64,000 nt of DNA, taken from the NCBI RefSeq assembly GCF_025567045.1, contig NZ_JAOQJK010000001.1:447498-511497 (forward strand), read 5' to 3'. A program made the translations under genes and the position numbers. The stretch is from Barnesiella propionica. Lineage in GTDB: Bacteria > Bacteroidota > Bacteroidia > Bacteroidales > Barnesiellaceae. The notes beneath the pieces are model-generated. The model was given only the letters and a program-made list of their open reading frames with translations. It was not told where the DNA came from and did not search any database. Of this stretch, positions 1-64,000 are shown one piece after another (positions within the stretch are counted from its first letter, which is position 1; the number at the start of each line of letters is the position of its first letter).

Positions 1-625
1 AGCCTGCGAAACTTTGTCCGTCTTTACCTACGAAAATTTTACAGAGGTTTTCTTCTTTGACTATATTTACGGTATTATCGTCCGATTTGTAATCATAACT
101 ATAACAATTGTTGCAATTCCAATCTTTTAGAACAGTCGTATTTCCATTCGTAACCGAAAATATTTTACAGAATATAAACTTTTTATCTTCAAAGTTATTT
201 CTTTTTTTTGTATCGTATTTGAATAATATAGCATGATAATTACTATCGTTTTTAAAATCCCAGGTAAATCCCCATTCCGGATGGGAAATCTTTAGGGGAT
301 ACTTCTTTATATTTCCGTTTTTCCCTTTGGAATATTGAGGGTATTTTTTACCTTTTTCACAATGAAGATTGGAGAGTTTTGCTGTTATAATATAATCGTT
401 CATTCCTGCCGATGATATTTCTGTTACGTTAATTGCCGTTTTATTACGTTCTCCGTTCCAGTCAATGAGTTTGTTATCTGCGATTTCGGAATGTCGGAGC
501 TCTTCATTGTGTATTTCCCATGCGTGAGAATTGTCGGTGAAATTATCTTCCCATAATATTTTTTGTGCATTTAAAGACATGACGCTTATTAAAGCAATAA
601 AAGATAATCTAACTCTTGTATTCAT
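1..625 (-). CDS. Secreted protein of unknown function, C-terminus cut off by the window edge
   Basis: An open frame runs on the minus strand from an ATG at 625 to the left edge with no stop, so the C-terminus is missing. About 208 residues are visible. The protein begins MNTRVRLSFIALISVMSLNA followed by Q, a good Sec signal peptide with Bacteroidota-style cleavage before Gln. The mature part starts ILWEDNFTDNSHAWEI and is rich in aromatic and beta-strand residues, like the opening strands of laminin-G/concanavalin-type beta-sandwich proteins, but I cannot assign a family. It is divergent from the gene at 902, with a 277-bp AT-rich spacer between them. It is likely periplasmic or exported. Start choice rests on the signal peptide. 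Confidence 0.7.
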   Translation of the reverse strand, partial: MNTRVRLSFIALISVMSLNAQKILWEDNFTDNSHAWEIHNEELRHSEIADNKLIDWNGERNKTAINVTEISSAGMNDYIITAKLSNLHCEKGKKYPQYSKGKNGNIKKYPLKISHPEWGFTWDFKNDSNYHAILFKYDTKKRNNFEDKKFIFCKIFSVTNGNTTVLKDWNCNNCYSYDYKSDDNTVNIVKEENLCKIFVGKDGQSFAG

Positions 626-901
626 ATTGTGGATATTGGAGATTGTCACAAAGATAATAAAAGCATTTGAACTATGGAATGAAGGTTTAAAATGATATAA
701 TAAATGAATAAATAAGGATATTTATATTAAAATAAGTAATTAATAAGTCTTCATTAAATTTAATAATAAAAAAAATATGACATATTAGTGATTTTTAATA
801 TTAATGTAAAGATTTTTTTTATTTATTTTGAATCGAATAGTTTACTATTGCTAATAAATAAGTTGTTTGCGTTAAATCACTTTACTTTTAATAGGTGCGG
901 A

Positions 902-1303
902 ATGATACACATTGAAAAACTAAATGGTCTGGACAAAAGGTTATATGAGTTGGTTGCTCCGCTTATAATGAATCCGGTCGTTTTGAGAAAAAATCGTAAT
1001 TATCCGTTTAAGACTACTCGTAAATATATATGGTACGTAGCGGTTGAGGATGATGCGGTAGTTAGCTTTTTGCCTGTTGAATTCAGAGATAATCAGGCTA
1101 TCATCAATAATTATTATGTATCGGGAGACAAGCCGGGAGTACTGTCTGAACTTATTGCACAGGCAGTACGGGAGTACGATGATAATTATAATTTAGTATC
1201 GGTTACACTCAATGAGCATATCGATGCCTTTAAAGAAAACGGATTTGGTGTGAGGCTTGAGTGGAAACATTATGTGAAAATGTCCCGAAAGCAAGATGAA
1301 TAA
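902..1303 (+). CDS. Small GNAT-like protein at the head of an IbrA/IbrB cassette
   Basis: This is a 133-residue protein starting MIHIEKLNGLDKRLYELV. An upstream in-frame extension to 788 is AT-rich, low complexity and not protein-like, so 902 is preferred. The pattern of strand residues (WYVAVEDDAVVSFLPVEF), a central helix and the ending FKENGFGVRLEWKHYVKM resembles the last part of GNAT acetyltransferases, where a Gly-Phe near the end precedes the final strand. No clear acetyl-CoA P-loop is visible, so it may be a degenerate or non-catalytic GNAT fold. Its stop overlaps the start of the IbrA-like gene by 8 nt, indicating translational coupling and a shared role with the two downstream genes. 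Confidence 0.6.
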   Translation: MIHIEKLNGLDKRLYELVAPLIMNPVVLRKNRNYPFKTTRKYIWYVAVEDDAVVSFLPVEFRDNQAIINNYYVSGDKPGVLSELIAQAVREYDDNYNLVSVTLNEHIDAFKENGFGVRLEWKHYVKMSRKQDE

Positions 1304-2582
1304 TAAAAATGTTTATGAATTAACACAAGAGCGGATAAAGAGAATATTCATGGAATTCGATAATGTCTATGTTTCCTTTTCAGGAGGAAAAGACAGTGGA
1401 GTTCTGTTAAATATGTGTATAGATTATATTCGGCAGAATAATCTTGATCGTAAATTAGGTGTTTTCCATATGGATTATGAAGCCCAGTATTCCATGACTA
1501 CCGAATATGTAGACAGAGTTTTGGCTCAAAACCGCGATATATTAGAGGTATACCGGGTATGTGTACCTTTTAAAGTTGTAACATGTGCATCGATGTATCA
1601 GAACTATTGGCGTCCCTGGGATGAATCTATGAAAGATATATGGGTCAGGGAAAGACCGGCAGAATGTTATACATGGCAGGATTTTCCTTTTTATAGGACA
1701 GATATGTGGGATTATGAATTTCAGATGCGGTTTTCTTTATGGCTTCATGAAAAAAAGAATGCCGTGCGTACCTGTTGCTTGGTCGGAATACGTACGCAGG
1801 AAAGTTTTAATAGATGGAGAAGCGTACACGACGAAAAAAAATTTCGGCGTTATCACCGGTGGGGATGGACCCGTAAAATGTACAATGATGTTTTTAATGC
1901 CTATCCTATTTATGACTGGCGTACGACCGATATATGGATAGCAAATGGCAAATTCCACTGGGATTATAATCGTTTGTATGACTTATATTACAAAGCCGGA
2001 GTGAGCATAGAAAGGCAGCGTGTTGCCAGTCCTTTTATATCCGCCGCTCAAGAAAGCTTGCGGTTATACAAAGTTATCGATCCGAATACCTGGGCGCGTA
2101 TGATAGGCCGGGTGAATGGAGTAAATTGTACTGGATTATATGGTTCTACCCGAGCGATGGGATGGCAATCTATCCGTTTGCCGAAAGGTCATACATGGGA
2201 AAGTTATATGTATTTTCTATTAGGTACCCTGCCGGAAGATACGCGAAACAATTATTTGACAAAACTGGCGGTAAGCATTGATTTCTGGACAAAAAAAGGA
2301 GGCTGTCTTTCCGAAGAAGTTATTGCGAAATTACGAAAAGCAGATGTTCCTTTTGAATTAGGAGAATTTACTAATTATAAGACGACAAAGACTCCGGTAA
2401 GGATGAATTATCTGGATGATATAGACATTCCGGAATTTCGTGAAATTCCTACCTATAAGAGGCTATGTATCTGTATTATGAAGAATGACCATGCTTGTAA
2501 ATATATGGGATTCGCTTTGACGAAAAAAGAAAAAGAGAGTATTAAGGCTGTTCTTGAAAAATATAAAGTAATAGATGAGTGA
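1296..2582 (+). CDS. IbrA-like phosphoadenosine phosphosulfate reductase family protein (PP-loop plus DUF3440-type C-terminus)
   Basis: This 428-residue cytoplasmic protein has an N-terminal PP-loop ATP pyrophosphatase domain, with the nucleotide motif FSGGKDSG at residues 28-35. Length and layout match the IbrA family: PAPS-reductase-like core followed by a DUF3440-type region rich in Trp and Tyr. IbrA was first described in E. coli as an activator of immunoglobulin-binding eib genes together with IbrB; PP-loop relatives such as DndC act in DNA phosphorothioation. The biochemical reaction of IbrA is not settled as far as I know. The gene overlaps its neighbours by 8 nt on each side (1296-1303 and 2575-2582), so the three are surely co-expressed. 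Canonical PAPS-reductase function is unlikely because no sulfate assimilation genes lie nearby. Confidence 0.8.
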   Translation: MNNKNVYELTQERIKRIFMEFDNVYVSFSGGKDSGVLLNMCIDYIRQNNLDRKLGVFHMDYEAQYSMTTEYVDRVLAQNRDILEVYRVCVPFKVVTCASMYQNYWRPWDESMKDIWVRERPAECYTWQDFPFYRTDMWDYEFQMRFSLWLHEKKNAVRTCCLVGIRTQESFNRWRSVHDEKKFRRYHRWGWTRKMYNDVFNAYPIYDWRTTDIWIANGKFHWDYNRLYDLYYKAGVSIERQRVASPFISAAQESLRLYKVIDPNTWARMIGRVNGVNCTGLYGSTRAMGWQSIRLPKGHTWESYMYFLLGTLPEDTRNNYLTKLAVSIDFWTKKGGCLSEEVIAKLRKADVPFELGEFTNYKTTKTPVRMNYLDDIDIPEFREIPTYKRLCICIMKNDHACKYMGFALTKKEKESIKAVLEKYKVIDE

Positions 2583-3135
2583 ATTGATAAATTATAAAAG
2601 TCCTGTTTATCAGGTTCAGGCAGTACCGGTAGAGAAAGTTAGGGCCAATAGTTACAACCCTAATGTCGTGGCTCCTCCTGAAATGAAATTATTGGAACTT
2701 TCGATCTGGGAAGACGGTTATACAATGCCTTGTGTATGTTATTATGTTCCCGAAGAGGATATGTATGAATTGGTGGATGGCTTCCATCGTTATACGGTAA
2801 TGAAAAAATCCAAACGTATTTATGAACGGGAACAAGGATTATTGCCGGTAGTCGTGATTGACAAAGACCTCTCAAACAGGATGGCTTCTACTATTCGTCA
2901 TAACCGGGCGCGGGGATCACATAATATCGAACTGATGAGCGAAATCGTTTCGGAACTTACTAAATCGGGTATTTCTGATGAATGGATAATGAAGAATATA
3001 GGCATGGATGCCGATGAACTTTTACGTTTGAAACAAATATCGGGCTTAGCTGAATTATTTGCTGATAAAGAATTTACAATTCCTGTATATCGCAGGAAAG
3101 GACGTTTGTCTTCGGAAAACAAGAATGTGCACTGA
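2575..3135 (+). CDS. IbrB-like ParB/sulfiredoxin-fold protein
   Basis: This 186-residue protein begins MSELINYKSPVYQVQAVPVE. Residues about 17-75 carry the ParB N-terminal fold pattern: a strand, the segment ANSYNPN, a helix, and then YELVDGFHRYTVMKKS, which occupies the place of the ParB GxxR nucleotide-binding motif. The segment RHNRARGSHN that follows is typical of the IbrB group. ParB-type folds can act as CTPases, nucleases or, in sulfiredoxin, ATP-dependent sulfur-handling enzymes. Paired with a PP-loop protein, it probably forms an ATP-dependent modification or switch complex. It overlaps the ibrA-like gene by 8 nt. The short tail after about residue 150 is unassigned. This is not a chromosome partitioning ParB: there is no parA and no long DNA-binding domain. 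Confidence 0.75.
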   Translation: MSELINYKSPVYQVQAVPVEKVRANSYNPNVVAPPEMKLLELSIWEDGYTMPCVCYYVPEEDMYELVDGFHRYTVMKKSKRIYEREQGLLPVVVIDKDLSNRMASTIRHNRARGSHNIELMSEIVSELTKSGISDEWIMKNIGMDADELLRLKQISGLAELFADKEFTIPVYRRKGRLSSENKNVH

Positions 3136-3168
3136 CTTGTTATATCTGAAAATTAAACAAGAACGATT

Positions 3169-3576
3169 ATGGAAGAAATTAAACAAAAAGCCTCTGCGTT
3201 ATTAAAGAATTGTAAGACAGTAGTATTAGCTTCAATAGATGAAAAAGGTTTTCCCAGACCTGTGCCAATGGATAAATTAAAATCGGAAAATCTTTCAGTC
3301 ATATGGTTCGCAACGGGAGCCAATGCTGAAAAAACGAAACAATTTCATGTAAATCCCAAAGCCGGTGTTTGTTGTTATGAGGGGAATAATAGTGTGGTTC
3401 TTACAGGACATATCGAAGCTATAAGTGAGATGGAACATAAGAGGCATATGTGGGATAATGAACTGATAAAATATTTTCCACAGGGAGTGGACGATCCCGA
3501 TTTTTGTCTTTTGAAATTCAAGGCCGATAATGCAACATTATGGATTGACGGAGATTTTCAAACTATAAAAGTATAA
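3169..3576 (+). CDS. Pyridoxamine 5'-phosphate oxidase family protein (general stress protein type)
   Basis: This 135-residue protein has the split-barrel FMN-binding fold typical of short pyridoxamine-phosphate-oxidase-like proteins. Visible hallmarks are TVVLASIDEKGFPRPVPMDK near the N-terminus (the strand pair seen in general stress protein 26 relatives), IWFATGANAEKTKQFHVNPK (flavin-contacting region) and AGVCCYEGNNSVVLTGHIE. It is too short to be PdxH. The probable role is binding FMN, F420 or haem in redox stress; the substrate is unknown. It follows ibrB by 33 nt with its own short upstream region and may be read through from the cassette, although no functional link is evident. Confidence 0.85.
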   Translation: MEEIKQKASALLKNCKTVVLASIDEKGFPRPVPMDKLKSENLSVIWFATGANAEKTKQFHVNPKAGVCCYEGNNSVVLTGHIEAISEMEHKRHMWDNELIKYFPQGVDDPDFCLLKFKADNATLWIDGDFQTIKV

Positions 3577-3870
3577 TTTTCCGGTTACCCTTTTACTGGT
3601 TTTCGTCGGAGTTAAAACAAGGGATTGACGGAGTTTTTACTTCAATAACCGAAACTTCTCTGGTAAAAGAGATAAACCGTTGTGGTTTGTGTTACTGGGG
3701 CTTTGGAATGTGAGTGTCTGTTTCAGGTAATGGCCGGTTATTCAGTTATGAATGGGTAAACCCCGGTAGTTGTTTATGATGTAGGTCAACCGGAAATAGA
3801 GATAAATCTTCGTATAAATATGGATAGGCAAATCGTAGAAGGTTTATTTTCGGAATAAAAATTTTGTGAT
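3577..3870 (+). other. Possible decayed gene remnant
   Basis: No intact ORF is present, but two frames read like protein. Around 3620-3712 a frame reads KQGIDGVFTSITETSLV and on to WGFGM before a stop. After a frame change, 3731-3858 reads MAGYSVMNG, a stop, then TPVVVYDVGQPEIEINLRI and VEGLFSE before TAA. This is directly followed by a terminator-like hairpin at 3883-3916, as expected at the end of a former gene. I could not recognise the ancestor, and chance cannot be excluded. Confidence 0.25.
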
Positions 3871-3882
3871 AAAGCAATATCT

Positions 3883-3916
3883 GCAGGCTCTGGTTATGTT
3901 TTATACCAGGGCCTGC
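3883..3916 (+). terminator. Terminator-like hairpin
   Basis: Arms 3883-3894 (GCAGGCTCTGGT) and 3905-3916 (ACCAGGGCCTGC) pair with a single G-U wobble around a 10-nt AT-rich loop. The sequence after the hairpin is GGTTATTT, so the U-tract is weak. It lies in the 431-bp gap between the PNPOx-like gene and the kinase gene. Confidence 0.5.
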
Positions 3917-4007
3917 GGTTATTTATGAAATAGTATTAAAAAGCAAATTTTCTTTTGTGTGTTTCTTTTTATTTCTTTTTCTTTGCAAAACACTAATATA
4001 GGAAAGC

Positions 4008-5093
4008 ATGGAAAACCTAAAAGAAATTACGTCACATTTTAAATTGGAAGGATCTGTTCAAAATATAGCTCCTTTAGGTACTGGTCTTATTAATGATTCA
4101 TATCGTGTGAATACGCAGGAAGTACATACTCCCGATTATGTATTGCAACGGATCAACCATGACATATTTACCGATGTGGATATGTTGCAGAATAACATAA
4201 TAGCAGTAACCTCTCATATCCGGAAGAAACTGGAAGAAAAGAAAGAAAGTGATATCGGACGGAAAGTTCTGACTTATATTCCTTCTTTGGACGGCAGGTA
4301 TTATTATTTTGACGGTAATAATTACTGGCGTATGATGATATTTATTCCTGGAGCGAAAACTTATGAAGCTGTAACACCTGAATTTTCGTATTTTGCCGGA
4401 TTAGCTTTTGGTGATTTTCAATCTATGCTTTCAGATATTCCGGTGAAATTAGGCGAGACAATACCCGATTTTCATAATATGGAGTTTCGTTTGTTCCAAT
4501 TACGTGAAGCGGTAAAAAAAGACCTTGCCGGTCGTTTGAAAGGAGTGCTTTATTATGTGGATGAAATTGAAAAACGGGCACAAGACATGTGCTTGGCCGA
4601 GCAATTGCACAGGGAAGGTAAATTACCTAAAAGAGTTTGTCATTGTGATACGAAGGTAAATAATATGATGTTCGATGCAGATGGAAAAGTATTATGTGTT
4701 ATTGATCTGGATACGGTAATGCCCAGCTATATTTTTTCAGATTACGGTGATTTTCTTCGTACCGGAGCCAATATGGGGGAAGAAGACGATAAAGATTTGG
4801 ATAAAGTAGCTTTTAATATGGAAATATTCAAAGCCTTTACACGGGGATATCTGCAAGCTGCGAAAGTGTTCCTCACTCCTGTAGAAACAGAAAATCTGCC
4901 TTATGCCGCTGCCTTGTTTCCTTACATGCAATGTGTACGTTTTCTGACAGATTATATAAATGGAGATATTTATTATAAAATTAAATACCCCGATCATAAC
5001 CTGGTACGTACGAAGGCGCAATTTAAACTTTGGCAAAGTGTGGAATCTCGTCACAAGGAAATGAAAGAGTTTATTGAACGCTGTTTGGATTAA
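4008..5093 (+). CDS. Aminoglycoside/choline kinase-fold sugar kinase, N-acetylhexosamine 1-kinase (NahK)-like
   Basis: This 361-residue cytoplasmic kinase has the APH fold. The catalytic loop is VCHCDTKVNNMMFD (HxDxxxxN) at about residues 210-223 and the metal-binding segment is VIDLDTVMPSYIFSDYGD just after. The N-lobe carries GTGLINDSYRV and YVLQRIN, typical of the Bacteroidota proteins often named mucin desulfatase or NahK-like. NahK phosphorylates GlcNAc/GalNAc at C1 using ATP, feeding hexosamine salvage from mucin or milk glycans. Here no lacto-N-biose phosphorylase or epimerase lies next to it, so the exact sugar is inferred from family only. It is a single-gene unit that ends in a strong hairpin at 5121-5162. 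Confidence 0.75.
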   Translation: MENLKEITSHFKLEGSVQNIAPLGTGLINDSYRVNTQEVHTPDYVLQRINHDIFTDVDMLQNNIIAVTSHIRKKLEEKKESDIGRKVLTYIPSLDGRYYYFDGNNYWRMMIFIPGAKTYEAVTPEFSYFAGLAFGDFQSMLSDIPVKLGETIPDFHNMEFRLFQLREAVKKDLAGRLKGVLYYVDEIEKRAQDMCLAEQLHREGKLPKRVCHCDTKVNNMMFDADGKVLCVIDLDTVMPSYIFSDYGDFLRTGANMGEEDDKDLDKVAFNMEIFKAFTRGYLQAAKVFLTPVETENLPYAAALFPYMQCVRFLTDYINGDIYYKIKYPDHNLVRTKAQFKLWQSVESRHKEMKEFIERCLD

Positions 5094-5120
5094 AAGCAGA
5101 GACAGAATTACATAGCGGGT

Positions 5121-5162
5121 CTTAAAATAAAAAGCACGATTTATCGTGCTTTTTATTTTAAG
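5121..5162. terminator. Strong bidirectional hairpin terminator
   Basis: Perfect 20-bp arms at 5121-5140 and 5143-5162 surround a 2-nt loop. The outer part of each arm is A/T-rich (CTTAAAATAAAAAGCACGAT and its exact complement), so it yields a U-rich 3' side in both directions. It closes the kinase transcript. Confidence 0.85.
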
Positions 5163-5274
5163 ATGTATCGTTTCTGTTATAGCCGAAATTTAAAAAAAAG
5201 ATGATGCTCTGTTTGCTTATTATTCTGTATTTGATTTATTTATTGAGATGAAGTAATTGACTTTTTGCCTGTGC

Positions 5275-5306
5275 TTTGTGAGGTTAAATAAGAGTTGCTA
5301 TATTTG
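5275..5306 (+). promoter_or_regulatory. Bacteroidota-type promoter for the TlpA-like lipoprotein gene
   Basis: TTTG at 5275-5278, a 20-bp spacer and TATATTTG at 5299-5306 match the -33/-7 consensus of the Bacteroidota primary sigma factor exactly. Transcription should begin around 5313, about 18 nt before the ATG at 5331. Confidence 0.75.
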
Positions 5307-5330
5307 TAATCAAGTAAAATCATAAAGTAT

Positions 5331-6443
5331 ATGAATAGATTATTTTTTATGATAATAGCTGTTGTTATATTGACAGCTTGCGATCAGGTTCCAAAATCTT
5401 ATGAAATTGCCGGTACGGTAGTTGAGGCTGCTTTTAACGGTAAAATGATATATTTATCACGCAGTAATGGCGATGAGTTAGTCAATATAGATAGTACTAT
5501 AGTCGAAAAAGGCGTATTCCGTTTTAAAGGAGTACAGGATGAACCTGTGATGGGTTATATTCGTTTTGGCCGGGATAATATGGATCTATATTCCCCTTTG
5601 ACTTTTGTCTTGCAGAATGGTAGTATTTCTGTCCGGTTGGGAAAGGAATTTTCTTGGGCAGAAGGCACTGAGTTGAATAATGAATTAAAAAATTATCAGG
5701 AAAGATACCGGTCTTTGAACTTCGCTTACGGACAGCTGCATGAAAAATATGTAAAAATGGCAGGCGACAGTACATTAACAGAACAACTGGAATTTAAATT
5801 CTCCGTACAGGCCGATTCTATAAAAAGACTAAGCAATAAGCTGTCGAAATCCTTTGTAGAAAGAAATCTGGATAATGTGGCCGGAGCTTTTATTTTTGCC
5901 CGTAACCGTTCTGATTTTTCAGATAGGGAACAGGAGCAGATTGTGGCTAAGTCCGAATCGGTATTTAAAACTGATGCAGGAGTACGGAAAGTCATAGATC
6001 GGCTAAAAGCTGTCGAGAAGGTTTCGGAAGGCAAACAGTTCGCCGATATTATATTAAACGTACCCGGGGGAAAAGACAGCCGTCTTTCCGATTATGTAGG
6101 GAAAGGTAAATACGTCCTGCTGTCGTTCTGGGCTTCCTGGTGTTCTCCCTGTAAAATATTTATGCCGGATATGAAAGATATATACAGGAGCCATGCCGGT
6201 AAATTGTATGTGGTAGGTATCTCGCTGGATAATAATGAAAAAGAGTGGTTGGAGGCTGTTCGGGAATTGAACGAATCCTGGCCGCAGTTTGCCGAATTGA
6301 AAAGTTGGAATTCAAAAGCCGTAAGAACATACGGAATAGATGCTATTCCCCAATTTATATTGATTAATCCTGATGGAACCATAGCCGCCCGCGGATTAAC
6401 GGAAAAGACATTGAAAGATAAACTGGAAACTTTAGTACAATAA
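5331..6443 (+). CDS. TlpA-like thiol-disulfide oxidoreductase lipoprotein with N-terminal DUF4369-type domain
   Basis: This 370-residue lipoprotein has the signal MNRLFFMIIAVVILTACDQ with a lipobox Cys at residue 17. Residues about 22-130 form the beta-rich DUF4369-type domain common in Bacteroidota (GTVVEAAFNGKMIYLSRSN). A helical linker of about 90 residues follows, then a C-terminal AhpC/TSA-thioredoxin domain with the redox motif FWASWCSPCKIF (CxxC) and a cis-Pro segment IDAIPQFILINPDG. It is expected to sit in the periplasm, tethered to a membrane, and reduce or isomerise disulfides, as TlpA/ResA family proteins do; electron donor and substrates are unknown. It is monocistronic, with a consensus promoter upstream and a hairpin downstream shared with convergent lon. 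Confidence 0.9.
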   Translation: MNRLFFMIIAVVILTACDQVPKSYEIAGTVVEAAFNGKMIYLSRSNGDELVNIDSTIVEKGVFRFKGVQDEPVMGYIRFGRDNMDLYSPLTFVLQNGSISVRLGKEFSWAEGTELNNELKNYQERYRSLNFAYGQLHEKYVKMAGDSTLTEQLEFKFSVQADSIKRLSNKLSKSFVERNLDNVAGAFIFARNRSDFSDREQEQIVAKSESVFKTDAGVRKVIDRLKAVEKVSEGKQFADIILNVPGGKDSRLSDYVGKGKYVLLSFWASWCSPCKIFMPDMKDIYRSHAGKLYVVGISLDNNEKEWLEAVRELNESWPQFAELKSWNSKAVRTYGIDAIPQFILINPDGTIAARGLTEKTLKDKLETLVQ

Positions 6444-6451
6444 GGAACAAA

Positions 6452-6489
6452 ATAAAAACAGGATGTATTTTGATCCATCCTGTTTTTAT
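6452..6489. terminator. Bidirectional terminator between the TlpA-like gene and lon
   Basis: Arms 6452-6465 (ATAAAAACAGGATG) and 6476-6489 are perfectly complementary with a 10-nt loop. A/T-rich flanks make U-tracts on both strands. The hairpin sits between convergent genes ending at 6443 and 6499. Confidence 0.8.
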
Positions 6490-6498
6490 GTGATAATT

Positions 6499-8928
6499 TT
6501 AAGATAATTTTATCGGGTGTGTAACCTGTTCTTTTAGCAAGGCTATATCCAGAACCTCCTTGATATTGCGAACGTAATGAAATGTGAGTCCTTTCAGGTA
6601 ATCTTCTTTGATCTCTTCAATATCTTTACGATTCTCTTCACATAAGATAATTTCTTTGATATTGGCCCGTTTGGCGGCCAGTATTTTTTCTTTAATACCT
6701 CCTACGGGAAGTACTTTTCCCCGCAGTGTTATCTCACCCGTCATAGCCAGATTCGCTTTTACCTTTCGTTGAGTAAACGAGGAGGCGAGAGAAGTTACCA
6801 TCGTGATGCCGGCAGATGGACCGTCTTTGGGAATAGCTCCTTCCGGGACATGAATATGTACGCTCCATTTGTCAAATATATCTTCATCTATATTCAGCAT
6901 TTCAGCATGAGCTTTAATATATTGCAGGGCGATGATAGCCGATTCTTTCATGACATCTCCTAAATTTCCGGTCAAGGTCAGTTTTTCACCCTTTCCTTTA
7001 TTGAGACTTGATTCGACAAAAAGTATTTCTCCGCCTACAGCCGTCCAAGCCAGTCCTGTAACTACGCCGGCGTATTCGTTACCTTCATATTTATCACGGT
7101 TGAATTGAACTGCTCCCAGATATTCATGCAAGTCGTTCACCGAAAGGGTATGAGGGTATTCCTGGTTAGATGCTTTCTTTCTGGCTATCTTACGCATGAT
7201 TTTGGCTATTTTTTTATCCAGTTCCCGAACACCCGATTCACGGGTATAAGAATCTATGATAGTCATCATGGTCTTTTTGGGAATATCCAGATCTTTTTTA
7301 TCCAAACCATGGTTTTCCAATTGTTTTGGAACCAAATGCCGCCGGCCTATTTCAACCTTCTCCTCCAGGATATATCCGTTGACATCGATTAGCTCCATAC
7401 GGTCCAGTAACGGTTGCGATATGGTATTCAGGTTATTGGCTGTTGCAATGAACAGAATTTTAGATAAGTCATAATCAATATCCAGGAAATTATCGTGGAA
7501 TGCATTGTTTTGCTCCGGATCCAGTACCTCCAATAAGGCAGAAGCAGGATCACCCTTAAAATCATTTCCTATCTTGTCTATTTCATCCAGTACGAAAACA
7601 GGATTAGAGCTTCCGGCTTTTATGAGCCCCTGTATAATACGGCCGGGCATTGCTCCTATATAGGTACGGCGGTGACCGCGGATTTCCGCTTCGTCATGCA
7701 GGCCTCCTAAAGATACCCGTATATATTTTCGTTTCAGAGCTTCGGCAATAGATTTTCCCAAAGAAGTTTTTCCGACTCCCGGAGGACCGTACAGGCAAAT
7801 GATAGGAGATTTAAGATCTCCTCTTAATTTTAATACCGCAAGATGTTCCAGTATGCGTTCTTTTACATTTTCCAGTCCGTAATGGTCTTTATCCAATTGC
7901 TTTTGTACATGAGGCAAATTGAAATTATCTTTGGTATATTCGTTCCAGGGCAACTCTATCATAGTTTCCAGGTAATTGTACTGTACCGAAAAATCGGGAG
8001 ATTGAGGATGCAGCCGTTCTAGCTTTTTGATCTCTTTTTCAAAGACTGCCGCTACTTTTTCATCCCATTTTTTCCGGGAAGCCTTGTTCCTGAGTTCCTG
8101 TATGTCCTGTTCCTGTACGCTGCCGCCCAGCTCATCCTGAATAGTACGTATCTGCTGTTGCAGGAAATGCTCTCTTTGCTGCTGGTTCAGGTCTTCTCTC
8201 GTCTTGGACTGGATATCGGCTTTTAGCTCGATAAGCTGAGCTTCCCGGGTCAGCATGCTATATAAACTGAACGCTCTTTTCTTGAGGCTGTCGATACTTA
8301 ATAATTCTTGTTTTTGTGCGGCCGAAATGGGTATGTGCGAACATAGGAAATTGATCAGATATACCGGGTTCTCTATATTGCGTATAGCGAAAGTAAGCTC
8401 TTTGGTCGGTTCGCCTATATTTTGCAATATATTGAACGTAATATCTTTAATGGAAGCAATGAGTGCTTCGAACTCTTTGTCATTCGGTTCAGGGATATAT
8501 TCTTCCAGTAAGGATATGTTTCCTTTTAAAAAAGGTTCGGTGCCGGTTATTTCGTTGAGGAAGAAACGCTTTTTTCCTTGTAGGATCACAGTCGTACTGT
8601 TATCCGGCATTTCCAGTACTTTTATTATTTCGGCGATTACACCAACAGGAAATAAATCGTCATATCCCGGGTCGTCCACGTCTACCGATTTTTGACAGGT
8701 CACGCCTATATAAGTTTTCTTGGTTTGGGCCTCTTTGATGAGCTTCAGAGACTTATGTCTTCCTACGGACACCGGAAGCGCTACTCCCGGATACATAACC
8801 ATATTACGAAGGGCGAGAATTGGCAGATCCTTATCTTTCAATCCTTTACAGCTCGTATCAGGGTCTCCTGTTACCTCAGTAAATATAGGCATAATCGGGG
8901 TAATATTTTCTTCGTTATCGCAATACAT
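6499..8928 (-). CDS. lon: ATP-dependent Lon protease
   Basis: This 809-residue cytoplasmic serine-lysine AAA+ protease degrades misfolded and regulatory proteins. The order of domains is the LonN substrate-binding domain (about 33-235), a long helical linker, the AAA+ module with Walker A GPPGVGKT at 381-388, Walker B VFVLDEID at 444-451 and sensor/arginine-finger segments, then the proteolytic domain. The catalytic Ser705 lies in PKDGPSAG and Lys748 in GGIKEKIL. All key residues are present and the length is normal for LonA. It is divergent from the methyltransferase gene at 9127. A minus-strand -7 match (TAAATTTG, plus-strand positions 9052-9059) lies about 125 nt upstream of the start and may drive it. 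Confidence 0.97.
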
Positions 8929-9051
8929 ATGAATGGTTCCTCTCGTTTTTTGTTAATTAATTAGGTGATTGTCATTTTGTCATGTTTGTTAAAACAAGGA
9001 CAGGTTTAGGTCAATTATAAAATACATTATACATATAGACAACTAACGTGC

Positions 9052-9059
9052 CAAATTTA
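9052..9059 (-). promoter_or_regulatory. Candidate -7 element for lon
   Basis: Read on the minus strand the sequence is TAAATTTG, which fits TAnnTTTG. No good -33 TTG is visible about 20 bp upstream, so this is a weak call. Confidence 0.35.
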
Positions 9060-9126
9060 ATCATTCGTGTCCGCATGACGAAATTATTATTATTTTTTCC
9101 ATATTTGTACCTGTAAAAAAATAATT

Positions 9127-9837
9127 ATGTCCAATCCTTTTTTTCAATTCAAGCGATTTACAGTTTATCATGATCTGTGTGCGATGAAAGTCGGTACCGA
9201 TGGTGTATTGCTGGGTGCGTGGTGCGAAGTAAAAAAGAGCCGTCATATTTTAGATATAGGAGCCGGTACAGGACTTATATGTCTTATGGCAGCTCAGCGT
9301 TCCGATGCCGGGATTGACGGGGTGGAAATCGACCCTCTCGCTTGTACACAAGCGAGAGAGAATGTATTGCGTTCTCCCTGGCCTGACAGAATAAGGTTAT
9401 ATAATGAATCATTTCAGGAATTTTCGAAACATACGGATATAAAATATGACCTTATTGTTTCTAATCCTCCTTATTTCGAAGAATCGGTATTGCCCGATGA
9501 ACACACCCGTATAAATGCCCGGCATACGGTATCTCTCAATTACGATGATATTTTTCGTTGTTCTGCTGACATACTGGCAGCAACCGGGCGTATTTCTTTA
9601 ATTTTTCCTTTTTCTATGGAAGAGCAAGTAGAGAAGAGTGCTATGCGGCAAGGATTCTTTCCTATACGTAAAACATATGTGTCCGGTACTCCCCGGAGCT
9701 TACCTAAACGTATTTTGGAAGAATGGGGAAGATATGAGAGTTTATATGAGAGCGATTCATTGGTAATAGAGGAAAAGAGACATTCCTATACTCCTGAATA
9801 TATAAATCTTACACGGGATTTTTATCTTAAAATGTAA
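9127..9837 (+). CDS. trmN: tRNA1(Val) (adenine(37)-N6)-methyltransferase (TrmN/YfiC type)
   Basis: This 236-residue SAM-dependent methyltransferase modifies N6 of A37 next to the anticodon of tRNA-Val in the E. coli orthologue. It starts MSNPFFQFKRFTVYHDLCAM, typical for the family. Residues about 15-32 (CAMKVGTDGVLLGAW) are the characteristic TrmN6 lead-in. Motif I is ILDIGAGTGLICLMA at about 40-54, the acidic motif II is GVEIDPLAC, and the catalytic NPPY lies in LIVSNPPYFEE. The length is normal. It stands alone, divergent from lon, and its -7 candidate CATATTTG near 9100 differs from consensus at one position. Confidence 0.92.
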   Translation: MSNPFFQFKRFTVYHDLCAMKVGTDGVLLGAWCEVKKSRHILDIGAGTGLICLMAAQRSDAGIDGVEIDPLACTQARENVLRSPWPDRIRLYNESFQEFSKHTDIKYDLIVSNPPYFEESVLPDEHTRINARHTVSLNYDDIFRCSADILAATGRISLIFPFSMEEQVEKSAMRQGFFPIRKTYVSGTPRSLPKRILEEWGRYESLYESDSLVIEEKRHSYTPEYINLTRDFYLKM

Positions 9838-9954
9838 CAAAGTCTGCCGACTTCTTAACAAACATTATTACGGAGGTAAAATCAAAACCTTCGTTACGTT
9901 GTTATACCCTTATAAAAATTTAATGGAGTTAATCATCTTAAAAATGAATCAAAA

Positions 9955-10554
9955 ATGATGGACATTTCAACAATTAATTTCTGGGGAAAGACCAAATATT
10001 GGTGGGTAGTAGTCATATTGGGATTGCTGTTGATTCCCTGTGGTTTCTGGTTGTGGTTTCAACCGGTGATAGGGTATGCTGTAATTTCCACTCTGTTAGG
10101 GTGGGGGCTTGTACTGGCCGGAGTAGTACAATTATTGGTCGCTGGTAATGTGAAGCGCAAAGCAACCGGTTGGGGCTGGTGGCTCGCAGGAGGCATAATT
10201 GATATTTTTATCGGTTTTGTTTTGATAGGTAATCTTTCTCTGAGCGAAACCATCTTACCTTTCTTTTTTGCCTTTGTGTTTTTATATAAAGGTTTGAGTA
10301 ATTTATTCTCGGCTTTCGGTATGACCTCTTCTTATAAATACTGGTGGCTGTACCTGATAAACGGTATATTATTGCTTGTCATAGCTTTCTTGTTTATGTA
10401 TTCACCTTTCACAGCGGCATATTCGATCGTATTCTTATGTGCTATTGTGTTTGTTTATTGGGGCTTTTCCCTTATTTTGTTCGCTTATGATCTTCGCCCC
10501 CGCGTAGGTGATGGTACTGATAATTCGCAACGAACAGGTTCCGATTTACTATAA
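9955..10554 (+). CDS. HdeD/DUF308 family membrane protein
   Basis: This 199-residue protein has about six transmembrane helices in the alternating pattern of HdeD/DUF308 proteins, in three helix pairs beginning near residues 15, 40, 70, 95, 125 and 150. Gly-rich segments such as GWGLVLAGVVQLLVAG and a Trp-rich short loop (WGWWLAGG) are typical. HdeD in E. coli contributes to acid resistance at high cell density; the molecular mechanism is unknown. The short charged C-terminus is probably cytoplasmic. Two adjacent ATGs (9955, 9958) are both plausible. A hairpin terminator follows at 10577-10615. Confidence 0.85.
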   Translation: MMDISTINFWGKTKYWWVVVILGLLLIPCGFWLWFQPVIGYAVISTLLGWGLVLAGVVQLLVAGNVKRKATGWGWWLAGGIIDIFIGFVLIGNLSLSETILPFFFAFVFLYKGLSNLFSAFGMTSSYKYWWLYLINGILLLVIAFLFMYSPFTAAYSIVFLCAIVFVYWGFSLILFAYDLRPRVGDGTDNSQRTGSDLL

Positions 10555-10576
10555 TATACGGTTTAAGCCATTATTT

Positions 10577-10615
10577 AAAGATACTGCTTCGAATTTAGAA
10601 GTGGTATCTTTTTTA
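10577..10615 (+). terminator. Terminator of the HdeD-like gene
   Basis: Arms 10577-10590 (AAAGATACTGCTTC) and 10598-10611 pair with two G-U wobbles around a 7-nt loop, and a T-run follows. The rest of the 373-bp gap up to 10927 is AT-rich; I see only a -7 candidate in it. Confidence 0.7.
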
Positions 10616-10852
10616 TATGATTATATGTGCTCGCATATTTATTTTTATCGTTTTAATTAAATAAATATATTTTCATGTCACGTAAGAATGTTGTAAATAA
10701 TATCAGTAAGATGTATTTTGTCTTTGTTTATAGTAGTTAAATAAAATCGTTAAAGTGTCAGTTAATTTCTCCAAAATGATAATTTTGTACAAAATCATTC
10801 CGAAAATGCAGCAAAAGTGTTTTAAATATACTCTATGTTTATAACAAATTTA

Positions 10853-10860
10853 TATCTTTG
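10853..10860 (+). promoter_or_regulatory. Candidate -7 element (TATCTTTG)
   Basis: TATCTTTG fits TAnnTTTG and lies 67 bp upstream of the ATG at 10928. The -33 position has only GTTT around 10837, so the promoter is partial to consensus. Confidence 0.45.
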
Positions 10861-10927
10861 TACAAGAACCCGTTATCTGTGTATTAAACCTTTTCGGGTA
10901 TGTGGAGTCAAAGTATAATAATAATTA

Positions 10928-12364
10928 ATGGGAGGAATGAATATGAAAACGAAGAGAGTATCCTTATTCCTGATATCGGTCATCATGACGGTTACTTTTT
11001 CTTTCGGGCAAACGTATATTCTGGAAGATGATATATATTATACCCCGAAAGCGAAAAATCCGGTGGTTGAACAAAAGAAGAAAGAAAAAGAGAAAGAAAC
11101 TTATAGGGAGAATAGCCGACAAGAAACTTCTTATCAATATGAGCGGGATGTAGATGAATATAATCGTCGGAGCGATGTGACCGTCGATGATGTCGTTGAG
11201 GCTCAGAAGGAACAGGGAGAATCGCAAAAAACTTCTTTGAAAAAGTCGCGAACTGTCGGTAATGATGATTATAATTATGATGATGGTGAGGGATATTATC
11301 TGAATGGATTTAATGGTTCACAATCCGATTATGAATATGCCACTCGTATTCGTCGTTTCCATAATCCGCGATTTACAATAACCATTGGAGATCCCGGATA
11401 CAATGATATTTATTTTCTTAATTCCAGCGATTGGAATGTATACGTTGACGGGCCGTATGCGTGGGTAACTCCTACATGGTCCAATCCTTGGTACTGGAAT
11501 TATACATGGGCCCCTGCATCTTATGGCAGTTGGACGTGGAGAATGTATCCATGGGGGCCTTATTGGGGAGGTGGAATAAGTTGGAATTGGGGGTACAACT
11601 GGGGATGGAATTCTTGGTATTATCCTCATTACCATCATTATCATGGCTATTATCCTCATTCGGGTCATTGGAACTATCCTTATTATCGGAATACGTCATA
11701 CAGCCATGGAACATTAGGCCGAAACAACGGTCGTAATATGGGGACGTCTGTGTCAACAGGAGGTTCCCGCCAGAATAACCGGAATCAGGGAACTGTTTCT
11801 TCCGGAAACGGTTATAGGGGAAATGGCAATAGTTCGGGAACGATTTCCTCCGGAACAAGAGGACGCGGCGGAAATACGACCGGGACTATCGGTTCGGGTA
11901 CGACGACAAGACCCGGGGTAAATGAAAGCTCTGCAAACCGGGGACGTCAGCAAGGTGTAACAACCAACCGGGGTGGTAATTTAGATACTCCTATAAACGG
12001 AGATAATGCAACTATTATGAATAATGGCCGTGGTTCAGGAACGTCGGTAACACGTCCGTCTACAGGTACGGCAAGTCCTTCGGGAAGCTCGGGAACCCGT
12101 GGCAGGACTGGTATTAATAGCGGGAATTCTTCGGGAGAACGTTATTCTGCACCATCCGGAACTTCTCGAGGGCGGTCTTCTTACGGTACAGGTTCTTCTT
12201 CGACAGGACGTTCTTCTGGTTATACGAGAGGTTCGTCGCCTTCGGGCACGAATAACAGGAATTCGTATTCGGCTCCTTCGTCACGCCAGTCCAGCGGGAG
12301 TAGTTATAATAGCGGAGGAAGCCGGAGTAGCGGAAGCAGCCGGGGTAGTAGCCGCGGTCGATAA
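10928..12364 (+). CDS. Exported low-complexity protein with W/Y-rich and S/G/R/N-rich halves
   Basis: This 478-residue protein has a signal peptide; the internal ATG at 10943 (MKTKRVSLFLISVIMTVTFS) is the more likely start, with cleavage after FG before QTY. Residues about 30-110 are charged and Lys/Glu-rich. About 135-260 is dominated by Trp, Tyr, Pro, Gly and His, including YPHYHHYHGYYPH. About 260-478 is nearly all Ser, Gly, Arg, Asn and Thr in short irregular repeats. Such proteins occur in Bacteroidota and are often annotated as vitellogenin-like without functional basis. It is probably surface-associated or periplasmic and disordered. It sits 29 nt upstream of the FadL-like porin gene and is probably co-transcribed with it. 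Confidence 0.75.
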   Translation: MGGMNMKTKRVSLFLISVIMTVTFSFGQTYILEDDIYYTPKAKNPVVEQKKKEKEKETYRENSRQETSYQYERDVDEYNRRSDVTVDDVVEAQKEQGESQKTSLKKSRTVGNDDYNYDDGEGYYLNGFNGSQSDYEYATRIRRFHNPRFTITIGDPGYNDIYFLNSSDWNVYVDGPYAWVTPTWSNPWYWNYTWAPASYGSWTWRMYPWGPYWGGGISWNWGYNWGWNSWYYPHYHHYHGYYPHSGHWNYPYYRNTSYSHGTLGRNNGRNMGTSVSTGGSRQNNRNQGTVSSGNGYRGNGNSSGTISSGTRGRGGNTTGTIGSGTTTRPGVNESSANRGRQQGVTTNRGGNLDTPINGDNATIMNNGRGSGTSVTRPSTGTASPSGSSGTRGRTGINSGNSSGERYSAPSGTSRGRSSYGTGSSSTGRSSGYTRGSSPSGTNNRNSYSAPSSRQSSGSSYNSGGSRSSGSSRGSSRGR

Positions 12365-12393
12365 TGATATGTTAATTTAAGATGTATATAACA

Positions 12394-14007
12394 ATGAAAA
12401 AGATATATGTAGCTTTGTTAAGCGCTTTTTTCTGCCCCTCCTTGTTATTGGCACAGGGTGCAACAGACGCATTTAATATTTCTCAAACCGATTTGAAAGG
12501 TACTGCCCGTTTTATGAGTATGGGCGGAGCCTTTGGTGCTTTAGGCGGAGATATAACTACCTTGATCCAAAATCCCGCTGGTTTGGGTGTTTATAGAAAT
12601 TCCGAACTGGCTGTTACACTGGACTTTTCCAATCAGTCGACAGGAAATAAAATAGATGGTTTCAATAGTACCGACAACCGTTTTAAATTCAGTTGCAATA
12701 ATTTTGGCTATATCGCGGCGATCAATCTTAATTCCGACGTTTCTCCATATATCAATTTCGGTGTTTCTTATAATCGGACTAAATCATTTGAACGCACCTA
12801 CCAGGGATATTATGGAAGTCTAAATACTTCGATGTCTAATTATATCGCCAATGTGACAAATGGTATTTCTGCAAATGACCTGGGCTATGACTTGGACAGC
12901 AATGGTAATCCCGTTTATAATGGAGGCTATGACCCCTATGGTAATGCTCCCTGGTTAAGCGTTTTAGGTTATAATTCATTTCTTATAAGTCCGACTGCGG
13001 AGGATAATACATTATATGACGGTATATTTTCCAGAGGCAGTTCTACTGGTTCCGGAACATACCGGGCGCGTGAAAGAGGTGACATTAGCGAATTTTCATT
13101 CAATTTCGGTGGAAATATTTATGATGTGTTGTACTATGGTATTGGAGTTGGAGTTACAAATTTCGACTATCGTTTAGAATCCAATTATAGCGAAAGAATA
13201 AATAACGGTGTTATTTTGGGAAGTGAAAAAGAAGTGGTTTCCGGGGAATATAATATTGCTAACCGGTTGGTTATGGATGGTAACGGAGTTAATTTCAAGA
13301 TGGGAGTTATATTACGACCGATAGATAATATCAGGCTCGGTTTTGCATTTCATACTCCTACATATTATACCATGACGAACCGGATGGGTGTAAGCAGTGC
13401 CTATAATTTCGGAAAATCGTATCAGGGAGTTCAGCCTAATTCTGCCGTTCCTGTTTTGGAAGATGCGTATGATTATGATTTTCAGTCTCCCTGGCGTTTT
13501 ATAGCCAGTGCCGCATATTTATTTGGCCGCAGGGGATTAGTCAGTTTTGATTATGAATACACCAACTATCCGGGCATGTCATTGGATTCGCATAATTATG
13601 ATTATAGGAATGAGAATAACGATATAAAGATATATTATAAGAGCGGTAGTACGTTTCGTGTAGGTGGAGAATACAGATTGACCAATCAGTTAAGTTTACG
13701 TTTAGGATATTCATATCAAACTTCCCCCGTAAAGCAGCAGGTTCTGAATGGAAGAGAGATTGTATATACGAGTGGAACGAATACAGCCTATACGCTGGAT
13801 CGTAGTATTCAATATTACACAGGCGGTTTGGGATATCGTTTTTCTAACTTATATCTTGATTTGGCCTATATATTCCGTTTACAAAAGCAAGATTTTCTCC
13901 CGTTTTCAGGAACCTATGATTATAGAAACCATTGGGATGCGCCCGAAGTTGGCAAGCTGACCAGTACTACAAACAGCTTTGTATTCACCTTAGGATTTAA
14001 ATTCTGA
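12394..14007 (+). CDS. OmpP1/FadL/TodX-family outer-membrane transport protein
   Basis: This protein of about 537 residues starts at the ATG 12394 (MKKIYVALLSAFFCPSLLLA then Q); the in-frame ATG at 12382 adds only four residues before the signal. The segment after the signal has the FadL/OMPP1 hallmark: ARFMSMGGAFGALGGD followed by IQNPAGLGVY, the N-terminal hatch and NPA motif. The rest is a long series of amphipathic strands ending in Phe (FVFTLGFKF), as expected for a beta-barrel inserted by BAM. The family moves hydrophobic molecules such as fatty acids across the outer membrane; the substrate here is unknown. Confidence 0.88.
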   Translation: MKKIYVALLSAFFCPSLLLAQGATDAFNISQTDLKGTARFMSMGGAFGALGGDITTLIQNPAGLGVYRNSELAVTLDFSNQSTGNKIDGFNSTDNRFKFSCNNFGYIAAINLNSDVSPYINFGVSYNRTKSFERTYQGYYGSLNTSMSNYIANVTNGISANDLGYDLDSNGNPVYNGGYDPYGNAPWLSVLGYNSFLISPTAEDNTLYDGIFSRGSSTGSGTYRARERGDISEFSFNFGGNIYDVLYYGIGVGVTNFDYRLESNYSERINNGVILGSEKEVVSGEYNIANRLVMDGNGVNFKMGVILRPIDNIRLGFAFHTPTYYTMTNRMGVSSAYNFGKSYQGVQPNSAVPVLEDAYDYDFQSPWRFIASAAYLFGRRGLVSFDYEYTNYPGMSLDSHNYDYRNENNDIKIYYKSGSTFRVGGEYRLTNQLSLRLGYSYQTSPVKQQVLNGREIVYTSGTNTAYTLDRSIQYYTGGLGYRFSNLYLDLAYIFRLQKQDFLPFSGTYDYRNHWDAPEVGKLTSTTNSFVFTLGFKF

Positions 14008-14028
14008 AGATAAAAAATAATCTGGTAG

Positions 14029-14060
14029 GAGCGGTTAAAGAGGTTAGCCGCTCTTTTTTT
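14029..14060 (+). terminator. Terminator of the FadL-like gene
   Basis: Arms 14029-14038 (GAGCGGTTAA) and 14044-14053 (TTAGCCGCTC) pair with one wobble, then a run of seven T. Confidence 0.8.
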
Positions 14061-14116
14061 GTAAAAAGTGAAAAGATTTTGATATATTTGAAAAAGAAAC
14101 TTCGAAATAACTTATT

Positions 14117-16126
14117 ATGGCCGAAAGTTGGGAAATAGATATTGATAATAAGGAATTTAAGGATGCGTTGAGCCTGATACAATTTACTTCGCAATCGGTT
14201 TTTTTGACGGGAAAGGCCGGGACGGGAAAGTCGACGTTTCTAAAATATATATGCGCTCATACGCGAAAGAAACATATTATATTGGCTCCTACGGGAGTGG
14301 CGGCGATAAATGCCGGCGGCAGTACGATTCATTCATTCTTTAAAATGCCCTTCAGGCCTATTTTACCGGACGATCCTGATCTGAGTCTGACGAACGGGCG
14401 AATATTCGAATTCCTTAAATACACTAAAAAACATCGTCAGTTGATTCGGGAAGTTGAGCTGGTCATTATAGACGAGATATCTATGGTCCGGGCCGATATG
14501 GTTGATTTTATAGATCGGGTATTACGTGTTTTCTCAGGTAACATGAGGCTGCCTTTCGGTGGAAAACAATTGCTTTTCGTCGGGGATATTTTTCAATTAG
14601 AGCCGGTTGTGACATCCGATACCAGGGATATTCTGAGCCGGTTTTACAAAAATGCGTTTTTCTTTTCGGCACGTGTCTTTTCTGAAATATCATTGGTTCC
14701 CATAGAACTGAGAAAAGTTTACCGCCAGAGCGATGAGCGTTTTGTTCATCTATTGGATAAGATAAGGAGCAATACGGTTTCCGATACGGAGCTGAAAGAG
14801 TTGAATAATCGTTATAAACCTATGTACGAGCCTGTTGTCGATGATTTTAGTATAACTCTTGCTACGCGTCGTGATCAGGTAGATTATATAAATGACAAAC
14901 GCTTGTCTGAACTGGATGAGGACAAATATTTTTTCGAAGGAGAAATTAAGGGCGATTTTCCGGAAGGAAGTTTGCCTACACCTTTGGAGCTTGAACTGAA
15001 AAAAGGAGCCCAGGTCATTTTTATCAAAAATGATACCGAAAGGCGTTGGGTGAACGGTACGGTAGGTCTTATATCGGATATTGCCGATGACAGGATATTC
15101 GTCGTGCTTGAGACGGGAGAGGAATATGAGGTAGAACGGGACGTTTGGGAAAATATACGTTATACTTATAATGAAAAAGAAAAACGTATTGAAGAAAAAG
15201 TTCTGGGAACGTTTATTCAGTTTCCGTTGCGTCTGGCGTGGGCCATTACTGTACATAAAAGCCAGGGACTGACATTTAACCGGGTGATCGTCGATTTTAC
15301 CGGTGGAGCTTTTGCAGGAGGCCAGACCTATGTGGCGTTAAGCCGTTGCGTATCACTGGAAGGGATTGTTCTGAAAAAGGAGATTACGCCGCGGGATATT
15401 TTTATAAACCCTGAGATTGTTAAGTTTAGCCAAAGTTTTAATGACCGTCAGTTAATAGAACGTTCTTTGAAACTGGCACAGGCCGACCGTCTTTACAAAG
15501 AGGCATCCTTCAGTTTTGACAAAGGTGATTTCGATGCGTTTTTACGTCAGTTTTTTGAAGCTATACATTCCCGCTATGATATAGAAAAGCCCAACATAAA
15601 ACGTTTTATCCGGAAAAAGTTAAATATTATTACCCGGCTTAAAGAAGAGAACCGTATGTTACGCGAAAAATTATATTCCCGTCAGGAAATGTTGCAAAAG
15701 TATGCGTACGAGTATTATCTGTTAGGAAACGAATGCATTACGAAGGCTCACGATACCCGGGCGGCACTGGCCAATTTTGATAAAGCGTTATCGCTGGATC
15801 CTATGCTGGTCGATGCCTGGGTACGAAAAGGTGTTACTTTAGCAGATGTGGGCGAATATAACGAGGCAGCAGGGTGCTTTAATGAAGCAGTGAGACTGAG
15901 CCCTCGATATTTTAAAGCTCTTTATAACCGGGGAAAACTGAGATATAAACTGGAGGACTTTGACGGTGCTGTTTCGGACTTAAGCAAATCGGTGGATTTG
16001 AAACCGCAGAACGCTACAGCTCATGACCGTTTAGGAGACGCGTTTTCTAAATTGGGTAATGTGGATATGGCTACGCGCCATTGGGTGATAGCCGAGACGC
16101 TACGTGAGAATAAACAACGTAAATAA
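14117..16126 (+). CDS. PIF1-like superfamily 1B DNA helicase with C-terminal TPR repeats
   Basis: This 669-residue cytoplasmic protein has a Walker A motif LTGKAGTGKSTF at about 30-41 and a Walker B region LVIIDEISMVRADMVD near 115-130. There is a UvrD_C_2-type C-terminal helicase motif AITVHKSQGLTFNRV near 375, all typical of PIF1/RecD2 helicases that unwind 5'-3'. After a helical linker (about 450-530) the last 120 residues contain three TPRs, seen in FDKALSLDPMLVDAWVRKG and in YFKALYNRGKLRYKLEDFDG. The TPR fusion suggests docking to a protein partner. It lies 11 nt before the AsmA-like gene, so the two may share a transcript, although no functional link is known. Confidence 0.85.
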   Translation: MAESWEIDIDNKEFKDALSLIQFTSQSVFLTGKAGTGKSTFLKYICAHTRKKHIILAPTGVAAINAGGSTIHSFFKMPFRPILPDDPDLSLTNGRIFEFLKYTKKHRQLIREVELVIIDEISMVRADMVDFIDRVLRVFSGNMRLPFGGKQLLFVGDIFQLEPVVTSDTRDILSRFYKNAFFFSARVFSEISLVPIELRKVYRQSDERFVHLLDKIRSNTVSDTELKELNNRYKPMYEPVVDDFSITLATRRDQVDYINDKRLSELDEDKYFFEGEIKGDFPEGSLPTPLELELKKGAQVIFIKNDTERRWVNGTVGLISDIADDRIFVVLETGEEYEVERDVWENIRYTYNEKEKRIEEKVLGTFIQFPLRLAWAITVHKSQGLTFNRVIVDFTGGAFAGGQTYVALSRCVSLEGIVLKKEITPRDIFINPEIVKFSQSFNDRQLIERSLKLAQADRLYKEASFSFDKGDFDAFLRQFFEAIHSRYDIEKPNIKRFIRKKLNIITRLKEENRMLREKLYSRQEMLQKYAYEYYLLGNECITKAHDTRAALANFDKALSLDPMLVDAWVRKGVTLADVGEYNEAAGCFNEAVRLSPRYFKALYNRGKLRYKLEDFDGAVSDLSKSVDLKPQNATAHDRLGDAFSKLGNVDMATRHWVIAETLRENKQRK

Positions 16127-16137
16127 AATAGGGAACC

Positions 16138-18795
16138 ATGAATGTGAAGTTAAAAAAAGGATTAAAAATTACAGGTATTATTTTGGCCGTAGTTATTGTA
16201 CTTATGTTGCTCCTTCCTTTTGCATTTAAAGGGAAAATAGTGGATGTCGTAAAGAAAGAGGCCAATAAAATGCTTAATGCGAAATTAGATTTTGAGGAAC
16301 TTGATTTGAGTTTTTTCAGACATTTTCCTAATGCTTCCGTTGAATTAAATGGCCTTTCCCTGTCAGGTATCGGCGATTTTGAAAATGATACGTTGATATC
16401 CGTAAAGTCTGTTGAAATGGCTGTTGATCTTCTGAGTTTATTCGGAGATCAAGGGTACAAGGTAAATTATATCGTATTGGATGAACCTTCGGTAAAAGCG
16501 GTAAAATTACAAGATGGCAGGGTAAACTGGGATATTATGAAGCCGGATACGGCTTCGGTTCAGGAAAAGCCGGATACGGTGTCGTCTTCTTCTTTTAAAT
16601 TGAAGTTAAAACAATTTAAGATCAAAAATGCGACGATCGCCTATGTCGATGATTCGACAAAGATGCAGTTCTATACACGAGATTTAGATTTGAAGTTATC
16701 TGGGGATATGTCCTCCGATGTGACCGATATAGACAGCAAGTTGTCATGTAAAGATATTTACTTTTCTTTAATGAACGTACCTTATCTTAAAAATGCATCT
16801 GCCGAAATGAAGCTGACGGTAAATGCCGATTTCTCTGAGGATAAATATACTTTTAAAGAAAATTCCATCAAATTGAATGCGATAGAATTAAATCTTGACG
16901 GATGGCTGGCGTTGCTGGACGATGGAATGGATATGGACATAACCTTGAATACGCCTAAGATACAGTTCAAAGATATCTTATCATTGGTCCCGGCTATATA
17001 CCAGAATGATTTCGATAAATTGAAAACATCGGGAAATATCGAATTAAATGCATTTGCAAAAGGGCGTATGGCGGCTGATGTATTACCTGAATTTGATATA
17101 TCGTTGCAGGTAAAAGACGGAATGTTTAGCTATGAGGGGATGCCGAAAACCGTCGATCATATTGTTATCGGTTCCCGGATATATAATCCCGGAGGTATTG
17201 CCGACAGAACGACTATATCGGTAGATAATTTCAGTTTTAGTATGGCGGGTAACCCTTTTAAGCTGACTTTGTTTGCGAGCACTCCCGCAAGCGATCTGAA
17301 TTTTAAAGCGACAGCGTCCGGAACTTTGAATCTTAATCTGGTAAAAGATATATTTCCTTTAGGTGATTCCATTCAGTTAAACGGGATTATACATTCCGAT
17401 TTACGATTTGCCGGAAAAATGTCCGATATAGAAAACGAACGTTATCAAAATATACAAGGGGAAGGGAATTTTACGGTAACTGATATGGTATTGACTACTG
17501 TTCAGTTGCCCAAACTGGAGATACGAGAGGCTGTAGCAACGGTAACTCCCAGGGCCATGACATTATCGTCTTTCGATGTCATATTAGGTAAGAGCGATAT
17601 ACAGGCAAAGGGAACATTGTCTAATTATCTGGCTTATTTTCTCAAAGACGAGTTGCTTACAGGAACACTGACGGTTACATCTACTCTTTTGGATTTGAAT
17701 GAGCTGATGCAGGATGGCACAGATGCCGCAGCTCCCGAAACCCGGCAAACGGACTCTTCGACGGTCATGAGTGCTTTTGAAGTTCCTAAGAACCTGAATT
17801 TAACTATGAATGCCGATCTGAAAAAAATCTTGTTTCAAAAAATGATACTGACCGATGTTACCGGGAGATTATTCGTGTCGGGGGGAACTGTGCGTATGGC
17901 TCCTATCGGCTTTAATGCTTTTGGAGGCAAGGTTCTGGCTAACGGTTCTTACAGTACTGCCGTGAATGCTTTGAGGCCTGTTGTCGATTTCGATCTCAAA
18001 GTAAGCCGGGCATCGTTCGAGCAGACTTTCGAACAATTGGATATGATCCAAAAGATCGTCCCGATATTCTCCAAAACAGGAGGAACTTATTCGGTTGATT
18101 TTAAAATGAACATGCCGTTGAATAGTGAAATGTCGCCCGAATTGAATGATCTTACGGCGAAAGGTACTTTACAATCGAATGATATTAAATTGCAGAATAT
18201 CGAGATATTCGGTCAATTGGCTTCTTTACTTAAAAATGATAAATTTAAAAATATAGAAGCGAAAGATATAAAGATTTCATTTACTATTGAGGACGGAAAA
18301 TTACAGACTTCTCCTTTCGACCTTAAGTTCGGAAATATAAATATCAATTTTTCGGGGATGACGGGGCTTGACCAGACAATAGATTATGTGGCGAAAATAA
18401 CTTTACCATCGGGTACTGCCGGAGGAATGTTGAGTAGTTTTTCCGCTCATATCGGAGGAACGTTCGCTAAACCGGCTTTAAAGCTGAATGCTGCGGATGC
18501 GGTGAAAGATGCCGTCAAATCAACGGTCGCTTCCAAATTATTAGGTGCAGATAACCATGATATAGAAGCCCAGAAAGAAGCGATACGAAAGAAAGCGGAA
18601 GAAGCAGGTAATAAACTTGTAGAGACGGCAAGAACAGAAGGCGATAAATTGATAGAAAAGGCGAAAAATCCGTTGGCGAAGATCGCCGCCCAGACAGCTG
18701 CTAAAAAGTTGTTGGAAGAAGCCGAAAAACAGGCTGGAAAATTAAAGGAAGAAGCCGAAAAAGTAATTGAAAAAGAATACGGCCCGCAGTCATAA
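16138..18795 (+). CDS. AsmA-like inner-membrane-anchored periplasmic protein
   Basis: This 885-residue protein has one N-terminal transmembrane helix (residues 10-30, ITGIILAVVIVLMLLLPFAF) and a long beta-rich periplasmic region, matching the AsmA/TamB-like group. Conserved features are FRHFPNASVELNGLSLSG near residue 60 and repeating DxxxLSL and LKLKQFKI strand segments. Near the end is FGNININFSGMTGLDQTIDY, a typical AsmA C-terminal strand set. The last 110 residues form an Ala/Lys/Glu-rich helix, probably a coiled coil. AsmA-family proteins are thought to bridge the envelope and support lipid transport or outer-membrane assembly. It may be co-transcribed with the helicase and ends at a strong terminator. 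Confidence 0.85.
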   Translation: MNVKLKKGLKITGIILAVVIVLMLLLPFAFKGKIVDVVKKEANKMLNAKLDFEELDLSFFRHFPNASVELNGLSLSGIGDFENDTLISVKSVEMAVDLLSLFGDQGYKVNYIVLDEPSVKAVKLQDGRVNWDIMKPDTASVQEKPDTVSSSSFKLKLKQFKIKNATIAYVDDSTKMQFYTRDLDLKLSGDMSSDVTDIDSKLSCKDIYFSLMNVPYLKNASAEMKLTVNADFSEDKYTFKENSIKLNAIELNLDGWLALLDDGMDMDITLNTPKIQFKDILSLVPAIYQNDFDKLKTSGNIELNAFAKGRMAADVLPEFDISLQVKDGMFSYEGMPKTVDHIVIGSRIYNPGGIADRTTISVDNFSFSMAGNPFKLTLFASTPASDLNFKATASGTLNLNLVKDIFPLGDSIQLNGIIHSDLRFAGKMSDIENERYQNIQGEGNFTVTDMVLTTVQLPKLEIREAVATVTPRAMTLSSFDVILGKSDIQAKGTLSNYLAYFLKDELLTGTLTVTSTLLDLNELMQDGTDAAAPETRQTDSSTVMSAFEVPKNLNLTMNADLKKILFQKMILTDVTGRLFVSGGTVRMAPIGFNAFGGKVLANGSYSTAVNALRPVVDFDLKVSRASFEQTFEQLDMIQKIVPIFSKTGGTYSVDFKMNMPLNSEMSPELNDLTAKGTLQSNDIKLQNIEIFGQLASLLKNDKFKNIEAKDIKISFTIEDGKLQTSPFDLKFGNININFSGMTGLDQTIDYVAKITLPSGTAGGMLSSFSAHIGGTFAKPALKLNAADAVKDAVKSTVASKLLGADNHDIEAQKEAIRKKAEEAGNKLVETARTEGDKLIEKAKNPLAKIAAQTAAKKLLEEAEKQAGKLKEEAEKVIEKEYGPQS

Positions 18796-18815
18796 AATAA
18801 AGCGGGAATAAGTAT

Positions 18816-18862
18816 AAATACGGCGTAACCTAAATAAGACCGACGGTTACGCCGTATTTTTA
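18816..18862 (+). terminator. Terminator after the AsmA-like gene
   Basis: Perfect 15-bp arms at 18816-18830 (AAATACGGCGTAACC) and 18845-18859 with a 14-nt loop, followed by a short T/A tract. Confidence 0.8.
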
Positions 18863-18946
18863 AATTAAAGTTAAGTTCCTGTGTTAAAGGTTAAACCAAC
18901 TGTACCTCTTCGTTGTTTTATAGGGGAAACCGAAAAGATAGGACTT

Positions 18947-19621
18947 ATGAAAAAACTGATTTATATTATCTGTATACTTTTAACAGGTATGTGGGTCTCT
19001 TGTAGTAGCGAAGAATCGTCTTCCCTGAATAGCAACGTGCCGTTTTATCAGAGTCTGGATGTAGAATATTATGTGAGTAAGAATAAGACCAAAGCATCTG
19101 CTAATTTTAATAAGTACAATGCGCTTGGCGATAATATACAATTGACAGGGATCTCTTCAATTAAATTCAATAATGACAAACCGAATTATGTGAATATTGC
19201 TCCTTTCTTTTATACCTATTCGTTCAACGGACTGGACGATATAACATTCCGTTTCACCCGTAACAGAAATGAAGTATATATTAATACAGTGTCCATAAAA
19301 GATATAGAACCTATAGATTTTCCTGCCGGATTTAATGATATAGATGTAAATAAAAAAGTGGATTTCAGATGGATCGGATCGCCTGTCGGAAAAAAAGAGG
19401 AGGTTCAGATCCGAATTGTGACGGCGGAGGGAGAATATAATTTTTATGACGACACTGTGGGAGACGATTTTATTCGTCTTGCTTTGCCTAAATCTGTAGA
19501 TAAAGGAGATGTGACAGTTTCTCTTACCCGTATTAGAAAAATGGCATTGAAAGAAGCAGAGAGTGCCGGAGGAGAAATAAAAGTCTCATATATCCGTGAT
19601 AAAGATATTCGTTTAAGATGA
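18947..19621 (+). CDS. Lipoprotein of unknown function
   Basis: This 224-residue protein starts at the ATG 18947, giving MKKLIYIICILLTGMWVSCSS with a lipobox and Cys at residue 19. The longer frame from 18881 has no signal peptide and overlaps the terminator context, so it is rejected. The mature part has beta-strand character (NNDKPNYVNIAPFFYTYSF, DITFRFTRNRNEVYINTV) and no recognisable catalytic motif. It is probably periplasmic-facing or outer-membrane anchored. It is monocistronic, between a terminator and the promoter of the next gene. I do not recognise the family. Confidence 0.7.
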   Translation: MKKLIYIICILLTGMWVSCSSEESSSLNSNVPFYQSLDVEYYVSKNKTKASANFNKYNALGDNIQLTGISSIKFNNDKPNYVNIAPFFYTYSFNGLDDITFRFTRNRNEVYINTVSIKDIEPIDFPAGFNDIDVNKKVDFRWIGSPVGKKEEVQIRIVTAEGEYNFYDDTVGDDFIRLALPKSVDKGDVTVSLTRIRKMALKEAESAGGEIKVSYIRDKDIRLR

Positions 19622-19649
19622 ACAAGATAATATATTTTTCCCGGGATAG

Positions 19650-19678
19650 TTTGTGCATCGATTAATTTCTTATTTTTG
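19650..19678 (+). promoter_or_regulatory. Candidate promoter of the AbiGi-like gene
   Basis: TTTG at 19650-19653 and TATTTTTG at 19671-19678 are separated by 17 bp, slightly short of the usual 19-21. The -7 match is complete, and the start codon lies 31 bp downstream. Confidence 0.5.
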
Positions 19679-19708
19679 TACGGTTAATCAAATATCAGCA
19701 CATATGCT

Positions 19709-20578
19709 ATGGAAAAAGGAAATGCTACCTCGCTTTTTCATTATACGAATACTTTTGAAAATCTTACCGGTATTCTTCGTAAAGGTTTTTTGCCTAATTA
19801 TTGCCGGGAGGTGATGCCGGACGGAAACATATTAGGTATTCCCATGGTATCTTTTTGTGATATTCCCCTTACCAGAGCGGGCGAACATAGGAGCCGCTAT
19901 GGTAAATTTGCCGTAGGTCTGGGTGAGAAATGGGGTACTATGCAGGATTTAAATCCTATTTTGTATATAAAATCCGCTCATTTAAAAAGTAGTATGCAAA
20001 GCCTGGTCCTGTCTATGGAAAATTCAAGGATGCTCAGACATGAAAAGATAGAAGAACTGCGTCATGATCCTAAGTACAAAGATATCTTTGTCGGGTTTTC
20101 AGATGCCTTGAATTCTTCGGAGCTGCTTAAACTAATTGACGAGAAGGACAGACATCTCTTTTCCTTCATAGGAGAATCTGTAGATGTGAGTACTCTGCAT
20201 CAGATGCAGGGATACATGAAATTACATTCTTTTACCGATGATAAAGGCCGGGTAATTTATAATTACGATGACAGGGAATGGCGTTATGTCGTATCGGGAA
20301 GTAGTGAGAAGGAACGATGGCTCAGGGGTGAGAACGAATATAACAATTGGAGAGGAAAGACAGATAAGCCGAAACCCCGTTCGACGTTCGCTCCCTTGCG
20401 TTTTACAGCACACGATGTCCAATACATTTTGGTAGAAAAAGAGTCGGAGTCGTTGAAACTGATAGATGCGGTAAACCGCATGAAAACGATTGGCGGGAAT
20501 GAAGTAGCGGATGATTCGGATCGTCAGTTATTACTTACTAAAGTATTGAGCGTAGAACGTCTTTCCAGGGATTTTTGA
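19709..20578 (+). CDS. AbiGi-like protein (putative abortive-infection-associated family)
   Basis: This 289-residue cytoplasmic protein begins MEKGNATSLFHYTNTFENLT. The N-terminal HYTN and LRKGFLPNYC, followed by MVSFCDIPL, match the pattern of AbiGi-family proteins, which also resembles the start of some ADP-ribosyltransferase-like folds (H-Y-T, then a substrate loop). AbiGi is described in lactococcal phage resistance as the partner of AbiGii. Here no AbiGii nucleotidyltransferase lies next to it, so it is an orphan. The C-terminal half (HSFTDDKGRVIYNYDDREWR, a Trp/Arg-rich strand set) is common in chromosomal homologues of Bacteroidota. The family assignment rests on motif memory and should be checked by profile search. 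Confidence 0.55.
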   Translation: MEKGNATSLFHYTNTFENLTGILRKGFLPNYCREVMPDGNILGIPMVSFCDIPLTRAGEHRSRYGKFAVGLGEKWGTMQDLNPILYIKSAHLKSSMQSLVLSMENSRMLRHEKIEELRHDPKYKDIFVGFSDALNSSELLKLIDEKDRHLFSFIGESVDVSTLHQMQGYMKLHSFTDDKGRVIYNYDDREWRYVVSGSSEKERWLRGENEYNNWRGKTDKPKPRSTFAPLRFTAHDVQYILVEKESESLKLIDAVNRMKTIGGNEVADDSDRQLLLTKVLSVERLSRDF

Positions 20579-20625
20579 TGAAGTTGGGCTTTCTTTTGTA
20601 GTAGTTGCGACCGGCTTGGAAACAT

Positions 20626-20640
20626 TGCAACCAGGTTGCA
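20626..20640. promoter_or_regulatory. 15-bp perfect palindrome, candidate operator for the Fur-family regulator
   Basis: TGCAACC-A-GGTTGCA is a perfect inverted repeat with a single central base. It lies just upstream of the -7 element TACTTTTG (20653-20660), where the -33 region should be, and a related half-site TTGCGACC occurs at 20605-20612. This position suits repression of the ATPase-fur operon. Confidence 0.6.
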
Positions 20641-20652
20641 TTCCTTTATCCT

Positions 20653-20660
20653 TACTTTTG
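20653..20660 (+). promoter_or_regulatory. -7 element of the metal ATPase operon
   Basis: TACTTTTG fits TAnnTTTG and lies 30 bp before the ATG at 20690. The expected -33 position falls in or next to the 15-bp palindrome. Confidence 0.55.
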
Positions 20661-20689
20661 TTCCGGAATTAAAAGAAAGGAAAGAGGAT

Positions 20690-22627
20690 ATGAGCACTTG
20701 TAGTTGTCATACACATTATCATGCCGAAGAAAATATTATTTGCGGGATTAGAAATTATTTGCGGTCCGTATTATCCGGTATCATGCTTGTGTTGGGTATA
20801 ATAGCCGGTAAATTGGAACCGGAGTGGCTCGATAATTCGTTATTATATTTTACGTGGTATCTTTTGGCCTATCTCCTTGTCGGAATGCCGGTTATGAAGG
20901 AAGCGGCCGAAAGTATTCGGAACCGGGATTATTTTAGTGAATTTACGTTGATGTGTATTGCTACGATAGGGGCTTTCTATATCGGTGAATATCCCGAAGG
21001 CGTAGCGGTAATGTTGTTTTATTCCATTGGAGAATTATTTCAGGAAAGAGCGGTAAACAAGGCTCGTCGAAATATAAAAGCATTACTGGATGTGCGTCCG
21101 GATACAGCTACGGTATTACGGGACGGTAAGAAAATAGAGGTATCCCCTTCTGATGTGAGAATAGGGGAGGTATTGGAAATAAAGGTGGGAGAGCGTGTAC
21201 CTTTGGACGGGAAAATGCTGAACGGGGAAGCATCATTCGATACCTCGGCTCTTACAGGCGAAAGTATGCCTCGAGAAATACAGGCAGGAGAGGAGGTATT
21301 GGCCGGAATGATTGTTGCCGACAGAGTCGTGGAAATAGAGGTTGTACGTTCTTATGAACAAAGTGCGCTGGCCCGTATACTGGAATTGGTCCAGAATGCT
21401 TCGGAACGGAAAGCCCCGGCAGAACTGTTCATACGAAAATTTGCCCGTATTTATACTCCGATTGTGGTTGTTTTGGCTTTTCTCATTATTCTGTGTCCGC
21501 TTTTGTATTCACTTGTTCAGCCTTCTTTCGTGTTTGTTTTTGACGAATGGTTATATAAAGCTTTAGTCTTTCTGGTAATTTCTTGTCCTTGCGCTTTGGT
21601 CATAAGTATTCCGTTAGGATATTTCGGTGGAATAGGGGCGGCCTCCAAACAAGGGATATTGTTTAAAGGAGGAAATTACCTGGATGCTATAACAAAAGTC
21701 AATACGATAGCTTTTGATAAGACCGGAACTTTGACAAACGCCCGGTTCGATGTGAAGGAAGTACATGCTGCCGAACCGTATGATGAAGTAGAATTGGTTT
21801 CCATGATCGCAGCAGCCGAAAAGTCAAGTAATCATCCGATTGCTAAGGCTATTATGGACTATACGGTTTCCAGAGGAATCAAGGTGGGAGAAAGTACGGC
21901 TGTAAAAGAAATGGCCGGTTACGGGTTATCGGCAAACATCGCTTCACAGGAAATACTTGTCGGCGGACTGCGGTTATTACAGATGAACCGGATCTCATAT
22001 CCCGCTTCCCTGGATTGTGTACCTGAAACGGTCGTGGCTTGTGCTGCAGGCGGAAAATATGCCGGTTATATTCTTTTGGCAGATGACATGAAAGACGATG
22101 CTGCCGATACGGTTAATGAATTAAAAAAATTAAAGATTGGTAATATTGAAATATTATCGGGGGATAAACAAGCTATTGTTTCTAAATTAGCTGAGAATTT
22201 AGGAATAGCACATGCTTATGGAGAATTGCTCCCGGAAGGAAAGGTGAAACATCTGGAATCATTGAAGGCGGATAAAACGAGTAATATAGCGTTCGTGGGG
22301 GATGGGATCAATGATGCGCCGGTATTGGCGGTCAGCCATGTAGGTATCGCTATGGGTGGCTTAGGCAGTGATGCTGCTATAGAGACGGCAGATGTAGTTA
22401 TCCAGACCGATCAGCCCAGTAAGGTAGCTACCGCTATTCGGATAGGGCGGATGACCAGGAGCATTATCTGGCAAAATATAGCTTTGGCTTTTGCGGTCAA
22501 ACTGACGGTTCTGATTCTGGGAGCCGTTGGTCTTGCTACTATGTGGGAAGCTGTATTTGCCGATGTGGGCGTTGCTCTGTTGGCGATTCTGAACGCTATA
22601 CGCATACAGAGAAAAAAAATTAAATAA
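20690..22627 (+). CDS. Zn/Cd/Pb-type heavy-metal P1B-ATPase exporter
   Basis: This 645-residue membrane ATPase pumps divalent soft metals out of the cytoplasm. The start at 20690 (MSTCSCHTHYH) is chosen because a purine-rich site (AAAGGAAAGAGG) precedes it; the frame from 20636 runs through the operator. Motifs are the actuator TGES (189-192), CPC in the transmembrane metal site (SCPCALV, 298-304), DKTGTLT (343-349) and the hinge GDGINDAPV near 560. There is no N-terminal HMA domain, only a short Cys/His-rich tail (CSCHTHYH) that may bind metal. CPC together with a C-terminal helix Asp (FADVGVALLA) indicates the ZntA/CadA subgroup rather than copper. It is followed at 28 nt by its likely regulator. 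Confidence 0.92.
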   Translation: MSTCSCHTHYHAEENIICGIRNYLRSVLSGIMLVLGIIAGKLEPEWLDNSLLYFTWYLLAYLLVGMPVMKEAAESIRNRDYFSEFTLMCIATIGAFYIGEYPEGVAVMLFYSIGELFQERAVNKARRNIKALLDVRPDTATVLRDGKKIEVSPSDVRIGEVLEIKVGERVPLDGKMLNGEASFDTSALTGESMPREIQAGEEVLAGMIVADRVVEIEVVRSYEQSALARILELVQNASERKAPAELFIRKFARIYTPIVVVLAFLIILCPLLYSLVQPSFVFVFDEWLYKALVFLVISCPCALVISIPLGYFGGIGAASKQGILFKGGNYLDAITKVNTIAFDKTGTLTNARFDVKEVHAAEPYDEVELVSMIAAAEKSSNHPIAKAIMDYTVSRGIKVGESTAVKEMAGYGLSANIASQEILVGGLRLLQMNRISYPASLDCVPETVVACAAGGKYAGYILLADDMKDDAADTVNELKKLKIGNIEILSGDKQAIVSKLAENLGIAHAYGELLPEGKVKHLESLKADKTSNIAFVGDGINDAPVLAVSHVGIAMGGLGSDAAIETADVVIQTDQPSKVATAIRIGRMTRSIIWQNIALAFAVKLTVLILGAVGLATMWEAVFADVGVALLAILNAIRIQRKKIK

Positions 22628-22655
22628 AGATAAGACAATATATAAATCGAGACCT

Positions 22656-23087
22656 ATGAGCGATATATATTTAGACCGGTTGAACCGCAGGGAAATAAAG
22701 CCGACGGCCATGCGGCTGCTGATTCTTCGGACAATGATGCAATTCGAACGGGCATTTTGTCTGCTCGATCTTGAAACAGAGTTAGATACGGTAGATAAAT
22801 CAACTCTTTCGAGAACGATAACTTTGTTTCTGAAACACCGGCTTATACATTGCATTGACGATGGTTCTGGCTCGCTTAAATATTCGGTATGCGGTAATGA
22901 TTGTGATTGTTCTTTAAACGATTTACATGCTCATTTTTGCTGCCAAAAATGTCATAAAACATTTTGTTTCAGAAGTATTCATGTTCCTACGGTCGATTTG
23001 CCACAGGGTTTCACCGTAGAAAGTATCAATTATGTTCTTAAAGGATTGTGCAGCGAATGTTCCCGGAAAATAAACGCAACTGAATAA
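22656..23087 (+). CDS. Fur-family transcriptional regulator (Zur-like)
   Basis: This 143-residue DNA-binding repressor has an N-terminal winged helix (REIKPTAMRLLILRTMM, then DKSTLSRTITLFLKH as recognition region) and a C-terminal dimerisation/metal domain with HAHFCCQKCHKTFCF and GLCSECSRK, two CxxC pairs that form the structural zinc site. The family represses metal-homeostasis genes when metal is bound. Its position as second gene after a Zn/Cd-type exporter, with a palindrome over the shared promoter, suggests it controls this operon. That would be unusual for Zur, which normally represses uptake. The stop abuts the stop of the convergent gene at 23088. Confidence 0.88.
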   Translation: MSDIYLDRLNRREIKPTAMRLLILRTMMQFERAFCLLDLETELDTVDKSTLSRTITLFLKHRLIHCIDDGSGSLKYSVCGNDCDCSLNDLHAHFCCQKCHKTFCFRSIHVPTVDLPQGFTVESINYVLKGLCSECSRKINATE

Positions 23088-23972
23088 TCATTCTTTTTCT
23101 GAAGATTCAAGATCGGTGAACCAATAAGTGAAAACTTTCTCACTGCCGTCTTCCATCTTAACAGGAAAGGAGTCCGATCGGGGTTCTCCGAGAGAATAAT
23201 CGACCGGATACCTGAACATGCCGCCCGCATAGCAAAATGTATGATACTCTCCGTTCTCTCCGCATGGATCGGTATCTGCAGGCAGAAGGTTTATTAATTC
23301 CCGGTCTATATGTTTCCCTATGAAATTTTTGTCGAGCTTATCGGCTGTAGTGGTAACAATAATAGTACGGAGCCCGGATGCAAGAAATTCCTCCATGACA
23401 TCCGAAGACGATTTGCCCCATAAAGGTTCTACTACCGAAATCCCGAAGGGGGCTAATTGTTTTTCCCTGTATTTTTTTACATCGTGGAGAAATATATCTC
23501 CGAAAATAAAATGTTTGATACCCAGTTTTTTAAAATGCAGTATTGCATTTTTCATTGCCTCTTCGTAACCGTTTATTTCACCGTCAGGTTCGAGAATGAG
23601 CGGATATAACGGAATACCTATGCTTTCGGCCTGCGAATATAAAAGGGAAAGGGGAATACCGTGCATGGACGAGCGTTCTGTTTGCTTATTGACGGTAGTC
23701 AGTAAAGCGATAACCTCATATTCGTAACCTTGTAATATTTTCCATAAAGCCAGGGCCGAATCTTTTCCGCCGCTCCAGTTGAATACGGCTTTTGGCGGCC
23801 GGATGGATTTTTTTATATCTTGCAGACAATCGGGACACAGGCAATCGTTATATAGGGAATCTATATAATTTTTCTGACAATAGTTTAAAGATACCGATGT
23901 ACACTGGCACCGGGATATTTCATTATGACGGCACTCGAAATGCTTACCGCATCTGGGACAACTTTTTTTCAT
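23088..23972 (-). CDS. PP-loop ATPase of the Dph6/diphthine-ammonia-ligase type with an N-terminal cysteine-rich CWC-like domain
   Basis: This 294-residue protein has two parts. Residues 1-58 hold a Cys-rich zinc-binding module (CPRCGKHFECRH, CQCTSVSLNYC, CLCPDCLQDI), like the Cys_rich_CWC family. Residues about 63-290 are an adenine-nucleotide alpha-hydrolase domain of the diphthine-ammonia ligase type, with the PP-loop FNWSGGKDSALALW at 64-77, then HGIPLSLL and GDIFLHDVKKYRE. Bacteria lack diphthamide, so in this lineage the domain must amidate or otherwise activate another substrate, perhaps a tRNA or cofactor. The fused zinc module may bind RNA or protein. It stands alone on the minus strand. 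Confidence 0.82.
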   Translation of the reverse strand: MKKSCPRCGKHFECRHNEISRCQCTSVSLNYCQKNYIDSLYNDCLCPDCLQDIKKSIRPPKAVFNWSGGKDSALALWKILQGYEYEVIALLTTVNKQTERSSMHGIPLSLLYSQAESIGIPLYPLILEPDGEINGYEEAMKNAILHFKKLGIKHFIFGDIFLHDVKKYREKQLAPFGISVVEPLWGKSSSDVMEEFLASGLRTIIVTTTADKLDKNFIGKHIDRELINLLPADTDPCGENGEYHTFCYAGGMFRYPVDYSLGEPRSDSFPVKMEDGSEKVFTYWFTDLESSEKE

Positions 23973-24102
23973 AAAGAGCTTATTTGCGTCAAAGATAAAT
24001 GATATTCATAAATCAGAAGAATGATCTCTGTTTTTTTAGCGATAAGATAGAAGTAATAGCCGGAAAATTTTGTATTTTTACAGAAACGGTAATGAAACAT
24101 AT

Positions 24103-24600
24103 ATGAATAAGATAAATGAAAGTGTACTCCGGCATATCGAAGAGGATAGCTGGTCGGAAAATGATATTTATAAAATGCTCGGGAAAGCCTGTGAAGATAT
24201 TTCTTATGATCTGTTTTCCGAGAATGTTTCGGGCAGATTATTGTGCGAACCTGTTTTTGAAAGAAAAGCACCAAAACGTAAGCCTAAATATTATTATCAA
24301 TTGCAGGGATTTACGTTTTGGAAAAAAATAGAACCGGAGATATATCATTTTATTTGTTACGATAAAAGACCGAGAGAATGGGTGAATGAATTGATATCGG
24401 GGGATATTCGAAATTTAGCGGTGGGAATTATATCGGCATTGACCGCAAAATATGATATAGCGATGGGGATAGCTGTGCCGATTGCTGCTTTGATTATAAA
24501 AAAGCAAATAATCCGTTTTTGTGAAATAGATATTCCTTATGAGAAAGGGCATGAATCGAATATAAAGGAACTCTTAGGAAAAAAAGATGAGGATGTATGA
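24103..24600 (+). CDS. Protein of unknown function with a hydrophobic C-terminal segment
   Basis: This 165-residue protein starts at the ATG 24103 (MNKINESVLRHIEEDSWSEN). The N-terminal 90 residues are polar and mixed; YYYQLQGFTFWKKIEPEIYH is a distinctive aromatic stretch. Residues about 103-138 are hydrophobic (AVGIISALTAKYDIAMGIAV, then PIAALII), probably one or two membrane helices, and the tail is charged. I do not recognise the family. It converges on the acetyltransferase gene with 8 nt between the stops. Confidence 0.6.
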   Translation: MNKINESVLRHIEEDSWSENDIYKMLGKACEDISYDLFSENVSGRLLCEPVFERKAPKRKPKYYYQLQGFTFWKKIEPEIYHFICYDKRPREWVNELISGDIRNLAVGIISALTAKYDIAMGIAVPIAALIIKKQIIRFCEIDIPYEKGHESNIKELLGKKDEDV

Positions 24601-24608
24601 ATGCTGTA

Positions 24609-25109
24609 TTACGGTATCCTTTTTTGACGTCGGTTACCGCAGTATAATTCTTCTTCGAATGAACTTATATATTTGAAACCTCTGCGGCTGTAATAGTCAT
24701 TTAGTTTTTTATTATCTTTCTGACAGTCTATACGTAATAGAAATATATTCTTTTTTCTGGCTTCGTTTTCACAGAAACAGAGAATATCGTCACCTACCCC
24801 CCGGTGATGGATGTCCGATACGAAATTGTGGATATATAAAGCTTTTTGTCCGTCATTCCACCGTTCATCATAATCAAATAAAGTAAATGCTCCGATAACC
24901 TGGCCGTCCGTTTTTACTGTATATAATTGTCCGTTCGAGATTACCCTGTGGAAGTATTCGTTTGTGAACCGCGATAGATAATCTGTCCGGTTCCACTGCT
25001 CGATATTGTTTTCATTCATCCACTCTATGCGTGCCCGTATAAGTGAAAGAATACTTTGCAGGTCGTGAATAACGGCCCGTTGTATGGTGCGCGAAGGTAC
25101 TCTTTTCAT
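24609..25109 (-). CDS. GNAT family N-acetyltransferase
   Basis: This 166-residue cytoplasmic enzyme has the GNAT order of elements: a first helix pair (AVIHDLQSILSLIRARIEWM), strand TVKTDGQVIGAFTLFD, then YIHNFVSDIHHRGVGDDIL, where HRGVGDD is the acetyl-CoA pyrophosphate loop (Q/R-x-x-G-x-G/A type). It ends in LNDYYSRRGFKYI, the usual C-terminal Tyr/Gly-Phe segment. The acceptor substrate is unknown. The gene is probably transcribed separately from the downstream and upstream neighbours, with 43 nt to the next minus-strand gene. Confidence 0.85.
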   Translation of the reverse strand: MKRVPSRTIQRAVIHDLQSILSLIRARIEWMNENNIEQWNRTDYLSRFTNEYFHRVISNGQLYTVKTDGQVIGAFTLFDYDERWNDGQKALYIHNFVSDIHHRGVGDDILCFCENEARKKNIFLLRIDCQKDNKKLNDYYSRRGFKYISSFEEELYCGNRRQKRIP

Positions 25110-25152
25110 TACATATATTTTCCGGCGAAGTAAAAGTCCGGAATTTTTCTTT

Positions 25153-25434
25153 TTAGAAAGATTCTATAATGATATCTTTAGCCTGTAATCCTTCTATATT
25201 TTTTGCGAATGAGTTGAAATGTTTCGATGCTGCATGAAAATCCATGGCAGCCTGGTCTTTATATTCTTCGTAGAAAATAAATTGTGCAGGATTCTCAGGA
25301 TTCTGATAAAGGGTATAGCTTATATTTCCTTCCTCTTTCCGGGTATTGCCGACAAGAGTTTCTGCGATTGATAAAAATTCGTTCTCTTTGCCCTTTATCA
25401 CTTCAATACGGGCTACAATAGTTTTCTTTTCCAT
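25153..25434 (-). CDS. Antibiotic biosynthesis monooxygenase (ABM/YgiN-type) family protein
   Basis: This 93-residue protein has the ferredoxin-like ABM fold: strand TIVARIEVIKGKENEFLSIA, helix, then EEGNISYTLYQNPENPAQFI, the YEEYKDQAAMDFHAASKHF segment with conserved His and Phe, and a final short strand. Small ABM proteins dimerise; YgiN acts on quinols in E. coli, others act in haem or polyketide oxidation. The substrate here is unknown. It has its own 165-bp divergent spacer shared with the DUF4396 gene. Confidence 0.88.
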   Translation of the reverse strand: MEKKTIVARIEVIKGKENEFLSIAETLVGNTRKEEGNISYTLYQNPENPAQFIFYEEYKDQAAMDFHAASKHFNSFAKNIEGLQAKDIIIESF

Positions 25435-25599
25435 TTTATTTATTCCGGTTTTCAGTAGATGGGAGCAAAGATATGAAAAATTATAACGGGATTGTATGTT
25501 AACGGTTATCTATGAAAAAGAAAATTTTTTCAGAACAAAAATGAAATAGCATCGTTCTACCCATATCGGATCGGTAACTTACATGTAATAAATTAAGAT

Positions 25600-26292
25600 A
25601 TGGAAATATTGACAATGCTTGCTATTATATCGTTACTATTGTCTTTAATGTCGGCGATAAAGATATGGTTGGATTTAAAAGAGCATACACAGCCTATGAA
25701 AATAATGAATGTCGTGTGGCCTTTGACCGCATTATGGAGCGGTTTAGCAGGCTTATGGGCTTATAATTCATTTGGCAGGACATCCTGTGTTTCAATGAAA
25801 ATGGATAATGGCGATATGAATATGCCGGAGATGAAAGATGAAAGACCTTTTTGGCAGAAAGTTACTTTGTCGACTTTTCATTGCGGAGCGGGCTGTACGC
25901 TGGCGGATATCATAGGAGAATCTGTAGGTTTTAAATTCTTGTCTTTACTGGGGTTGGATGGGATTGTTTGGATGTGGAGTCTGGATTATCTCCTGGCTCT
26001 TATTATAGGTGCTTATTTTCAATACGCGGCTATTCGGCCCATGTTGTCCCGTTTATCGGCAGGGAAAGTATTCATAAAGGCACTCCGTATCGATTTTCTT
26101 TCACTAACGAGCTGGCAGATCGGTATGTATGTCTTTTCATATATAATTCTTTTTGTTCTGATGCCTCAGCCGTTAGCTCATAATACATGGACTTTCTGGT
26201 TCATTATGCAATTAGCTATGTGTGTCGGTTTCTTTTTCTCTTATCCCGTGAACTGGTTTTTGATCAGAAAAAATGTGAAACCGTCCATGTGA
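25600..26292 (+). CDS. DUF4396-type integral membrane protein
   Basis: This 230-residue protein has about six transmembrane helices (near residues 2-22, 35-55, 80-105, 115-140, 165-190 and 200-222). Between helices 2 and 3 lies a Met-rich soluble loop (SMKMDNGDMNMPEMKDERPF) with a metal-binding look. It is followed by the motif STFHCGAGCTLADIIGE, which with the layout fits DUF4396. The Met/His/Cys content suggests copper handling, but this is inference; no copper genes are adjacent. Confidence 0.72.
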   Translation: MEILTMLAIISLLLSLMSAIKIWLDLKEHTQPMKIMNVVWPLTALWSGLAGLWAYNSFGRTSCVSMKMDNGDMNMPEMKDERPFWQKVTLSTFHCGAGCTLADIIGESVGFKFLSLLGLDGIVWMWSLDYLLALIIGAYFQYAAIRPMLSRLSAGKVFIKALRIDFLSLTSWQIGMYVFSYIILFVLMPQPLAHNTWTFWFIMQLAMCVGFFFSYPVNWFLIRKNVKPSM

Positions 26293-26379
26293 TTATTGAG
26301 CCGGGAGCGGATTATTTTTTGTCTTTAAGAAAGTACATCGTATTCTGATGTTTTTTATTTTTACAAAAAAATAAAAGCA

Positions 26380-27558
26380 ATGAATAACTTTACTTTTTAT
26401 AGTCCTACTGAATTTGTTTTCGGGAAAGGCAGGGAATATGAGACTGGAGCGTTGGTTCGAAAGTACGGATCAAAAAAAGTTATGATCGTATATGGAGGCG
26501 GTTCTGTTGTTCGAAGCGGATTATTGGAACGGGTAACGGGCGTTTTGAAGTCGGCCGGAGTGGAATATTGTTTAATGGGAGGTGTTCAGCCGAATCCTAT
26601 AGATACGAAAGTATATGAGGGTATTGCGATATGCCGGAATAAAAACGTTGACATGATACTCGCCGTAGGTGGGGGTTCTGTTATTGACACAGCCAAGGCA
26701 ATAGCCGCCGGAGTTTTATATGACGGTGATTTCTGGGATTTCTTTGCAGGTAAGGAAAAAGTAACCCGGGCGTTGAAAGTGGGTGTGGTGCTTACCATTC
26801 CCGCTGCAGGTAGCGAAGGTTCTGGCAATACGGTTATTACGAAAACGGATACGCTGCAGAAATTAAGCTTGCGCGTTCCTGAAGTGCTCAGGCCTGTTTT
26901 TGCTGTTATGAATCCGGAATTGACCTATACACTTCCTGCTTTTCAAACAGCATGCGGAGTTGCCGATATGATGGCTCATATCATGGAACGTTATTTCACG
27001 AATACGCAGGATGTGGAAATTGCCGACCGGTTGTGTGAGGGCACTTTATTGACGATTATAAAAGAAGCGCGTATTGTAATGGAATATCCGGGTAACTATG
27101 GAGCAAGGGCTAATTTGATGTGGGCGGGAACGATAACCCATAACGGCACTTGTGGGGTAGGATGTGAAGAAGACTGGGCATCTCATTTCTTGGAACATGA
27201 GGTCAGTGCGATTTACGGTGTAACTCACGGAGCCGGACTTGCCGTTCTTTTTCCGGCCTGGATGACCTGGATGGCGGAACATAATGTAGATAAGATCGTT
27301 CAGTATGCTGTGCGGGTGTGGGGTGTGCCGGAGGAGGAAAATAAAAAGAAAGTTGCATTAGAGGGGATTCAAAGATTGAAAGAGTTTTTCGTATCATTGG
27401 GATTGCCCGTTACATTCAAGGAATTGGGAATAGATAACCCCGATATATCCCGTTTAGTCGATAGTCTTCATAGGAATAAAGGCGAATATGTAGGCAATTA
27501 TGTAAAATTGTCCCGAAAGGATAGCGAAGAGATTTTCAAAATGGCTTGCGTTATATAA
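26380..27558 (+). CDS. Iron-containing alcohol dehydrogenase (BDH/YqhD-like)
   Basis: This 392-residue cytoplasmic NAD(P)H-dependent oxidoreductase belongs to the group III metal-dependent alcohol dehydrogenases. The nucleotide-binding part contains VGGGSVIDTAKAIAAG at 96-111. Metal ligands follow in CGVADMMAHIMERYF (Asp196, His200) and the His-rich GVTHGAGLAVLFPAWM further on. It is similar in length and motifs to butanol dehydrogenase BdhA and E. coli YqhD, which reduce aldehydes during fermentation or detoxification. A 23-bp perfect hairpin follows directly. Confidence 0.9.
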   Translation: MNNFTFYSPTEFVFGKGREYETGALVRKYGSKKVMIVYGGGSVVRSGLLERVTGVLKSAGVEYCLMGGVQPNPIDTKVYEGIAICRNKNVDMILAVGGGSVIDTAKAIAAGVLYDGDFWDFFAGKEKVTRALKVGVVLTIPAAGSEGSGNTVITKTDTLQKLSLRVPEVLRPVFAVMNPELTYTLPAFQTACGVADMMAHIMERYFTNTQDVEIADRLCEGTLLTIIKEARIVMEYPGNYGARANLMWAGTITHNGTCGVGCEEDWASHFLEHEVSAIYGVTHGAGLAVLFPAWMTWMAEHNVDKIVQYAVRVWGVPEEENKKKVALEGIQRLKEFFVSLGLPVTFKELGIDNPDISRLVDSLHRNKGEYVGNYVKLSRKDSEEIFKMACVI

Positions 27559-27571
27559 AGCTTACTTTTGT

Positions 27572-27623
27572 CCATAAAGAGAACGCCGTTTTGATTTTTT
27601 TCAAAACGGCGTTCTCTTTATGG
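27572..27623. terminator. Long bidirectional terminator between the alcohol dehydrogenase gene and gpmA
   Basis: Perfect 23-bp arms at 27572-27594 and 27601-27623 flank a 6-nt T loop; the core is GAACGCCGTTTTGA. It separates convergent genes. Confidence 0.85.
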
Positions 27624-27636
27624 GGTTATTTTACTT

Positions 27637-28383
27637 TTATTTTTTCTTTCCCTGATTTGCGACTGCTTCCATCAATTTTTTTATTTCTTCCGGATCACCA
27701 AGAAAATAATCTTTGGTAAGATTAAGGTCATCGTCAAATTCAAATACGTATGGAATGGCTGTGGGAAGATTGAAATTCACTATATCTTTATCTGAAATAT
27801 TTTTAAGATGTTTAATAATTCCTCTGAGGCTGTTACCGTGAGCGACTACCAATATATCGTCCGCTGTTTTCAGGTTCGGAAAAATGATACATTTCCAGTA
27901 AGGCATTATCCGGTCGATGGTATCTTTCAATGACTCGGTGCGGGGAAGTTCGTTATCGGGAACTTCTTTATACCGTATGTCCTTTGCCGGATTTCTTGGA
28001 TCATCTTCGGTCAGTGCTTCCGGGGCTATATCAAAACTTCTCCTCCATTGTAAAACTTGTTCATCGCCGTAGCGGGCTGCTGTTTCACTTTTGTTCAGTC
28101 CCTGCAGGGTACCGTAATGTTTTTCGTTCAGTCTCCAGCTTTTTTCTATAGGTATCCAGTCTTCGTTCAGCTCATCCAGAACGCAATTCATGGTTTTTAC
28201 CGCTCTTTTCAGGTATGAAGTATATGCTTTCTGGAATGCAAATCCTTTTTCTTTTAATATTTTTCCTGCTTTGCTGGCTTCTTCCACGCCTTTTTCAGTA
28301 AGATCTACATCGGTCCATCCGGTAAACCGGTTTTCTTTATTCCATTCACTTTCTCCGTGCCGGAGCAATACGATTCTTTTCAT
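27637..28383 (-). CDS. gpmA: 2,3-bisphosphoglycerate-dependent phosphoglycerate mutase
   Basis: This 248-residue glycolytic enzyme interconverts 3- and 2-phosphoglycerate. The phosphohistidine motif [10 protein letters not shown] has the catalytic His9, with [15 protein letters not shown] next. The proton-donor Glu region is [19 protein letters not shown], and the second His lies in [11 protein letters not shown]. The length is normal for dPGM. RBS-like GGAGAT lies directly upstream of the start. It is a single-gene unit with a terminator downstream. The 311 bp before the next gene are AT-rich and show nothing else I can name. Confidence 0.96.
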
Positions 28384-28694
28384 ATGATAATCTCCTATAT
28401 GTTTTTATTCGGCTTTGTTATGTGATTCGCTTTTATGAAAATACGAATTTCCGATTTTAATTTTAAAATATCAATCATTAAAAACAGGTATTATTCGGTA
28501 TTACCTATTATTTGACATATAAATGATAACGTATGAACTTTTTTATAGTTCTGTTTTTCGGTCAGGTTATGATTCTAACATTTATTTTGTGAGGCAGTCA
28601 TAAGGTTTGTTTAGAATGAATATAAAATTTTCAGCAACTATAAAAAAGAAACGAGTGTTATTCTTTATATATCATATAAGATAAATAACGGATT

Positions 28695-29045
28695 ATGGAG
28701 AAAAAAGAGCTGTTGACTACAGAAGCGGGACGACCTATTGGTGATAATCAGAATGTGGAGATCGCCGATAAGTCTATTGTACCCGGTGTGAGATTTTCTC
28801 CCGGCCGTACGTTACAGGGATGCCTGTTTATTTATTCCGGAGCCCAAGGACGTCTTATGGATAATATGACAAATGAGCTCTTACAAGTTCCTGAATTTGT
28901 CAGGATACGTGTTTTTTGCCCGTTTTTATCAGGCTGATAGGAAATGTAGTATGAGAATTGCCGATCTCCTGGATATTCGAAAGAATGCCCGATAACGGAG
29001 GTTAAGAAGCAGAAAGAGGATGATATGCGCATGGAATCCAAATAA
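28695..29045 (+). pseudogene. Catalase pseudogene with large internal deletion
   Basis: An 80-codon ORF fuses pieces of a monofunctional haem catalase. Codons 1-20 (TTEAGRPIGDNQN) match the catalase N-terminus. Codons 27-51 (IVPGVRFSPGRTLQGCLFIY) match the conserved segment near residue 320-340 (VPGIxFSPDxxLQGRLFxY), but the haem-ligand region is altered (GCLFIYSGAQ instead of GRLFSYxDAH). Then RLMDNMTNELLQVPEFVRIR resembles the catalase C-terminal helices. More than 300 codons are missing, and further stops interrupt the tail up to about 29045 (ending MRMESK). It cannot make an active enzyme. Confidence 0.8.
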
Positions 29046-29074
29046 AAGTAAATATAAATTTAAAATTGTAAGGT

Positions 29075-29326
29075 ATGAGTTTTTTTTGGTATATTGTAAT
29101 AGGTCTTATCGCCGGTTATCTGGCTGGTAAGATAATGAGAGGGGGCGGATTCGGCCTCGTTGTGAATCTGATAGTAGGTATTATAGGGGGTGTCCTCGGT
29201 GGCTGGGTATTCGGTCTTTTAGGTATTGCTACTACGGGTATAGTTGGAGGATTGATAACCTCGGTAATCGGTGCAGTCTTGTTATTGTGGATTGTTTCCC
29301 TGTTTTCTAAACCTAAAAATGGCTGA
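29075..29326 (+). CDS. GlsB/YeaQ/YmgE family stress-response membrane protein
   Basis: This 83-residue protein has three membrane helices and the Gly-rich pattern of the family: YIVIGLIAGYLAGKIMRGGG, then VGIIGGVLGGWVFGLLGI and a third helix IGAVLLLWIVSLF. Family members are induced by stress or stationary phase in several bacteria; the molecular role is unknown. It is directly downstream of the catalase remnant and may once have shared a stress operon with it. It converges on the amylase gene across a terminator. Confidence 0.9.
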   Translation: MSFFWYIVIGLIAGYLAGKIMRGGGFGLVVNLIVGIIGGVLGGWVFGLLGIATTGIVGGLITSVIGAVLLLWIVSLFSKPKNG

Positions 29327-29346
29327 AAACTATTTTATACGAATAT

Positions 29347-29376
29347 AAAAAAAGGGGATATTAATCCCCCTTTTTT
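29347..29376. terminator. Bidirectional terminator between the glsB-like and amylase genes
   Basis: A-rich 5' arm, GGGGA/TCCCC core at 29354-29358 and 29365-29369 with a 6-nt loop, and a T-run after it. It is near-symmetric, so it works on both strands. Confidence 0.75.
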
Positions 29377-29394
29377 ATGTACATACATTTGAAA

Positions 29395-30837
29395 TTATTT
29401 TTTTACCCATACAGATAGTTTCCCGCCCGAAACGGTGAATTTTCCATTACCGTTCTCATCAATAGTGACTTCATCTTTAATGTCTCCGGTTATTTCGTGC
29501 CAGATTTCTCCTTTTCTATTTTTACCCACATTCATTATTTTGTCGCCGTTGTCACCGTTAGACAAGAGAAGCGCGAGGCCGGAACCGGGATGTTCTTCAT
29601 CTCCTGAGCGGACGAAGCCTACTGTATTCGGATGGTCAAAGTAGTCTTGTTGTTCTCCGTGGGCATATTTTTGCCGGGCATCGAGCAATATATCCAGAAT
29701 AAGCCGGTGAGGAGATTTTTTGCCTTTTACTCCGTAATAATCTCCGTAAAAAATACAGGGATAGCCATTTTTCATGAGGAGTATGAGACCGTAGGCGATA
29801 GGTTTGAACCAGTCCTTGATTTGCGATTCCAAAGAGCTTCCCCGTTGAGAATCGTGATTATCGACGAATGTAACAGCCAGGTCGGGATGGTTAGTCACCA
29901 GCGTATCTTTTAGCAGATTCTGTAGATCATAATCTCTGCCTTGCTGTGATGCCGTGTACATATTGTAATGAAGGGGGACATCGAATAAGTCTACTTTATA
30001 CTGAACATGAGACAGATATTCGTTGAGAGAATCGATATCGTTTTTCCAGTATTCTCCGACGGCATAAAAGTCATTGCCCCGGTTATTGCGTACCGCTTCC
30101 AGGAAATGTTTGATAAACTGGTCGTTGATATGTTTAATTGCGTCCAGACGCATACCGTCCAGATTTAGTTCATTAGATACCCATATACCCCATTTTTTCA
30201 TTTCTTCTACAACTTCGGGATGATCGAAATCGATGTCGGCGAACATTAGAAAATCGTAATTCCCGTTTTCATTATCTACTCCTTCACTCCAGGCTTTTCC
30301 TTCACCTATGATTTGATAGATGCCTTTTTTATCATTAGCTTTATTATAGTCGGTACCAGAGAAATGATACCAATGCCATTTAAAATCGGAGTAGGTGTTA
30401 TTCCTGCCGGGAAAATCGAATCCGGTCCATCCTTCTATTTCATAAGGTTCGCTTATCGATTCTTCTCTTTTTTCGGGATCAACTTCTTTGGCCATGAATT
30501 TTTCCGTGTAATCCGCTCCTGCCTTATGGTTCATTACGGCATCCAGATATACGCTTATCTGGTTTTTATGGAGTTCTTCTATCATTTCCTGTAATTCTTG
30601 TTTGTTTCCGTATTTGGTTCTTACGGTTCCTTTCTGGTCGAACTCTCCCAGATCATACAAGTCATACGTTCCGTATCCTTCATCTTCCTGTTTTAATCCT
30701 TTATAAGCCGGTGGAATCCAGACAGCGGTGATTCCTATCTTATGCAGATGTTCTGCATCGTCCTTTAGCTTTTTCCAGAATTTTCCGTCGTTAGGCAGAT
30801 TCCATTCGAAATACTGCATCATTACACCATTTTCCAT
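29395..30837 (-). CDS. Cytoplasmic alpha-amylase (GH13)
   Basis: This 480-residue endo-acting alpha-1,4-glucan hydrolase has no signal peptide (MENGVMMQYFEWNLPNDGKF), so it is intracellular. GH13 conserved regions: DAVMNHKAGADY (region I), LDGMRLDAIKHI with nucleophile Asp232, YAVGEYW with acid/base Glu262, and VDNHDSQ with the third Asp near 329. The architecture (B domain about 105-205, C-terminal beta-domain) follows Bacillus liquefying-type amylases and E. coli AmyA. It probably degrades stored or imported glucans. A decayed oligo-1,6-glucosidase lies just upstream on the other strand, suggesting a former glucan-utilisation cluster. Confidence 0.93.
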   Translation of the reverse strand: MENGVMMQYFEWNLPNDGKFWKKLKDDAEHLHKIGITAVWIPPAYKGLKQEDEGYGTYDLYDLGEFDQKGTVRTKYGNKQELQEMIEELHKNQISVYLDAVMNHKAGADYTEKFMAKEVDPEKREESISEPYEIEGWTGFDFPGRNNTYSDFKWHWYHFSGTDYNKANDKKGIYQIIGEGKAWSEGVDNENGNYDFLMFADIDFDHPEVVEEMKKWGIWVSNELNLDGMRLDAIKHINDQFIKHFLEAVRNNRGNDFYAVGEYWKNDIDSLNEYLSHVQYKVDLFDVPLHYNMYTASQQGRDYDLQNLLKDTLVTNHPDLAVTFVDNHDSQRGSSLESQIKDWFKPIAYGLILLMKNGYPCIFYGDYYGVKGKKSPHRLILDILLDARQKYAHGEQQDYFDHPNTVGFVRSGDEEHPGSGLALLLSNGDNGDKIMNVGKNRKGEIWHEITGDIKDEVTIDENGNGKFTVSGGKLSVWVKK

Positions 30838-31067
30838 AATTTGCCGATTTTTATTTACATGATTAATTATTTTTCCTGTTGTTGTTAGAACACTTGACAG
30901 GATAAAAAGGTAAGTTGAGGAATGCTAAAAAGATGTAATATATTGATTTGTAGATATTAGGATGAAAACATACATGCTGTTTTGCAACCGGGCTTTATGA
31001 TGTGTTTTCTTATTGAAATATTATGGGTACTGTTATAGATGGACAAACTAAAAAATATATATCGGAA

Positions 31068-31440
31068 ATGAATGATGATGAGAAATGACGGAAAGAAGCG
31101 GTAGTTTATAAGATTTATCCGTGAAGTTTTAAAGATAGCAGCGGTGATGGATCGGCGACGGAGAGGGCCTGCGCTTTATTTAGGTAATGAAGACCAACTG
31201 CGAATGGCTGCATGCTATGGAAATGATAAACCGGAATATTATGTTTTATCGGCCAGGATGCTGTCTGCCTTTCTTCTGACTATGAGAGCTTTATTGGTTT
31301 GCCGGAGATGAGATAGAACTCGGTAATATCTTCTTGAAAAGAGAAGAGCTTTTTGGGGATTGTCCTGAATTTTTCGTCGCATACAACAGTTGCCGATACA
31401 GGGAAGAAAATATAGAATGGCAGTATCGTGTATTATAATT
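31068..31440 (+). pseudogene. GH13 oligo-1,6-glucosidase (alpha-glucosidase) pseudogene
   Basis: The frame from the ATG at 31068 reads MNDDEK, stop, RKEAVVYKIYP, stop, SFKDSSGDG. Restoring Trp and Arg at the two TGA codons gives the family N-terminus ([22 protein letters not shown]). After a deletion of several hundred codons, 31186-31290 reads NEDQLR, then GNDKPEYYVLSARMLSAFLL, matching the region around conserved NHDQPR. A frameshift near 31280 then brings YWFAGDEIELGN. Stops, deletion and frameshift make it non-functional. The stretch 31360-31644 has one long protein-like frame with two stops (e.g. SGFESGIHLFLEQSNAG) that I cannot assign; the rest of 30838-31067 shows nothing. Confidence 0.8.
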
Positions 31441-31644
31441 ATGCAGGTATTATTCTCCTTGTGGAGAGAATAAAAATAAAGTTCCATCCATTCGAGGTAT
31501 CACTGTGGATGTCGAGACGATAAAACTTTTTTAAAAAAGTGGCTTTGAGTCCGGGATCCATTTATTTTTGGAACAAAGTAATGCCGGTTTGTGTTTAATA
31601 GGGAAAAAAGAGCGGGTATTCGTTACCCATAAAAATAGAATGAA

Positions 31645-32025
31645 ATGAAACAGATCATATCTTTAGGCCGGATATTTATAGGAATAGCTTATCTGATTTA
31701 CGGTTATCTCCATTTTTCACAGATAGCGGTCGATGCCAATATGGTTCCGTCCGGTATAGGACCGAAAACTTTTTGGGTGATATTTATAGGCATCTGCTGG
31801 TGGGCAGTGGCTTTGAGTTTCTTTACCAATATCCTTACTCGCTTAAGCGGTTTCCTGGCATCCGTGTTACTTATCTTGGTTTTATTCTTTGTCGTATTAC
31901 CCGATTTCGAATCTGTAAGCTCTTGGATATCTATAGCTTCAATCTTTGCTGTTATGGGAGGTTCCTTGCTTGTGGCAATGCAGGGAAACATGTGGCCGAT
32001 TAAAAAAAATAGTAAAACGAAATGA
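31645..32025 (+). CDS. DoxX-like small membrane protein
   Basis: This 126-residue protein has four predicted membrane helices: GRIFIGIAYLIYGYLHF, FWVIFIGICWWAVALSFF, FLASVLLILVLFFVVLP and ISIASIFAVMGGSLLVAM. The N-terminal R-I-F-x-G-I-A pattern and helix spacing fit the DoxX/DoxD superfamily of quinol-linked or stress-related membrane proteins. The function is unknown. Its final TGA overlaps the ATG of the decayed FAD oxidase behind it, so an operon of two genes existed before decay. Confidence 0.75.
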   Translation: MKQIISLGRIFIGIAYLIYGYLHFSQIAVDANMVPSGIGPKTFWVIFIGICWWAVALSFFTNILTRLSGFLASVLLILVLFFVVLPDFESVSSWISIASIFAVMGGSLLVAMQGNMWPIKKNSKTK

Positions 32026-32250
32026 ACGATCCTCTTAGCCGGGATTTGTCTGGCTTCCTCTCGTTCCATCAAATATTTTATTCCGAACTTTATCGGGAAA
32101 TTTATGTACGTGATGCTTCATATTTCAATATGAAGCCCAAAGTGATTGTACGGCCCGAAACAACCGATCGGGTGCACGGTTATTGTCGACAGCCTCCTGT
32201 CACAGAAGGGGAGTGACCTTCAGGGCCGGAGGAACGTTTTTGTGGAGGTA
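32022..32250 (+). pseudogene. FAD-linked oxidase (D-lactate/glycolate oxidase type) N-terminal remnant
   Basis: The 64-codon frame contains REIYVRDASYFNMKPKVIVRP, cut here into RDASYFNMKPKVIVRP and ETTDRVHGYC, which matches the start of FAD_binding_4 proteins (TDASxYRxxPxxVVxPxxxxEV). A frameshift at about 32208 then gives GVTFRAGGTFL, matching the pyrophosphate-binding VTFRGGGTSLSGQ. The rest of the roughly 900-codon gene is absent. From 32250 to 32524 I see no recognisable feature. Confidence 0.7.
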
Positions 32251-32524
32251 AGCTGTTTTATCAGTGTTCTCAAATGTTTCGTAATATCATAGAAAACTTA
32301 TTTGCTTATTGAACAATGATTCCAATAAGATATTTACTTTTACAGAGAGGTATTTGACTCGATGGAAAAACACAGCAGACTAAGTTAGTTTACTCATTTC
32401 TATATCGTTACCCATTGCTCTTTCCCTTTCTTCTAAATATCTATTAATCGATAGATAAATTTAAATCTTCTGCAACCATACGGCTTTATCGTTTTTATAT
32501 TGGCCTGTTGTTATCTAATGGCAA

Positions 32525-34525
32525 TTATTCTCTGGATTTATTAAATTGTTTTTGGGTGATGATACCGTTTTTAATAAGTTCGTAGATTTTTCTTACGCTA
32601 TCTTTGTCGTAATCTTTGTAATTTTCCCCGAACCGTTCCCGAACCTTATCGAGATCGTTCCAGTCTACGAGGCAGGCATGTTTTTTTCGTTTTTCATTTT
32701 TATTGACCGATGTATCAGCCGGAATTTCTTGTAAAGGCCATGTATCCCATTCGTTCGCGAAGAGAGTCGCATTCCAGTGGAGGTGTTCCCCTTTGGCCAA
32801 ATTTATTAATCTTTCTTCTCTCAGTAAGGATAAAAATTCGTTTTCACTGTTCAGACTCCTGATTTTATTGTAGTCCAGTCCTGCCATTTCCAATTTTGTG
32901 TATAAATGCATGGCAGCCGATACGTTTGTCGTTTTCTTGATTTGACTCAGGTTATTCCAGGATATCCTGTCTTTTTCCTCTTTCTTTTGGTTATAATAAT
33001 CATGTATTTTTTTTGCAGCGGCAGTTCTTTCTTCATCGACGATGATATCTTCTGTAAAAATATTTTCATAACAGCCGAAGATATGTATCGTATCGAATAT
33101 CTGGGCGGATGTTTTCATAAATTCATAATCGGGATTGTCATGGACTTTTACCATGATAGGTATGTTCCTGTCTGTTTCTCTGGTTATGAAATGGTTTATG
33201 TCCATAGCTGTTCTTATATTCAGCATATCGTCTCCCAGGCAGATGACCAGATAATTCAATGTATTTATTTTTTTCTTTAATAATTCCCAGAATTCCGTGC
33301 AATGAATATCTGTATTACGGTAAGTGATATTATAGTGTTTGAGACCGGGATATCGGTTGAGAAAACTTCCTTCCTTGCAATCCATTTCTTTATCGATCAC
33401 GGTCGCGTGGAAATCTTTTTTATAAAATTGTCCGAATTCGACCAGGGAACGCAAGACATAATTACCTGTCTCTCCGAATCCCAGTATCATAGTTTCAAAG
33501 CCCGAAAGAGCCATCGCCTTTTCAGTATCTTTTTCAATAAAATTCACGGGAGGATAATGCAGAACCAGTTCTGTTGCGGATAAACGGGAGGGATTGATTA
33601 TATGGACTTCTATATTCTTGTTTTTTATTCTTTTATAAAATATATCGGTTATATAATCGCTATAACTTTTCAGGTATAAAACAACAGTTCCCGAAAAGTT
33701 TTTCATTTGGCCTATCTCCTCCAGTATTTTCAGTGCCGATTGTATATTGTAGTTTTCATCGTCCGACAATAAAAATAAATGAGTATCTCCCTTGATAATA
33801 AGTTTTTCCAGTCCGAGGCTTTTAAAAGTGGATTTGCCCGAGTACTCTTTGTTTATCAGTAAAGCGTCCGTTCTGCATATTCGTTCGAATGCCGTTTCTT
33901 TATTCTGTGAAATAGTTCCGTTGGTTCCGGGTTTAGATGAATTTATTTTATTCGATATTCTTTTATCCAGAAAAACGACAAATCTTTTTTTATCGTTTTT
34001 CAGTAAGTTTTTTCCTAATGTTGCGGATTCTTCGTTGATCCCGAAGAATATATAACTGTTAAGGGGATTCGATATTTTGAGCTTCAGTCTTGATATGAAG
34101 TGTTTTCCGAATAATTGTAGGATTACCATAAAACTTAACAGGAAAGCCGAGAGGTGTATGACAGCGAAGAAGAACATGTATGTTTTATTTTCATGCATGG
34201 CTTCCCGTACCTCCAGCAGGTCGGAATGTAAGAAGAACATGTGGAACGTGGACAGGAAAGAGCGGATAGCTAATGTGGTAAGCGATCCTGAAGTCCCGCC
34301 GTTCATATAACCGATGAAATAAATAACGAGCCCTCCGGCGGCCGTGAGAGGGATCAGTACCCTGTTCCTTAATTTAAGGAACGACTGCCTGTCTTTTATC
34401 AGGAATATACACAACAGGTATATTACCAGAAGAATACATATGGAAGGTATAAAATCTGTTAGAGAAATAGGATAGACTATTTCATGCGTTACGTTGGCAG
34501 TACTGTCGTTCATAATATTATTCAT
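32525..34525 (-). CDS. TrkA-N/RCK-type membrane protein with C-terminal RyR domain (last gene of the TIR-STAND-RyR operon)
   Basis: This 666-residue protein has about four N-terminal membrane helices (near 23-42, 56-74, 85-105 and 118-140). A pair of Rossmann-like NAD-binding domains follows: SYIFFGINEESATLGKNLLK near 176 and GFETMILGFGETGNYVLRSL near 345, in the TrkA-N style. The last 90 residues contain LAKGEHLHWNATLF, then KKHACLVDWNDL and KDYDKDSVRKIYELI, the His-Trp, H-x-CLV and YD landmarks of RyR domains. It overlaps the preceding channel gene by 8 nt. I infer a ligand-gated membrane protein, possibly a channel subunit paired with its neighbour; no clear selectivity filter is seen in this one. 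Confidence 0.75.
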   Translation of the reverse strand: MNNIMNDSTANVTHEIVYPISLTDFIPSICILLVIYLLCIFLIKDRQSFLKLRNRVLIPLTAAGGLVIYFIGYMNGGTSGSLTTLAIRSFLSTFHMFFLHSDLLEVREAMHENKTYMFFFAVIHLSAFLLSFMVILQLFGKHFISRLKLKISNPLNSYIFFGINEESATLGKNLLKNDKKRFVVFLDKRISNKINSSKPGTNGTISQNKETAFERICRTDALLINKEYSGKSTFKSLGLEKLIIKGDTHLFLLSDDENYNIQSALKILEEIGQMKNFSGTVVLYLKSYSDYITDIFYKRIKNKNIEVHIINPSRLSATELVLHYPPVNFIEKDTEKAMALSGFETMILGFGETGNYVLRSLVEFGQFYKKDFHATVIDKEMDCKEGSFLNRYPGLKHYNITYRNTDIHCTEFWELLKKKINTLNYLVICLGDDMLNIRTAMDINHFITRETDRNIPIMVKVHDNPDYEFMKTSAQIFDTIHIFGCYENIFTEDIIVDEERTAAAKKIHDYYNQKKEEKDRISWNNLSQIKKTTNVSAAMHLYTKLEMAGLDYNKIRSLNSENEFLSLLREERLINLAKGEHLHWNATLFANEWDTWPLQEIPADTSVNKNEKRKKHACLVDWNDLDKVRERFGENYKDYDKDSVRKIYELIKNGIITQKQFNKSRE

Positions 34526-36545
34526 AGTTTCTTTTCTCCTTTTCGGTAACTATCACAGGAAGACATACAGATATGCACCGGTCGTATTCCCGGGCGTTTT
34601 TCCCTGTTTTATCCGGTTGTAATGTTTGATAGGGGCGAATGTCGTAATGTTTACGTTTTTTCTTGAATATATTTTTAAGCGATATATCCGCTTTTATTTC
34701 TTTTTGCTCGTCTTCTGTTACGGCGCTGTAACCTATAAGCAGTTCTTCCACATTCCATCGGTTGTGTTCTACTTCGGCCAGCAGTTCTATTTCATGTTCC
34801 GAGAATGTGCGTTCCGGATCAGTCTCCATTATATCTATTCCGAAAGAGTGTAATTTGGTCGGTATGGATTGGGCGTTATAAATATTAGACCATTTTTTCG
34901 CCACTTGCAGTTTATCCCATTCGCATTCTAATTCTTTTTGGGAGGGGAAATGTTCCGGACATTCCGAATGATTGTAGTAATAATCATAGATATAATTTAT
35001 TCTTTTTGCGAATTCCAGATATTTATTTTTTGCTATATAGCAATCGTCCAGCATCCCGAAAGGATATAAATTCTTGTATTTATCCGAATCGGCAGAGGCC
35101 GCAGCTATATCGATGATAGATGAAGATGTCTTTTGATAGACAAGTACCGGTATCTGGTTCTCATAGATACTATCCGGCAAATAGAAACTGCATGCTATAC
35201 TGGCAGGAGGATAATCGAAACAGACCGCTACGGTTACCAGGGCGTCTTTCTCCTGAGCCCAGTTTTTGATATGTTTTTGTAAGACAGGAGATTCTATTTT
35301 GCCTTGTACGAATCGCCATTCTATGTCGATGAAATCCCCCAGGTAATCGAATCCCTCGTTCCGGGGACATTCCGTAAATACGGATGCTATGCCGGTGTCC
35401 ATAAAAAAAGACCGGGCCACATCGAACATATGCCTGTAATGGCTCTTGAATAAGAACATTTCCTGTTCTGCATGCTGGTCTATGAAAGTGATACGGGTCT
35501 TTTTCCCCCGGGCTATGAAATTCGGGAAATGGGCTATATGGGCGGCTTCGGTGGCCAGGGCTATGCCCATTGGTGACATGCCTATAATTATGAGATGAAC
35601 ATATTTCTCGGAATTTTCGGTGATGGGTTCTCTGTCGAGGAGAGGATAGGCCGTATTTCTTTTGTTCCGTTTGTCCGGTATCCATAATTTCTGGGCCCAG
35701 TCTTCATGATAATTAAAAGGAAAAAAGTCTATATGTTTTTTTATTGTGGAGCTCACATCGGCATACTGGAACATGGCAAACGTAGTCTGGAACTCGAACA
35801 GAACGTTGCATTTTAGTTTTCCGCTTTTCCCATCCTGTTTGCAAATGTCCGCGATCAAAGTAAGGCAGTCCATGTTTATGGAGTCATGATCGTATTCGTC
35901 TTTTTCCCCTAACAGGAATACTTCTTTCGCTTGGGTAATGCGGAGCAACTCCAGTTCTTCCCGGGAATCCCTGCGCGCATAAATGAAAGATACCCGTTCT
36001 TCTTCGTTCCCGTTCAGTTCCGAACGCAGTTCCAGCCGGGTTTCTTCTACGTTCCGGCTGGTCTGAAGTACGATATCGCAACCGTTATAATTGTTGTCCT
36101 TGCATAACTGCCGGATGAGGTGGGGAACCATAGGATCAAAGCCTATAATGACGATGTGATTTTTGAAACGGTATCGGATGGTTCCGTTGTTATATCTTCC
36201 TATTCTCCGTTCCATAATGTTGGAGATGGTCGATATTAGCAGCCCGCTCATGAAAATGGAACCCAGCAGGCTGATAATGACGACAAAAGGTTTGCCGCTC
36301 GAATTGATATACAGCTGGTCTCCCGGGTCGATGAAATGACAATATATTTGCCATAACAGGGACGGTTTTCCGTCTTCGCCTTCGATAGAGATGTCTTGTC
36401 CCATTAATGTCCCGAAAAGACCCAGCGACAAGAATATCAGGGCTGTGATCCCCAGCAGGAAGAATATCTGTCGCCACATGCCTCCTGAGATTATCCGGTC
36501 GATTGTACGGGAACTGAAAAATGAATATATATGTCGGTTCTTCAT
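34518..36545 (-). CDS. CASTOR/POLLUX-like RCK ion channel with C-terminal RyR domain
   Basis: This 675-residue protein has TM1 at 24-48 (IFFLLGITALIFLSLGLFG), a re-entrant segment YCHFIDPGDQLYINSSGKPF, and TM2 at 88-110 (FVVIISLLGSIFMSGLLIST). It continues into FKNHIVIIGFDPMVPHLIRQ, the first of two RCK/TrkA-N domains; the second is near VHLIIIGMSPMGIALATEAA. This layout is that of CASTOR/POLLUX-type channels, which in plants conduct ions across the nuclear envelope. The C-terminus (about 580-660) is a RyR domain: LLAEVEHNRWNVEELLIGY, then IRPYQTLQPDK and YDRCISVCLPVI. It is an ion-conducting effector candidate gated by a small ligand. It overlaps the next gene by 8 nt. Confidence 0.78.
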   Translation of the reverse strand: MKNRHIYSFFSSRTIDRIISGGMWRQIFFLLGITALIFLSLGLFGTLMGQDISIEGEDGKPSLLWQIYCHFIDPGDQLYINSSGKPFVVIISLLGSIFMSGLLISTISNIMERRIGRYNNGTIRYRFKNHIVIIGFDPMVPHLIRQLCKDNNYNGCDIVLQTSRNVEETRLELRSELNGNEEERVSFIYARRDSREELELLRITQAKEVFLLGEKDEYDHDSINMDCLTLIADICKQDGKSGKLKCNVLFEFQTTFAMFQYADVSSTIKKHIDFFPFNYHEDWAQKLWIPDKRNKRNTAYPLLDREPITENSEKYVHLIIIGMSPMGIALATEAAHIAHFPNFIARGKKTRITFIDQHAEQEMFLFKSHYRHMFDVARSFFMDTGIASVFTECPRNEGFDYLGDFIDIEWRFVQGKIESPVLQKHIKNWAQEKDALVTVAVCFDYPPASIACSFYLPDSIYENQIPVLVYQKTSSSIIDIAAASADSDKYKNLYPFGMLDDCYIAKNKYLEFAKRINYIYDYYYNHSECPEHFPSQKELECEWDKLQVAKKWSNIYNAQSIPTKLHSFGIDIMETDPERTFSEHEIELLAEVEHNRWNVEELLIGYSAVTEDEQKEIKADISLKNIFKKKRKHYDIRPYQTLQPDKTGKNAREYDRCISVCLPVIVTEKEKRNYE

Positions 36546-36562
36546 ATTATTGTTTTCCGGTG

Positions 36563-36856
36563 TTACCGGTCTTTCTCTATTTTAAAACCGTGTTTCATTA
36601 CGTACTGTAAAGTCGTTGTCGCCGTTTTACGGTCATATTCCCGTTCCGATTCCGGTAATTCTTCATAAGGAACCAGGCAGGGATGGGTTTTTAATTTATC
36701 ATTACGTTCCGGGCCTTTTACCCAGCCTTCAGCTTTGCGGGAGGCTACCCATGTATCGTGCACGTTCTTTGCTATGTCGTCGATAAGTTCTGTCAGCTCT
36801 GGCGGCAAGGGCGTATTTTCGTCCGGTTGTGATACGGTTGTGTGGTTATTATTCAT
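36563..36856 (-). CDS. Stand-alone RyR-domain protein
   Basis: This 97-residue cytoplasmic protein is a single RyR repeat. After a Pro-rich start (NTPLPPELTELIDDIAKNVH) come DTWVASRKAEGWVKGPERND, THPCLVPYEELPESEREYDR and TATTTLQYVMKHGF. These show the family's W-x(n)-GW-x-x-GP, HPCLVPYxxL and E-x-x-YDR-x-T landmarks very clearly. RyR repeats occur in ryanodine receptors and, singly, in many bacteria and phages, where a ligand-binding role is suspected. It lies 3 nt after the exported paralogue gene and 17 nt before the channel gene, so it is part of the operon; it may be a soluble ligand buffer or channel subunit. Confidence 0.9.
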   Translation of the reverse strand: MNNNHTTVSQPDENTPLPPELTELIDDIAKNVHDTWVASRKAEGWVKGPERNDKLKTHPCLVPYEELPESEREYDRKTATTTLQYVMKHGFKIEKDR

Positions 36857-36859
36857 GAA

Positions 36860-39800
36860 TTAATGAAATAAGTTGTTTAGAGATTCTTCGTTTTCTACGA
36901 TATGTTTATCGAAATTCCCAACGAGATAATAGAATTGAGTATTGTCGAAAAGAATTAATTTGTCATATTTTTTTCCTTTTGATTCTCCTAATATTATTTT
37001 ATCGTTTTCTTCCCGGGATAATATCTTGTATTTCTTTTTATTCAGCGATCCCAGAACCGTTTGGTATGTTTTGATTGCCTGCGGATCATTGCTGTTACAT
37101 ATGATTGCATAAACTTCCGTACAATAACTGAATATCTTAGCTTGTTTGGTGAGCTGATCCCACATATTTCCCGACTTTTTATTTAAATTTATCGTAGTTA
37201 TATTTTCAATTTTAGTTAGTTTATTAAATATATCTATAGGGGAAAGATTTTCTTTCTTTTTCATCTCCGGTTCTTTTTTAATCCCGGTAGGACGTGAAGC
37301 TGTAATTTTTTTAGTATTGTCTTTTTCCCATTTCTTTGCCATGACCTTGAGTCGTTCGTAGTTTGTATCTGAAACATTAGCGGTTTTGAACTTGATTCCT
37401 AAGGTACGGGCATAGGAACCTATGCTATCTGTTCGTGAGCCGTCCGTGGTAAGATATAGATTCCGGAGAGTGAATTTTCTCTCAGGATAGTAAGTAATCA
37501 GGTTTTCGAGTCCGGACGATTCTTCTTCAAACAGCCAGATATTTCCCAAAGACCTGTTTTCGAATGCTATCAAAATAGCCGGATCTTTCAGCCCTTTCTC
37601 CTTGAATACATGATTGTTATAGGCCGATTTGGTTGGTAAAACCAGGATGATCTCGTTTTTGCCGGTATCGTTGCCGGACAGGTCGGCATTCACTGTGATA
37701 TCTTCATTATAGGTCAGATATGTATTTAGCGCTGTTTCCAGGCGTTCGCATTCTTTCTTCGTATAACATAACTGATGGGTGGTGAATCCCAACTCAGAGG
37801 GTGTTCCTTCTGGCAGACGGATAGAAACGACTTGACTGCTCTTGTTTTCTATATCATGTCTCAAAACCCATATTTCTTTTTCACCATGAGCCGATAAAAC
37901 CGTTTCTATGTTTAGCTCATTTTCGCTGTTGCCGTTATATTCGGTACAAGTTTGGGGATACCTCCAATTGCCGTATTTAAGTAGAATGTCGCCGTCCTTT
38001 AACAAGTTAGTATATCCTATCGTATCTATTACCTGAATACATACGGCTTTGGGAACATTGGTTATGAATTCTTCCATGTCGCCGATATCGTTTCCGTTTT
38101 CGTCACAATAATAACTCTTTCCGTCAGGAGCGAAGCGCATGTAGTGGTATACGGCATCATTGTTCATGATATAAGCCGGTTCGCCGAATTCATTTTCCCC
38201 TATAAAAGAACTGAAGTTTCCATATATATTGTTTGACACCCGGACGTTATAGTATAGTGCTCCTTCATAATAAGTCCGGGATGGCTTTCCAAAATCATTT
38301 AATGACATCTGTGATAAGATATTATTAAAACCTTTATCATATTTCATGGAGACGCTCGATATGACTTTTTGAGAATTGTCATATATGGTAATTAATTTTG
38401 TCCGGGATACCGTATCAATGGCGATAGTTCTTATGCTCCAGTTCTGGTCATCGGGTATGACGTAGTTATTCAGTGTATCTGCATAGAACTCATAAGATCT
38501 TTGGGGAACCTTGTCATATTCGTAAAAAGTGTAATGTTTGGAATATCCTCCGTTCATTATCGGTTTTCCGTTCAGATCATAATATTCGACAAGAACGTCA
38601 TTCCCGTGGGAATCCGCCGAATCTATCCGGCAGATATTCTTATCGAGCCACTTGTATATGGTTTTGCCGTCTTTATAGGACTGCCTGTCATATGTCAGGT
38701 ATAAACTGTCTCCTCCGGCACTATATTCCTGTAAAGATTTTGTTTCTGATCCTTCGTAAGTAATAACTTGTTTACAGCAATTCAGTACATTATTTACATA
38801 ATTACCCTGGGGATTTTTCAATTCAAAATAGATTTCATTACCGTTCTTATCGTAATCTTTCCGGATTTGAGCGATGTTCAGGCTATCCGATCCGGTAAGA
38901 TTTCCGTTTATATCGAAATAAGATACTTTGATAACCTGTCCTTTTTCATTAAATTCGTTTGTTATGCAATGAACGCCGTTTTGGTTTTTATCTTTTTTAT
39001 TATTTTCATCTAAAAATTCTTGTTTAATCAGCCTGCCGTATTCATCGTATGTATACTTACTTTTAATGTGATTGTCGCTTTTGCTTGCTGATATACGTAT
39101 CGGTTTCCAATTATTATCGTAATAACATGAACTTGTTTGCTGTCCGTTTTTATCATATTCCGCGTACCAGCCGCAATTACCATAATCGTCGATCATATAA
39201 TTGCCGATAGCATTACAGGAAGCTTCTTTTATTTGTAATCCGTCTTTGTCGTATTCCTTTTTTGTCATATAAGCGCCATCCTTATTTTTGGCCCGGTAAC
39301 CCTGTTCGTCCATATATTCATATAATATTTCATTACCCTGCTCATCGTAAGTGATGTGTACATAATTAGCTCCTGCTTCCAGGCTGTCCTTTCTCATTTT
39401 TACGGGCATTCCCCAGCTGTCGGTATAACTTCCTGTTATTTTATTCTTTTCAATAAATACGGGTGTATAGCAATAGATCAGGTTCATATCTTCATCATAG
39501 GCGCGTTCCTGAATTACGGTTTTACCTTTGGGATCTCCTACCAGTTCCCACTGGCAGATTGTTTTCAGCCTTTCTTTCCACAACTCGTCCGCGCCGGAAT
39601 CATTGTCGTCGTATTGGTTGACCAGGTAAGTTGCCATGGAATGATTTGACGTTAACCGGTGGTAACCGTCGAATGCTTCTATTTTGGTCCAGTGACCTGC
39701 CTCGTTCATTTCCGATAATCTGAAATAAAAAGTAAGGTGTGAAGCTTCTTCCTTTGTCAGCGGTTTTCCGTAACCTTTGAACCAACCGTATTGTTTAATA

Positions 39801-40072
39801 ATTCGGGCATATAGTTCGGGCTCTTTTTTTATTTTATTATGTTCCCGTTTTGTGGAAATAGTTTTGCTTATTCCATAGTTATTGATGTTGATTTTATTGG
39901 CAGGTTTTGCACCCGTTTTTAGGATATTGTCCTGATCGGCTTTGCCTTTCTCCGTGTTACCGAAGATGGATGGAAGAGCGGTTTTTCCTGCATTCGGGGC
40001 AGAGGCATTTCTTTCTTGCGCAAAAGGGGTCATCGTTATTAATAACGACAGGGCCAGTATTATTTTTCTCAT
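36860..40072 (-). CDS. Exported repeat protein, paralogue of the STAND protein's extracytoplasmic region
   Basis: This 1070-residue protein has a signal peptide (MRKIILALSLLITMTPFA, then Q). Residues about 85-720 contain many short repeats of the type Y-D-x-x-G-(N/Q)-(E/x) (TYDEQGNEILYEYMDEQG, KYTYDEYGRLIKQEFLDENN), like WG/YD-type beta repeats. Around 680-770 a PDZ-like segment appears (GYTNLLKDGDILLKYGNWRY). The last 200 residues are a separate, unassigned domain. The first section (QYGWFKGYGKPLTKEEASHL, then FRLSEMNEAGHW) and the PDZ-like section closely follow the periplasmic half of the STAND protein encoded just upstream. It is probably a periplasmic partner or decoy of that sensor. The gene overlaps the STAND gene by 4 nt (ATGA). 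Confidence 0.75.
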   Translation of the reverse strand: MRKIILALSLLITMTPFAQERNASAPNAGKTALPSIFGNTEKGKADQDNILKTGAKPANKININNYGISKTISTKREHNKIKKEPELYARIIKQYGWFKGYGKPLTKEEASHLTFYFRLSEMNEAGHWTKIEAFDGYHRLTSNHSMATYLVNQYDDNDSGADELWKERLKTICQWELVGDPKGKTVIQERAYDEDMNLIYCYTPVFIEKNKITGSYTDSWGMPVKMRKDSLEAGANYVHITYDEQGNEILYEYMDEQGYRAKNKDGAYMTKKEYDKDGLQIKEASCNAIGNYMIDDYGNCGWYAEYDKNGQQTSSCYYDNNWKPIRISASKSDNHIKSKYTYDEYGRLIKQEFLDENNKKDKNQNGVHCITNEFNEKGQVIKVSYFDINGNLTGSDSLNIAQIRKDYDKNGNEIYFELKNPQGNYVNNVLNCCKQVITYEGSETKSLQEYSAGGDSLYLTYDRQSYKDGKTIYKWLDKNICRIDSADSHGNDVLVEYYDLNGKPIMNGGYSKHYTFYEYDKVPQRSYEFYADTLNNYVIPDDQNWSIRTIAIDTVSRTKLITIYDNSQKVISSVSMKYDKGFNNILSQMSLNDFGKPSRTYYEGALYYNVRVSNNIYGNFSSFIGENEFGEPAYIMNNDAVYHYMRFAPDGKSYYCDENGNDIGDMEEFITNVPKAVCIQVIDTIGYTNLLKDGDILLKYGNWRYPQTCTEYNGNSENELNIETVLSAHGEKEIWVLRHDIENKSSQVVSIRLPEGTPSELGFTTHQLCYTKKECERLETALNTYLTYNEDITVNADLSGNDTGKNEIILVLPTKSAYNNHVFKEKGLKDPAILIAFENRSLGNIWLFEEESSGLENLITYYPERKFTLRNLYLTTDGSRTDSIGSYARTLGIKFKTANVSDTNYERLKVMAKKWEKDNTKKITASRPTGIKKEPEMKKKENLSPIDIFNKLTKIENITTINLNKKSGNMWDQLTKQAKIFSYCTEVYAIICNSNDPQAIKTYQTVLGSLNKKKYKILSREENDKIILGESKGKKYDKLILFDNTQFYYLVGNFDKHIVENEESLNNLFH

Positions 40073-43000
40073 AACGGTTTTATGATCTTTTCAAGTCTTT
40101 CTTTTTCTTTTTCTGTATAATAAATGGGATATACCTCTGCCCGGAGAGCTCCGGCAGCTGGTTTACATTCAATGATCCGGCTTGTCTTTTTAACAGGGTC
40201 GTGCCGAACGGCCGTGACCGTACGGGATGAATGCTTTAAATTTTGTAATTCCGAATAAAGACGGCTGTTGTCGGGATTTTTAAAAGAGAATTTCCAGGAA
40301 CCTATGCCGATAAGGATATCTCCGTCCTTTAGCCCCGATTTATAAGCTGTCCCGTTTTTGCTTTCCAGCCTTATAGTCATAGCTTGCGGTGCATTAGAGA
40401 GAGGAGACACCTGGGGTTTTCCATTTTGGATTTTCATATCCGTCCAGTTCCCGTTTTGTTTGCAATATACATAGGATTCTTCTCCGAATTCGTTGATCCC
40501 TTTCAAGTATTCGAATTTCCCGCTAAAATCTTTTATGTACCTTATTTTATAATAATACAGTCCGTCTACGTCCCATGGGGCATAACGTACAGGGCTTCCG
40601 TCTATGCCCATGACCGATTGGGAAATTAGTTCTCCCAGTTCGTCATATTCATAAAGATAAGAGAATATAATTTCGTTATTCTTATTATATAATGTCCGGC
40701 TTAACAGGTTGTTTCCCGTTGAATAGATGCAAGAATCCATGGCATAATCTCCGGTGTTATCGGAACAATAGAGTTTCAGTCCGGTATCCAGGAATTGCGT
40801 CACGACACTTATTTTTTTATCCGGCAAAGTATCTTTATCAATTACGTATTTGTGATATCCGTTATACATGACAGGTTGGTTGTTCTTCCCGTAATATGCT
40901 ATTTCGCAGAGGTCTCCGTTGTTATATTTTTTCTTTTCGTTGAGATAAGGCAGGCTGTCGTTGTCCGCATCTATCGTTACAATATCCAACAAAAGTTTTC
41001 CGTCTTTGCCGAATGTGTTCGTCTGGCTGTATATCGCTTTTTCTTTTCCGTCGATTAACCGGTACCGGGTTTCGTTCAGCAAGTTCTCTTCATGATTCCC
41101 GTACCTATATACGATCCTGGAATAATCTCCTTTCCGGTGAGTAGAGACAGGTTGTCCGTCAATGTCGTAGAAACAGACTAGCGTATCGTTACCCGATCTG
41201 TCTTGTTTGTTTATAATTATCGAACCGTGCTGGCCGGTAGCTAAGACAGGTTTTTGCTCTGCATTGTAAAATCGCCGGGTCGTCTGGTTGTTCTCCAGTT
41301 CCCTTTCTTCATAAGCATATCCGTCTTCGTTATTTACCATCCGGTCGTTATTCCGGTATTTGCATTTCTTCCACTGTCCGTATTTGTCGAAATCGGTATA
41401 TTCGATACGGTCATATCCTTTCACCGTAAGAGGATAACCGTACTGGTCTATGTTGGTCCGTTTTTCGGTTATATGGGTGAGTGAGTCTATCGTATAGGTA
41501 TATCCGTATACTTTTTCATAATTATCTTTCGGGCTGCCGCTTTCATCAAAGAACATGTATTTCACTTCATGGCCGGCCTCGTCCATCGATATCCTCATGC
41601 GGTTAGCTCCGTTACTCCTTACTTTTAGCGGTTTTCCGTATTTATCCATATAGATGGTCCATATTTGCTTGGTTCCGCTTTCGTTATTGTCAGAGATGAA
41701 AGGTTCGTTTTTAACTTTGTTGAATGATTGGGAAATATCGTTGATACTCTGGAAATAAGATAATACGTAAAGTATGGAATTATCTTTCCCGTACGCGATT
41801 TCTTTGGCTACGTTTCCTTTATTATCAGGCTCATATCTCCAATAACTTATTTTTCGGAGCAGATCGGCGAAACGGTATGCATCATTGTCCGAGATATCCT
41901 CATGCAGCGATACTAAAGGTATATGATAGGATTTATTTGTTGTCGTCTCTCCGTAAGCGTTGATGATCTCTGCCCGGGTAAAATGTTTTTGCCAGTGTCC
42001 CTGCCGTGATAAACGGTAGTATGTGCCGAATGTGCTGCGTTCCTTTTCGTCGAGCTGTTTGCCTATTCCCTGCGGCCATCCTTGTACTTTCGTGAACGAT
42101 AAATAATATTCCGACTCGGTTTTCTCATAGGCATACCAATACAAGAATAGGCCTCCGGAAACGAGAAATAAGATAGATACTATGCCGATGAGCAGATTCC
42201 GGATTCTTTTCCGGCTCCTTATTTTTTCCCTTTCCGCTTCTTTTTCTATCTTTTCTCTTTTTCTTTTTTCTTCTTCTAATATTCTTCTCTGTGCCGCTTC
42301 CTGCTTCAGCCGTGTTTCTTCTTGTTTTTTCAGGAGCTGCCGTTTTTCCCTTCTTTCTCCGGCTACCTTGCAGAGGATATCATGGATGAATTCGATTCGT
42401 ATAGAGTTTCCCCAGGCATATCTCCGGATCAGTCTCTGGTCTTCCAGAATATCCAGTTCTTCTTCTTTTACTCCCGATTTAAGTGCGTTGTAAAGCGAAA
42501 TATTCTCACGCCTTCCTTCATCGTTCAGCAGGCTGTCTTCCAGATAATCCGCGCTTGACCGGGATATTTTGCTCATCGACTCTTCGTAAAAAGACTGGAT
42601 GATGTTTCCTCCGAATTTATCGACTAACTCGCTCGAAATGTAATTTGTAGATGTATCTTTCTTTTTATATAATTCACTCAGGAATAAGGAGAGCATCGCC
42701 GAATCGACCTGTATTTCAGGTTTTCCGTCTAATTCGAACGAAGAATCTCCCGTAACTTTTATGATGATCTGTTTAGCGACCTTCTTGTCTATCAGCCCCG
42801 GAATAGGATCTGTGATAATAGTAGCAGCCTGTTCTTCGTTGATGGGCTGCAGGCAGTAGCGGTTTTGTTTTAAGACAGGTATATGGGTGATATTCCGTTC
42901 CAGATAAGAAAGGAAATCTTCACGCAGGGAAAGTACCAGATGAAAATCCGAATGGGGCAGATATTTTGTAGTGATTGGCTCTTCCAGGTCTATGCCTTGC

Positions 43001-43644
43001 AGCAGGTCTTCTATGCAATAAGTATCGGAACCATCGGTCTCCTTGACTTTTTCGTTATTATAATCGGAGGGTTGCGACTGTAAAATGTAATCGGGAACGA
43101 TGCCGTTGAGCAGGTCGGCCAGTTCATCGAAGAAACGGGATATTTTATTCCGGTCTTTTTCGAGTGTAAATATCTCTTCAAACTGGTCTATGACGATCAA
43201 AGGAAAGATTCTTTCATTCTTTTCATCTCTAAAAATATGACGGTGGAAAAACTCCCATAAGCTTTCTTCTCCCGTACGAATAACGGGCACGAGTTCTTCT
43301 ATGCTCCCTTTTGTCTTTTTGAATTGTTTATTTCCCAGGTCGTCCAAATGTTCTTTCCTAAGATTATCAAGGCACTCTATAACCCTTTTTTTTATTTGGG
43401 CGATATAAGGAATATCATTATGGACTAAGCGGATATCCACGGGAAATAAATTGGCGTGACGGGCTATCGGGAAGACTCCGGCATTGAGGATTGACGATTT
43501 TCCGATACCCGATTTTCCGTAAATAATAGTCTGGACGTTCGTTATTATATTTTGAGAAAGAAGCCTTATTTCTTCGCTCCTTCCATACAGGATCTGTCCT
43601 TCCTTATATGTTTTTAGACCTAACCACGGATTTTCGTTTTCCAT
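40069..43644 (-). CDS. Membrane-anchored STAND NTPase with large extracytoplasmic repeat and PDZ-like region
   Basis: This 1191-residue protein starts with an nSTAND1-type signature (NPWLGLKTYKEGQILYGR). Walker A is YGKSGIGKSS (42-51) and Walker B is PLIVIDQFEEIF (148-159). STAND helical segments follow, ending in IEFIHDILCKVAGERREK, then a charged coiled coil (430-480) and one membrane helix (482-504). Residues 505-1191 are outside the cytoplasm: GWPQGIGKQLDEKERSTF, about ten YDxxG-type repeats, and a PDZ-like segment GLKDGDILIGIGSWKFSF. STAND NTPases are signal-driven oligomerising switches. Here the sensor would face the periplasm and the switch the cytoplasm, where the SIR2/TIR protein is encoded 9 nt upstream. 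Confidence 0.82.
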   Translation of the reverse strand: MENENPWLGLKTYKEGQILYGRSEEIRLLSQNIITNVQTIIYGKSGIGKSSILNAGVFPIARHANLFPVDIRLVHNDIPYIAQIKKRVIECLDNLRKEHLDDLGNKQFKKTKGSIEELVPVIRTGEESLWEFFHRHIFRDEKNERIFPLIVIDQFEEIFTLEKDRNKISRFFDELADLLNGIVPDYILQSQPSDYNNEKVKETDGSDTYCIEDLLQGIDLEEPITTKYLPHSDFHLVLSLREDFLSYLERNITHIPVLKQNRYCLQPINEEQAATIITDPIPGLIDKKVAKQIIIKVTGDSSFELDGKPEIQVDSAMLSLFLSELYKKKDTSTNYISSELVDKFGGNIIQSFYEESMSKISRSSADYLEDSLLNDEGRRENISLYNALKSGVKEEELDILEDQRLIRRYAWGNSIRIEFIHDILCKVAGERREKRQLLKKQEETRLKQEAAQRRILEEEKRKREKIEKEAEREKIRSRKRIRNLLIGIVSILFLVSGGLFLYWYAYEKTESEYYLSFTKVQGWPQGIGKQLDEKERSTFGTYYRLSRQGHWQKHFTRAEIINAYGETTTNKSYHIPLVSLHEDISDNDAYRFADLLRKISYWRYEPDNKGNVAKEIAYGKDNSILYVLSYFQSINDISQSFNKVKNEPFISDNNESGTKQIWTIYMDKYGKPLKVRSNGANRMRISMDEAGHEVKYMFFDESGSPKDNYEKVYGYTYTIDSLTHITEKRTNIDQYGYPLTVKGYDRIEYTDFDKYGQWKKCKYRNNDRMVNNEDGYAYEERELENNQTTRRFYNAEQKPVLATGQHGSIIINKQDRSGNDTLVCFYDIDGQPVSTHRKGDYSRIVYRYGNHEENLLNETRYRLIDGKEKAIYSQTNTFGKDGKLLLDIVTIDADNDSLPYLNEKKKYNNGDLCEIAYYGKNNQPVMYNGYHKYVIDKDTLPDKKISVVTQFLDTGLKLYCSDNTGDYAMDSCIYSTGNNLLSRTLYNKNNEIIFSYLYEYDELGELISQSVMGIDGSPVRYAPWDVDGLYYYKIRYIKDFSGKFEYLKGINEFGEESYVYCKQNGNWTDMKIQNGKPQVSPLSNAPQAMTIRLESKNGTAYKSGLKDGDILIGIGSWKFSFKNPDNSRLYSELQNLKHSSRTVTAVRHDPVKKTSRIIECKPAAGALRAEVYPIYYTEKEKERLEKIIKPL

Positions 43645-43653
43645 ATCTTTTTA

Positions 43654-45021
43654 TTAAAGAAGGTTTACTTTATTCATTATGTCATCTGCAATTTCCGAAA
43701 AGTCCATATCCGGTTTGTAGAAAAATGCATTGTGACTTTTCAACCGGTTCGGCAGTTTTATGTTAGGATTGTACATGTCGAAATTTTCTTCGCATATGGG
43801 CAGTATGAATTCCCGTCCCAAACCTATGGCTTGTTCTATGGCATAATCCCATTCTTTGCGATATACATGGTAATCATTCACTTCTTCCGAAATATGATTG
43901 GATAGTAGTGCTACAAAATATTTAGTCGTCTTGATCGCATCCTGGATTTGTTCCATGAAGTCGGCTCCCGTAGATAAGTTTTTCATATCGTACCACACAT
44001 TGAGTCCTTTGGCGGTTAAAGTTTCATATAACGTTTTGGCGATTTCTTTATTCGAACGCGAATAAGAGATGAAAACATCCGTATTCATTCTCGGATGGTC
44101 GAACTTCGTGCGGTTGAAATCTTCCATCCGTTCGCTTAACCGGTGCTCTATTTCATCAATGACTTTTTCAGGATCTTTTTGAATAAACGTATTGGTCCGG
44201 TTCAGGAAATCGATCAGGCTGTCTTCTACATCATTATCGACCATCATACCCGACGGGTTCGATTCGAGGGATATTTTCATCGAATACCAGATGAACCTGA
44301 ATAACCAGTCCGAGTAGTTGCCTCCCAGTACCAGCAGATATTTGTTGCTTATCACCTCTGACAGGACTTTGGGACGGAACCCTTCTGTGAGCCATGATTT
44401 GCAGAAACTCAGCATATCATGATCCGTTACTACGAAACGATGAGGATTCTTGTCTACTTTCCCGAACATGTAGTATAGAGTAGGGTTGTATATGTCCGAT
44501 TTTTTAGCGATATCTCCTTTGTTCGGTACATTGGTCGTGGCCGGGTTATTGCTGAACGCCAGTACTTTTACATTCCTTTCTTTCCATACCTCCCTCATTG
44601 TGTTTTCCACGATAGGATCGAATGTGGTAGTAATAACGAACGGGAATTGCTTAATAGAAAGAAGCCTTTTCAATGTACGGGAAGGTTCGAACTTTTTTAA
44701 CTGGAAGATATTGTTCAATATTCCGTAAATGTTATCCCTGTTCTTGAACTTCTGGATGAACTTATCGTCATATACCAATTGGGAAAACGTTTGAGGATGA
44801 GTTTCTATCTGGCATAATTTCGCGATAGAATCTATTAAAGTCTGGTAAAGATTGACTTCGTTGTCTATCAGTATATTCTGTCCTATCACAGGAATTACGT
44901 TTCCGGCCATTATCTGATCTGTCAGTATAGTCCATTTGCGTTCTTCTTCGATTTTTACGGGATCGATGTCGAAACCGGCAGGGAACAAGTCTGAAAGTTG
45001 GATATCGTTTAAATCTTCCAT
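43654..45021 (-). CDS. SIR2-like and TIR domain fusion protein
   Basis: This 455-residue cytoplasmic protein has a SIR2-like Rossmann domain at about 28-300 (NVIPVIGQNILID near 41, FVITTTFDPIVEN near 128, YYMFGKVDKNPH near 183, YLLVLGGNYSDWLFRF near 228). A TIR domain follows at 313-450 (DVFISYSRSNKEIAKTLYE, GLNVWYDMKNLSTGADF, FVALLSNHISEE, YRKEWDYAIEQAIG). The TIR keeps a Glu at 390 in the position of the catalytic glutamate of TIR NADases. In the SIR2 part the usual Asn of TTNxD is Thr and the usual His of xHG is Phe, so it may bind NAD without cleaving it. TIR and SIR2 domains are core parts of several NAD-based anti-phage systems; this protein is the likely signal generator or effector. 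Confidence 0.85.
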   Translation of the reverse strand: MEDLNDIQLSDLFPAGFDIDPVKIEEERKWTILTDQIMAGNVIPVIGQNILIDNEVNLYQTLIDSIAKLCQIETHPQTFSQLVYDDKFIQKFKNRDNIYGILNNIFQLKKFEPSRTLKRLLSIKQFPFVITTTFDPIVENTMREVWKERNVKVLAFSNNPATTNVPNKGDIAKKSDIYNPTLYYMFGKVDKNPHRFVVTDHDMLSFCKSWLTEGFRPKVLSEVISNKYLLVLGGNYSDWLFRFIWYSMKISLESNPSGMMVDNDVEDSLIDFLNRTNTFIQKDPEKVIDEIEHRLSERMEDFNRTKFDHPRMNTDVFISYSRSNKEIAKTLYETLTAKGLNVWYDMKNLSTGADFMEQIQDAIKTTKYFVALLSNHISEEVNDYHVYRKEWDYAIEQAIGLGREFILPICEENFDMYNPNIKLPNRLKSHNAFFYKPDMDFSEIADDIMNKVNLL

Positions 45022-45120
45022 GTATGTACGATTATTTGATGTGAAAATTAAGGTAATGAGGCAGCCGGAAGCTCAGTCTTTATCACGTACGATGTTATTT
45101 CGTATCTTGCTGTTTATTTC

Positions 45121-45152
45121 CCGGACAGGTTCCGCCGCGGTTGCCTGTCCGG
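45121..45152 (-). terminator. Hairpin in the 142-bp gap before the SIR2/TIR gene
   Basis: Arms 45121-45129 (CCGGACAGG) and 45144-45152 are perfect complements around a 14-nt loop. The minus-strand continuation is A-rich with few U, so this may be a weak terminator or attenuator dividing the operon into a peptidase part and a sensor part. No -7 consensus is visible between it and 45021. Confidence 0.45.
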
Positions 45153-45163
45153 TATAATAAAGA

Positions 45164-45673
45164 CTATAATTTATTTCCGCATGAACTGCAAAATTTTGCA
45201 TCCCCTTCGAGTTGTTTCCCGCAGTGGGTACAGAATTTTCCCGGGGCAGAGTTCGCCGGAGCCGCATGTACCTGCGAACTTTCCCGTTGGATAGTATCGG
45301 CGGCGATTTCCAGCACCTTATCGTCTATCTTGGATTGAGAGATAAGCCCTGATATCTGGGTAATGATTACCGGCCAGAAGAAAAACAGGGAGATGACCGT
45401 AGGAACGGCCTGCTGTCCGAATATACCTACTCCGGCTTCGATGCGGATGTTGTTACCCTGCGGGAATATATTTACCTTAAGGGCTGTTTTCATACCTAAC
45501 ACGGCTTTGAACAAGTTCCCCTTGGTAATGGATATGTCATAACCTCCGCTTATTAATTCTTCGGTTTGTACTTCGTAGTTTTCGTTGGCGAACGATGTGG
45601 CGATCTCTTGCGCTACCATAGGGATGAGGGCAGGAGATGCAAAAAAAGTTTTGGATGATTTGAAAGTTCCCAT
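45164..45673 (-). CDS. Membrane-associated protein with C-terminal zinc ribbon
   Basis: This 169-residue protein has an N-terminal alpha/beta part (FFASPALIPMVAQEIATSF, VFGMKTALKVNIFPQG-type strands) that resembles small bacterial domains of unknown function. One hydrophobic segment follows (TVISLFFFWPVIITQISGLI). The C-terminus is a zinc ribbon (FCTHCGKQLEGDAKFCSSCG). The gene is 6 nt downstream of the 87-residue gene and belongs to the M48 part of the operon. A similar CxxC zinc ribbon ends the M48 peptidase, suggesting that both use the same docking surface. Confidence 0.7.
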   Translation of the reverse strand: MGTFKSSKTFFASPALIPMVAQEIATSFANENYEVQTEELISGGYDISITKGNLFKAVLGMKTALKVNIFPQGNNIRIEAGVGIFGQQAVPTVISLFFFWPVIITQISGLISQSKIDDKVLEIAADTIQRESSQVHAAPANSAPGKFCTHCGKQLEGDAKFCSSCGNKL

Positions 45674-45679
45674 GGCTGT

Positions 45680-45943
45680 TTATCGTTTATGATATAGATC
45701 CTGTATTTCTTTATATTGGTAAATGGCGTGTAGTACGCTCATCTCGGCAAGCAGTTTTTCCACCTCGGCAAGTTGCTCCGGAGGAAAGTTCTTTTCGATG
45801 TGTTTCAGTAACGATATTACCAGCCGGGTCTGCTCTTCCAGTTCTTCGTCGGTTACGATGCGGTCTTCCATTATTTTTTTGAATGTGGGTTGCGTGGCAA
45901 CCAGTTCGTCTATGCGAAACATTCCGTTCTTATCGAATAGCAT
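45680..45943 (-). CDS. Small helical protein of unknown function
   Basis: This 87-residue protein (MLFDKNGMFRIDELVATQPT) is acidic and mostly helical, with heptad-like Leu/Ile spacing (EEQTRLVISLLKHIEKNFPP). No motif is recognised. It sits between the peptidase gene (23 nt) and the zinc-ribbon gene (6 nt) in the operon and may be an adaptor. Its position and coupling, rather than sequence similarity, support that it is real. Confidence 0.65.
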   Translation of the reverse strand: MLFDKNGMFRIDELVATQPTFKKIMEDRIVTDEELEEQTRLVISLLKHIEKNFPPEQLAEVEKLLAEMSVLHAIYQYKEIQDLYHKR

Positions 45944-45966
45944 AAGGGGATAGGGTTTATGTTGTG

Positions 45967-46848
45967 TTATTTAATTTTACGTCCGCAATGCTTGCAGTAT
46001 ATCCATGATTCTTCTGTTTCCTTATTACAATGCGGGCAGATAAGTCCTCTTTCCTGCAATTGCATGGTTTTTATGATTTGCCGGTACGATTCTGTTTTGC
46101 TCCATTTGAGTATTTCCCTCACGCGAATGGCGGTGAACGGATGACTGGAGTCCAGAATGGCATAATTTTGCAACAGGTTGTCCCAGGTATTTTTTTGTAA
46201 CGAATCGTAATAATCGGCTTGTTTTACAAATTCTTCCACATTTACATCCTTGGTAATAGAGAGTGGACCTCCTGCCAGCCTTATCTGGAAAGCAACGACT
46301 TTATCGGCATCGCACAACGCGACGGCGGCGGCCCTGTCGGCCGACAGTTCGCTGCGACGGCTCCAGTACATCAGGGCCCAGTAGACTGGAATGACGGCTT
46401 TACCCAGCAGACCCAGTTTGTTTATATTCTGGAACAGCATCTGTGCCAGTGTGTAATATAACATGTGCCGGCAGGCTATATGTCCGCATTCGTGGGCAAT
46501 CACCGAGGAAACCTCTTCCTCGGTAAGGTATTCCAGCAATCCCGATGTTACCGAAATCATCGTGCGCGTATCTCCCATAGCATAAGCATTGGGAACCGGG
46601 TTCATCTCCAGATAGAATTCCGGTTCTTCTATCGTAAGTTTCCGGCATATCGGAGGCAGTTTATGGTAAATGTGCGGTAGCTGGGTTTCCGAAAGCCTTA
46701 TTTTATTAGCCATATTCAGGCCGTGAGTAACTTGTTCGTCATAATAGCGCATAAACAGTTTCATCGCGGCGGCGAAACCCGGAAGCGCCTGCATATTCCG
46801 TAAGGCGGCTTCGTCTTCGGGGTGTATATAATCTGCTGGACGTATCAT
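45967..46848 (-). CDS. M48-family metallopeptidase with C-terminal zinc ribbon
   Basis: This 293-residue zinc peptidase has HExxH in IAHECGHIACRHM (119-123) and the third ligand Glu167 in SRRSELSADRAAA, the M48/HtpX signature. Around 128-160 is hydrophobic (LAQMLFQNINKLGLLGKAVI, then PVYWALMYW), so it may be membrane-bound. The C-terminal 25 residues form a zinc ribbon (CPHCNKETEESWIYCKHCG). M48 enzymes such as HtpX act in membrane protein quality control. As the first gene of the TIR-STAND-RyR operon, behind a consensus promoter, it may activate or cleave components of the system. Cytoplasmic-side activity is inferred. Confidence 0.85.
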   Translation of the reverse strand: MIRPADYIHPEDEAALRNMQALPGFAAAMKLFMRYYDEQVTHGLNMANKIRLSETQLPHIYHKLPPICRKLTIEEPEFYLEMNPVPNAYAMGDTRTMISVTSGLLEYLTEEEVSSVIAHECGHIACRHMLYYTLAQMLFQNINKLGLLGKAVIPVYWALMYWSRRSELSADRAAAVALCDADKVVAFQIRLAGGPLSITKDVNVEEFVKQADYYDSLQKNTWDNLLQNYAILDSSHPFTAIRVREILKWSKTESYRQIIKTMQLQERGLICPHCNKETEESWIYCKHCGRKIK

Positions 46849-47015
46849 TTATATCATGTATTCGGTTATGTGTGTTCAAACGTATCCCATTTATTCTATA
46901 TGGGGAAAAGTATAAAAACAATTTGATGTGATGATTTTTCCCGCTTATTGTGCATAAAACAAGAGTAACAACCGCATTGTTAAATACGTCTCGTTTAAAG
47001 AATAAATTACAGAAA

Positions 47016-47046
47016 CAAAGCTATATAAATGTACATAAATAAACAA
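47016..47046 (-). promoter_or_regulatory. Consensus promoter of the M48-TIR-STAND-RyR operon
   Basis: Read on the minus strand: TTG (plus-strand 47046-47044), a 20-bp spacer, then TAGCTTTG (47023-47016), a full TAnnTTTG. Transcription would start near 47008 and leave a leader of about 160 nt before the M48 ATG at 46848. Confidence 0.7.
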
Positions 47047-47106
47047 TTTTTTGGGGATATTTTTGAATAAGATTTCTTTTCGTTTTTTCACCGGTATAAT
47101 GAAAAG

Positions 47107-47145
47107 AGCCGGAGCCGCCGAGAGCTATGACCGGCGGCTCCGGCT
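47107..47145 (-). terminator. GC-rich terminator of the PorT-like gene
   Basis: Arms 47107-47119 (AGCCGGAGCCGCC) and 47133-47145 are perfect; on the minus strand the stem is followed by CTTTTC. It separates the OMP gene from the M48 operon promoter, so the OMP is a separate unit. Confidence 0.8.
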
Positions 47146-47171
47146 TATATGGTCCGGAAGGCGAATGGCGT

Positions 47172-48338
47172 TTAGAAATTCGCACTTAGATTCAGCATAT
47201 AAGTATGAAGGTTCTCTCTTTTTTCATCGGCCCTCACTCCCGTAGTGAAATTGCACCGGAAGCCCAGGTAAAGAGAGTGGCTGGGCGTCATTTTATATTC
47301 TACTCCGCCGCCCAGCGAACCGCCGTACAGGAAGACACATACATCTTTTTTTCTGTATCCTCTCGTTCCTTTATATTCCCCGTCGACATAAGGAGTTTCC
47401 TGTCCCGATAACCAGACATCCAGGGAAGGACCCAGTTCTACGTAAGGGATGAATTTCCCCGTCATAAAATTAAAGGAACACCGGAACATTAAAGGAACCT
47501 GTATCGATTGCCTTTCATACTCGTATGTGAACCTGTCTCTTTGTTTTTTGTCTAAAATGTAATCGTTTTTTCCGTTCTTATTATCTGTATAAAGATAGTT
47601 TATTTCGGGGTGGAAACTGAATTTGTCATCCAGCGGGATTTGCATGAATATACCGGCTGAAAAACTGGCGGATACGTCGTACGAGTAATCCACGTTTTTG
47701 TATTTGGGTTTGTTCAGTCCCGCACCCACCGTCACACCGATACGGAACCGCGGGAAAAGATGAGTGTTGCATTTGGTATAAGCATTGTACATTTTTATGA
47801 GGGAATACCGCTCCACTTTCATTTTTTGTTTGTCTATTCTCTTTATTTCCGGACAGTCTTTCGCTTTCTCCCTCAGGAGTTGCCGGTAGTTCTCTCCGTC
47901 GGCATTGACAGGTTGCAAGGGAGTGTCGCCCTCCTGTATATAGAAAAAGTCTTTTTCTTCATCTGCGTAACAATATAAGGTGAAGTCCTTATCTTTAAAT
48001 ATCTCTTCCAGGAATATTTTTTTCTCTTTGTCTTTAATGCGTATCGAGGCGCTTATGTATTTGATTCCGTTGATATATCCGTATTCGATGATTTCGTCGG
48101 GATAAAATGTCTGGGAGTCATGGTTTATCTGGTGGGGAATGATCAGGGCCTGGGATCTGAGTACATTATTCTGCAGCATGATTTTTATACCCGATACTAC
48201 TTTATTGTCCGTTGTAATATAATAACCCTCCTTGCTGCCGGAGATTCTTACACTGGCCGGATCCGACAGGTCGGTTTGGGCATAGGTATGAAATACTATA
48301 CCTATGAATAGGAAAAGGATATAGATCGTTCTGTTCAT
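47172..48338 (-). CDS. PorT-like outer-membrane beta-barrel protein
   Basis: This 388-residue protein has a signal peptide (MNRTIYILFLFIGIVFHTYA, then Q). Residues about 25-185 are an N-terminal soluble part with beta character (VRISGSKEGYYITTDNKVVS). The C-terminal 190 residues show alternating barrel strands (RIGVTVGAGLNKPKY, FSFHPEINYLYTDN, KFIPYVELGPSLDVWLSGQ) ending in a Phe (LNLSANF), as expected for the PorT/OMP_b-brl_2 family. The function is unknown. It lies directly upstream of the TIR-STAND-RyR operon on the same strand but is cut off by a terminator, so membership in that system is possible but not shown. Confidence 0.78.
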   Translation of the reverse strand: MNRTIYILFLFIGIVFHTYAQTDLSDPASVRISGSKEGYYITTDNKVVSGIKIMLQNNVLRSQALIIPHQINHDSQTFYPDEIIEYGYINGIKYISASIRIKDKEKKIFLEEIFKDKDFTLYCYADEEKDFFYIQEGDTPLQPVNADGENYRQLLREKAKDCPEIKRIDKQKMKVERYSLIKMYNAYTKCNTHLFPRFRIGVTVGAGLNKPKYKNVDYSYDVSASFSAGIFMQIPLDDKFSFHPEINYLYTDNKNGKNDYILDKKQRDRFTYEYERQSIQVPLMFRCSFNFMTGKFIPYVELGPSLDVWLSGQETPYVDGEYKGTRGYRKKDVCVFLYGGSLGGGVEYKMTPSHSLYLGFRCNFTTGVRADEKRENLHTYMLNLSANF

Positions 48339-48624
48339 TATTTCTTGATTTAGAGAGTGCGACTTTTAACAAAGGAAAGAAATAAAATATATAAATACAA
48401 ATTTTTATGTAAAATAGTTGCCCGATGGCTGTTTTTATTTTCAATGTGTTAATAAAATAATGGCAATTATACTATTTAGATAAATATGGAAGCTCTTTGC
48501 CTGTATGTCGTTTACTGTTTTTGTTTCCTGTTTACTTGCCCGTATATGGTTGTGAAATGAGTACGATAGGTCTGCGGAAATATGGATGGAGTAGGGCGCA
48601 TTGTTTCGTATATGTATAAAAAAA

Positions 48625-48642
48625 GAATGCCGTACGGCATTC
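48625..48642 (-). terminator. 18-bp perfect palindrome terminator after the MBL gene
   Basis: GAATGCCGT/ACGGCATTC has no spacer; on the minus strand it is followed by CTTTTTTT-like sequence. It lies 73 bp downstream of the stop of the MBL-fold gene. The rest of the 377-bp gap 48339-48715 is AT-rich with no other clear feature. Confidence 0.7.
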
Positions 48643-48715
48643 CTTATTATATTATATGAAATTTGTGTTTTATCGTAATAGGCTGCCTGTCGGCGGGTGC
48701 CGGCGAAGACAGTTT

Positions 48716-49822
48716 TCATTTTTCCGGTAACGGCTCTTTTAAACTTACCACTTCTCCTATCCGGGGAACGGTCAGGTTCAGGGAGTCTTTTTCTATGGCT
48801 CTTTTTTCATTCTCCAGAGGTTCGTCCCACCGGTGTTTCGCCAGTGCGTATTTGGAGTGGTGAACCGTAATGATTTTTTTCGCTTTCAGGTTTCTGGCTG
48901 CTTGTGGGAGATATTCGGGCATCAGGTGTATATATTTCCAGCCTTCGTCATATTGTCCGTTCTCGAGAATAGCCAGGTCTATGCCGGGAAATTTTTCCCC
49001 TATCTCTTTGTAATGCGTATCATATCCGCCGTCTCCCCCGATATATATTTTTTGCGACGGAGTTTCTATCAGGAATGAAGCCCACAAGGTACGGTTGGGA
49101 GACAGGCCGCGGCCTGAGAAATGCCGGGAAGGCAGGCAATGGACGGTGAAGCCTTTGTCGGCTGGTGCATTCTCGAACCAGTCCAGCTCGATAATTTGTC
49201 CTTTTTTAAATCCCCAGTATTCGAGGTGTTCCCCTACGCCCAGCCCGCAGATCACTTTATTTACGCGGTCTTTCAGTTCCGTAACCGTTCGGTAGTCCAG
49301 GTGGTCCCAGTGGTCATGGGTAATTACCAGATAATCGATATCGGGCATGTCTTCCGGCTTATATACATCGGTTCCTTTGAAAGGACGGTTGACGAACGAT
49401 ACCGGCGAAGCCGTACGGAATACCGGGTCGACCAGGATACGCTTTCCGTCTGTCTGTATCAGATAAGACGAGTGTCCGAACCAGATTAGCATATCCTTAT
49501 CCCGGCTTATCTCTTTGAGATTCGTTTTGATAACAGGGAGAGGTTTCTCCGGGCGCACTCCTTCGGTCTTGCGGAAGAGGAAGTCCCACATGGTTTGCAG
49601 CCGTCCCTTGTCCGACGTCATCATAACGGTATGATGCAGGTTTTTGAATTCTCCGTTTTTATAATGAGGAGATTGTTTTATCCTTTCGAGCCTCTCGTCC
49701 CGGGGCAGTCTCCCGAAACGGGGGGAGTTGAGAAATAAATATCCGGCCAGCACGATGGCGGATAGTGTGAGCAATGCGATCCATATATACATGTGCGTAC
49801 GTTTTTTCTTGAATATTTTCAT
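48716..49822 (-). CDS. MBL-fold metallohydrolase, NAPE-PLD/UlaG-like, membrane-anchored
   Basis: This 368-residue protein has an N-terminal membrane helix (MYIWIALLTLSAIVLAGYLF). The metallo-beta-lactamase fold follows, with LIWFGHSSYLIQTDGKRIL, the metal motif VITHDHWDHLD (HxHxDH), LPSRHFSGRGL, GGDGGYD and a final His in ITVHHSKYALAKH. The spacing and the sequence GHSSYLI with the RHFSGR segment match NAPE-hydrolysing phospholipase D-like and RomA-type proteins. It probably hydrolyses a phosphodiester in a lipid or lipid-like molecule at the periplasmic face of the inner membrane. Substrate is unknown. Confidence 0.87.
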   Translation of the reverse strand: MKIFKKKRTHMYIWIALLTLSAIVLAGYLFLNSPRFGRLPRDERLERIKQSPHYKNGEFKNLHHTVMMTSDKGRLQTMWDFLFRKTEGVRPEKPLPVIKTNLKEISRDKDMLIWFGHSSYLIQTDGKRILVDPVFRTASPVSFVNRPFKGTDVYKPEDMPDIDYLVITHDHWDHLDYRTVTELKDRVNKVICGLGVGEHLEYWGFKKGQIIELDWFENAPADKGFTVHCLPSRHFSGRGLSPNRTLWASFLIETPSQKIYIGGDGGYDTHYKEIGEKFPGIDLAILENGQYDEGWKYIHLMPEYLPQAARNLKAKKIITVHHSKYALAKHRWDEPLENEKRAIEKDSLNLTVPRIGEVVSLKEPLPEK

Positions 49823-50104
49823 TTTTCTTTCTCTTTCGTTTTATGGCGCAGCCATAGCGTACAGCCTTCCGGCATATCGGCATCGGTCGGTATGAATGTT
49901 ATCGGCTGTATTTTTCCCTTCCGGTTTGCCTCCGGTGAGGACAGGTACAAAGTTAAACGACTTTCGGAAATATGTGTTTATCCGGATTACGGTTTTTATA
50001 ATCCATATTACAGGATTAAAGATATATAACAGGTTTTGGTTATTCCTGTTCTTGGTTTACGTTGTAGATAAATGTAAAAAGTTTTTTTGTAATCGGGCAA
50101 ATAC

Positions 50105-50136
50105 TTTGGCGGAATCGTAAAACCTTCGTATATTTG
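50105..50136 (+). promoter_or_regulatory. Consensus promoter with a very long leader
   Basis: TTTG at 50105-50108, a 20-bp spacer and TATATTTG at 50129-50136 match consensus exactly. The next start codon on this strand is 50595, so about 450 nt would be transcribed before any gene. Confidence 0.75.
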
Positions 50137-50142
50137 TATTGT

Positions 50143-50410
50143 GTCGCGAGGAGAAATACGCGGCCTTTTGTGAAGCGTTAGTTTTTATTCTTGTCCCTTA
50201 AAATCGCCAGTTTTAAAACTCAGATAGGAATAAGCAACAAAACGTTTCCACGTCTATGGGTGTTCTATGAACATTACATAAAGGGCGTGGAACGGTTGTT
50301 TATTATTAATCTGAGGGGTGTCTGGCGATACCTAAGGGGCGAGTAATAACAATTGTTTCCACGCTTCCTTATTTTTAACTCGTCTGCCCTGGAAACAACA
50401 GGCACAATCG
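50143..50410 (+). ncRNA. Candidate structured RNA or cis-regulatory leader
   Basis: No good ORF lies here, but the segment carries two related hairpins: CGTTTCCACG (50243-50252) with GCGTGGAACG (50285-50294), and TTGTTTCCA (50353-50361) with TGGAAACAA (50390-50398). The 3' arm of the first (GCGTGGAACGG) can also pair with the 5' arm of the second (TTGTTTCCACGC), giving mutually exclusive folds. It lies directly behind a consensus promoter. It may be a free small RNA or a leader that controls the genes at 50595 and 51112. No known riboswitch, 6S, tmRNA or RNase P signature was recognised. Confidence 0.45.
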
Positions 50411-50594
50411 ATAGACGTAAAGAACATGAAGTAAAACATTATTTTTTTCTTTTTCCCGGGGGGACTCTGCCCCGCATCGGAAATAACATTCATATCCGGG
50501 AGATCTGGTGACAAATACGGTAAAACTCCGTTATCGAGCGGCTGGTGCCTGATAAAAAGAAAGACACCGTATATTCACTTAAATCTTTATCATT

Positions 50595-51020
50595 ATGAAT
50601 GTCCTGAAACGAAAACTGATGCTGTCTTTTCTTGGGAAAGAACCTTCTCCCTCGAGGTTCGAAGTCTGCGACCGGATGCGTCCTTACCTTCGGCAATACG
50701 GGCTGAGGCTGACCGGTGAAGGAATACTGTTTCCTGAAAAATGGAGCGATAGTCAGTATCTGCTCTGGCTGATATATGCCTGTCCCCTTTACAGACGGGA
50801 GATTCCTTTCGGTGCGGTAGTCCGTTTGCTGGAAACCCCGGACGGTCTGCACTTGATGTTGCGTACCGGACACGTGTTCTATTTCGCTGCCGGAGGCAGC
50901 GTATGGAATATAACCAATGTGTACCGGTATGGCGAACCCTCGTTGCTGACCCTTCGGTGGTGGCAACTGAGCGGATGGATTGCCGGCCGTTATAAGCGGT
51001 TGCACCACCGTCGCACCTGA
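50595..51020 (+). CDS. Protein of unknown function upstream of the MNT-HEPN gene
   Basis: This 141-residue basic protein (MNVLKRKLMLSFLGKEPSPS) has alternating strands and a Trp-rich C-terminal helix (LTLRWWQLSGWIAGRYKRLH). No family was recognised. It precedes the MNT-HEPN gene by 91 nt on the same strand behind the structured leader and probably shares its transcript. Local GC is higher than in neighbours, which creates long ORFs on the opposite strand that I consider shadows. Confidence 0.6.
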   Translation: MNVLKRKLMLSFLGKEPSPSRFEVCDRMRPYLRQYGLRLTGEGILFPEKWSDSQYLLWLIYACPLYRREIPFGAVVRLLETPDGLHLMLRTGHVFYFAAGGSVWNITNVYRYGEPSLLTLRWWQLSGWIAGRYKRLHHRRT

Positions 51021-51111
51021 CAAAACAGAGAATAAAGAATCTGGAAAGGGAATAAGGAAAAGAAAAAACATGTATCTTTACCGGAGTATAACGAATAAAC
51101 CGGAACCATTC

Positions 51112-51993
51112 ATGAAAACATCCTTGTCCAAACTCCCCGAATACGCCCGGCTCGATCTGGAGCAGATCGTTGGCCTGATCCTGGAAAATGTGCCACGTTG
51201 CGAAATGATAATTCTTTACGGAAGCTATGCGCGCGGTACACAAGTAGAATTTGACGAAAGGATCGAGTTCGGGATACCTACCTCTTTTATGAGCGATTAC
51301 GACATATTGGTCGTAACGAGTGAGAGCGATGCAAAGGAAGTAGGACGGATGCTCGATGCGGTGGATATGAAATATTACAAACGTCCCGATCACCAGGTTC
51401 CTATCCAATTCATTAACGACGATATAGAGAAACTTAATTCCGATTTGTCCGAAGGACGTTATTTCTATACCGAGATAAAGAAACAGGGAATCATGTTATA
51501 CGACAGTAAAAATTATCAGTTGGAACGTGCCCGGAAGCTGGACTTCGAAGAGATCAGACGACAGGCGCAGGAATATTTCGATGAAAAATTTGATTACGCA
51601 AATAGTTTTATCAAACATGCGATATATGCATATAAAGATATGGACTATAAACTGACTTCATTTTTTTTACATCAGGCGTGTGAAAATCTTTTCTATACTT
51701 TACGTTTGGTTCATACTTTAAAGAACAGTAAACAACACAACCTGTCGAAACTGTTGGGAGCAACGCATAAATATTCGGACGAACTAAAGAAAATCTTTCC
51801 CCGGAAACCACAAGAAGAAAAACGGCTGTTCGAACTACTCCGGCTCGCTTATGTCGAAGCACGTTACAATCTTAAATTCGTGGTAACCAAGGAAGATATA
51901 GATGCATTGCTGCCCAAAGTAGAACGATTGCGCGACGTCACCGAACAGATATGTAAAGCACAGATAGAATCGTATAGGGAAATGGGAAAATAA
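51112..51993 (+). CDS. Fused MNT nucleotidyltransferase and HEPN domain protein
   Basis: This protein of about 293 residues uses the start at 51112 (MKTSLSKLPEYARLDLEQIV), typical of Bacteroidota homologues; an ATG at 51070 with a better purine-rich RBS is an alternative. Residues 30-120 hold the minimal nucleotidyltransferase motif ILYGSYARGTQ with the metal pair in SDYDILVVTS (Asp62, Asp64). The HEPN domain follows at about 150-290 (SFIKHAIYAYKDMDYKLTSF, LHQACENLFYTLRLVH, then LLRLAYVEARYNL). Separate MNT and HEPN pairs act as toxin-antitoxin systems in which MNT AMPylates the HEPN RNase. The fused form is common in Bacteroidota, and its target is unknown. Confidence 0.82.
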   Translation: MKTSLSKLPEYARLDLEQIVGLILENVPRCEMIILYGSYARGTQVEFDERIEFGIPTSFMSDYDILVVTSESDAKEVGRMLDAVDMKYYKRPDHQVPIQFINDDIEKLNSDLSEGRYFYTEIKKQGIMLYDSKNYQLERARKLDFEEIRRQAQEYFDEKFDYANSFIKHAIYAYKDMDYKLTSFFLHQACENLFYTLRLVHTLKNSKQHNLSKLLGATHKYSDELKKIFPRKPQEEKRLFELLRLAYVEARYNLKFVVTKEDIDALLPKVERLRDVTEQICKAQIESYREMGK

Positions 51994-52413
51994 CCGCAGT
52001 CCGGATATATTGTTTACAACCATACAAAACTTCCATCCGGTACACCTTGTATGTTTTTGATCTCCTTATAACGCCTGTTATCTGTTGTATAATCACATCT
52101 TTCGTGGAAAGGAAATATATATATATACAGGGCGGGGGACATTTCTTTTCGGTTTTTTTATCCCGGATCGAAATAAAAACGCCCCATGCAATATATCGCA
52201 GGGACACTTTTATTTTTAATTAAATCACTCGCCTGGGATTCTCTTAAGAGAGTTATTATGTTTATATTTAAAACTCTATATTTTTAGCTCCAAACATATC
52301 CATGAATTATCCCACTAATTTGCTACTTGCCTTTGCAGTAGTTTGCTCATGGAGAATACTGGGACAAAGATATATCATTATTTTATGATTTATCAAAAAA
52401 CAAAAAAGTTTTT

Positions 52414-53145
52414 TTAGTTGGTTACTATATTGGAGTAATCTAGAAAAATATGATATATGGAAAATACTTCTTTTTTATTTGAATTTCGTTTATGTATAGA
52501 TTTATAAGTAGTTGAAATGTTTGGGTTGATTGGGCACGATTTTAATAATTGTTCCGTTGTAATACAACTTGAACGTTCAAGTTTATTATTTATATCTTCA
52601 ACTATTTGTTGGTCAGATAAAGAACTAGACTCTATAAAACCCAATTGTCCTTCAAAGGGTAGTCTGAGTTCAATGTAACTTCTATTTGTGAATTTAATTA
52701 GATCTCTAATATAATGATTTGTATCTGATATGTTGTTGATTCTTTTACATTCAATCGCGAAATATATTTTATCTTCACATTCTCCCCAAGTTTGAGCTAA
52801 CCCTAACTTATTAATAAATATATCAATTTTGTCAGGTTTTTGTTTATAATCAATTTGATCTATATACTCTTTCTGAGTTTCTGATGTAAAATTGATTTCG
52901 TCTAGTTCAGATGTTCTTGCCTTTAAAATATCTTTGTTTTTGGTTAGGTAGTCTTCAACAAATCTAAACCGAAGAAAATCCTCAAAGTGAATTGTTGTAT
53001 GTTCTTTTACATATGTTTTGGAGTATTGCGCTTTATCATTACGAAGCAATATATAACATTCTCCAATATACCAAAATATATTTTTTATTCTATTGTCTGT
53101 AATAGACTGTTTACGGTTAAATGCAAATATTGAAGCCTCACTCAT
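52414..53145 (-). CDS. Probable PD-(D/E)xK restriction endonuclease-like protein partnered with the methyltransferase
   Basis: This 243-residue cytoplasmic protein has, around residues 104-136, PDKIDIFINKLGLAQ followed by GECEDKIYFAIECKRIN. That gives an acidic residue in a strand, about 25 residues, then E-C-K at the end of a hydrophobic strand, which is the PD-(D/E)xK nuclease core. The N-terminal part is helical (FEDFLRFRFVEDYLTKN). It lies 4 nt downstream of the methyltransferase gene, so the two are co-transcribed. The likely role is the cleavage subunit of this restriction-modification unit. The assignment is by motif only. The 420 bp downstream (51994-52413) is AT-rich with no gene; it contains a CTCTTAAGAG palindrome near 52243. 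Confidence 0.6.
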   Translation of the reverse strand: MSEASIFAFNRKQSITDNRIKNIFWYIGECYILLRNDKAQYSKTYVKEHTTIHFEDFLRFRFVEDYLTKNKDILKARTSELDEINFTSETQKEYIDQIDYKQKPDKIDIFINKLGLAQTWGECEDKIYFAIECKRINNISDTNHYIRDLIKFTNRSYIELRLPFEGQLGFIESSSLSDQQIVEDINNKLERSSCITTEQLLKSCPINPNISTTYKSIHKRNSNKKEVFSIYHIFLDYSNIVTN

Positions 53146-53149
53146 TTAA

Positions 53150-56100
53150 TTACTTTTTTAACTGGTTCAATTCTGCGTTTTCAATTTCTGCTTTAAACTC
53201 CGCAACATCATACCATGCCATAGCTCGATGCCAACATTTATATTCGTTTGGCTTAATTATGTAAAACGAGTTCTGCTCAAATCCTTTTATGTCTTTTTGG
53301 ATAAACAAATTCTTAGTTTTATCTGTAGTATTTGTGATTTGTGATATACTCAAATTACCTATTTTTTCAAGGACTTCTATTTCGTTTAGCTTGTCTTTGG
53401 GATAAATGATTTTATTTGTCACTTCTTTTGACGAAAAGATAAAATTCATTGCAATGAAATGTCGCAGAGGATAAATCTCAACTTGAATATTCTCATCCAA
53501 GTATATTTTCTGAAATTCTTGAATATATACCTCTGCATATTTCTCAAGAACTGCTTTTTGATATCTATAATCAGATTTATTGTTAAATGTAAAGTTTGTA
53601 ATCAAGTGTTGTTTACTATCTTGAAACTGGTATCTTGATATTTTTAAAACATAGTCAATAAGATCCTTTTCATATTCATTTATTTGATATATACTATTTA
53701 TAGTATCATTTATTGTATCTAAAACTTCACAATTAATCTTGGGATCTAATTGCATAAACTCTGTATCTTCTGTTTTGAATTGTTTAATGAGCTTTTCTAT
53801 GCAACTTGAAAGAAATATTGATTCCTTTTCGTTAGAATCAACTATAGGGAATAATAAAAACTCTTCTTTCCATCTAATTTGAGGTCTTGTAGAAGTTCCC
53901 CATGAACCAGAGATCATATAGATATAGTATTGATACAAATCCGTAATAAGATATGTATATAACTTTTTAATTGTGTCTTGAGAATATGAGCTACTAATAG
54001 CAAAAACCCCTTTTCTAAATACATATTCATTGTCTACCAATGAGATAACTATCTCTGATTCATTTTTAGTTTGTTCTTTTATTAGAATCTGCTTTCCTTC
54101 ATATAAGCCTTTAATTCTTCCACTTTTAATATAAATATCGTCATTCTCTATTTTGTTAGATGGATTTTTGGAATATGAAAAAAATCTTTTTACATCTGAA
54201 TTTTCAATAATTGGTTTATTTAGAAGAGGTGCAAAAGGTTTATATTTGTCTTTTGTGCCTTTGAGTATACCTGCACCTCCAAAAATGATTTTATTATCTA
54301 TGTAGTCGATTATTTTTTTCTTGTTATTTTGTATCTTTTTAAGTAAATTAAAATCTAAAATATTACCATATAAAGCCACCTTAAACATCCAATCATATTC
54401 AAGAAAATATCGTTGACAGATGCTTTTTTGATCATATTTCTCAATGAGTATCATTTTGAAATACTTCAAAAAGTAGTTAATTTTAACGGATTGGTGGATT
54501 ATGACATTCTTCAAATAATCATCATTTTGCGATAATTGATAGTATACAATACTAGCTGGACTGTCTTTTTCTTCGAAGATTAGACGTCTTACAGGTGATA
54601 GATCAAAGAACTTGCTGATATTATATGTAGTGAGAAACTCTTTTTTAAATTGCCTCGTAGTTTTAGAAACATTGTAAAAAATAGTGCTCGTAACGATTAG
54701 TGCTACCTTTGTGTCGAGATCCATGAAATCTTTTGTTCGCAATAAAAAAGATTGTGCTATCTCAAATCGTCCTACGATTTTTTTATTTGATTTTAGCCAT
54801 TCGACATGAAAACTATCTTTATTACTTTTCCAAGGTGGGTTTCCTAGTATATAATGAGGTCTTATTTGATTAATAACTTGATTAAACACATGAGTTGTAT
54901 CAAAAAAATTTGCATGAAACAAGTTTTCATTTAACAAATTAGGAAATTTATATATATTGATATCCTTAGGCTCTTGATAATCTAGCAAAGCAATATATAT
55001 AGAGAAACATGTAACTTTTAAAGCTTCTTTGTTAATATCAATACCGAATAGATTATTCTTAGCTATATTCCTAATTCGTTCACTAAATTTCTTTTTATCA
55101 TAGTTACCATATAGTTCTATTTCTTTTTCAATCATTCTTCTTAAAGATTGAACTAAAAAAATACCAGAACCAACCGCAACTTCAAATATTTTACATTCAG
55201 ATGTGTTTTTTTGATATATATATATATCAATAGTATCATTAAGTATATATTCCACTAAAAATGAAGGTGTATATACTGCGGACTGTAGATCTCTTGTTTC
55301 AGGGTCAATCAGTGATTCATAAATTCCAGAAATGACTTCTACTGGGATTATGGAGAAATCAAATATTTCAAAGTAGAAATCACTTCCATAAAACAAAGAT
55401 CCTTTTTCTGGTATCTCTCCTTTAAATATGCCTGATAATGCTAATGCTTGTTCGTGTGTTAATTTAATATCAACGTCTTTGAACAAAACACCATTAAATC
55501 TATCATTCAATTTAATAAATAATTCGCATAACTTATTTTGCTCTTGGATTAAATTACTAAAACTGTATCTTCTTGAATATATATCATTTCCTTCTATATA
55601 TTCAGGATCAATATTTATATTTCTATCAATAAGATATCTAATAAAAATCAACCTAAGAATGAGGGAATTTGGAATACTACCTTCTGGATCATTTTCTTTA
55701 TCAATTAATGCATTTCTTACATCTTTTATATTCTGAAAAAGGCGTTCATTAACACGTTTTTTTGTTCCTTTCCGTCTGTAATGATCAATATATTCTTTTT
55801 GAAACCACGTCCAAATTTCAGTACTTTGAATATTCCAAAATGAAAATTTATTAACAATTTCTTCGTTTGTTAGATTCAATTCTTCTAAACGTCCCTTATC
55901 TTTTATATAGTTGAGCGCATTATATACTTTTATTTCTTGATTTTTAATAACAAAGGCTATAGGTGAGTAATCAAAAGACCAGACCTTCTTATGAATGTCT
56001 TCTTCTCTTTTTATATCAACGTTATCAGATAGGTCAAAAAATAATATTAATGGTTGATTATTATAGATGAATATTGCATCAGGGTTGATTAAATCTAACT

Positions 56101-56212
56101 TATTCTGTAGATCAAAATGTATGGTAGAAGAATACGTCCCTTTTTCATTTTTGAAGGAAACGGCTTCTCCGATACTTAACCGAGACAGAAATTGATTTAA
56201 CGATTTTCCCAT
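53150..56212 (-). CDS. Type IIG/Eco57I-like adenine-specific DNA methyltransferase (restriction-modification)
   Basis: This 1020-residue protein has SAM motif I KIFEVAVGSGIFLVQ at 341-355 and the catalytic ILGNPPWKSN (456-465), marking an N6-adenine methyltransferase of the gamma class. Between about 310 and 470 it follows the N6-MTase core (SAVYTPSFLVEYIL, NLFGIDINKEALKVTC). The 550 C-terminal residues should hold the target-recognition domain (LIKEQTKNESEIV, GSWGTSTRPQIRWKE). Residues 1-100 look like a PD-(D/E)xK fold (INPDAIFIYNNQPLILFFDL), but the usual E-x-K is D-L-S, so the nuclease part is probably dead, and the separate downstream protein may cut instead. The gene is much more AT-rich than its surroundings, suggesting acquisition. 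Confidence 0.85.
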   Translation of the reverse strand: MGKSLNQFLSRLSIGEAVSFKNEKGTYSSTIHFDLQNKLDLINPDAIFIYNNQPLILFFDLSDNVDIKREEDIHKKVWSFDYSPIAFVIKNQEIKVYNALNYIKDKGRLEELNLTNEEIVNKFSFWNIQSTEIWTWFQKEYIDHYRRKGTKKRVNERLFQNIKDVRNALIDKENDPEGSIPNSLILRLIFIRYLIDRNINIDPEYIEGNDIYSRRYSFSNLIQEQNKLCELFIKLNDRFNGVLFKDVDIKLTHEQALALSGIFKGEIPEKGSLFYGSDFYFEIFDFSIIPVEVISGIYESLIDPETRDLQSAVYTPSFLVEYILNDTIDIYIYQKNTSECKIFEVAVGSGIFLVQSLRRMIEKEIELYGNYDKKKFSERIRNIAKNNLFGIDINKEALKVTCFSIYIALLDYQEPKDINIYKFPNLLNENLFHANFFDTTHVFNQVINQIRPHYILGNPPWKSNKDSFHVEWLKSNKKIVGRFEIAQSFLLRTKDFMDLDTKVALIVTSTIFYNVSKTTRQFKKEFLTTYNISKFFDLSPVRRLIFEEKDSPASIVYYQLSQNDDYLKNVIIHQSVKINYFLKYFKMILIEKYDQKSICQRYFLEYDWMFKVALYGNILDFNLLKKIQNNKKKIIDYIDNKIIFGGAGILKGTKDKYKPFAPLLNKPIIENSDVKRFFSYSKNPSNKIENDDIYIKSGRIKGLYEGKQILIKEQTKNESEIVISLVDNEYVFRKGVFAISSSYSQDTIKKLYTYLITDLYQYYIYMISGSWGTSTRPQIRWKEEFLLFPIVDSNEKESIFLSSCIEKLIKQFKTEDTEFMQLDPKINCEVLDTINDTINSIYQINEYEKDLIDYVLKISRYQFQDSKQHLITNFTFNNKSDYRYQKAVLEKYAEVYIQEFQKIYLDENIQVEIYPLRHFIAMNFIFSSKEVTNKIIYPKDKLNEIEVLEKIGNLSISQITNTTDKTKNLFIQKDIKGFEQNSFYIIKPNEYKCWHRAMAWYDVAEFKAEIENAELNQLKK

Positions 56213-56382
56213 GCCATTTTATTTTCTTCTGCAAAAATAGAAAAAATATTGGTTCTTTGATGGATAGACTATAATATCTTAAAGATTTTAACATGTTAGA
56301 TTGTATAGTAGCATTTGCCCAAATGTAAAGTATGTAAATTTACTTATGTGTTGATTTATAGCTCATTGCAACTTTTTGCGTT

Positions 56383-57199
56383 TTACTTTTCTGATTTGGG
56401 GTTTTGTTCTTTGTGGTTGGCTAAGTAACTTGCTTTTGATAGTATAGGAGAAATTGATAGTATACGTTCATTTTTTTTACCGAAAGATGAATAAGCGGAA
56501 AATATTTTTTTGTTGTTTGGCGGTAGTATAACAATTATGTCTAAAATTCTATTTCTATTTTTCCTCTTATTAGATTGGATATTTTTCTTTTGTACTTTAA
56601 GCTGCTCAATTATAGACCTATTTTTCATTGTATTTTGATAATCAAATGATTCAGTTTGTTGTCGACTATATTTGAATATTCTATCAAATCCTTGTTCTAC
56701 CTGTTGAAATAGGTTCACACGATCAAAGCCACCTTTTATTATTCCATTCTTGGTGTTCTTATGATTGGTAAGTGGTGACAACTTCTTTTTATTTGCTTGA
56801 TCTTTTCGGCTTACGATCAAATGACAGTGCATATTCAGTTTGTTATCTGAACGACTACGGTCAAAATGAATTTAAACATAGAACTTTATATCCGAAGCAA
56901 ATAGCTCTTTATTAAAGTTCTTAGCATATTTAGGAATAAATACCTCTCGAATATAGCGTTTTATGGCGATGGCTTATTCTTGTTTTGGGTTACCCTTTGC
57001 TCTAATTTCTTTTCCGATGGGCTGATATGAATAGCATAAAACTTTGTATCAGTTTTCAGGAGTTGCCCTGTATTGCTATCTATATCTTTTATGACTTTTG
57101 ATTTATAGATGTTATCATTTACCAAGTTGAAAAAGACTTCGGTGTAAATATTCTGCTTTATCCAACTCAAATCTTCATATTCCGAATAACAGGCTGACT
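56383..57199 (-). pseudogene. Broken DUF5712-type mobilization (relaxase-associated) gene
   Basis: Three frames together rebuild a Bacteroidota mobilization protein: DIDSNTGQLLKTDTKFYAIH then SPSEK near 57010, a frameshift into KEIRAKGNPKQE, a TAA, AIAIKRYIREVFIPKYAKNF then NKELFASDIKFYV, a second TAA, IHFDRSRSDNKLNMHCHLIV and SRKDQANKKKLSPLTNHKNT. The last part continues open to 56383 (DRVNLFQQVEQGFDRIF). At least one frameshift and two stops make it non-functional; the N-terminus is also missing beyond 57199. It marks a former mobilizable element beside the restriction genes. Confidence 0.75.
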
Positions 57200-57333
57200 A
57201 CATACTTATATGTTTTGTAGGGTGGCGGGTTATAATCTATGTGTATGGCTGTATTTTATTTATTAAGCTCGCTATCCGGTTTTCGGGTTCTTATTATGCT
57301 TATTATCCGTTACACTGCAGGCGGACGGTTATA

Positions 57334-57420
57334 AAAAGTCCCATAATTCAGTTCTGTAAAATATGACCGGAAGCGTATTTTTGTTACCTGTTAGAAAAAA
57401 TAAACCCTGATAATAAAGCA
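57334..57420. repeat. 87-bp direct repeat, copy 1
   Basis: It is identical to 60262-60348 except for one base (ATGACC here, ATGGCC there). The right boundary falls in the loop of the tRNA-Lys terminator hairpin as seen in copy 2; here the second arm is replaced by unrelated sequence (GAATCTTG). Between 57421 and 57810 there is an AT-rich stretch with a 14-bp palindrome CTACCTATAGGTAG near 57460 and a -7 candidate TATATTTG at 57662-57669. Confidence 0.9.
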
Positions 57421-57661
57421 GAATCTTGATAATGCTTGTTTTTTGCTCTGTGTACACTACCTATAGGTAGCTACTATGGTTTTTTTACATCGTTAAAATC
57501 TATGTAAATTTAACTTCTATATATTGTATTAATTAACTTGCTGATTTTATGTATGTTTTAGCAAATTTATAACATGTAGAAATTTAAGAACGATAAAAGT
57601 GTGGATTTAATATCGGAATAATTAAAAAATATTTTAAATAATATTATAAGATTATTTGTAT

Positions 57662-57669
57662 TATATTTG
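57662..57669 (+). promoter_or_regulatory. Candidate -7 element of the metalloprotease gene
   Basis: TATATTTG matches TAnnTTTG; a -33 partner is not clear in the AT-rich upstream. It lies about 140 bp before the ATG at 57811. Confidence 0.4.
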
Positions 57670-57810
57670 TAAGTATAATACCTTAATAGATATTTAATAT
57701 AAAATATGCAAAGAGGCTCTCTTGCGATCTTTGTCATCGAATTGTTTTAACGAATTTGAAAACTACTTTATTTAGTATTGTGAAATTAAAACAATAAAAA
57801 GGAACTAATA

Positions 57811-60195
57811 ATGAAAAGAAAATTTTTATTGGCAATCGTGTTGTTGTTCTGTATGCAGGTATATGGACAGGTAAGATGTGGCTCAGAATTGAATCTGACA
57901 GAACTTCAGCAAATAGATACAGCCCGTTATCAAAGAATTATGTCTTTAGAGAAACGAATACAAAAATCTGTTAGTGAGTCGGTTATGTCTCGTAGTAGTG
58001 AGCAGTCTCCGATTATTATTCCGGTTGTAGTACATATTGTTTATAATAATAGTGTTCAAAACATTAGTGATGAGCAAGTTTATTCGCAAATTCAGGTACT
58101 TAATGAAGATTACAGCCGTTTGAATTCAGACAAGGCAAATACGCCGAAAGCATTTGAGGGTATTGCCGGAAATGCGAATATTACTTTTAAGCTGGCAGAG
58201 GTAGACCCGTATGGACAATCGACTACCGGTATTACGCGAACTGTCACAGCAGTCAATAAATTTTATCAGGACGATGATGGAGTGAAGTTTTATGCCCAGG
58301 GTGGTCATAATGCCTGGAATACCAGGAGGTTCTTAAATATATGGGTTTGTAATATATGGACAAGATATAATGGAGCCGATGAAGAATTATTGGGTTATGC
58401 CCAGTTCCCAAGTGATTTTTATACTTCTCCGAATACAGATGGGGTGGTGATAAATTATAAAGCTTTTGGCCGGGATGGGAGTGCAGTCGCTCCATATAAT
58501 AAAGGACGTACGGCAACCCACGAAATTGGTCATTGGCTCAATTTGCGACATATTTGGGGCGATGACGGATATGTCGGATGCCATTGCGATGGAAGTGACG
58601 AAGTTGATGATACCCCTAACCAATCTGTTGCGACAGGGGGGTGTCCTTCGTTTCCTTTGACTGATTGTTGTACAATGTCAAGTCCTGGAATCATGTTTAT
58701 GAACTATATGGATTATTCTGACGATGCTTGCCTGAATATGTTCACGAAGGGTCAGGTAGAACGCATGCGTGCTGTATTTAATATAGAGAGATATGAAATG
58801 TCGACTCATTCACATTGTTTTAATGGTAAACAAGATGGTAACGAGACAGGTATAGATTGTGGAGGAGATTGTCCTCCATGCAAAATAATTGTAATAGATC
58901 CTCCGGAAACTTGTAACGACGGCATTCAAAATCAAGATGAAACGGATATAGATTGTGGAGGTGTTTGTCCTCCGTGTGGTATTGGCGGGAATCTTGATCA
59001 TATATCTGCTATAGGAGATTGTGAGTGCGGGGATGTAGGTGTTTTGCCTGTTAATAATACTAATTCTTTTTTTTCGGGAGAGAACATATTCGATGCGGAC
59101 GATATAAAACTTTCTCACGGTATGTATAAAAATGTTACGGGGAAAAGTTTTTATACTCCTTTTTACCGTTGCCGTAATATTGTTTATTATACGAATAGGC
59201 GCTCTTCGTTAGACGGAGGTATTTTTTTCGAAGAAAATAATATGAGGTTTTCTCCTGATAAAATGTATAAGTTATCTTTTAACTATTGGATGTATACGGG
59301 TTATTTTATTCCTAATGACAGGAGGGGACCGGTTCATTTGAGATTGGCAAATGGGCTGAAAAATACAGCCGTTAAGAAAGAATATCATTACAATGCTGAG
59401 CCATCATACAGATATGACGGATACACTTGGGAGTCTCCTGTATCGACTATGCCTCAAATAGACGATACATTTTATATAGGTTATATTAAAGATTTGGAAA
59501 GTCCTAAAGGTTGTTCTTATTATAATGATGATAAAGATTACAGATATGCTGAAGTAAGTATTATCTTTAAACCTGACAATTATTATAGCCAATTGTGGAT
59601 AACGACGGAAAATAATTATCCTGTTATCAATAGTTTTAAAATTCAGGAAATGTGTATGGAAAATTTTGTGTATAATAGGAATACTCAAAATATAAATAAT
59701 CCTACAAGAGCCGCGGATATGATAATGTTCCAGGATATGGATTATAGGCCGACTGATGCTGTAGAATTTATTGCGGGAAATACAATTATTATTAGAAATA
59801 GTGTCAGTATTATTCCTCAGGATCAGGGTTCGGTATATATGCGAATTGATAAAAGCGTATGTCCAAACAATACTCTTCGATCAGCAGTTATAGTTGAAGA
59901 TAGTCAGGTGGAAACTTTGCCAACATTTTTGATAAATGAGGCTGAAACCGTATATTACGATAAAGTAAGGTTGTATCCTAATCCGACATCAGGTATTGTA
60001 AATATTATAACTTCGGACGGTGTTTCGCAAGTAAAAACAATAAGTATATATGATGTTACAGGTAAACTGTTGAAAAATTACATGAATTTTACGGAGAATA
60101 GATTGGATTTGTTTGGTTTTAATGACGGTATGTATTTTTTGAAAATTAGAACATCATTAGGACTAACAACACATAAAATAATTATTGAAAAATAG
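57811..60195 (+). CDS. Secreted M43-family zinc metalloprotease with Cys-rich repeats and T9SS sorting domain
   Basis: This 794-residue protein has a signal peptide (MKRKFLLAIVLLFCMQVYG, then Q), a propeptide-like region, and an M43 (pappalysin/cytophagalysin-type) catalytic domain with HEIGHWLNLRH at 237-247 (HExxHxxGxxH variant with Leu) and the Met-turn region FMNYMDYSDD. Two Cys-rich repeats follow near 337-392 (DGNETGIDCGGDCPPC and NQDETDIDCGGVCPPC). A large unassigned beta domain comes next, then a type A T9SS sorting domain at about 720-794 (YPNPTSGIVNI, IYDVTGKLLKNY, GMYFLKI). The protein is exported through the type IX system to the surface or medium. It lies alone between two 87-bp direct repeats. 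Confidence 0.9.
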   Translation: MKRKFLLAIVLLFCMQVYGQVRCGSELNLTELQQIDTARYQRIMSLEKRIQKSVSESVMSRSSEQSPIIIPVVVHIVYNNSVQNISDEQVYSQIQVLNEDYSRLNSDKANTPKAFEGIAGNANITFKLAEVDPYGQSTTGITRTVTAVNKFYQDDDGVKFYAQGGHNAWNTRRFLNIWVCNIWTRYNGADEELLGYAQFPSDFYTSPNTDGVVINYKAFGRDGSAVAPYNKGRTATHEIGHWLNLRHIWGDDGYVGCHCDGSDEVDDTPNQSVATGGCPSFPLTDCCTMSSPGIMFMNYMDYSDDACLNMFTKGQVERMRAVFNIERYEMSTHSHCFNGKQDGNETGIDCGGDCPPCKIIVIDPPETCNDGIQNQDETDIDCGGVCPPCGIGGNLDHISAIGDCECGDVGVLPVNNTNSFFSGENIFDADDIKLSHGMYKNVTGKSFYTPFYRCRNIVYYTNRRSSLDGGIFFEENNMRFSPDKMYKLSFNYWMYTGYFIPNDRRGPVHLRLANGLKNTAVKKEYHYNAEPSYRYDGYTWESPVSTMPQIDDTFYIGYIKDLESPKGCSYYNDDKDYRYAEVSIIFKPDNYYSQLWITTENNYPVINSFKIQEMCMENFVYNRNTQNINNPTRAADMIMFQDMDYRPTDAVEFIAGNTIIIRNSVSIIPQDQGSVYMRIDKSVCPNNTLRSAVIVEDSQVETLPTFLINEAETVYYDKVRLYPNPTSGIVNIITSDGVSQVKTISIYDVTGKLLKNYMNFTENRLDLFGFNDGMYFLKIRTSLGLTTHKIIIEK

Positions 60196-60261
60196 CTTCG
60201 TATGGAATTCTTTAAGGTAGTAATTAGGAATTAAATTTATGGGACTAAAAATCGTAGAAAT

Positions 60262-60348
60262 AAAAGTCCCATAATTCAGTTCTGTAAAATATGGCCGGAA
60301 GCGTATTTTTGTTACCTGTTAGAAAAAATAAACCCTGATAATAAAGCA
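60262..60348. repeat. 87-bp direct repeat, copy 2
   Basis: 86 of 87 bases match 57334-57420. Its right end (60330-60348) is the first arm and loop of the tRNA-Lys terminator, so this copy is in its native place next to the tRNA. Confidence 0.9.
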
Positions 60349-60360
60349 TTATCAGGGTTT
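60330..60360 (-). terminator. Terminator of tRNA-Lys
   Basis: Arms 60330-60341 (AAACCCTGATAA) and 60349-60360 are perfect with a 7-nt loop. On the minus strand a U-rich tract (TTATTTTTTC) follows, 26 bp after the tRNA 3' end. Confidence 0.8.
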
Positions 60361-60385
60361 TGTTAATTTCTTTTCTTGTTTTCTG

Positions 60386-60458
60386 TGATCCGCCTGGGGC
60401 TCGAACCCAGGACCCCAACATTAAAAGTGTTGTGCTCTACCAGCTGAGCTAGCGAATC
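60386..60458 (-). tRNA. tRNA-Lys (anticodon UUU)
   Basis: The minus strand gives a 73-nt cloverleaf. Acceptor GATTCGC/GCGGATC has one G-U, D arm GCTC/GAGC contains AGCTGGTAGA, the anticodon stem is CAACA/TGTTG with loop CTTTTAA (anticodon TTT), and the T arm is CTGGG/CCCAG with TTCGAGC. The discriminator base is A and no CCA is encoded. Confidence 0.95.
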
Positions 60459-60581
60459 ATCCTGTATTGCTTTTGTTTTACCGAAAAGCGTTGCAAAGAT
60501 AGGTGTTATGGCTGGTTCCTGCAAGTTTTTGAGTAATTTTTTCGTAATATAATTCAATCTCGAAGGAGATTTGCTGGGCAT

Positions 60582-61274
60582 TTACCGTAGAAACTGTTCT
60601 ATAACAGGGATCAACAGAGAAGTGGCGACACCCATAAGTCCTATTGCCAGTCCGCTTACGGCTCCTTCTATGGCTCCGAGCTCTATCGCCCGGGCAGTTC
60701 CCAGCCCGTGTGCTGCTGCTCCTATTGCCAGCCCGCGCGCCACCTTGCTACGTATGTGGCATTTGTCGAGAACGAATGGTCCGATAATGCCGCCAAATAA
60801 TCCGCACAGGAATACGATGATAGCGGTCAATGCCGGGATGCCGTTGGAATGTTCCGACAGGGTAATGGCAATGGGGATGGTTACCGACTTGGGTTGCAGG
60901 GAAGAGGTTATACGGTCTTCTACTCCCATGCCCTGGCAGATAAGTATGACGCTTACGATGCCTACGATACCTCCTACAGTGATAGCGGACAGGACGGAGA
61001 TTACTTTTCCTTTGATCTGTTCTATCTGGTCGTACAGGGTGTAGCCCAGTGCGACGACGGAAGGGCCCAGCAGGAAGTTGATGAATTCGCTTCCTTGCCG
61101 GAAGGTTTCGTAGTTGATGCCGAGAATTTTCAGAACGAATATGATGATAGCTATACTTACGATAAGCGGGTGGAGCAGGGCTATGCCTGTTTTGCGATAG
61201 AGCTTCGAACCTATAAGGTAGCTGGCCATTACCAGGAATAGCATGAACGGTGCCGATGTAAATACTGTGTCCAT
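60582..61274 (-). CDS. lrgB: LrgB-family membrane protein
   Basis: This 230-residue protein has about seven membrane helices and the LrgB/CidB pattern, including FINFLLGPSVVALGYTLYDQ, SLQPKSVTIPIAI, LTAIIVFLCGLFGGIIGPFV and the Gly/Ala-rich GLAIGAAAHGLGTARAIELG near the end. LrgB/CidB act with LrgA/CidA in holin-like control of autolysis or in export of metabolites such as pyruvate and glycolate. It is 12 nt downstream of lrgA in one transcript. Confidence 0.92.
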   Translation of the reverse strand: MDTVFTSAPFMLFLVMASYLIGSKLYRKTGIALLHPLIVSIAIIIFVLKILGINYETFRQGSEFINFLLGPSVVALGYTLYDQIEQIKGKVISVLSAITVGGIVGIVSVILICQGMGVEDRITSSLQPKSVTIPIAITLSEHSNGIPALTAIIVFLCGLFGGIIGPFVLDKCHIRSKVARGLAIGAAAHGLGTARAIELGAIEGAVSGLAIGLMGVATSLLIPVIEQFLR

Positions 61275-61286
61275 AATTACTGTTTT

Positions 61287-61664
61287 TTATTTGAATGGTT
61301 TACCTATATGCAGATGTCTGCGGGTACGTACTTCTACTTTTTCCTGAACGTATCCTACTACGATCATTACCAGTATGGTAGTAACTATGGAAACGACTAG
61401 CAGCGCAGCCCAGTTCCGGGCGATGATATTGTATTCGGCCATCAGTCCCACGCCGGCGGGTACGAAAAAGAGGGCCATATTGCGGGTCAGGATATTTGCT
61501 GTCGTTTTTACGTCCTCGGGTTTTATGATTCTGGCTGTTAGGGCGAGGAAGAGGAGTATCATCCCGCAGACGTTTCCGGGAATGATTTTTCCGGTGAAGT
61601 GACTTACGATTTCTCCCAGGAAATAGAACAGGAGAATATAAGTAATGCCTTTAAGTAATTTCAT
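61287..61664 (-). CDS. lrgA: LrgA/CidA-family holin-like membrane protein
   Basis: This 125-residue protein has four membrane helices: ITYILLFYFLGEIVSHFTG, IPGNVCGMILLFLALTARI, NMALFFVPAGVGLMAEYNI and AALLVVSIVTTILVMIVVGY. The FVPAGVGLM motif is diagnostic for the LrgA/CidA family. It precedes lrgB by 12 nt and follows recQ by 6 nt, so recQ-lrgA-lrgB may be one operon. The cellular role in Bacteroidota has not been established as far as I know. Confidence 0.92.
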   Translation of the reverse strand: MKLLKGITYILLFYFLGEIVSHFTGKIIPGNVCGMILLFLALTARIIKPEDVKTTANILTRNMALFFVPAGVGLMAEYNIIARNWAALLVVSIVTTILVMIVVGYVQEKVEVRTRRHLHIGKPFK

Positions 61665-61670
61665 TTTGAG

Positions 61671-63578
61671 TTATGAGTTGATCTTATATGTATGTCCGGC
61701 TTCACAGTTTATGTATTCTTCATCGCAAAGAAACCGTAAAGTCTCGATAACTTGCTCCCGTGGATAGGGCAGTATTTCTATTAAGCGGGCTCTTTCGCAG
61801 GGGCCTTGGTTTAAAATGCGTCGGATATCCGATTCTATGCGTCCGAAACGGGCGGATGACAGTTCTTCGGAACGGCGGGATATACATATATCGCAGTTTC
61901 CGCACTCTTCTCCTGTCTTTTCTCCGAAATACTGCAGCAGCATGTTTCCCCGGCATCGTTCGTCTTCGGCCACATATTGTAACATGCTGTTTATGCGGTG
62001 TTCAAATCTTTCTTTTCTTTCTTCATAAACTTTTTTCGGTATAATAAGATGCCGCGGTTCTTCCCGCCCGGCGGTATATAATATGAAGGGTGTTCTTTTA
62101 CGGGGAATGTAGTGGAGTACGTGCAGGCGGTTCAGCCTGATGAGCCCTTCGTATATTTCCTGTTGTGTGAGATTTGTCCTTTGCCGGAGCAATTCTTCGT
62201 TTATAAATACATAGTCGGCAAACAGCCCTGTGTAGGAGCGCAGCAGGCACTGGAGGATGCAGTCGGCTACAGGATCTTCTTTCGGCAGTGAATATAATTC
62301 GTCCTTTTTCATCTGCATCATTACGCGGGAAAGGGTGTCCTCTTCTTCTACAAATTCTATATATCCGGCTTGTGTAAGTATTTTGAGTGCATTGAACGTT
62401 TGCAGGACCGGGAACTTGAATGTTTTGCAGAACGTATTGAGGTTAAATTCGTATAATTCGTCTTTGCCGTATCCTATAGCTACGTTTAGGAAATTTCCCG
62501 CCGCTTCATATATGCGCAGGATAAATTCTTTTTCCGGGAACAGGTCGCTGAGCCGGCGTTTCAGACTGGCCTTGTCGCTTTTGGAATAGAGAATGACGGC
62601 ATAAGATTTTTCTCCGTTCCTGCCGGCACGTCCGGCTTCCTGGTAATATTCTTCGGGCGAATTGGGGAGGTCGAAATGTATCACCGTCTTTACGTCTGCT
62701 TTGTCGATACCCATCCCGAAAGCATTCGTCGCGACGATTACCCGGCAGTCGTTACAAGTCCATCGCTGTTGTTTCAGGTTTTTGTCTTCGATGGAAAGTC
62801 CGGCGTGGTAATAATCTGCATTTATTCCGTTACGGATGAGTTCTCCGGCTATTTCTTTTGTTTTTTTTCTGCTCCGGACGTACACGATAGCGCTTCCGGG
62901 AACCCGGTGGAGTACCCGCAGCAACTCCTGTATTTTATTTTCTCCTTTACGCACTACGTAGATGAGGTTGGAACGCCGGAAACTTTTTTTGTAAACGTTT
63001 TCTTTACGGAATAATAATTTGTCTTGTATCTCTTTTACGACTTCGGGTGTGGCGGTTGCCGTGAGCGCGAGTACCGGAATCCCGGGAAGCTGTTCTCGTA
63101 TGCTTGCGATCTGCAGATAGGAGGGGCGGAAGTCGTATCCCCATTGCGAGATGCAATGTGCCTCGTCCACGACGATAAAGGAGACGGGCAGTTCTTTCAG
63201 CTTTTGCCGGAACAGGCTTGTGGATAATCTTTCGGGCGATATGTACAGGAATTTAAAACGGCCGTAGATGCAGTTCTCGAGCGTAACGATCATTTCGCGC
63301 CGGGTAATGCCCGAATGTATGTACGCGGCTTTGATCCCTCTTTTACGCAGATTATCCACCTGGTCTTTCATCAGTGCTATAAGAGGGGTAATGACCAGTG
63401 CTATACCCTCGACCGCCAGGGCGGGAACCTGGAAGGTAATGGATTTTCCTCCTCCGGTAGGCATAAGACCGAGCGTGTCTTTACCTTGTAATACGGAGAG
63501 GATGATATCTTCCTGTAGCGGGCGGAATTCGTCGTAGCCCCAATATTGTTTGAGTATATCCCGGATCAGTTCTTGCAT
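61671..63578 (-). CDS. recQ: ATP-dependent DNA helicase RecQ
   Basis: This protein of about 635 residues uses ATG at 63578 (MQELIRDILKQYWGYDEFRP); the frame stays open to 63629, adding 17 residues, but homologues usually start close to the helicase domain. Walker A is LMPTGGGKSITFQVPA, the DEAH box lies in IVVDEAHCISQWGYDFRPSY, and motif VI is QEAGRAGRNGE. The RQC zinc site is RCRGNMLLQYFGEK followed by CGNCDIC. The 3'-5' helicase acts in recombination and fork repair. No full HRDC domain is obvious, so this is a short-form RecQ of the kind common in Bacteroidota. recJ, its usual functional partner, lies directly upstream on the same strand. Confidence 0.93.
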   Translation of the reverse strand: MQELIRDILKQYWGYDEFRPLQEDIILSVLQGKDTLGLMPTGGGKSITFQVPALAVEGIALVITPLIALMKDQVDNLRKRGIKAAYIHSGITRREMIVTLENCIYGRFKFLYISPERLSTSLFRQKLKELPVSFIVVDEAHCISQWGYDFRPSYLQIASIREQLPGIPVLALTATATPEVVKEIQDKLLFRKENVYKKSFRRSNLIYVVRKGENKIQELLRVLHRVPGSAIVYVRSRKKTKEIAGELIRNGINADYYHAGLSIEDKNLKQQRWTCNDCRVIVATNAFGMGIDKADVKTVIHFDLPNSPEEYYQEAGRAGRNGEKSYAVILYSKSDKASLKRRLSDLFPEKEFILRIYEAAGNFLNVAIGYGKDELYEFNLNTFCKTFKFPVLQTFNALKILTQAGYIEFVEEEDTLSRVMMQMKKDELYSLPKEDPVADCILQCLLRSYTGLFADYVFINEELLRQRTNLTQQEIYEGLIRLNRLHVLHYIPRKRTPFILYTAGREEPRHLIIPKKVYEERKERFEHRINSMLQYVAEDERCRGNMLLQYFGEKTGEECGNCDICISRRSEELSSARFGRIESDIRRILNQGPCERARLIEILPYPREQVIETLRFLCDEEYINCEAGHTYKINS

Positions 63579-63727
63579 ACGACTTTTGTTTTTTACTGTC
63601 GGGGCAAAGGTATAAATAAATTGAGACATGAGGGCATAAGATGGGAGAAATATATGTTATAAAACATATAATGGCTATCTGTTTTTGCAGATAGCCATTA
63701 CCGTTTATTTGGGAAAGAATGTTCTTT

Positions 63728-64000
63728 TTATCGTTCCGATATTTTTATTTCCTTGATGAACAGTTGCATATAGGTATTTCCGTTATGATTATTCTCTTCT
63801 ATCGTATAACATATATCGAACGGTTTGTGGGCTTTGATATAATCGAAATGTTCGTGCATGTTGAATGCAATGCCGTTCATAATGTTTTCGCTTTTACTGT
63901 CTACCAGTTCCAGTTTTATGTGTTCCAGCTTCCGCCCTACGAGACGGCTTGTCCCGTAGTCGTACACCTGCCGGGTGCAAAAGACCGGTTTTAGGTTTCC
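63728..64000 (-). CDS. recJ: Single-stranded-DNA-specific exonuclease RecJ, C-terminal end (cut by window edge)
   Basis: The frame is open to the right edge; about 90 C-terminal residues are visible. They form the OB-like terminal domain of RecJ: PVFCTRQVYDYGTSRLVGRK, then HIKLELVDSKSENIMNGIAF, PFDICYTIEENNHNGNTYMQ and LFIKEIKISER before the stop at 63728. RecJ degrades single strands 5'-3' and works with RecQ at stalled forks, which agrees with the recQ gene 100 bp downstream. Confidence 0.85.
   Translation of the reverse strand, partial: GNLKPVFCTRQVYDYGTSRLVGRKLEHIKLELVDSKSENIMNGIAFNMHEHFDYIKAHKPFDICYTIEENNHNGNTYMQLFIKEIKISER

Follow-up and report, generated by a model that had tools for sequence, protein, structure and literature searches.

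A total of nine open reading frames (p1–p9), all on the minus strand and judged real in an ORF check, span positions 32525..46848 of the window, the 64,000-nucleotide stretch of a Barnesiella propionica contig that was analysed. They are packed as a sequence-only reading of the locus had claimed, with junctions in transcript order of 23, 6, 142, 9, -4, 3, 17 and -8 nt. The genes and their parts are as follows.

45967..46848, minus strand: p9, M48-type zinc peptidase with a C-terminal zinc ribbon, 293 aa (Peptidase_M48, 1.3e-21)
45680..45943, minus strand: p8, 87 aa, often adjoining p9 and p7 in relatives
45164..45673, minus strand: p7, 169 aa, one predicted membrane helix (Zn_Ribbon_1, 1.5e-8)
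43654..45021, minus strand: p6, SIR2-like/TIR protein, 455 aa, predicted signal maker (TIR_2, 3.6e-20; SIR2_2, 1.9e-7)
44254..44904, minus strand: SIR2-like half of p6, about residues 40-256, predicted catalytically dead
43762..44082, minus strand: TIR domain of p6, residues 314-420 (Pfam), with conserved E390
40069..43644, minus strand: p5, nSTAND1 NTPase with one predicted membrane helix, 1191 aa (nSTAND1, 1.2e-22)
36860..40072, minus strand: p4, exported protein with YD/RHS-like repeats, 1070 aa
36563..36856, minus strand: p3, stand-alone RyR domain, 97 aa (PF02026, 4.6e-26)
34518..36545, minus strand: p2, predicted 2-TM pore, two RCK-type domains and RyR tail, 675 aa
36303..36359, minus strand: pore helix and filter-like loop FIDPGDQ of p2, residues 63-81 (structure model, alignment)
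34524..34799, minus strand: RyR tail of p2, residues 583-674 (hhalign to RyR family)
32525..34525, minus strand: p1, predicted 3-TM pore protein, two RCK-type domains and RyR tail, 666 aa
32561..32833, minus strand: RyR tail of p1, about residues 565-655 (hhalign to RyR family)

The M48, TIR, SIR2-like and STAND domains assigned by the sequence-only reading all pass the Pfam cut-offs, as does the RyR domain of p3; failure of the RyR and TIR calls in profile searches had been named beforehand as grounds for rejecting that reading, and both calls survived. At the upstream end, p9 carries a HECGH motif (by eye), p7 has its helix at residues 89-107 (hydropathy) and a C-terminal zinc ribbon resembling that of p9, and p8, present in 9 of 80 loci, gave no Pfam model above cut-off. 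Eight of the nine proteins have no match in PADLOC, and PADLOC and PHROGs together returned little for the nine genes besides TIR and RyR domain matches. The number of sites in a promoter and terminator scan was not clearly above that in shuffled sequence. The wider neighbourhood, 6-10 kb from the operon, includes a type IIG restriction gene and a DUF5712 fragment. Nearby genes of 190 aa (cluster c3) look sigma-factor-like by eye; one of them, scanned against Pfam, had no match.

The nSTAND1 domain of p5 scores 81.5 bits against a cut-off of 27.1. A single hydrophobic helix (residues 484-502, hydropathy) would place the repeat half of the protein, an outer region of about 690 aa ending in a PDZ-like GLKDGDIL motif (by eye), outside the cytoplasm, which agrees with the earlier description of an envelope-facing STAND protein. 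The exported repeat protein of that description is p4, whose N-terminus is signal-like by eye and which has a YD_repeat_2x match (7.5e-4); BLASTP (E 7e-39) showed it to be paralogous to the outer region of p5.

Nucleotide chemistry had been attributed to p6 as a whole, and residue patterns support this for the TIR half and speak against it for the SIR2-like half. Among solved structures the NAD(+) hydrolase AbTIR is a relative of p6 (E 4.3e-7), and p6 E390, kept in 121 of 121 sequences, aligns with the AbTIR glutamate that we take to be the catalytic residue of TIR NADases; among more distant p6 relatives encoded beside p2 the glutamate is found in only six of eight. In the SIR2-like half, Ser/Thr stands at the place of the canonical Asn and Phe at that of the canonical His in all 121 sequences, these two being the catalytic residues of the SIR2 fold (DSR/ThsA antiphage sirtuin NADases); both are missing, too, from 8/8 proteins of the p6 type encoded next to p2 and from p6 itself. 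The SIR2 half was ruled out as a nucleotide enzyme on the loss of both residues, which suggests that the TIR half should account for the nucleotide chemistry: it would convert NAD+ into an ADP-ribose-type signal, with the SIR2-like half as a dead scaffold. The TIR domain gives weak matches to the ThsB models of PADLOC (2.6e-7 at best), and the NCBIfam Thoeris type III model, at 29.8 bits, falls far under its cut-off of 220.

All three RyR-domain proteins of the sequence-only reading were recovered, p3 by Pfam and the tails of p1 and p2 by profile-profile comparison. The p3 domain scores 91.3 bits against the curated PF02026 cut-off of 27.4 and matches the putative bacterial RyR 3nrt at 1.5e-25 and animal RyR chains at about 1e-37 to 1e-42, the figures for RyR1-3 (about 1e-37 to 1e-41) being summed over four RyR repeats of the full chains, with the best single repeat at about 2e-13 (RyR1). 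A single-sequence Pfam scan of the window proteins (up to E 0.1) gave no RyR match in the p1 and p2 tails; hhalign against the RyR family gave a probability of 96.9 (E 1.7e-10) for the p1 tail and a modest 59.8 (E 8.8e-5) for the p2 tail, ten other segments scoring 6.5 or less. Three relatives of p1 (L046, 727 aa; L066, 762 aa; G148, 736 aa) and one of p2 (G177, 626 aa) lie above the PF02026 cut-off. With the p1 family profile a two-domain RyR1 chimera, 6uhi, is matched at 5.7e-6; for single chains of bacterial RyR the values are 0.009-0.010. Although 6uhi is the best PDB match of both p3 and the p1 profile, its aligned letters are the same as those of the bacterial RyR chains and it is thus no evidence for likeness to animal RyR.

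Four adenine-ligand residues (H, W, H, D) of RyDEP and RyR3, which in phage RyDEP bind cADPR signals and were taken for alignment from a 2026 preprint (PMC13232231), are kept in all three RyR domains. H33, W36, H58 and D75 of p3 correspond with identical spacing to RyDEP H75, W78, H100 and D117 and are kept in 48, 48, 47 and 48 of 48 family sequences; the counts are 38, 38, 37 and 37 of 38 for H594, W597, H633 and D655 of the p2 tail, and 19, 19, 18 and 19 of 19 for H581, W584, H616 and D640 of the p1 tail. According to the same preprint, both 2'cADPR and 3'cADPR are bound by the RyR domains of phages (six of eight homologues), which by analogy makes them likely ligands in the operon. The RyR3 R12 pocket accepts an ATP analogue too, so the operon ligand may be another adenine nucleotide.

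The two residues of the RyDEP catalytic dyad are kept in the p1, p2 and p3 families, and because they can serve hydrolysis the domains might end a signal instead of reading it. In that case p3, and perhaps the tails, would hydrolyse or sequester the TIR signal as a protection against self-harm, and the channels would be opened otherwise. Phage RyR proteins do cleave or sponge the signal (PMC13232231), but cleavage is reported there for the founding RyDEP only, the other tested homologues showing none despite high conservation. The presence of RyR domains on two different RCK gating rings also suggests gating, as a sponge would need no tether to a channel, and we regard a purely terminating role as improbable.

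The two RCK-type membrane proteins of the earlier reading stay under the Pfam cut-offs as single proteins (TrkA_N 0.0012; Slo-like RCK 5e-4), and their RCK calls rest on profile matches and on fold matches of both models. The p2 family profile matches GsuK, DMI1 and CASTOR at E 0.003-0.02. The p1 AF2 model (pLDDT 85.1, pTM 0.80) matches GsuK (4.5e-7) and DMI1 (5.4e-5) in Foldseek, and the KtrAB chain 5but_A (17.8, rmsd 3.0) and DMI1 (17.7, rmsd 5.3) in VIA; the structure search used whole proteins, and its VIA matches barely reach p2 residues 592-675 (RyR tail). In both predicted models, which are monomers without lipid or ligand, a TM-pore helix-TM unit is followed by RCK domains, and in p2 the helix 63-72 precedes the second TM helix (82-119). 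The two proteins are therefore predicted to have the RCK-gated channel architecture of GsuK, MthK, Slo and CASTOR. A TVGYG-type filter of canonical K+ channels is absent, the pore loop reading FIDPGDQ in p2 and FFLHSDLLEV in p1. The pore-loop aspartate is conserved in both families (D73 of p2 in 35/38, D102 of p1 in 19/19), as is G75 of p2 (38/38), and from this aspartate and the missing TVGYG, Ca2+ or Na+ would be likelier than K+ as the conducted ion. A search of viral contigs for p1 relatives gave 13 pattern matches, of which none was confirmed.

GsuK, a multi-ligand RCK channel, is the best Foldseek match over the pore and RCK parts, but its chain of 565 residues has no RyR match and its aligned filter region reads TLGFGD against FIDPGDQ in p2. 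The plant nuclear Ca2+ channels CASTOR, POLLUX and DMI1 likewise consist of a pore followed by an RCK ring, and the gating rings of DMI1 and CASTOR rank near the top in the fold searches with the p2 and p1 models; p1 and p2 differ from them in being bacterial and in carrying a RyR tail, and the sequence similarity is remote (E 0.004-0.02). The filter of CASTOR is predicted to be ADS(A)GNHA and its aspartate is required for conduction, according to PMC6697748; p2 shares the pore-loop aspartate and a glycine in place of TVGYG, and no other filter residues.

Gene neighbourhoods were compared in retrieved loci and in two draws of genomes, the first an even sample of 198 Bacteroidales genomes (24 carrying RyR and 13 carrying p2). 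Of the 24 RyR genomes of this draw, 10 have TIR_2 at most 5 kb from RyR (counted by hand) against 0.14 expected (p about 1e-17), roughly 70 times the expected rate; in the phylum draw the count is 5 of 24 against 0.52 expected (p 8e-5), one of these five (G252) having a stop inside the TIR stretch. The control N6_Mtase, three times as frequent as TIR_2 (102 vs 33 matches), lies within 5 kb of RyR in 0/24 against 0.34 expected, so the RyR-TIR linkage is not merely shared residence with restriction genes and a defence-island artefact was ruled out. Chance clustering of the operon core was ruled out by the linkage counts.

A separate RyR gene lies within 2.4 kb of p2 in seven of the 13 p2 genomes; anywhere in the genome it is found in 8/13 against 15/185 of the others (Fisher 9e-6, leaving out G177, whose RyR match is its own p2-like tail). 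Among the six p2 genomes lacking one nearby, three match the N-terminal third of the p2 profile only, and in one the RyR match is the tail of the p2 relative itself. Among 34 long loci, 13 have TIR_2 within 5 kb of p2 (0.60 expected) and 15 have it within 10 kb, the TIR matches of L042 and L049 being left out because they fit no right-length ORF and are likely on other contigs. A further RyR gene is present in 60 of the 80 loci found via the RCK-RyR protein. Fusions join RyR to p2 (P0019, L016) and TIR to a membrane helix and repeats (L045, L046), and gene order is preserved in L098 (RyR-p9-p8-p7-p6-p5) and L121 (RyR-p6-p5). Overall, the operon core of RCK-RyR, RyR and TIR genes recurs across Bacteroidota loci, accompanied by further operon genes in a minority of them, so the other ground named for rejecting the sequence-only reading, rare co-occurrence of the genes, did not materialise for this core; the full nine-gene set described by the sequence-only reading was absent from 124/124 loci retrieved, many of them fragmentary.

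The same neighbourhoods bear on the view that a single transcript carries two independent modules, in which p5 and p6 (with p4) would kill by TIR NAD+ depletion and send no messenger to p1-p3, and the channels would be ruled by ADP-ribose, NAD+, ATP, ADP or another adenine nucleotide. RyR genomes without TIR_2 within 5 kb, a point against the relay too, are frequent (14/24 in the first draw and 19/24 in the phylum draw, 16 of these 19 having another kind of protein in which two RyR domains stand in tandem), and p6-p5 pairs occur without RyR nearby (L122, L124, G070, with no RyR match, and G117, with a match on another contig). The families are broad (1136 relatives of p6, at least 662 of p2), and GsuK structures exist in complex with NAD and with ADP, according to their titles. 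Against independence stand the strong TIR-RyR linkage that the methylase control lacks, a RyR gene within 2 kb in two of the four p6 genomes of the draw, and TIR genes adjoining RCK-RyR-type genes in distant architectures (L086, L102, L108, L116). Two separate modules are, in our judgement, rather unlikely.

A system for envelope stress or ion homeostasis, with a sensor that signals damage to the cell wall or from osmotic stress and channels that bring ions back into balance, would suit the outer repeats and PDZ-like motif of p4/p5, the M48 peptidase here and the PrsW-type genes in relatives' loci, as well as the lack of PADLOC matches for all but one of the proteins and of N6_Mtase genes near RyR in the draw. 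The patchy occurrence (13 of 198 genomes), the TIR and STAND partners and the restriction gene and DUF5712 fragment nearby argue for immunity instead, as do 260 phage records with p3-like RyR domains, some members of this family disarming TIR immunity (PMC13232231). A role outside immunity appears decidedly improbable.

Our preferred reading, held tentatively and at somewhat less than an even chance, is that the genes form a relay: the TIR, once triggered, would make a cADPR-type nucleotide, and its binding to the RyR tails would open the channels. The p5 protein and p4 would sense an envelope or phage event and switch on p6, a step suggested by the p5-p6 pairing and the natural TIR-membrane helix-repeat fusions. 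The signal would bind the RyR pockets of p1, p2 and p3, judging from the phage relatives; p1 and p2, GsuK- and CASTOR/DMI1-like, would change cation flow, and this would halt growth or kill the infected cell. Buffering or clearing of the signal, or pairing with the tails, may fall to p3, and p7-p9 may regulate or reset the system. The relay, the ion and the phage role are what we infer for the operon, which perhaps acts in stopping phage infection; the interpretation offered by the sequence-only reading is, overall, partly supported.

TIR-made nucleotides act on several kinds of effectors, and the ThsA-type effectors of Thoeris are defined by a SLOG/STALD or Macro domain, neither of which was matched in the nine proteins with Pfam or PADLOC. 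Like Thoeris (ThsB with ThsA-type effectors), the operon has a TIR predicted to make an ADP-ribose-type signal that acts on another protein, an effector bearing a binding domain of its own; unlike Thoeris, its reader domain is RyR, its effector is a predicted ion channel, and its TIR shares a chain with a degenerate SIR2 half and has a membrane STAND protein as partner. With phage RyDEP it shares the PF02026 domain and the four ligand residues, but RyDEPs are described (PMC13232231, preprint May 2026) as viral counter-defence enzymes or sponges, whereas the operon domain is host-owned and fused to channel-like proteins. Animal ryanodine receptors, channels long linked with cADPR according to the same preprint, share only the RyR (R12) domain, through the p3 matches to the four repeats of RyR1-3, the pore and RCK parts of the operon coming from another family. 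Host RyR-domain readers and RCK-channel effectors of TIR signals were not found in the literature searched.

A 2020 survey stated that a system comparable to eukaryotic Ca2+ stores exists in no prokaryotic lineage (PMC7016017). A complete bacterial cADPR-RyR-calcium circuit, in which the TIR makes a cADPR isomer, RyR domains carried by CASTOR-like channels sense it and the entering Ca2+ brings about immunity, is a doubtful extension of the relay. TIR, RyR and CASTOR-like parts serve separately in plant TIR immunity, animal RyR signalling and plant symbiotic Ca2+ channels. If the relay is true, phage proteins with RyR domains would turn out to be kin of readers that hosts possess, and a small bacterial channel could be used to address the long-standing question whether cADPR acts on the R12 domain of the ryanodine receptor.

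The nine-gene set proposed by the sequence-only reading was present where that reading had placed it, with transcription running from p9 to p1, and its M48, TIR, SIR2-like, nSTAND1 and RyR domain calls were upheld by Pfam. The two end genes are:

45967-46848, minus strand: p9, M48 peptidase, first gene in transcription order
32525-34525, minus strand: p1, predicted RCK channel with a RyR tail, last gene in transcription order

In PADLOC, p6 gave TIR and SIR2 matches of a general kind only, and the other eight operon proteins gave none. An outer-membrane beta-barrel gene of the same orientation (window 47172-48338) precedes p9 by 323 bp and is a possible further member of the operon.

Protein p3 consists of a RyR domain (PF02026) alone, with no other part. 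Its matches include full-length animal ryanodine receptors (about 1e-37 to 1e-42, summed over four repeats), the domain of RyR3 in 6uhb (4.7e-27) and the putative ryanodine receptor 3nrt, presumably from B. thetaiotaomicron (1.5e-25); the best match (1.4e-51), a two-domain chimera, has bacterial letters where it aligns. RyR-like tails are found at the C-terminal ends of p1 and p2, and an hhalign comparison with the p3 family gave probabilities of 96.9 for the p1 tail and 59.8 for the p2 tail; none of ten other segments exceeded 6.5. Against the PDB, the p1 family profile matched RyR chains (the chimera at 5.7e-6, single bacterial domains at 0.009-0.010) and the p2 profile matched no RyR chain up to E 1. 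Proteins p1 and p2 are very probably RCK channels with RyR tails. According to PMC13232231, the phage protein RyDEP binds 3'cADPR through H75, W78, H100 and D117, and six of eight phage RyR homologues bind 2'/3'cADPR; apart from the founding RyDEP, none of the homologues tested there cleaved the signal. The counterparts of the four RyDEP residues described there are H33, W36, H58 and D75 in p3, with identical spacing (3, 22, 17). These residues are kept in 48, 48, 47 and 48 of 48 p3-type sequences, in 38, 38, 37 and 37 of 38 p2 family members and in 19, 19, 18 and 19 of 19 p1 family members (window included in each). Of 50,697 phage records, 260 encode RyR domains resembling p3; those of two short faecal records (MT837259.1 931-1182 and MT836850.1 1150-1392) share 55-57% identity with p3 across 84-87% of its length, and the remaining 258 cover <80%.

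The SIR2-like/TIR protein p6 was aligned with 120 sequences listed among 1136 relatives. The places that we take to be the canonical SIR2 Asn and His are occupied by Ser/Thr and Phe in all 121 sequences, and the TIR glutamate E390 is retained in every one. Relatives of the TIR domain with solved structures include the NAD hydrolases AbTIR and SARM1. Among eight long p6-type proteins of p2 loci (window included), the SIR2 residues are missing in all and the TIR glutamate is retained in only six. Protein p5 combines nSTAND1 with a single predicted membrane helix and an extensive outer region, of which p4 is an exported paralogue. This outer region is tied to TIR because two loci (L045 and L046) encode a single protein in which a TIR domain (TIR_2 2.4e-14 and 7.3e-11) is joined to p4-like repeats with a predicted membrane helix between them; the window p4 matches these proteins at 1e-18 and 1e-6, respectively.

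A genome scan with p2 confirmed 234 of 238 stretches, and the best 80 loci, many ending at contig ends, were taken. A RyR gene adjoins p2 in 44 of them, lies within 2 kb in 55 and anywhere in the locus in 60. The other parts are rarer in these loci (p6-type 19, p9 11, p5 10, p8 9, p7 9, p1 6, p4 4), and all nine genes occur together in none of 124 fetched loci. The window order RyR-p9-p8-p7-p6-p5 is found in L098 (with L123) and RyR-p6-p5 in L121. One of the best 80 loci (L016) encodes a p2 fused to an extra RyR domain, and P0019 is a second such fusion. PF02026 matches number 0 to 4 per genome in 22 p2 genomes, and proximity of p2 and RyR by chance is therefore rare. In 34 of the 35 loci of at least 19 kb, TIR_2 lies within 10 kb of p2 in 15 and within 5 kb in 13, versus 0.60 expected for 5 kb.

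Other genes accompany p2. A gene of roughly 190 aa, for which the one copy scanned had no match in Pfam, is followed by a 320-385 aa RyR-domain protein, in several cases with a zinc-ribbon-like end, in L077 (12016-13690) and similarly in L011, L013, L014, L016, L025, L045 and L066. PrsW-type intramembrane protease genes share gene runs with p2 in L066 (18682-19386, Pfam-checked) and six other loci. The genes ahead of p2 in three Bacteroides genomes (L005, L007, L010) encode an inositol-monophosphatase-type protein, a phosphoribosyltransferase-like protein and a RyR protein of 205-219 aa that carries an additional part (Pfam-checked in L007).

In an even draw of 198 Bacteroidales genomes, p2 was present in 13, RyR in 24 and p6 in four. 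A separate RyR gene occurs in 8 of the 13 p2 genomes versus RyR in 15 of the 185 others (Fisher 9e-6), and within 2.4 kb of p2 in seven. Among the p2 genomes lacking a nearby separate RyR gene, G053, G138 and G163 match the N-terminal third only, the RyR match of G177 is the tail of the p2 relative itself, that of G117 is on a different contig and G174 has no RyR match. By hand count, 10 of the 24 RyR genomes (G038, G039, G045, G122, G130, G152, G177, G197, G204, G212) have TIR_2 at most 5 kb from RyR, versus 0.14 expected; for the control N6_Mtase (102 matches) the count is zero versus 0.34 expected. RyR is within 2 kb of p6 in two of the four p6 genomes.

A draw of 392 Bacteroidota genomes gave a RyR match in 24 (23 above cut-off), with TIR_2 within 5 kb in five (G220, G231, G252 with a stop inside TIR_2, G434, G602) versus 0.52 expected (p 8e-5). 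The RyR domain is carried by RCK-RyR-type proteins in L116 (TrkA_N and RyR over the Pfam cut-off) and in L102, L108 and L118 (assigned by our own profiles); L101 is a mixed cluster. Of the other 19 genomes, 16 carry two tandem RyR matches, on a protein that, where complete, has about 900 aa and a P-loop recognized by eye (loci L103-L107, L109-L115, L117, L119 and L120, from 13 of the 16 genomes); Pfam ATPase models remained below cut-off in the one scanned, from L103. Since TIR lies near RCK-RyR-type proteins, whereas TIR_2 is within 5 kb of the tandem matches in 0 of 16 genomes, the linkage is mainly a property of the RCK-RyR branch. Both architectures occur in L081 (2743-7860), where a 596-aa RCK-RyR-type protein lies near an 896-aa P-loop protein with two RyR domains.

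Near the operon, GC content falls to 27-30% at 52-58 kb of the window, and the following genes lie in or beside this stretch:

50980-51993: HEPN/Pol-beta protein, directly ahead of the low-GC stretch
53150-56212: type IIG restriction-modification gene, in the low-GC stretch
56383-56832: DUF5712 fragment, in the low-GC stretch

The region 50980-56832 is possibly a defence or mobile island.

The operon is alike in logic to Thoeris but is not a member by effector test (Pfam, PADLOC). No description of host RyR-RCK-TIR operons was found in the literature searched, mostly non-subscription, and an earlier mention is possible. The TIR domain of p6 probably makes a product of the ADP-ribose type, and the chances that this product acts via the RyR tails are about even. 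Ca2+ is a tentative candidate for a main ion. The relay as a whole, leaving Ca2+ aside, in which a sensor would switch on the TIR domain and a cADPR-type signal would open the channels through their RyR tails, is a plausible proposal held at slightly less than even confidence, and the purpose of the operon may, with an even chance, be phage defence.
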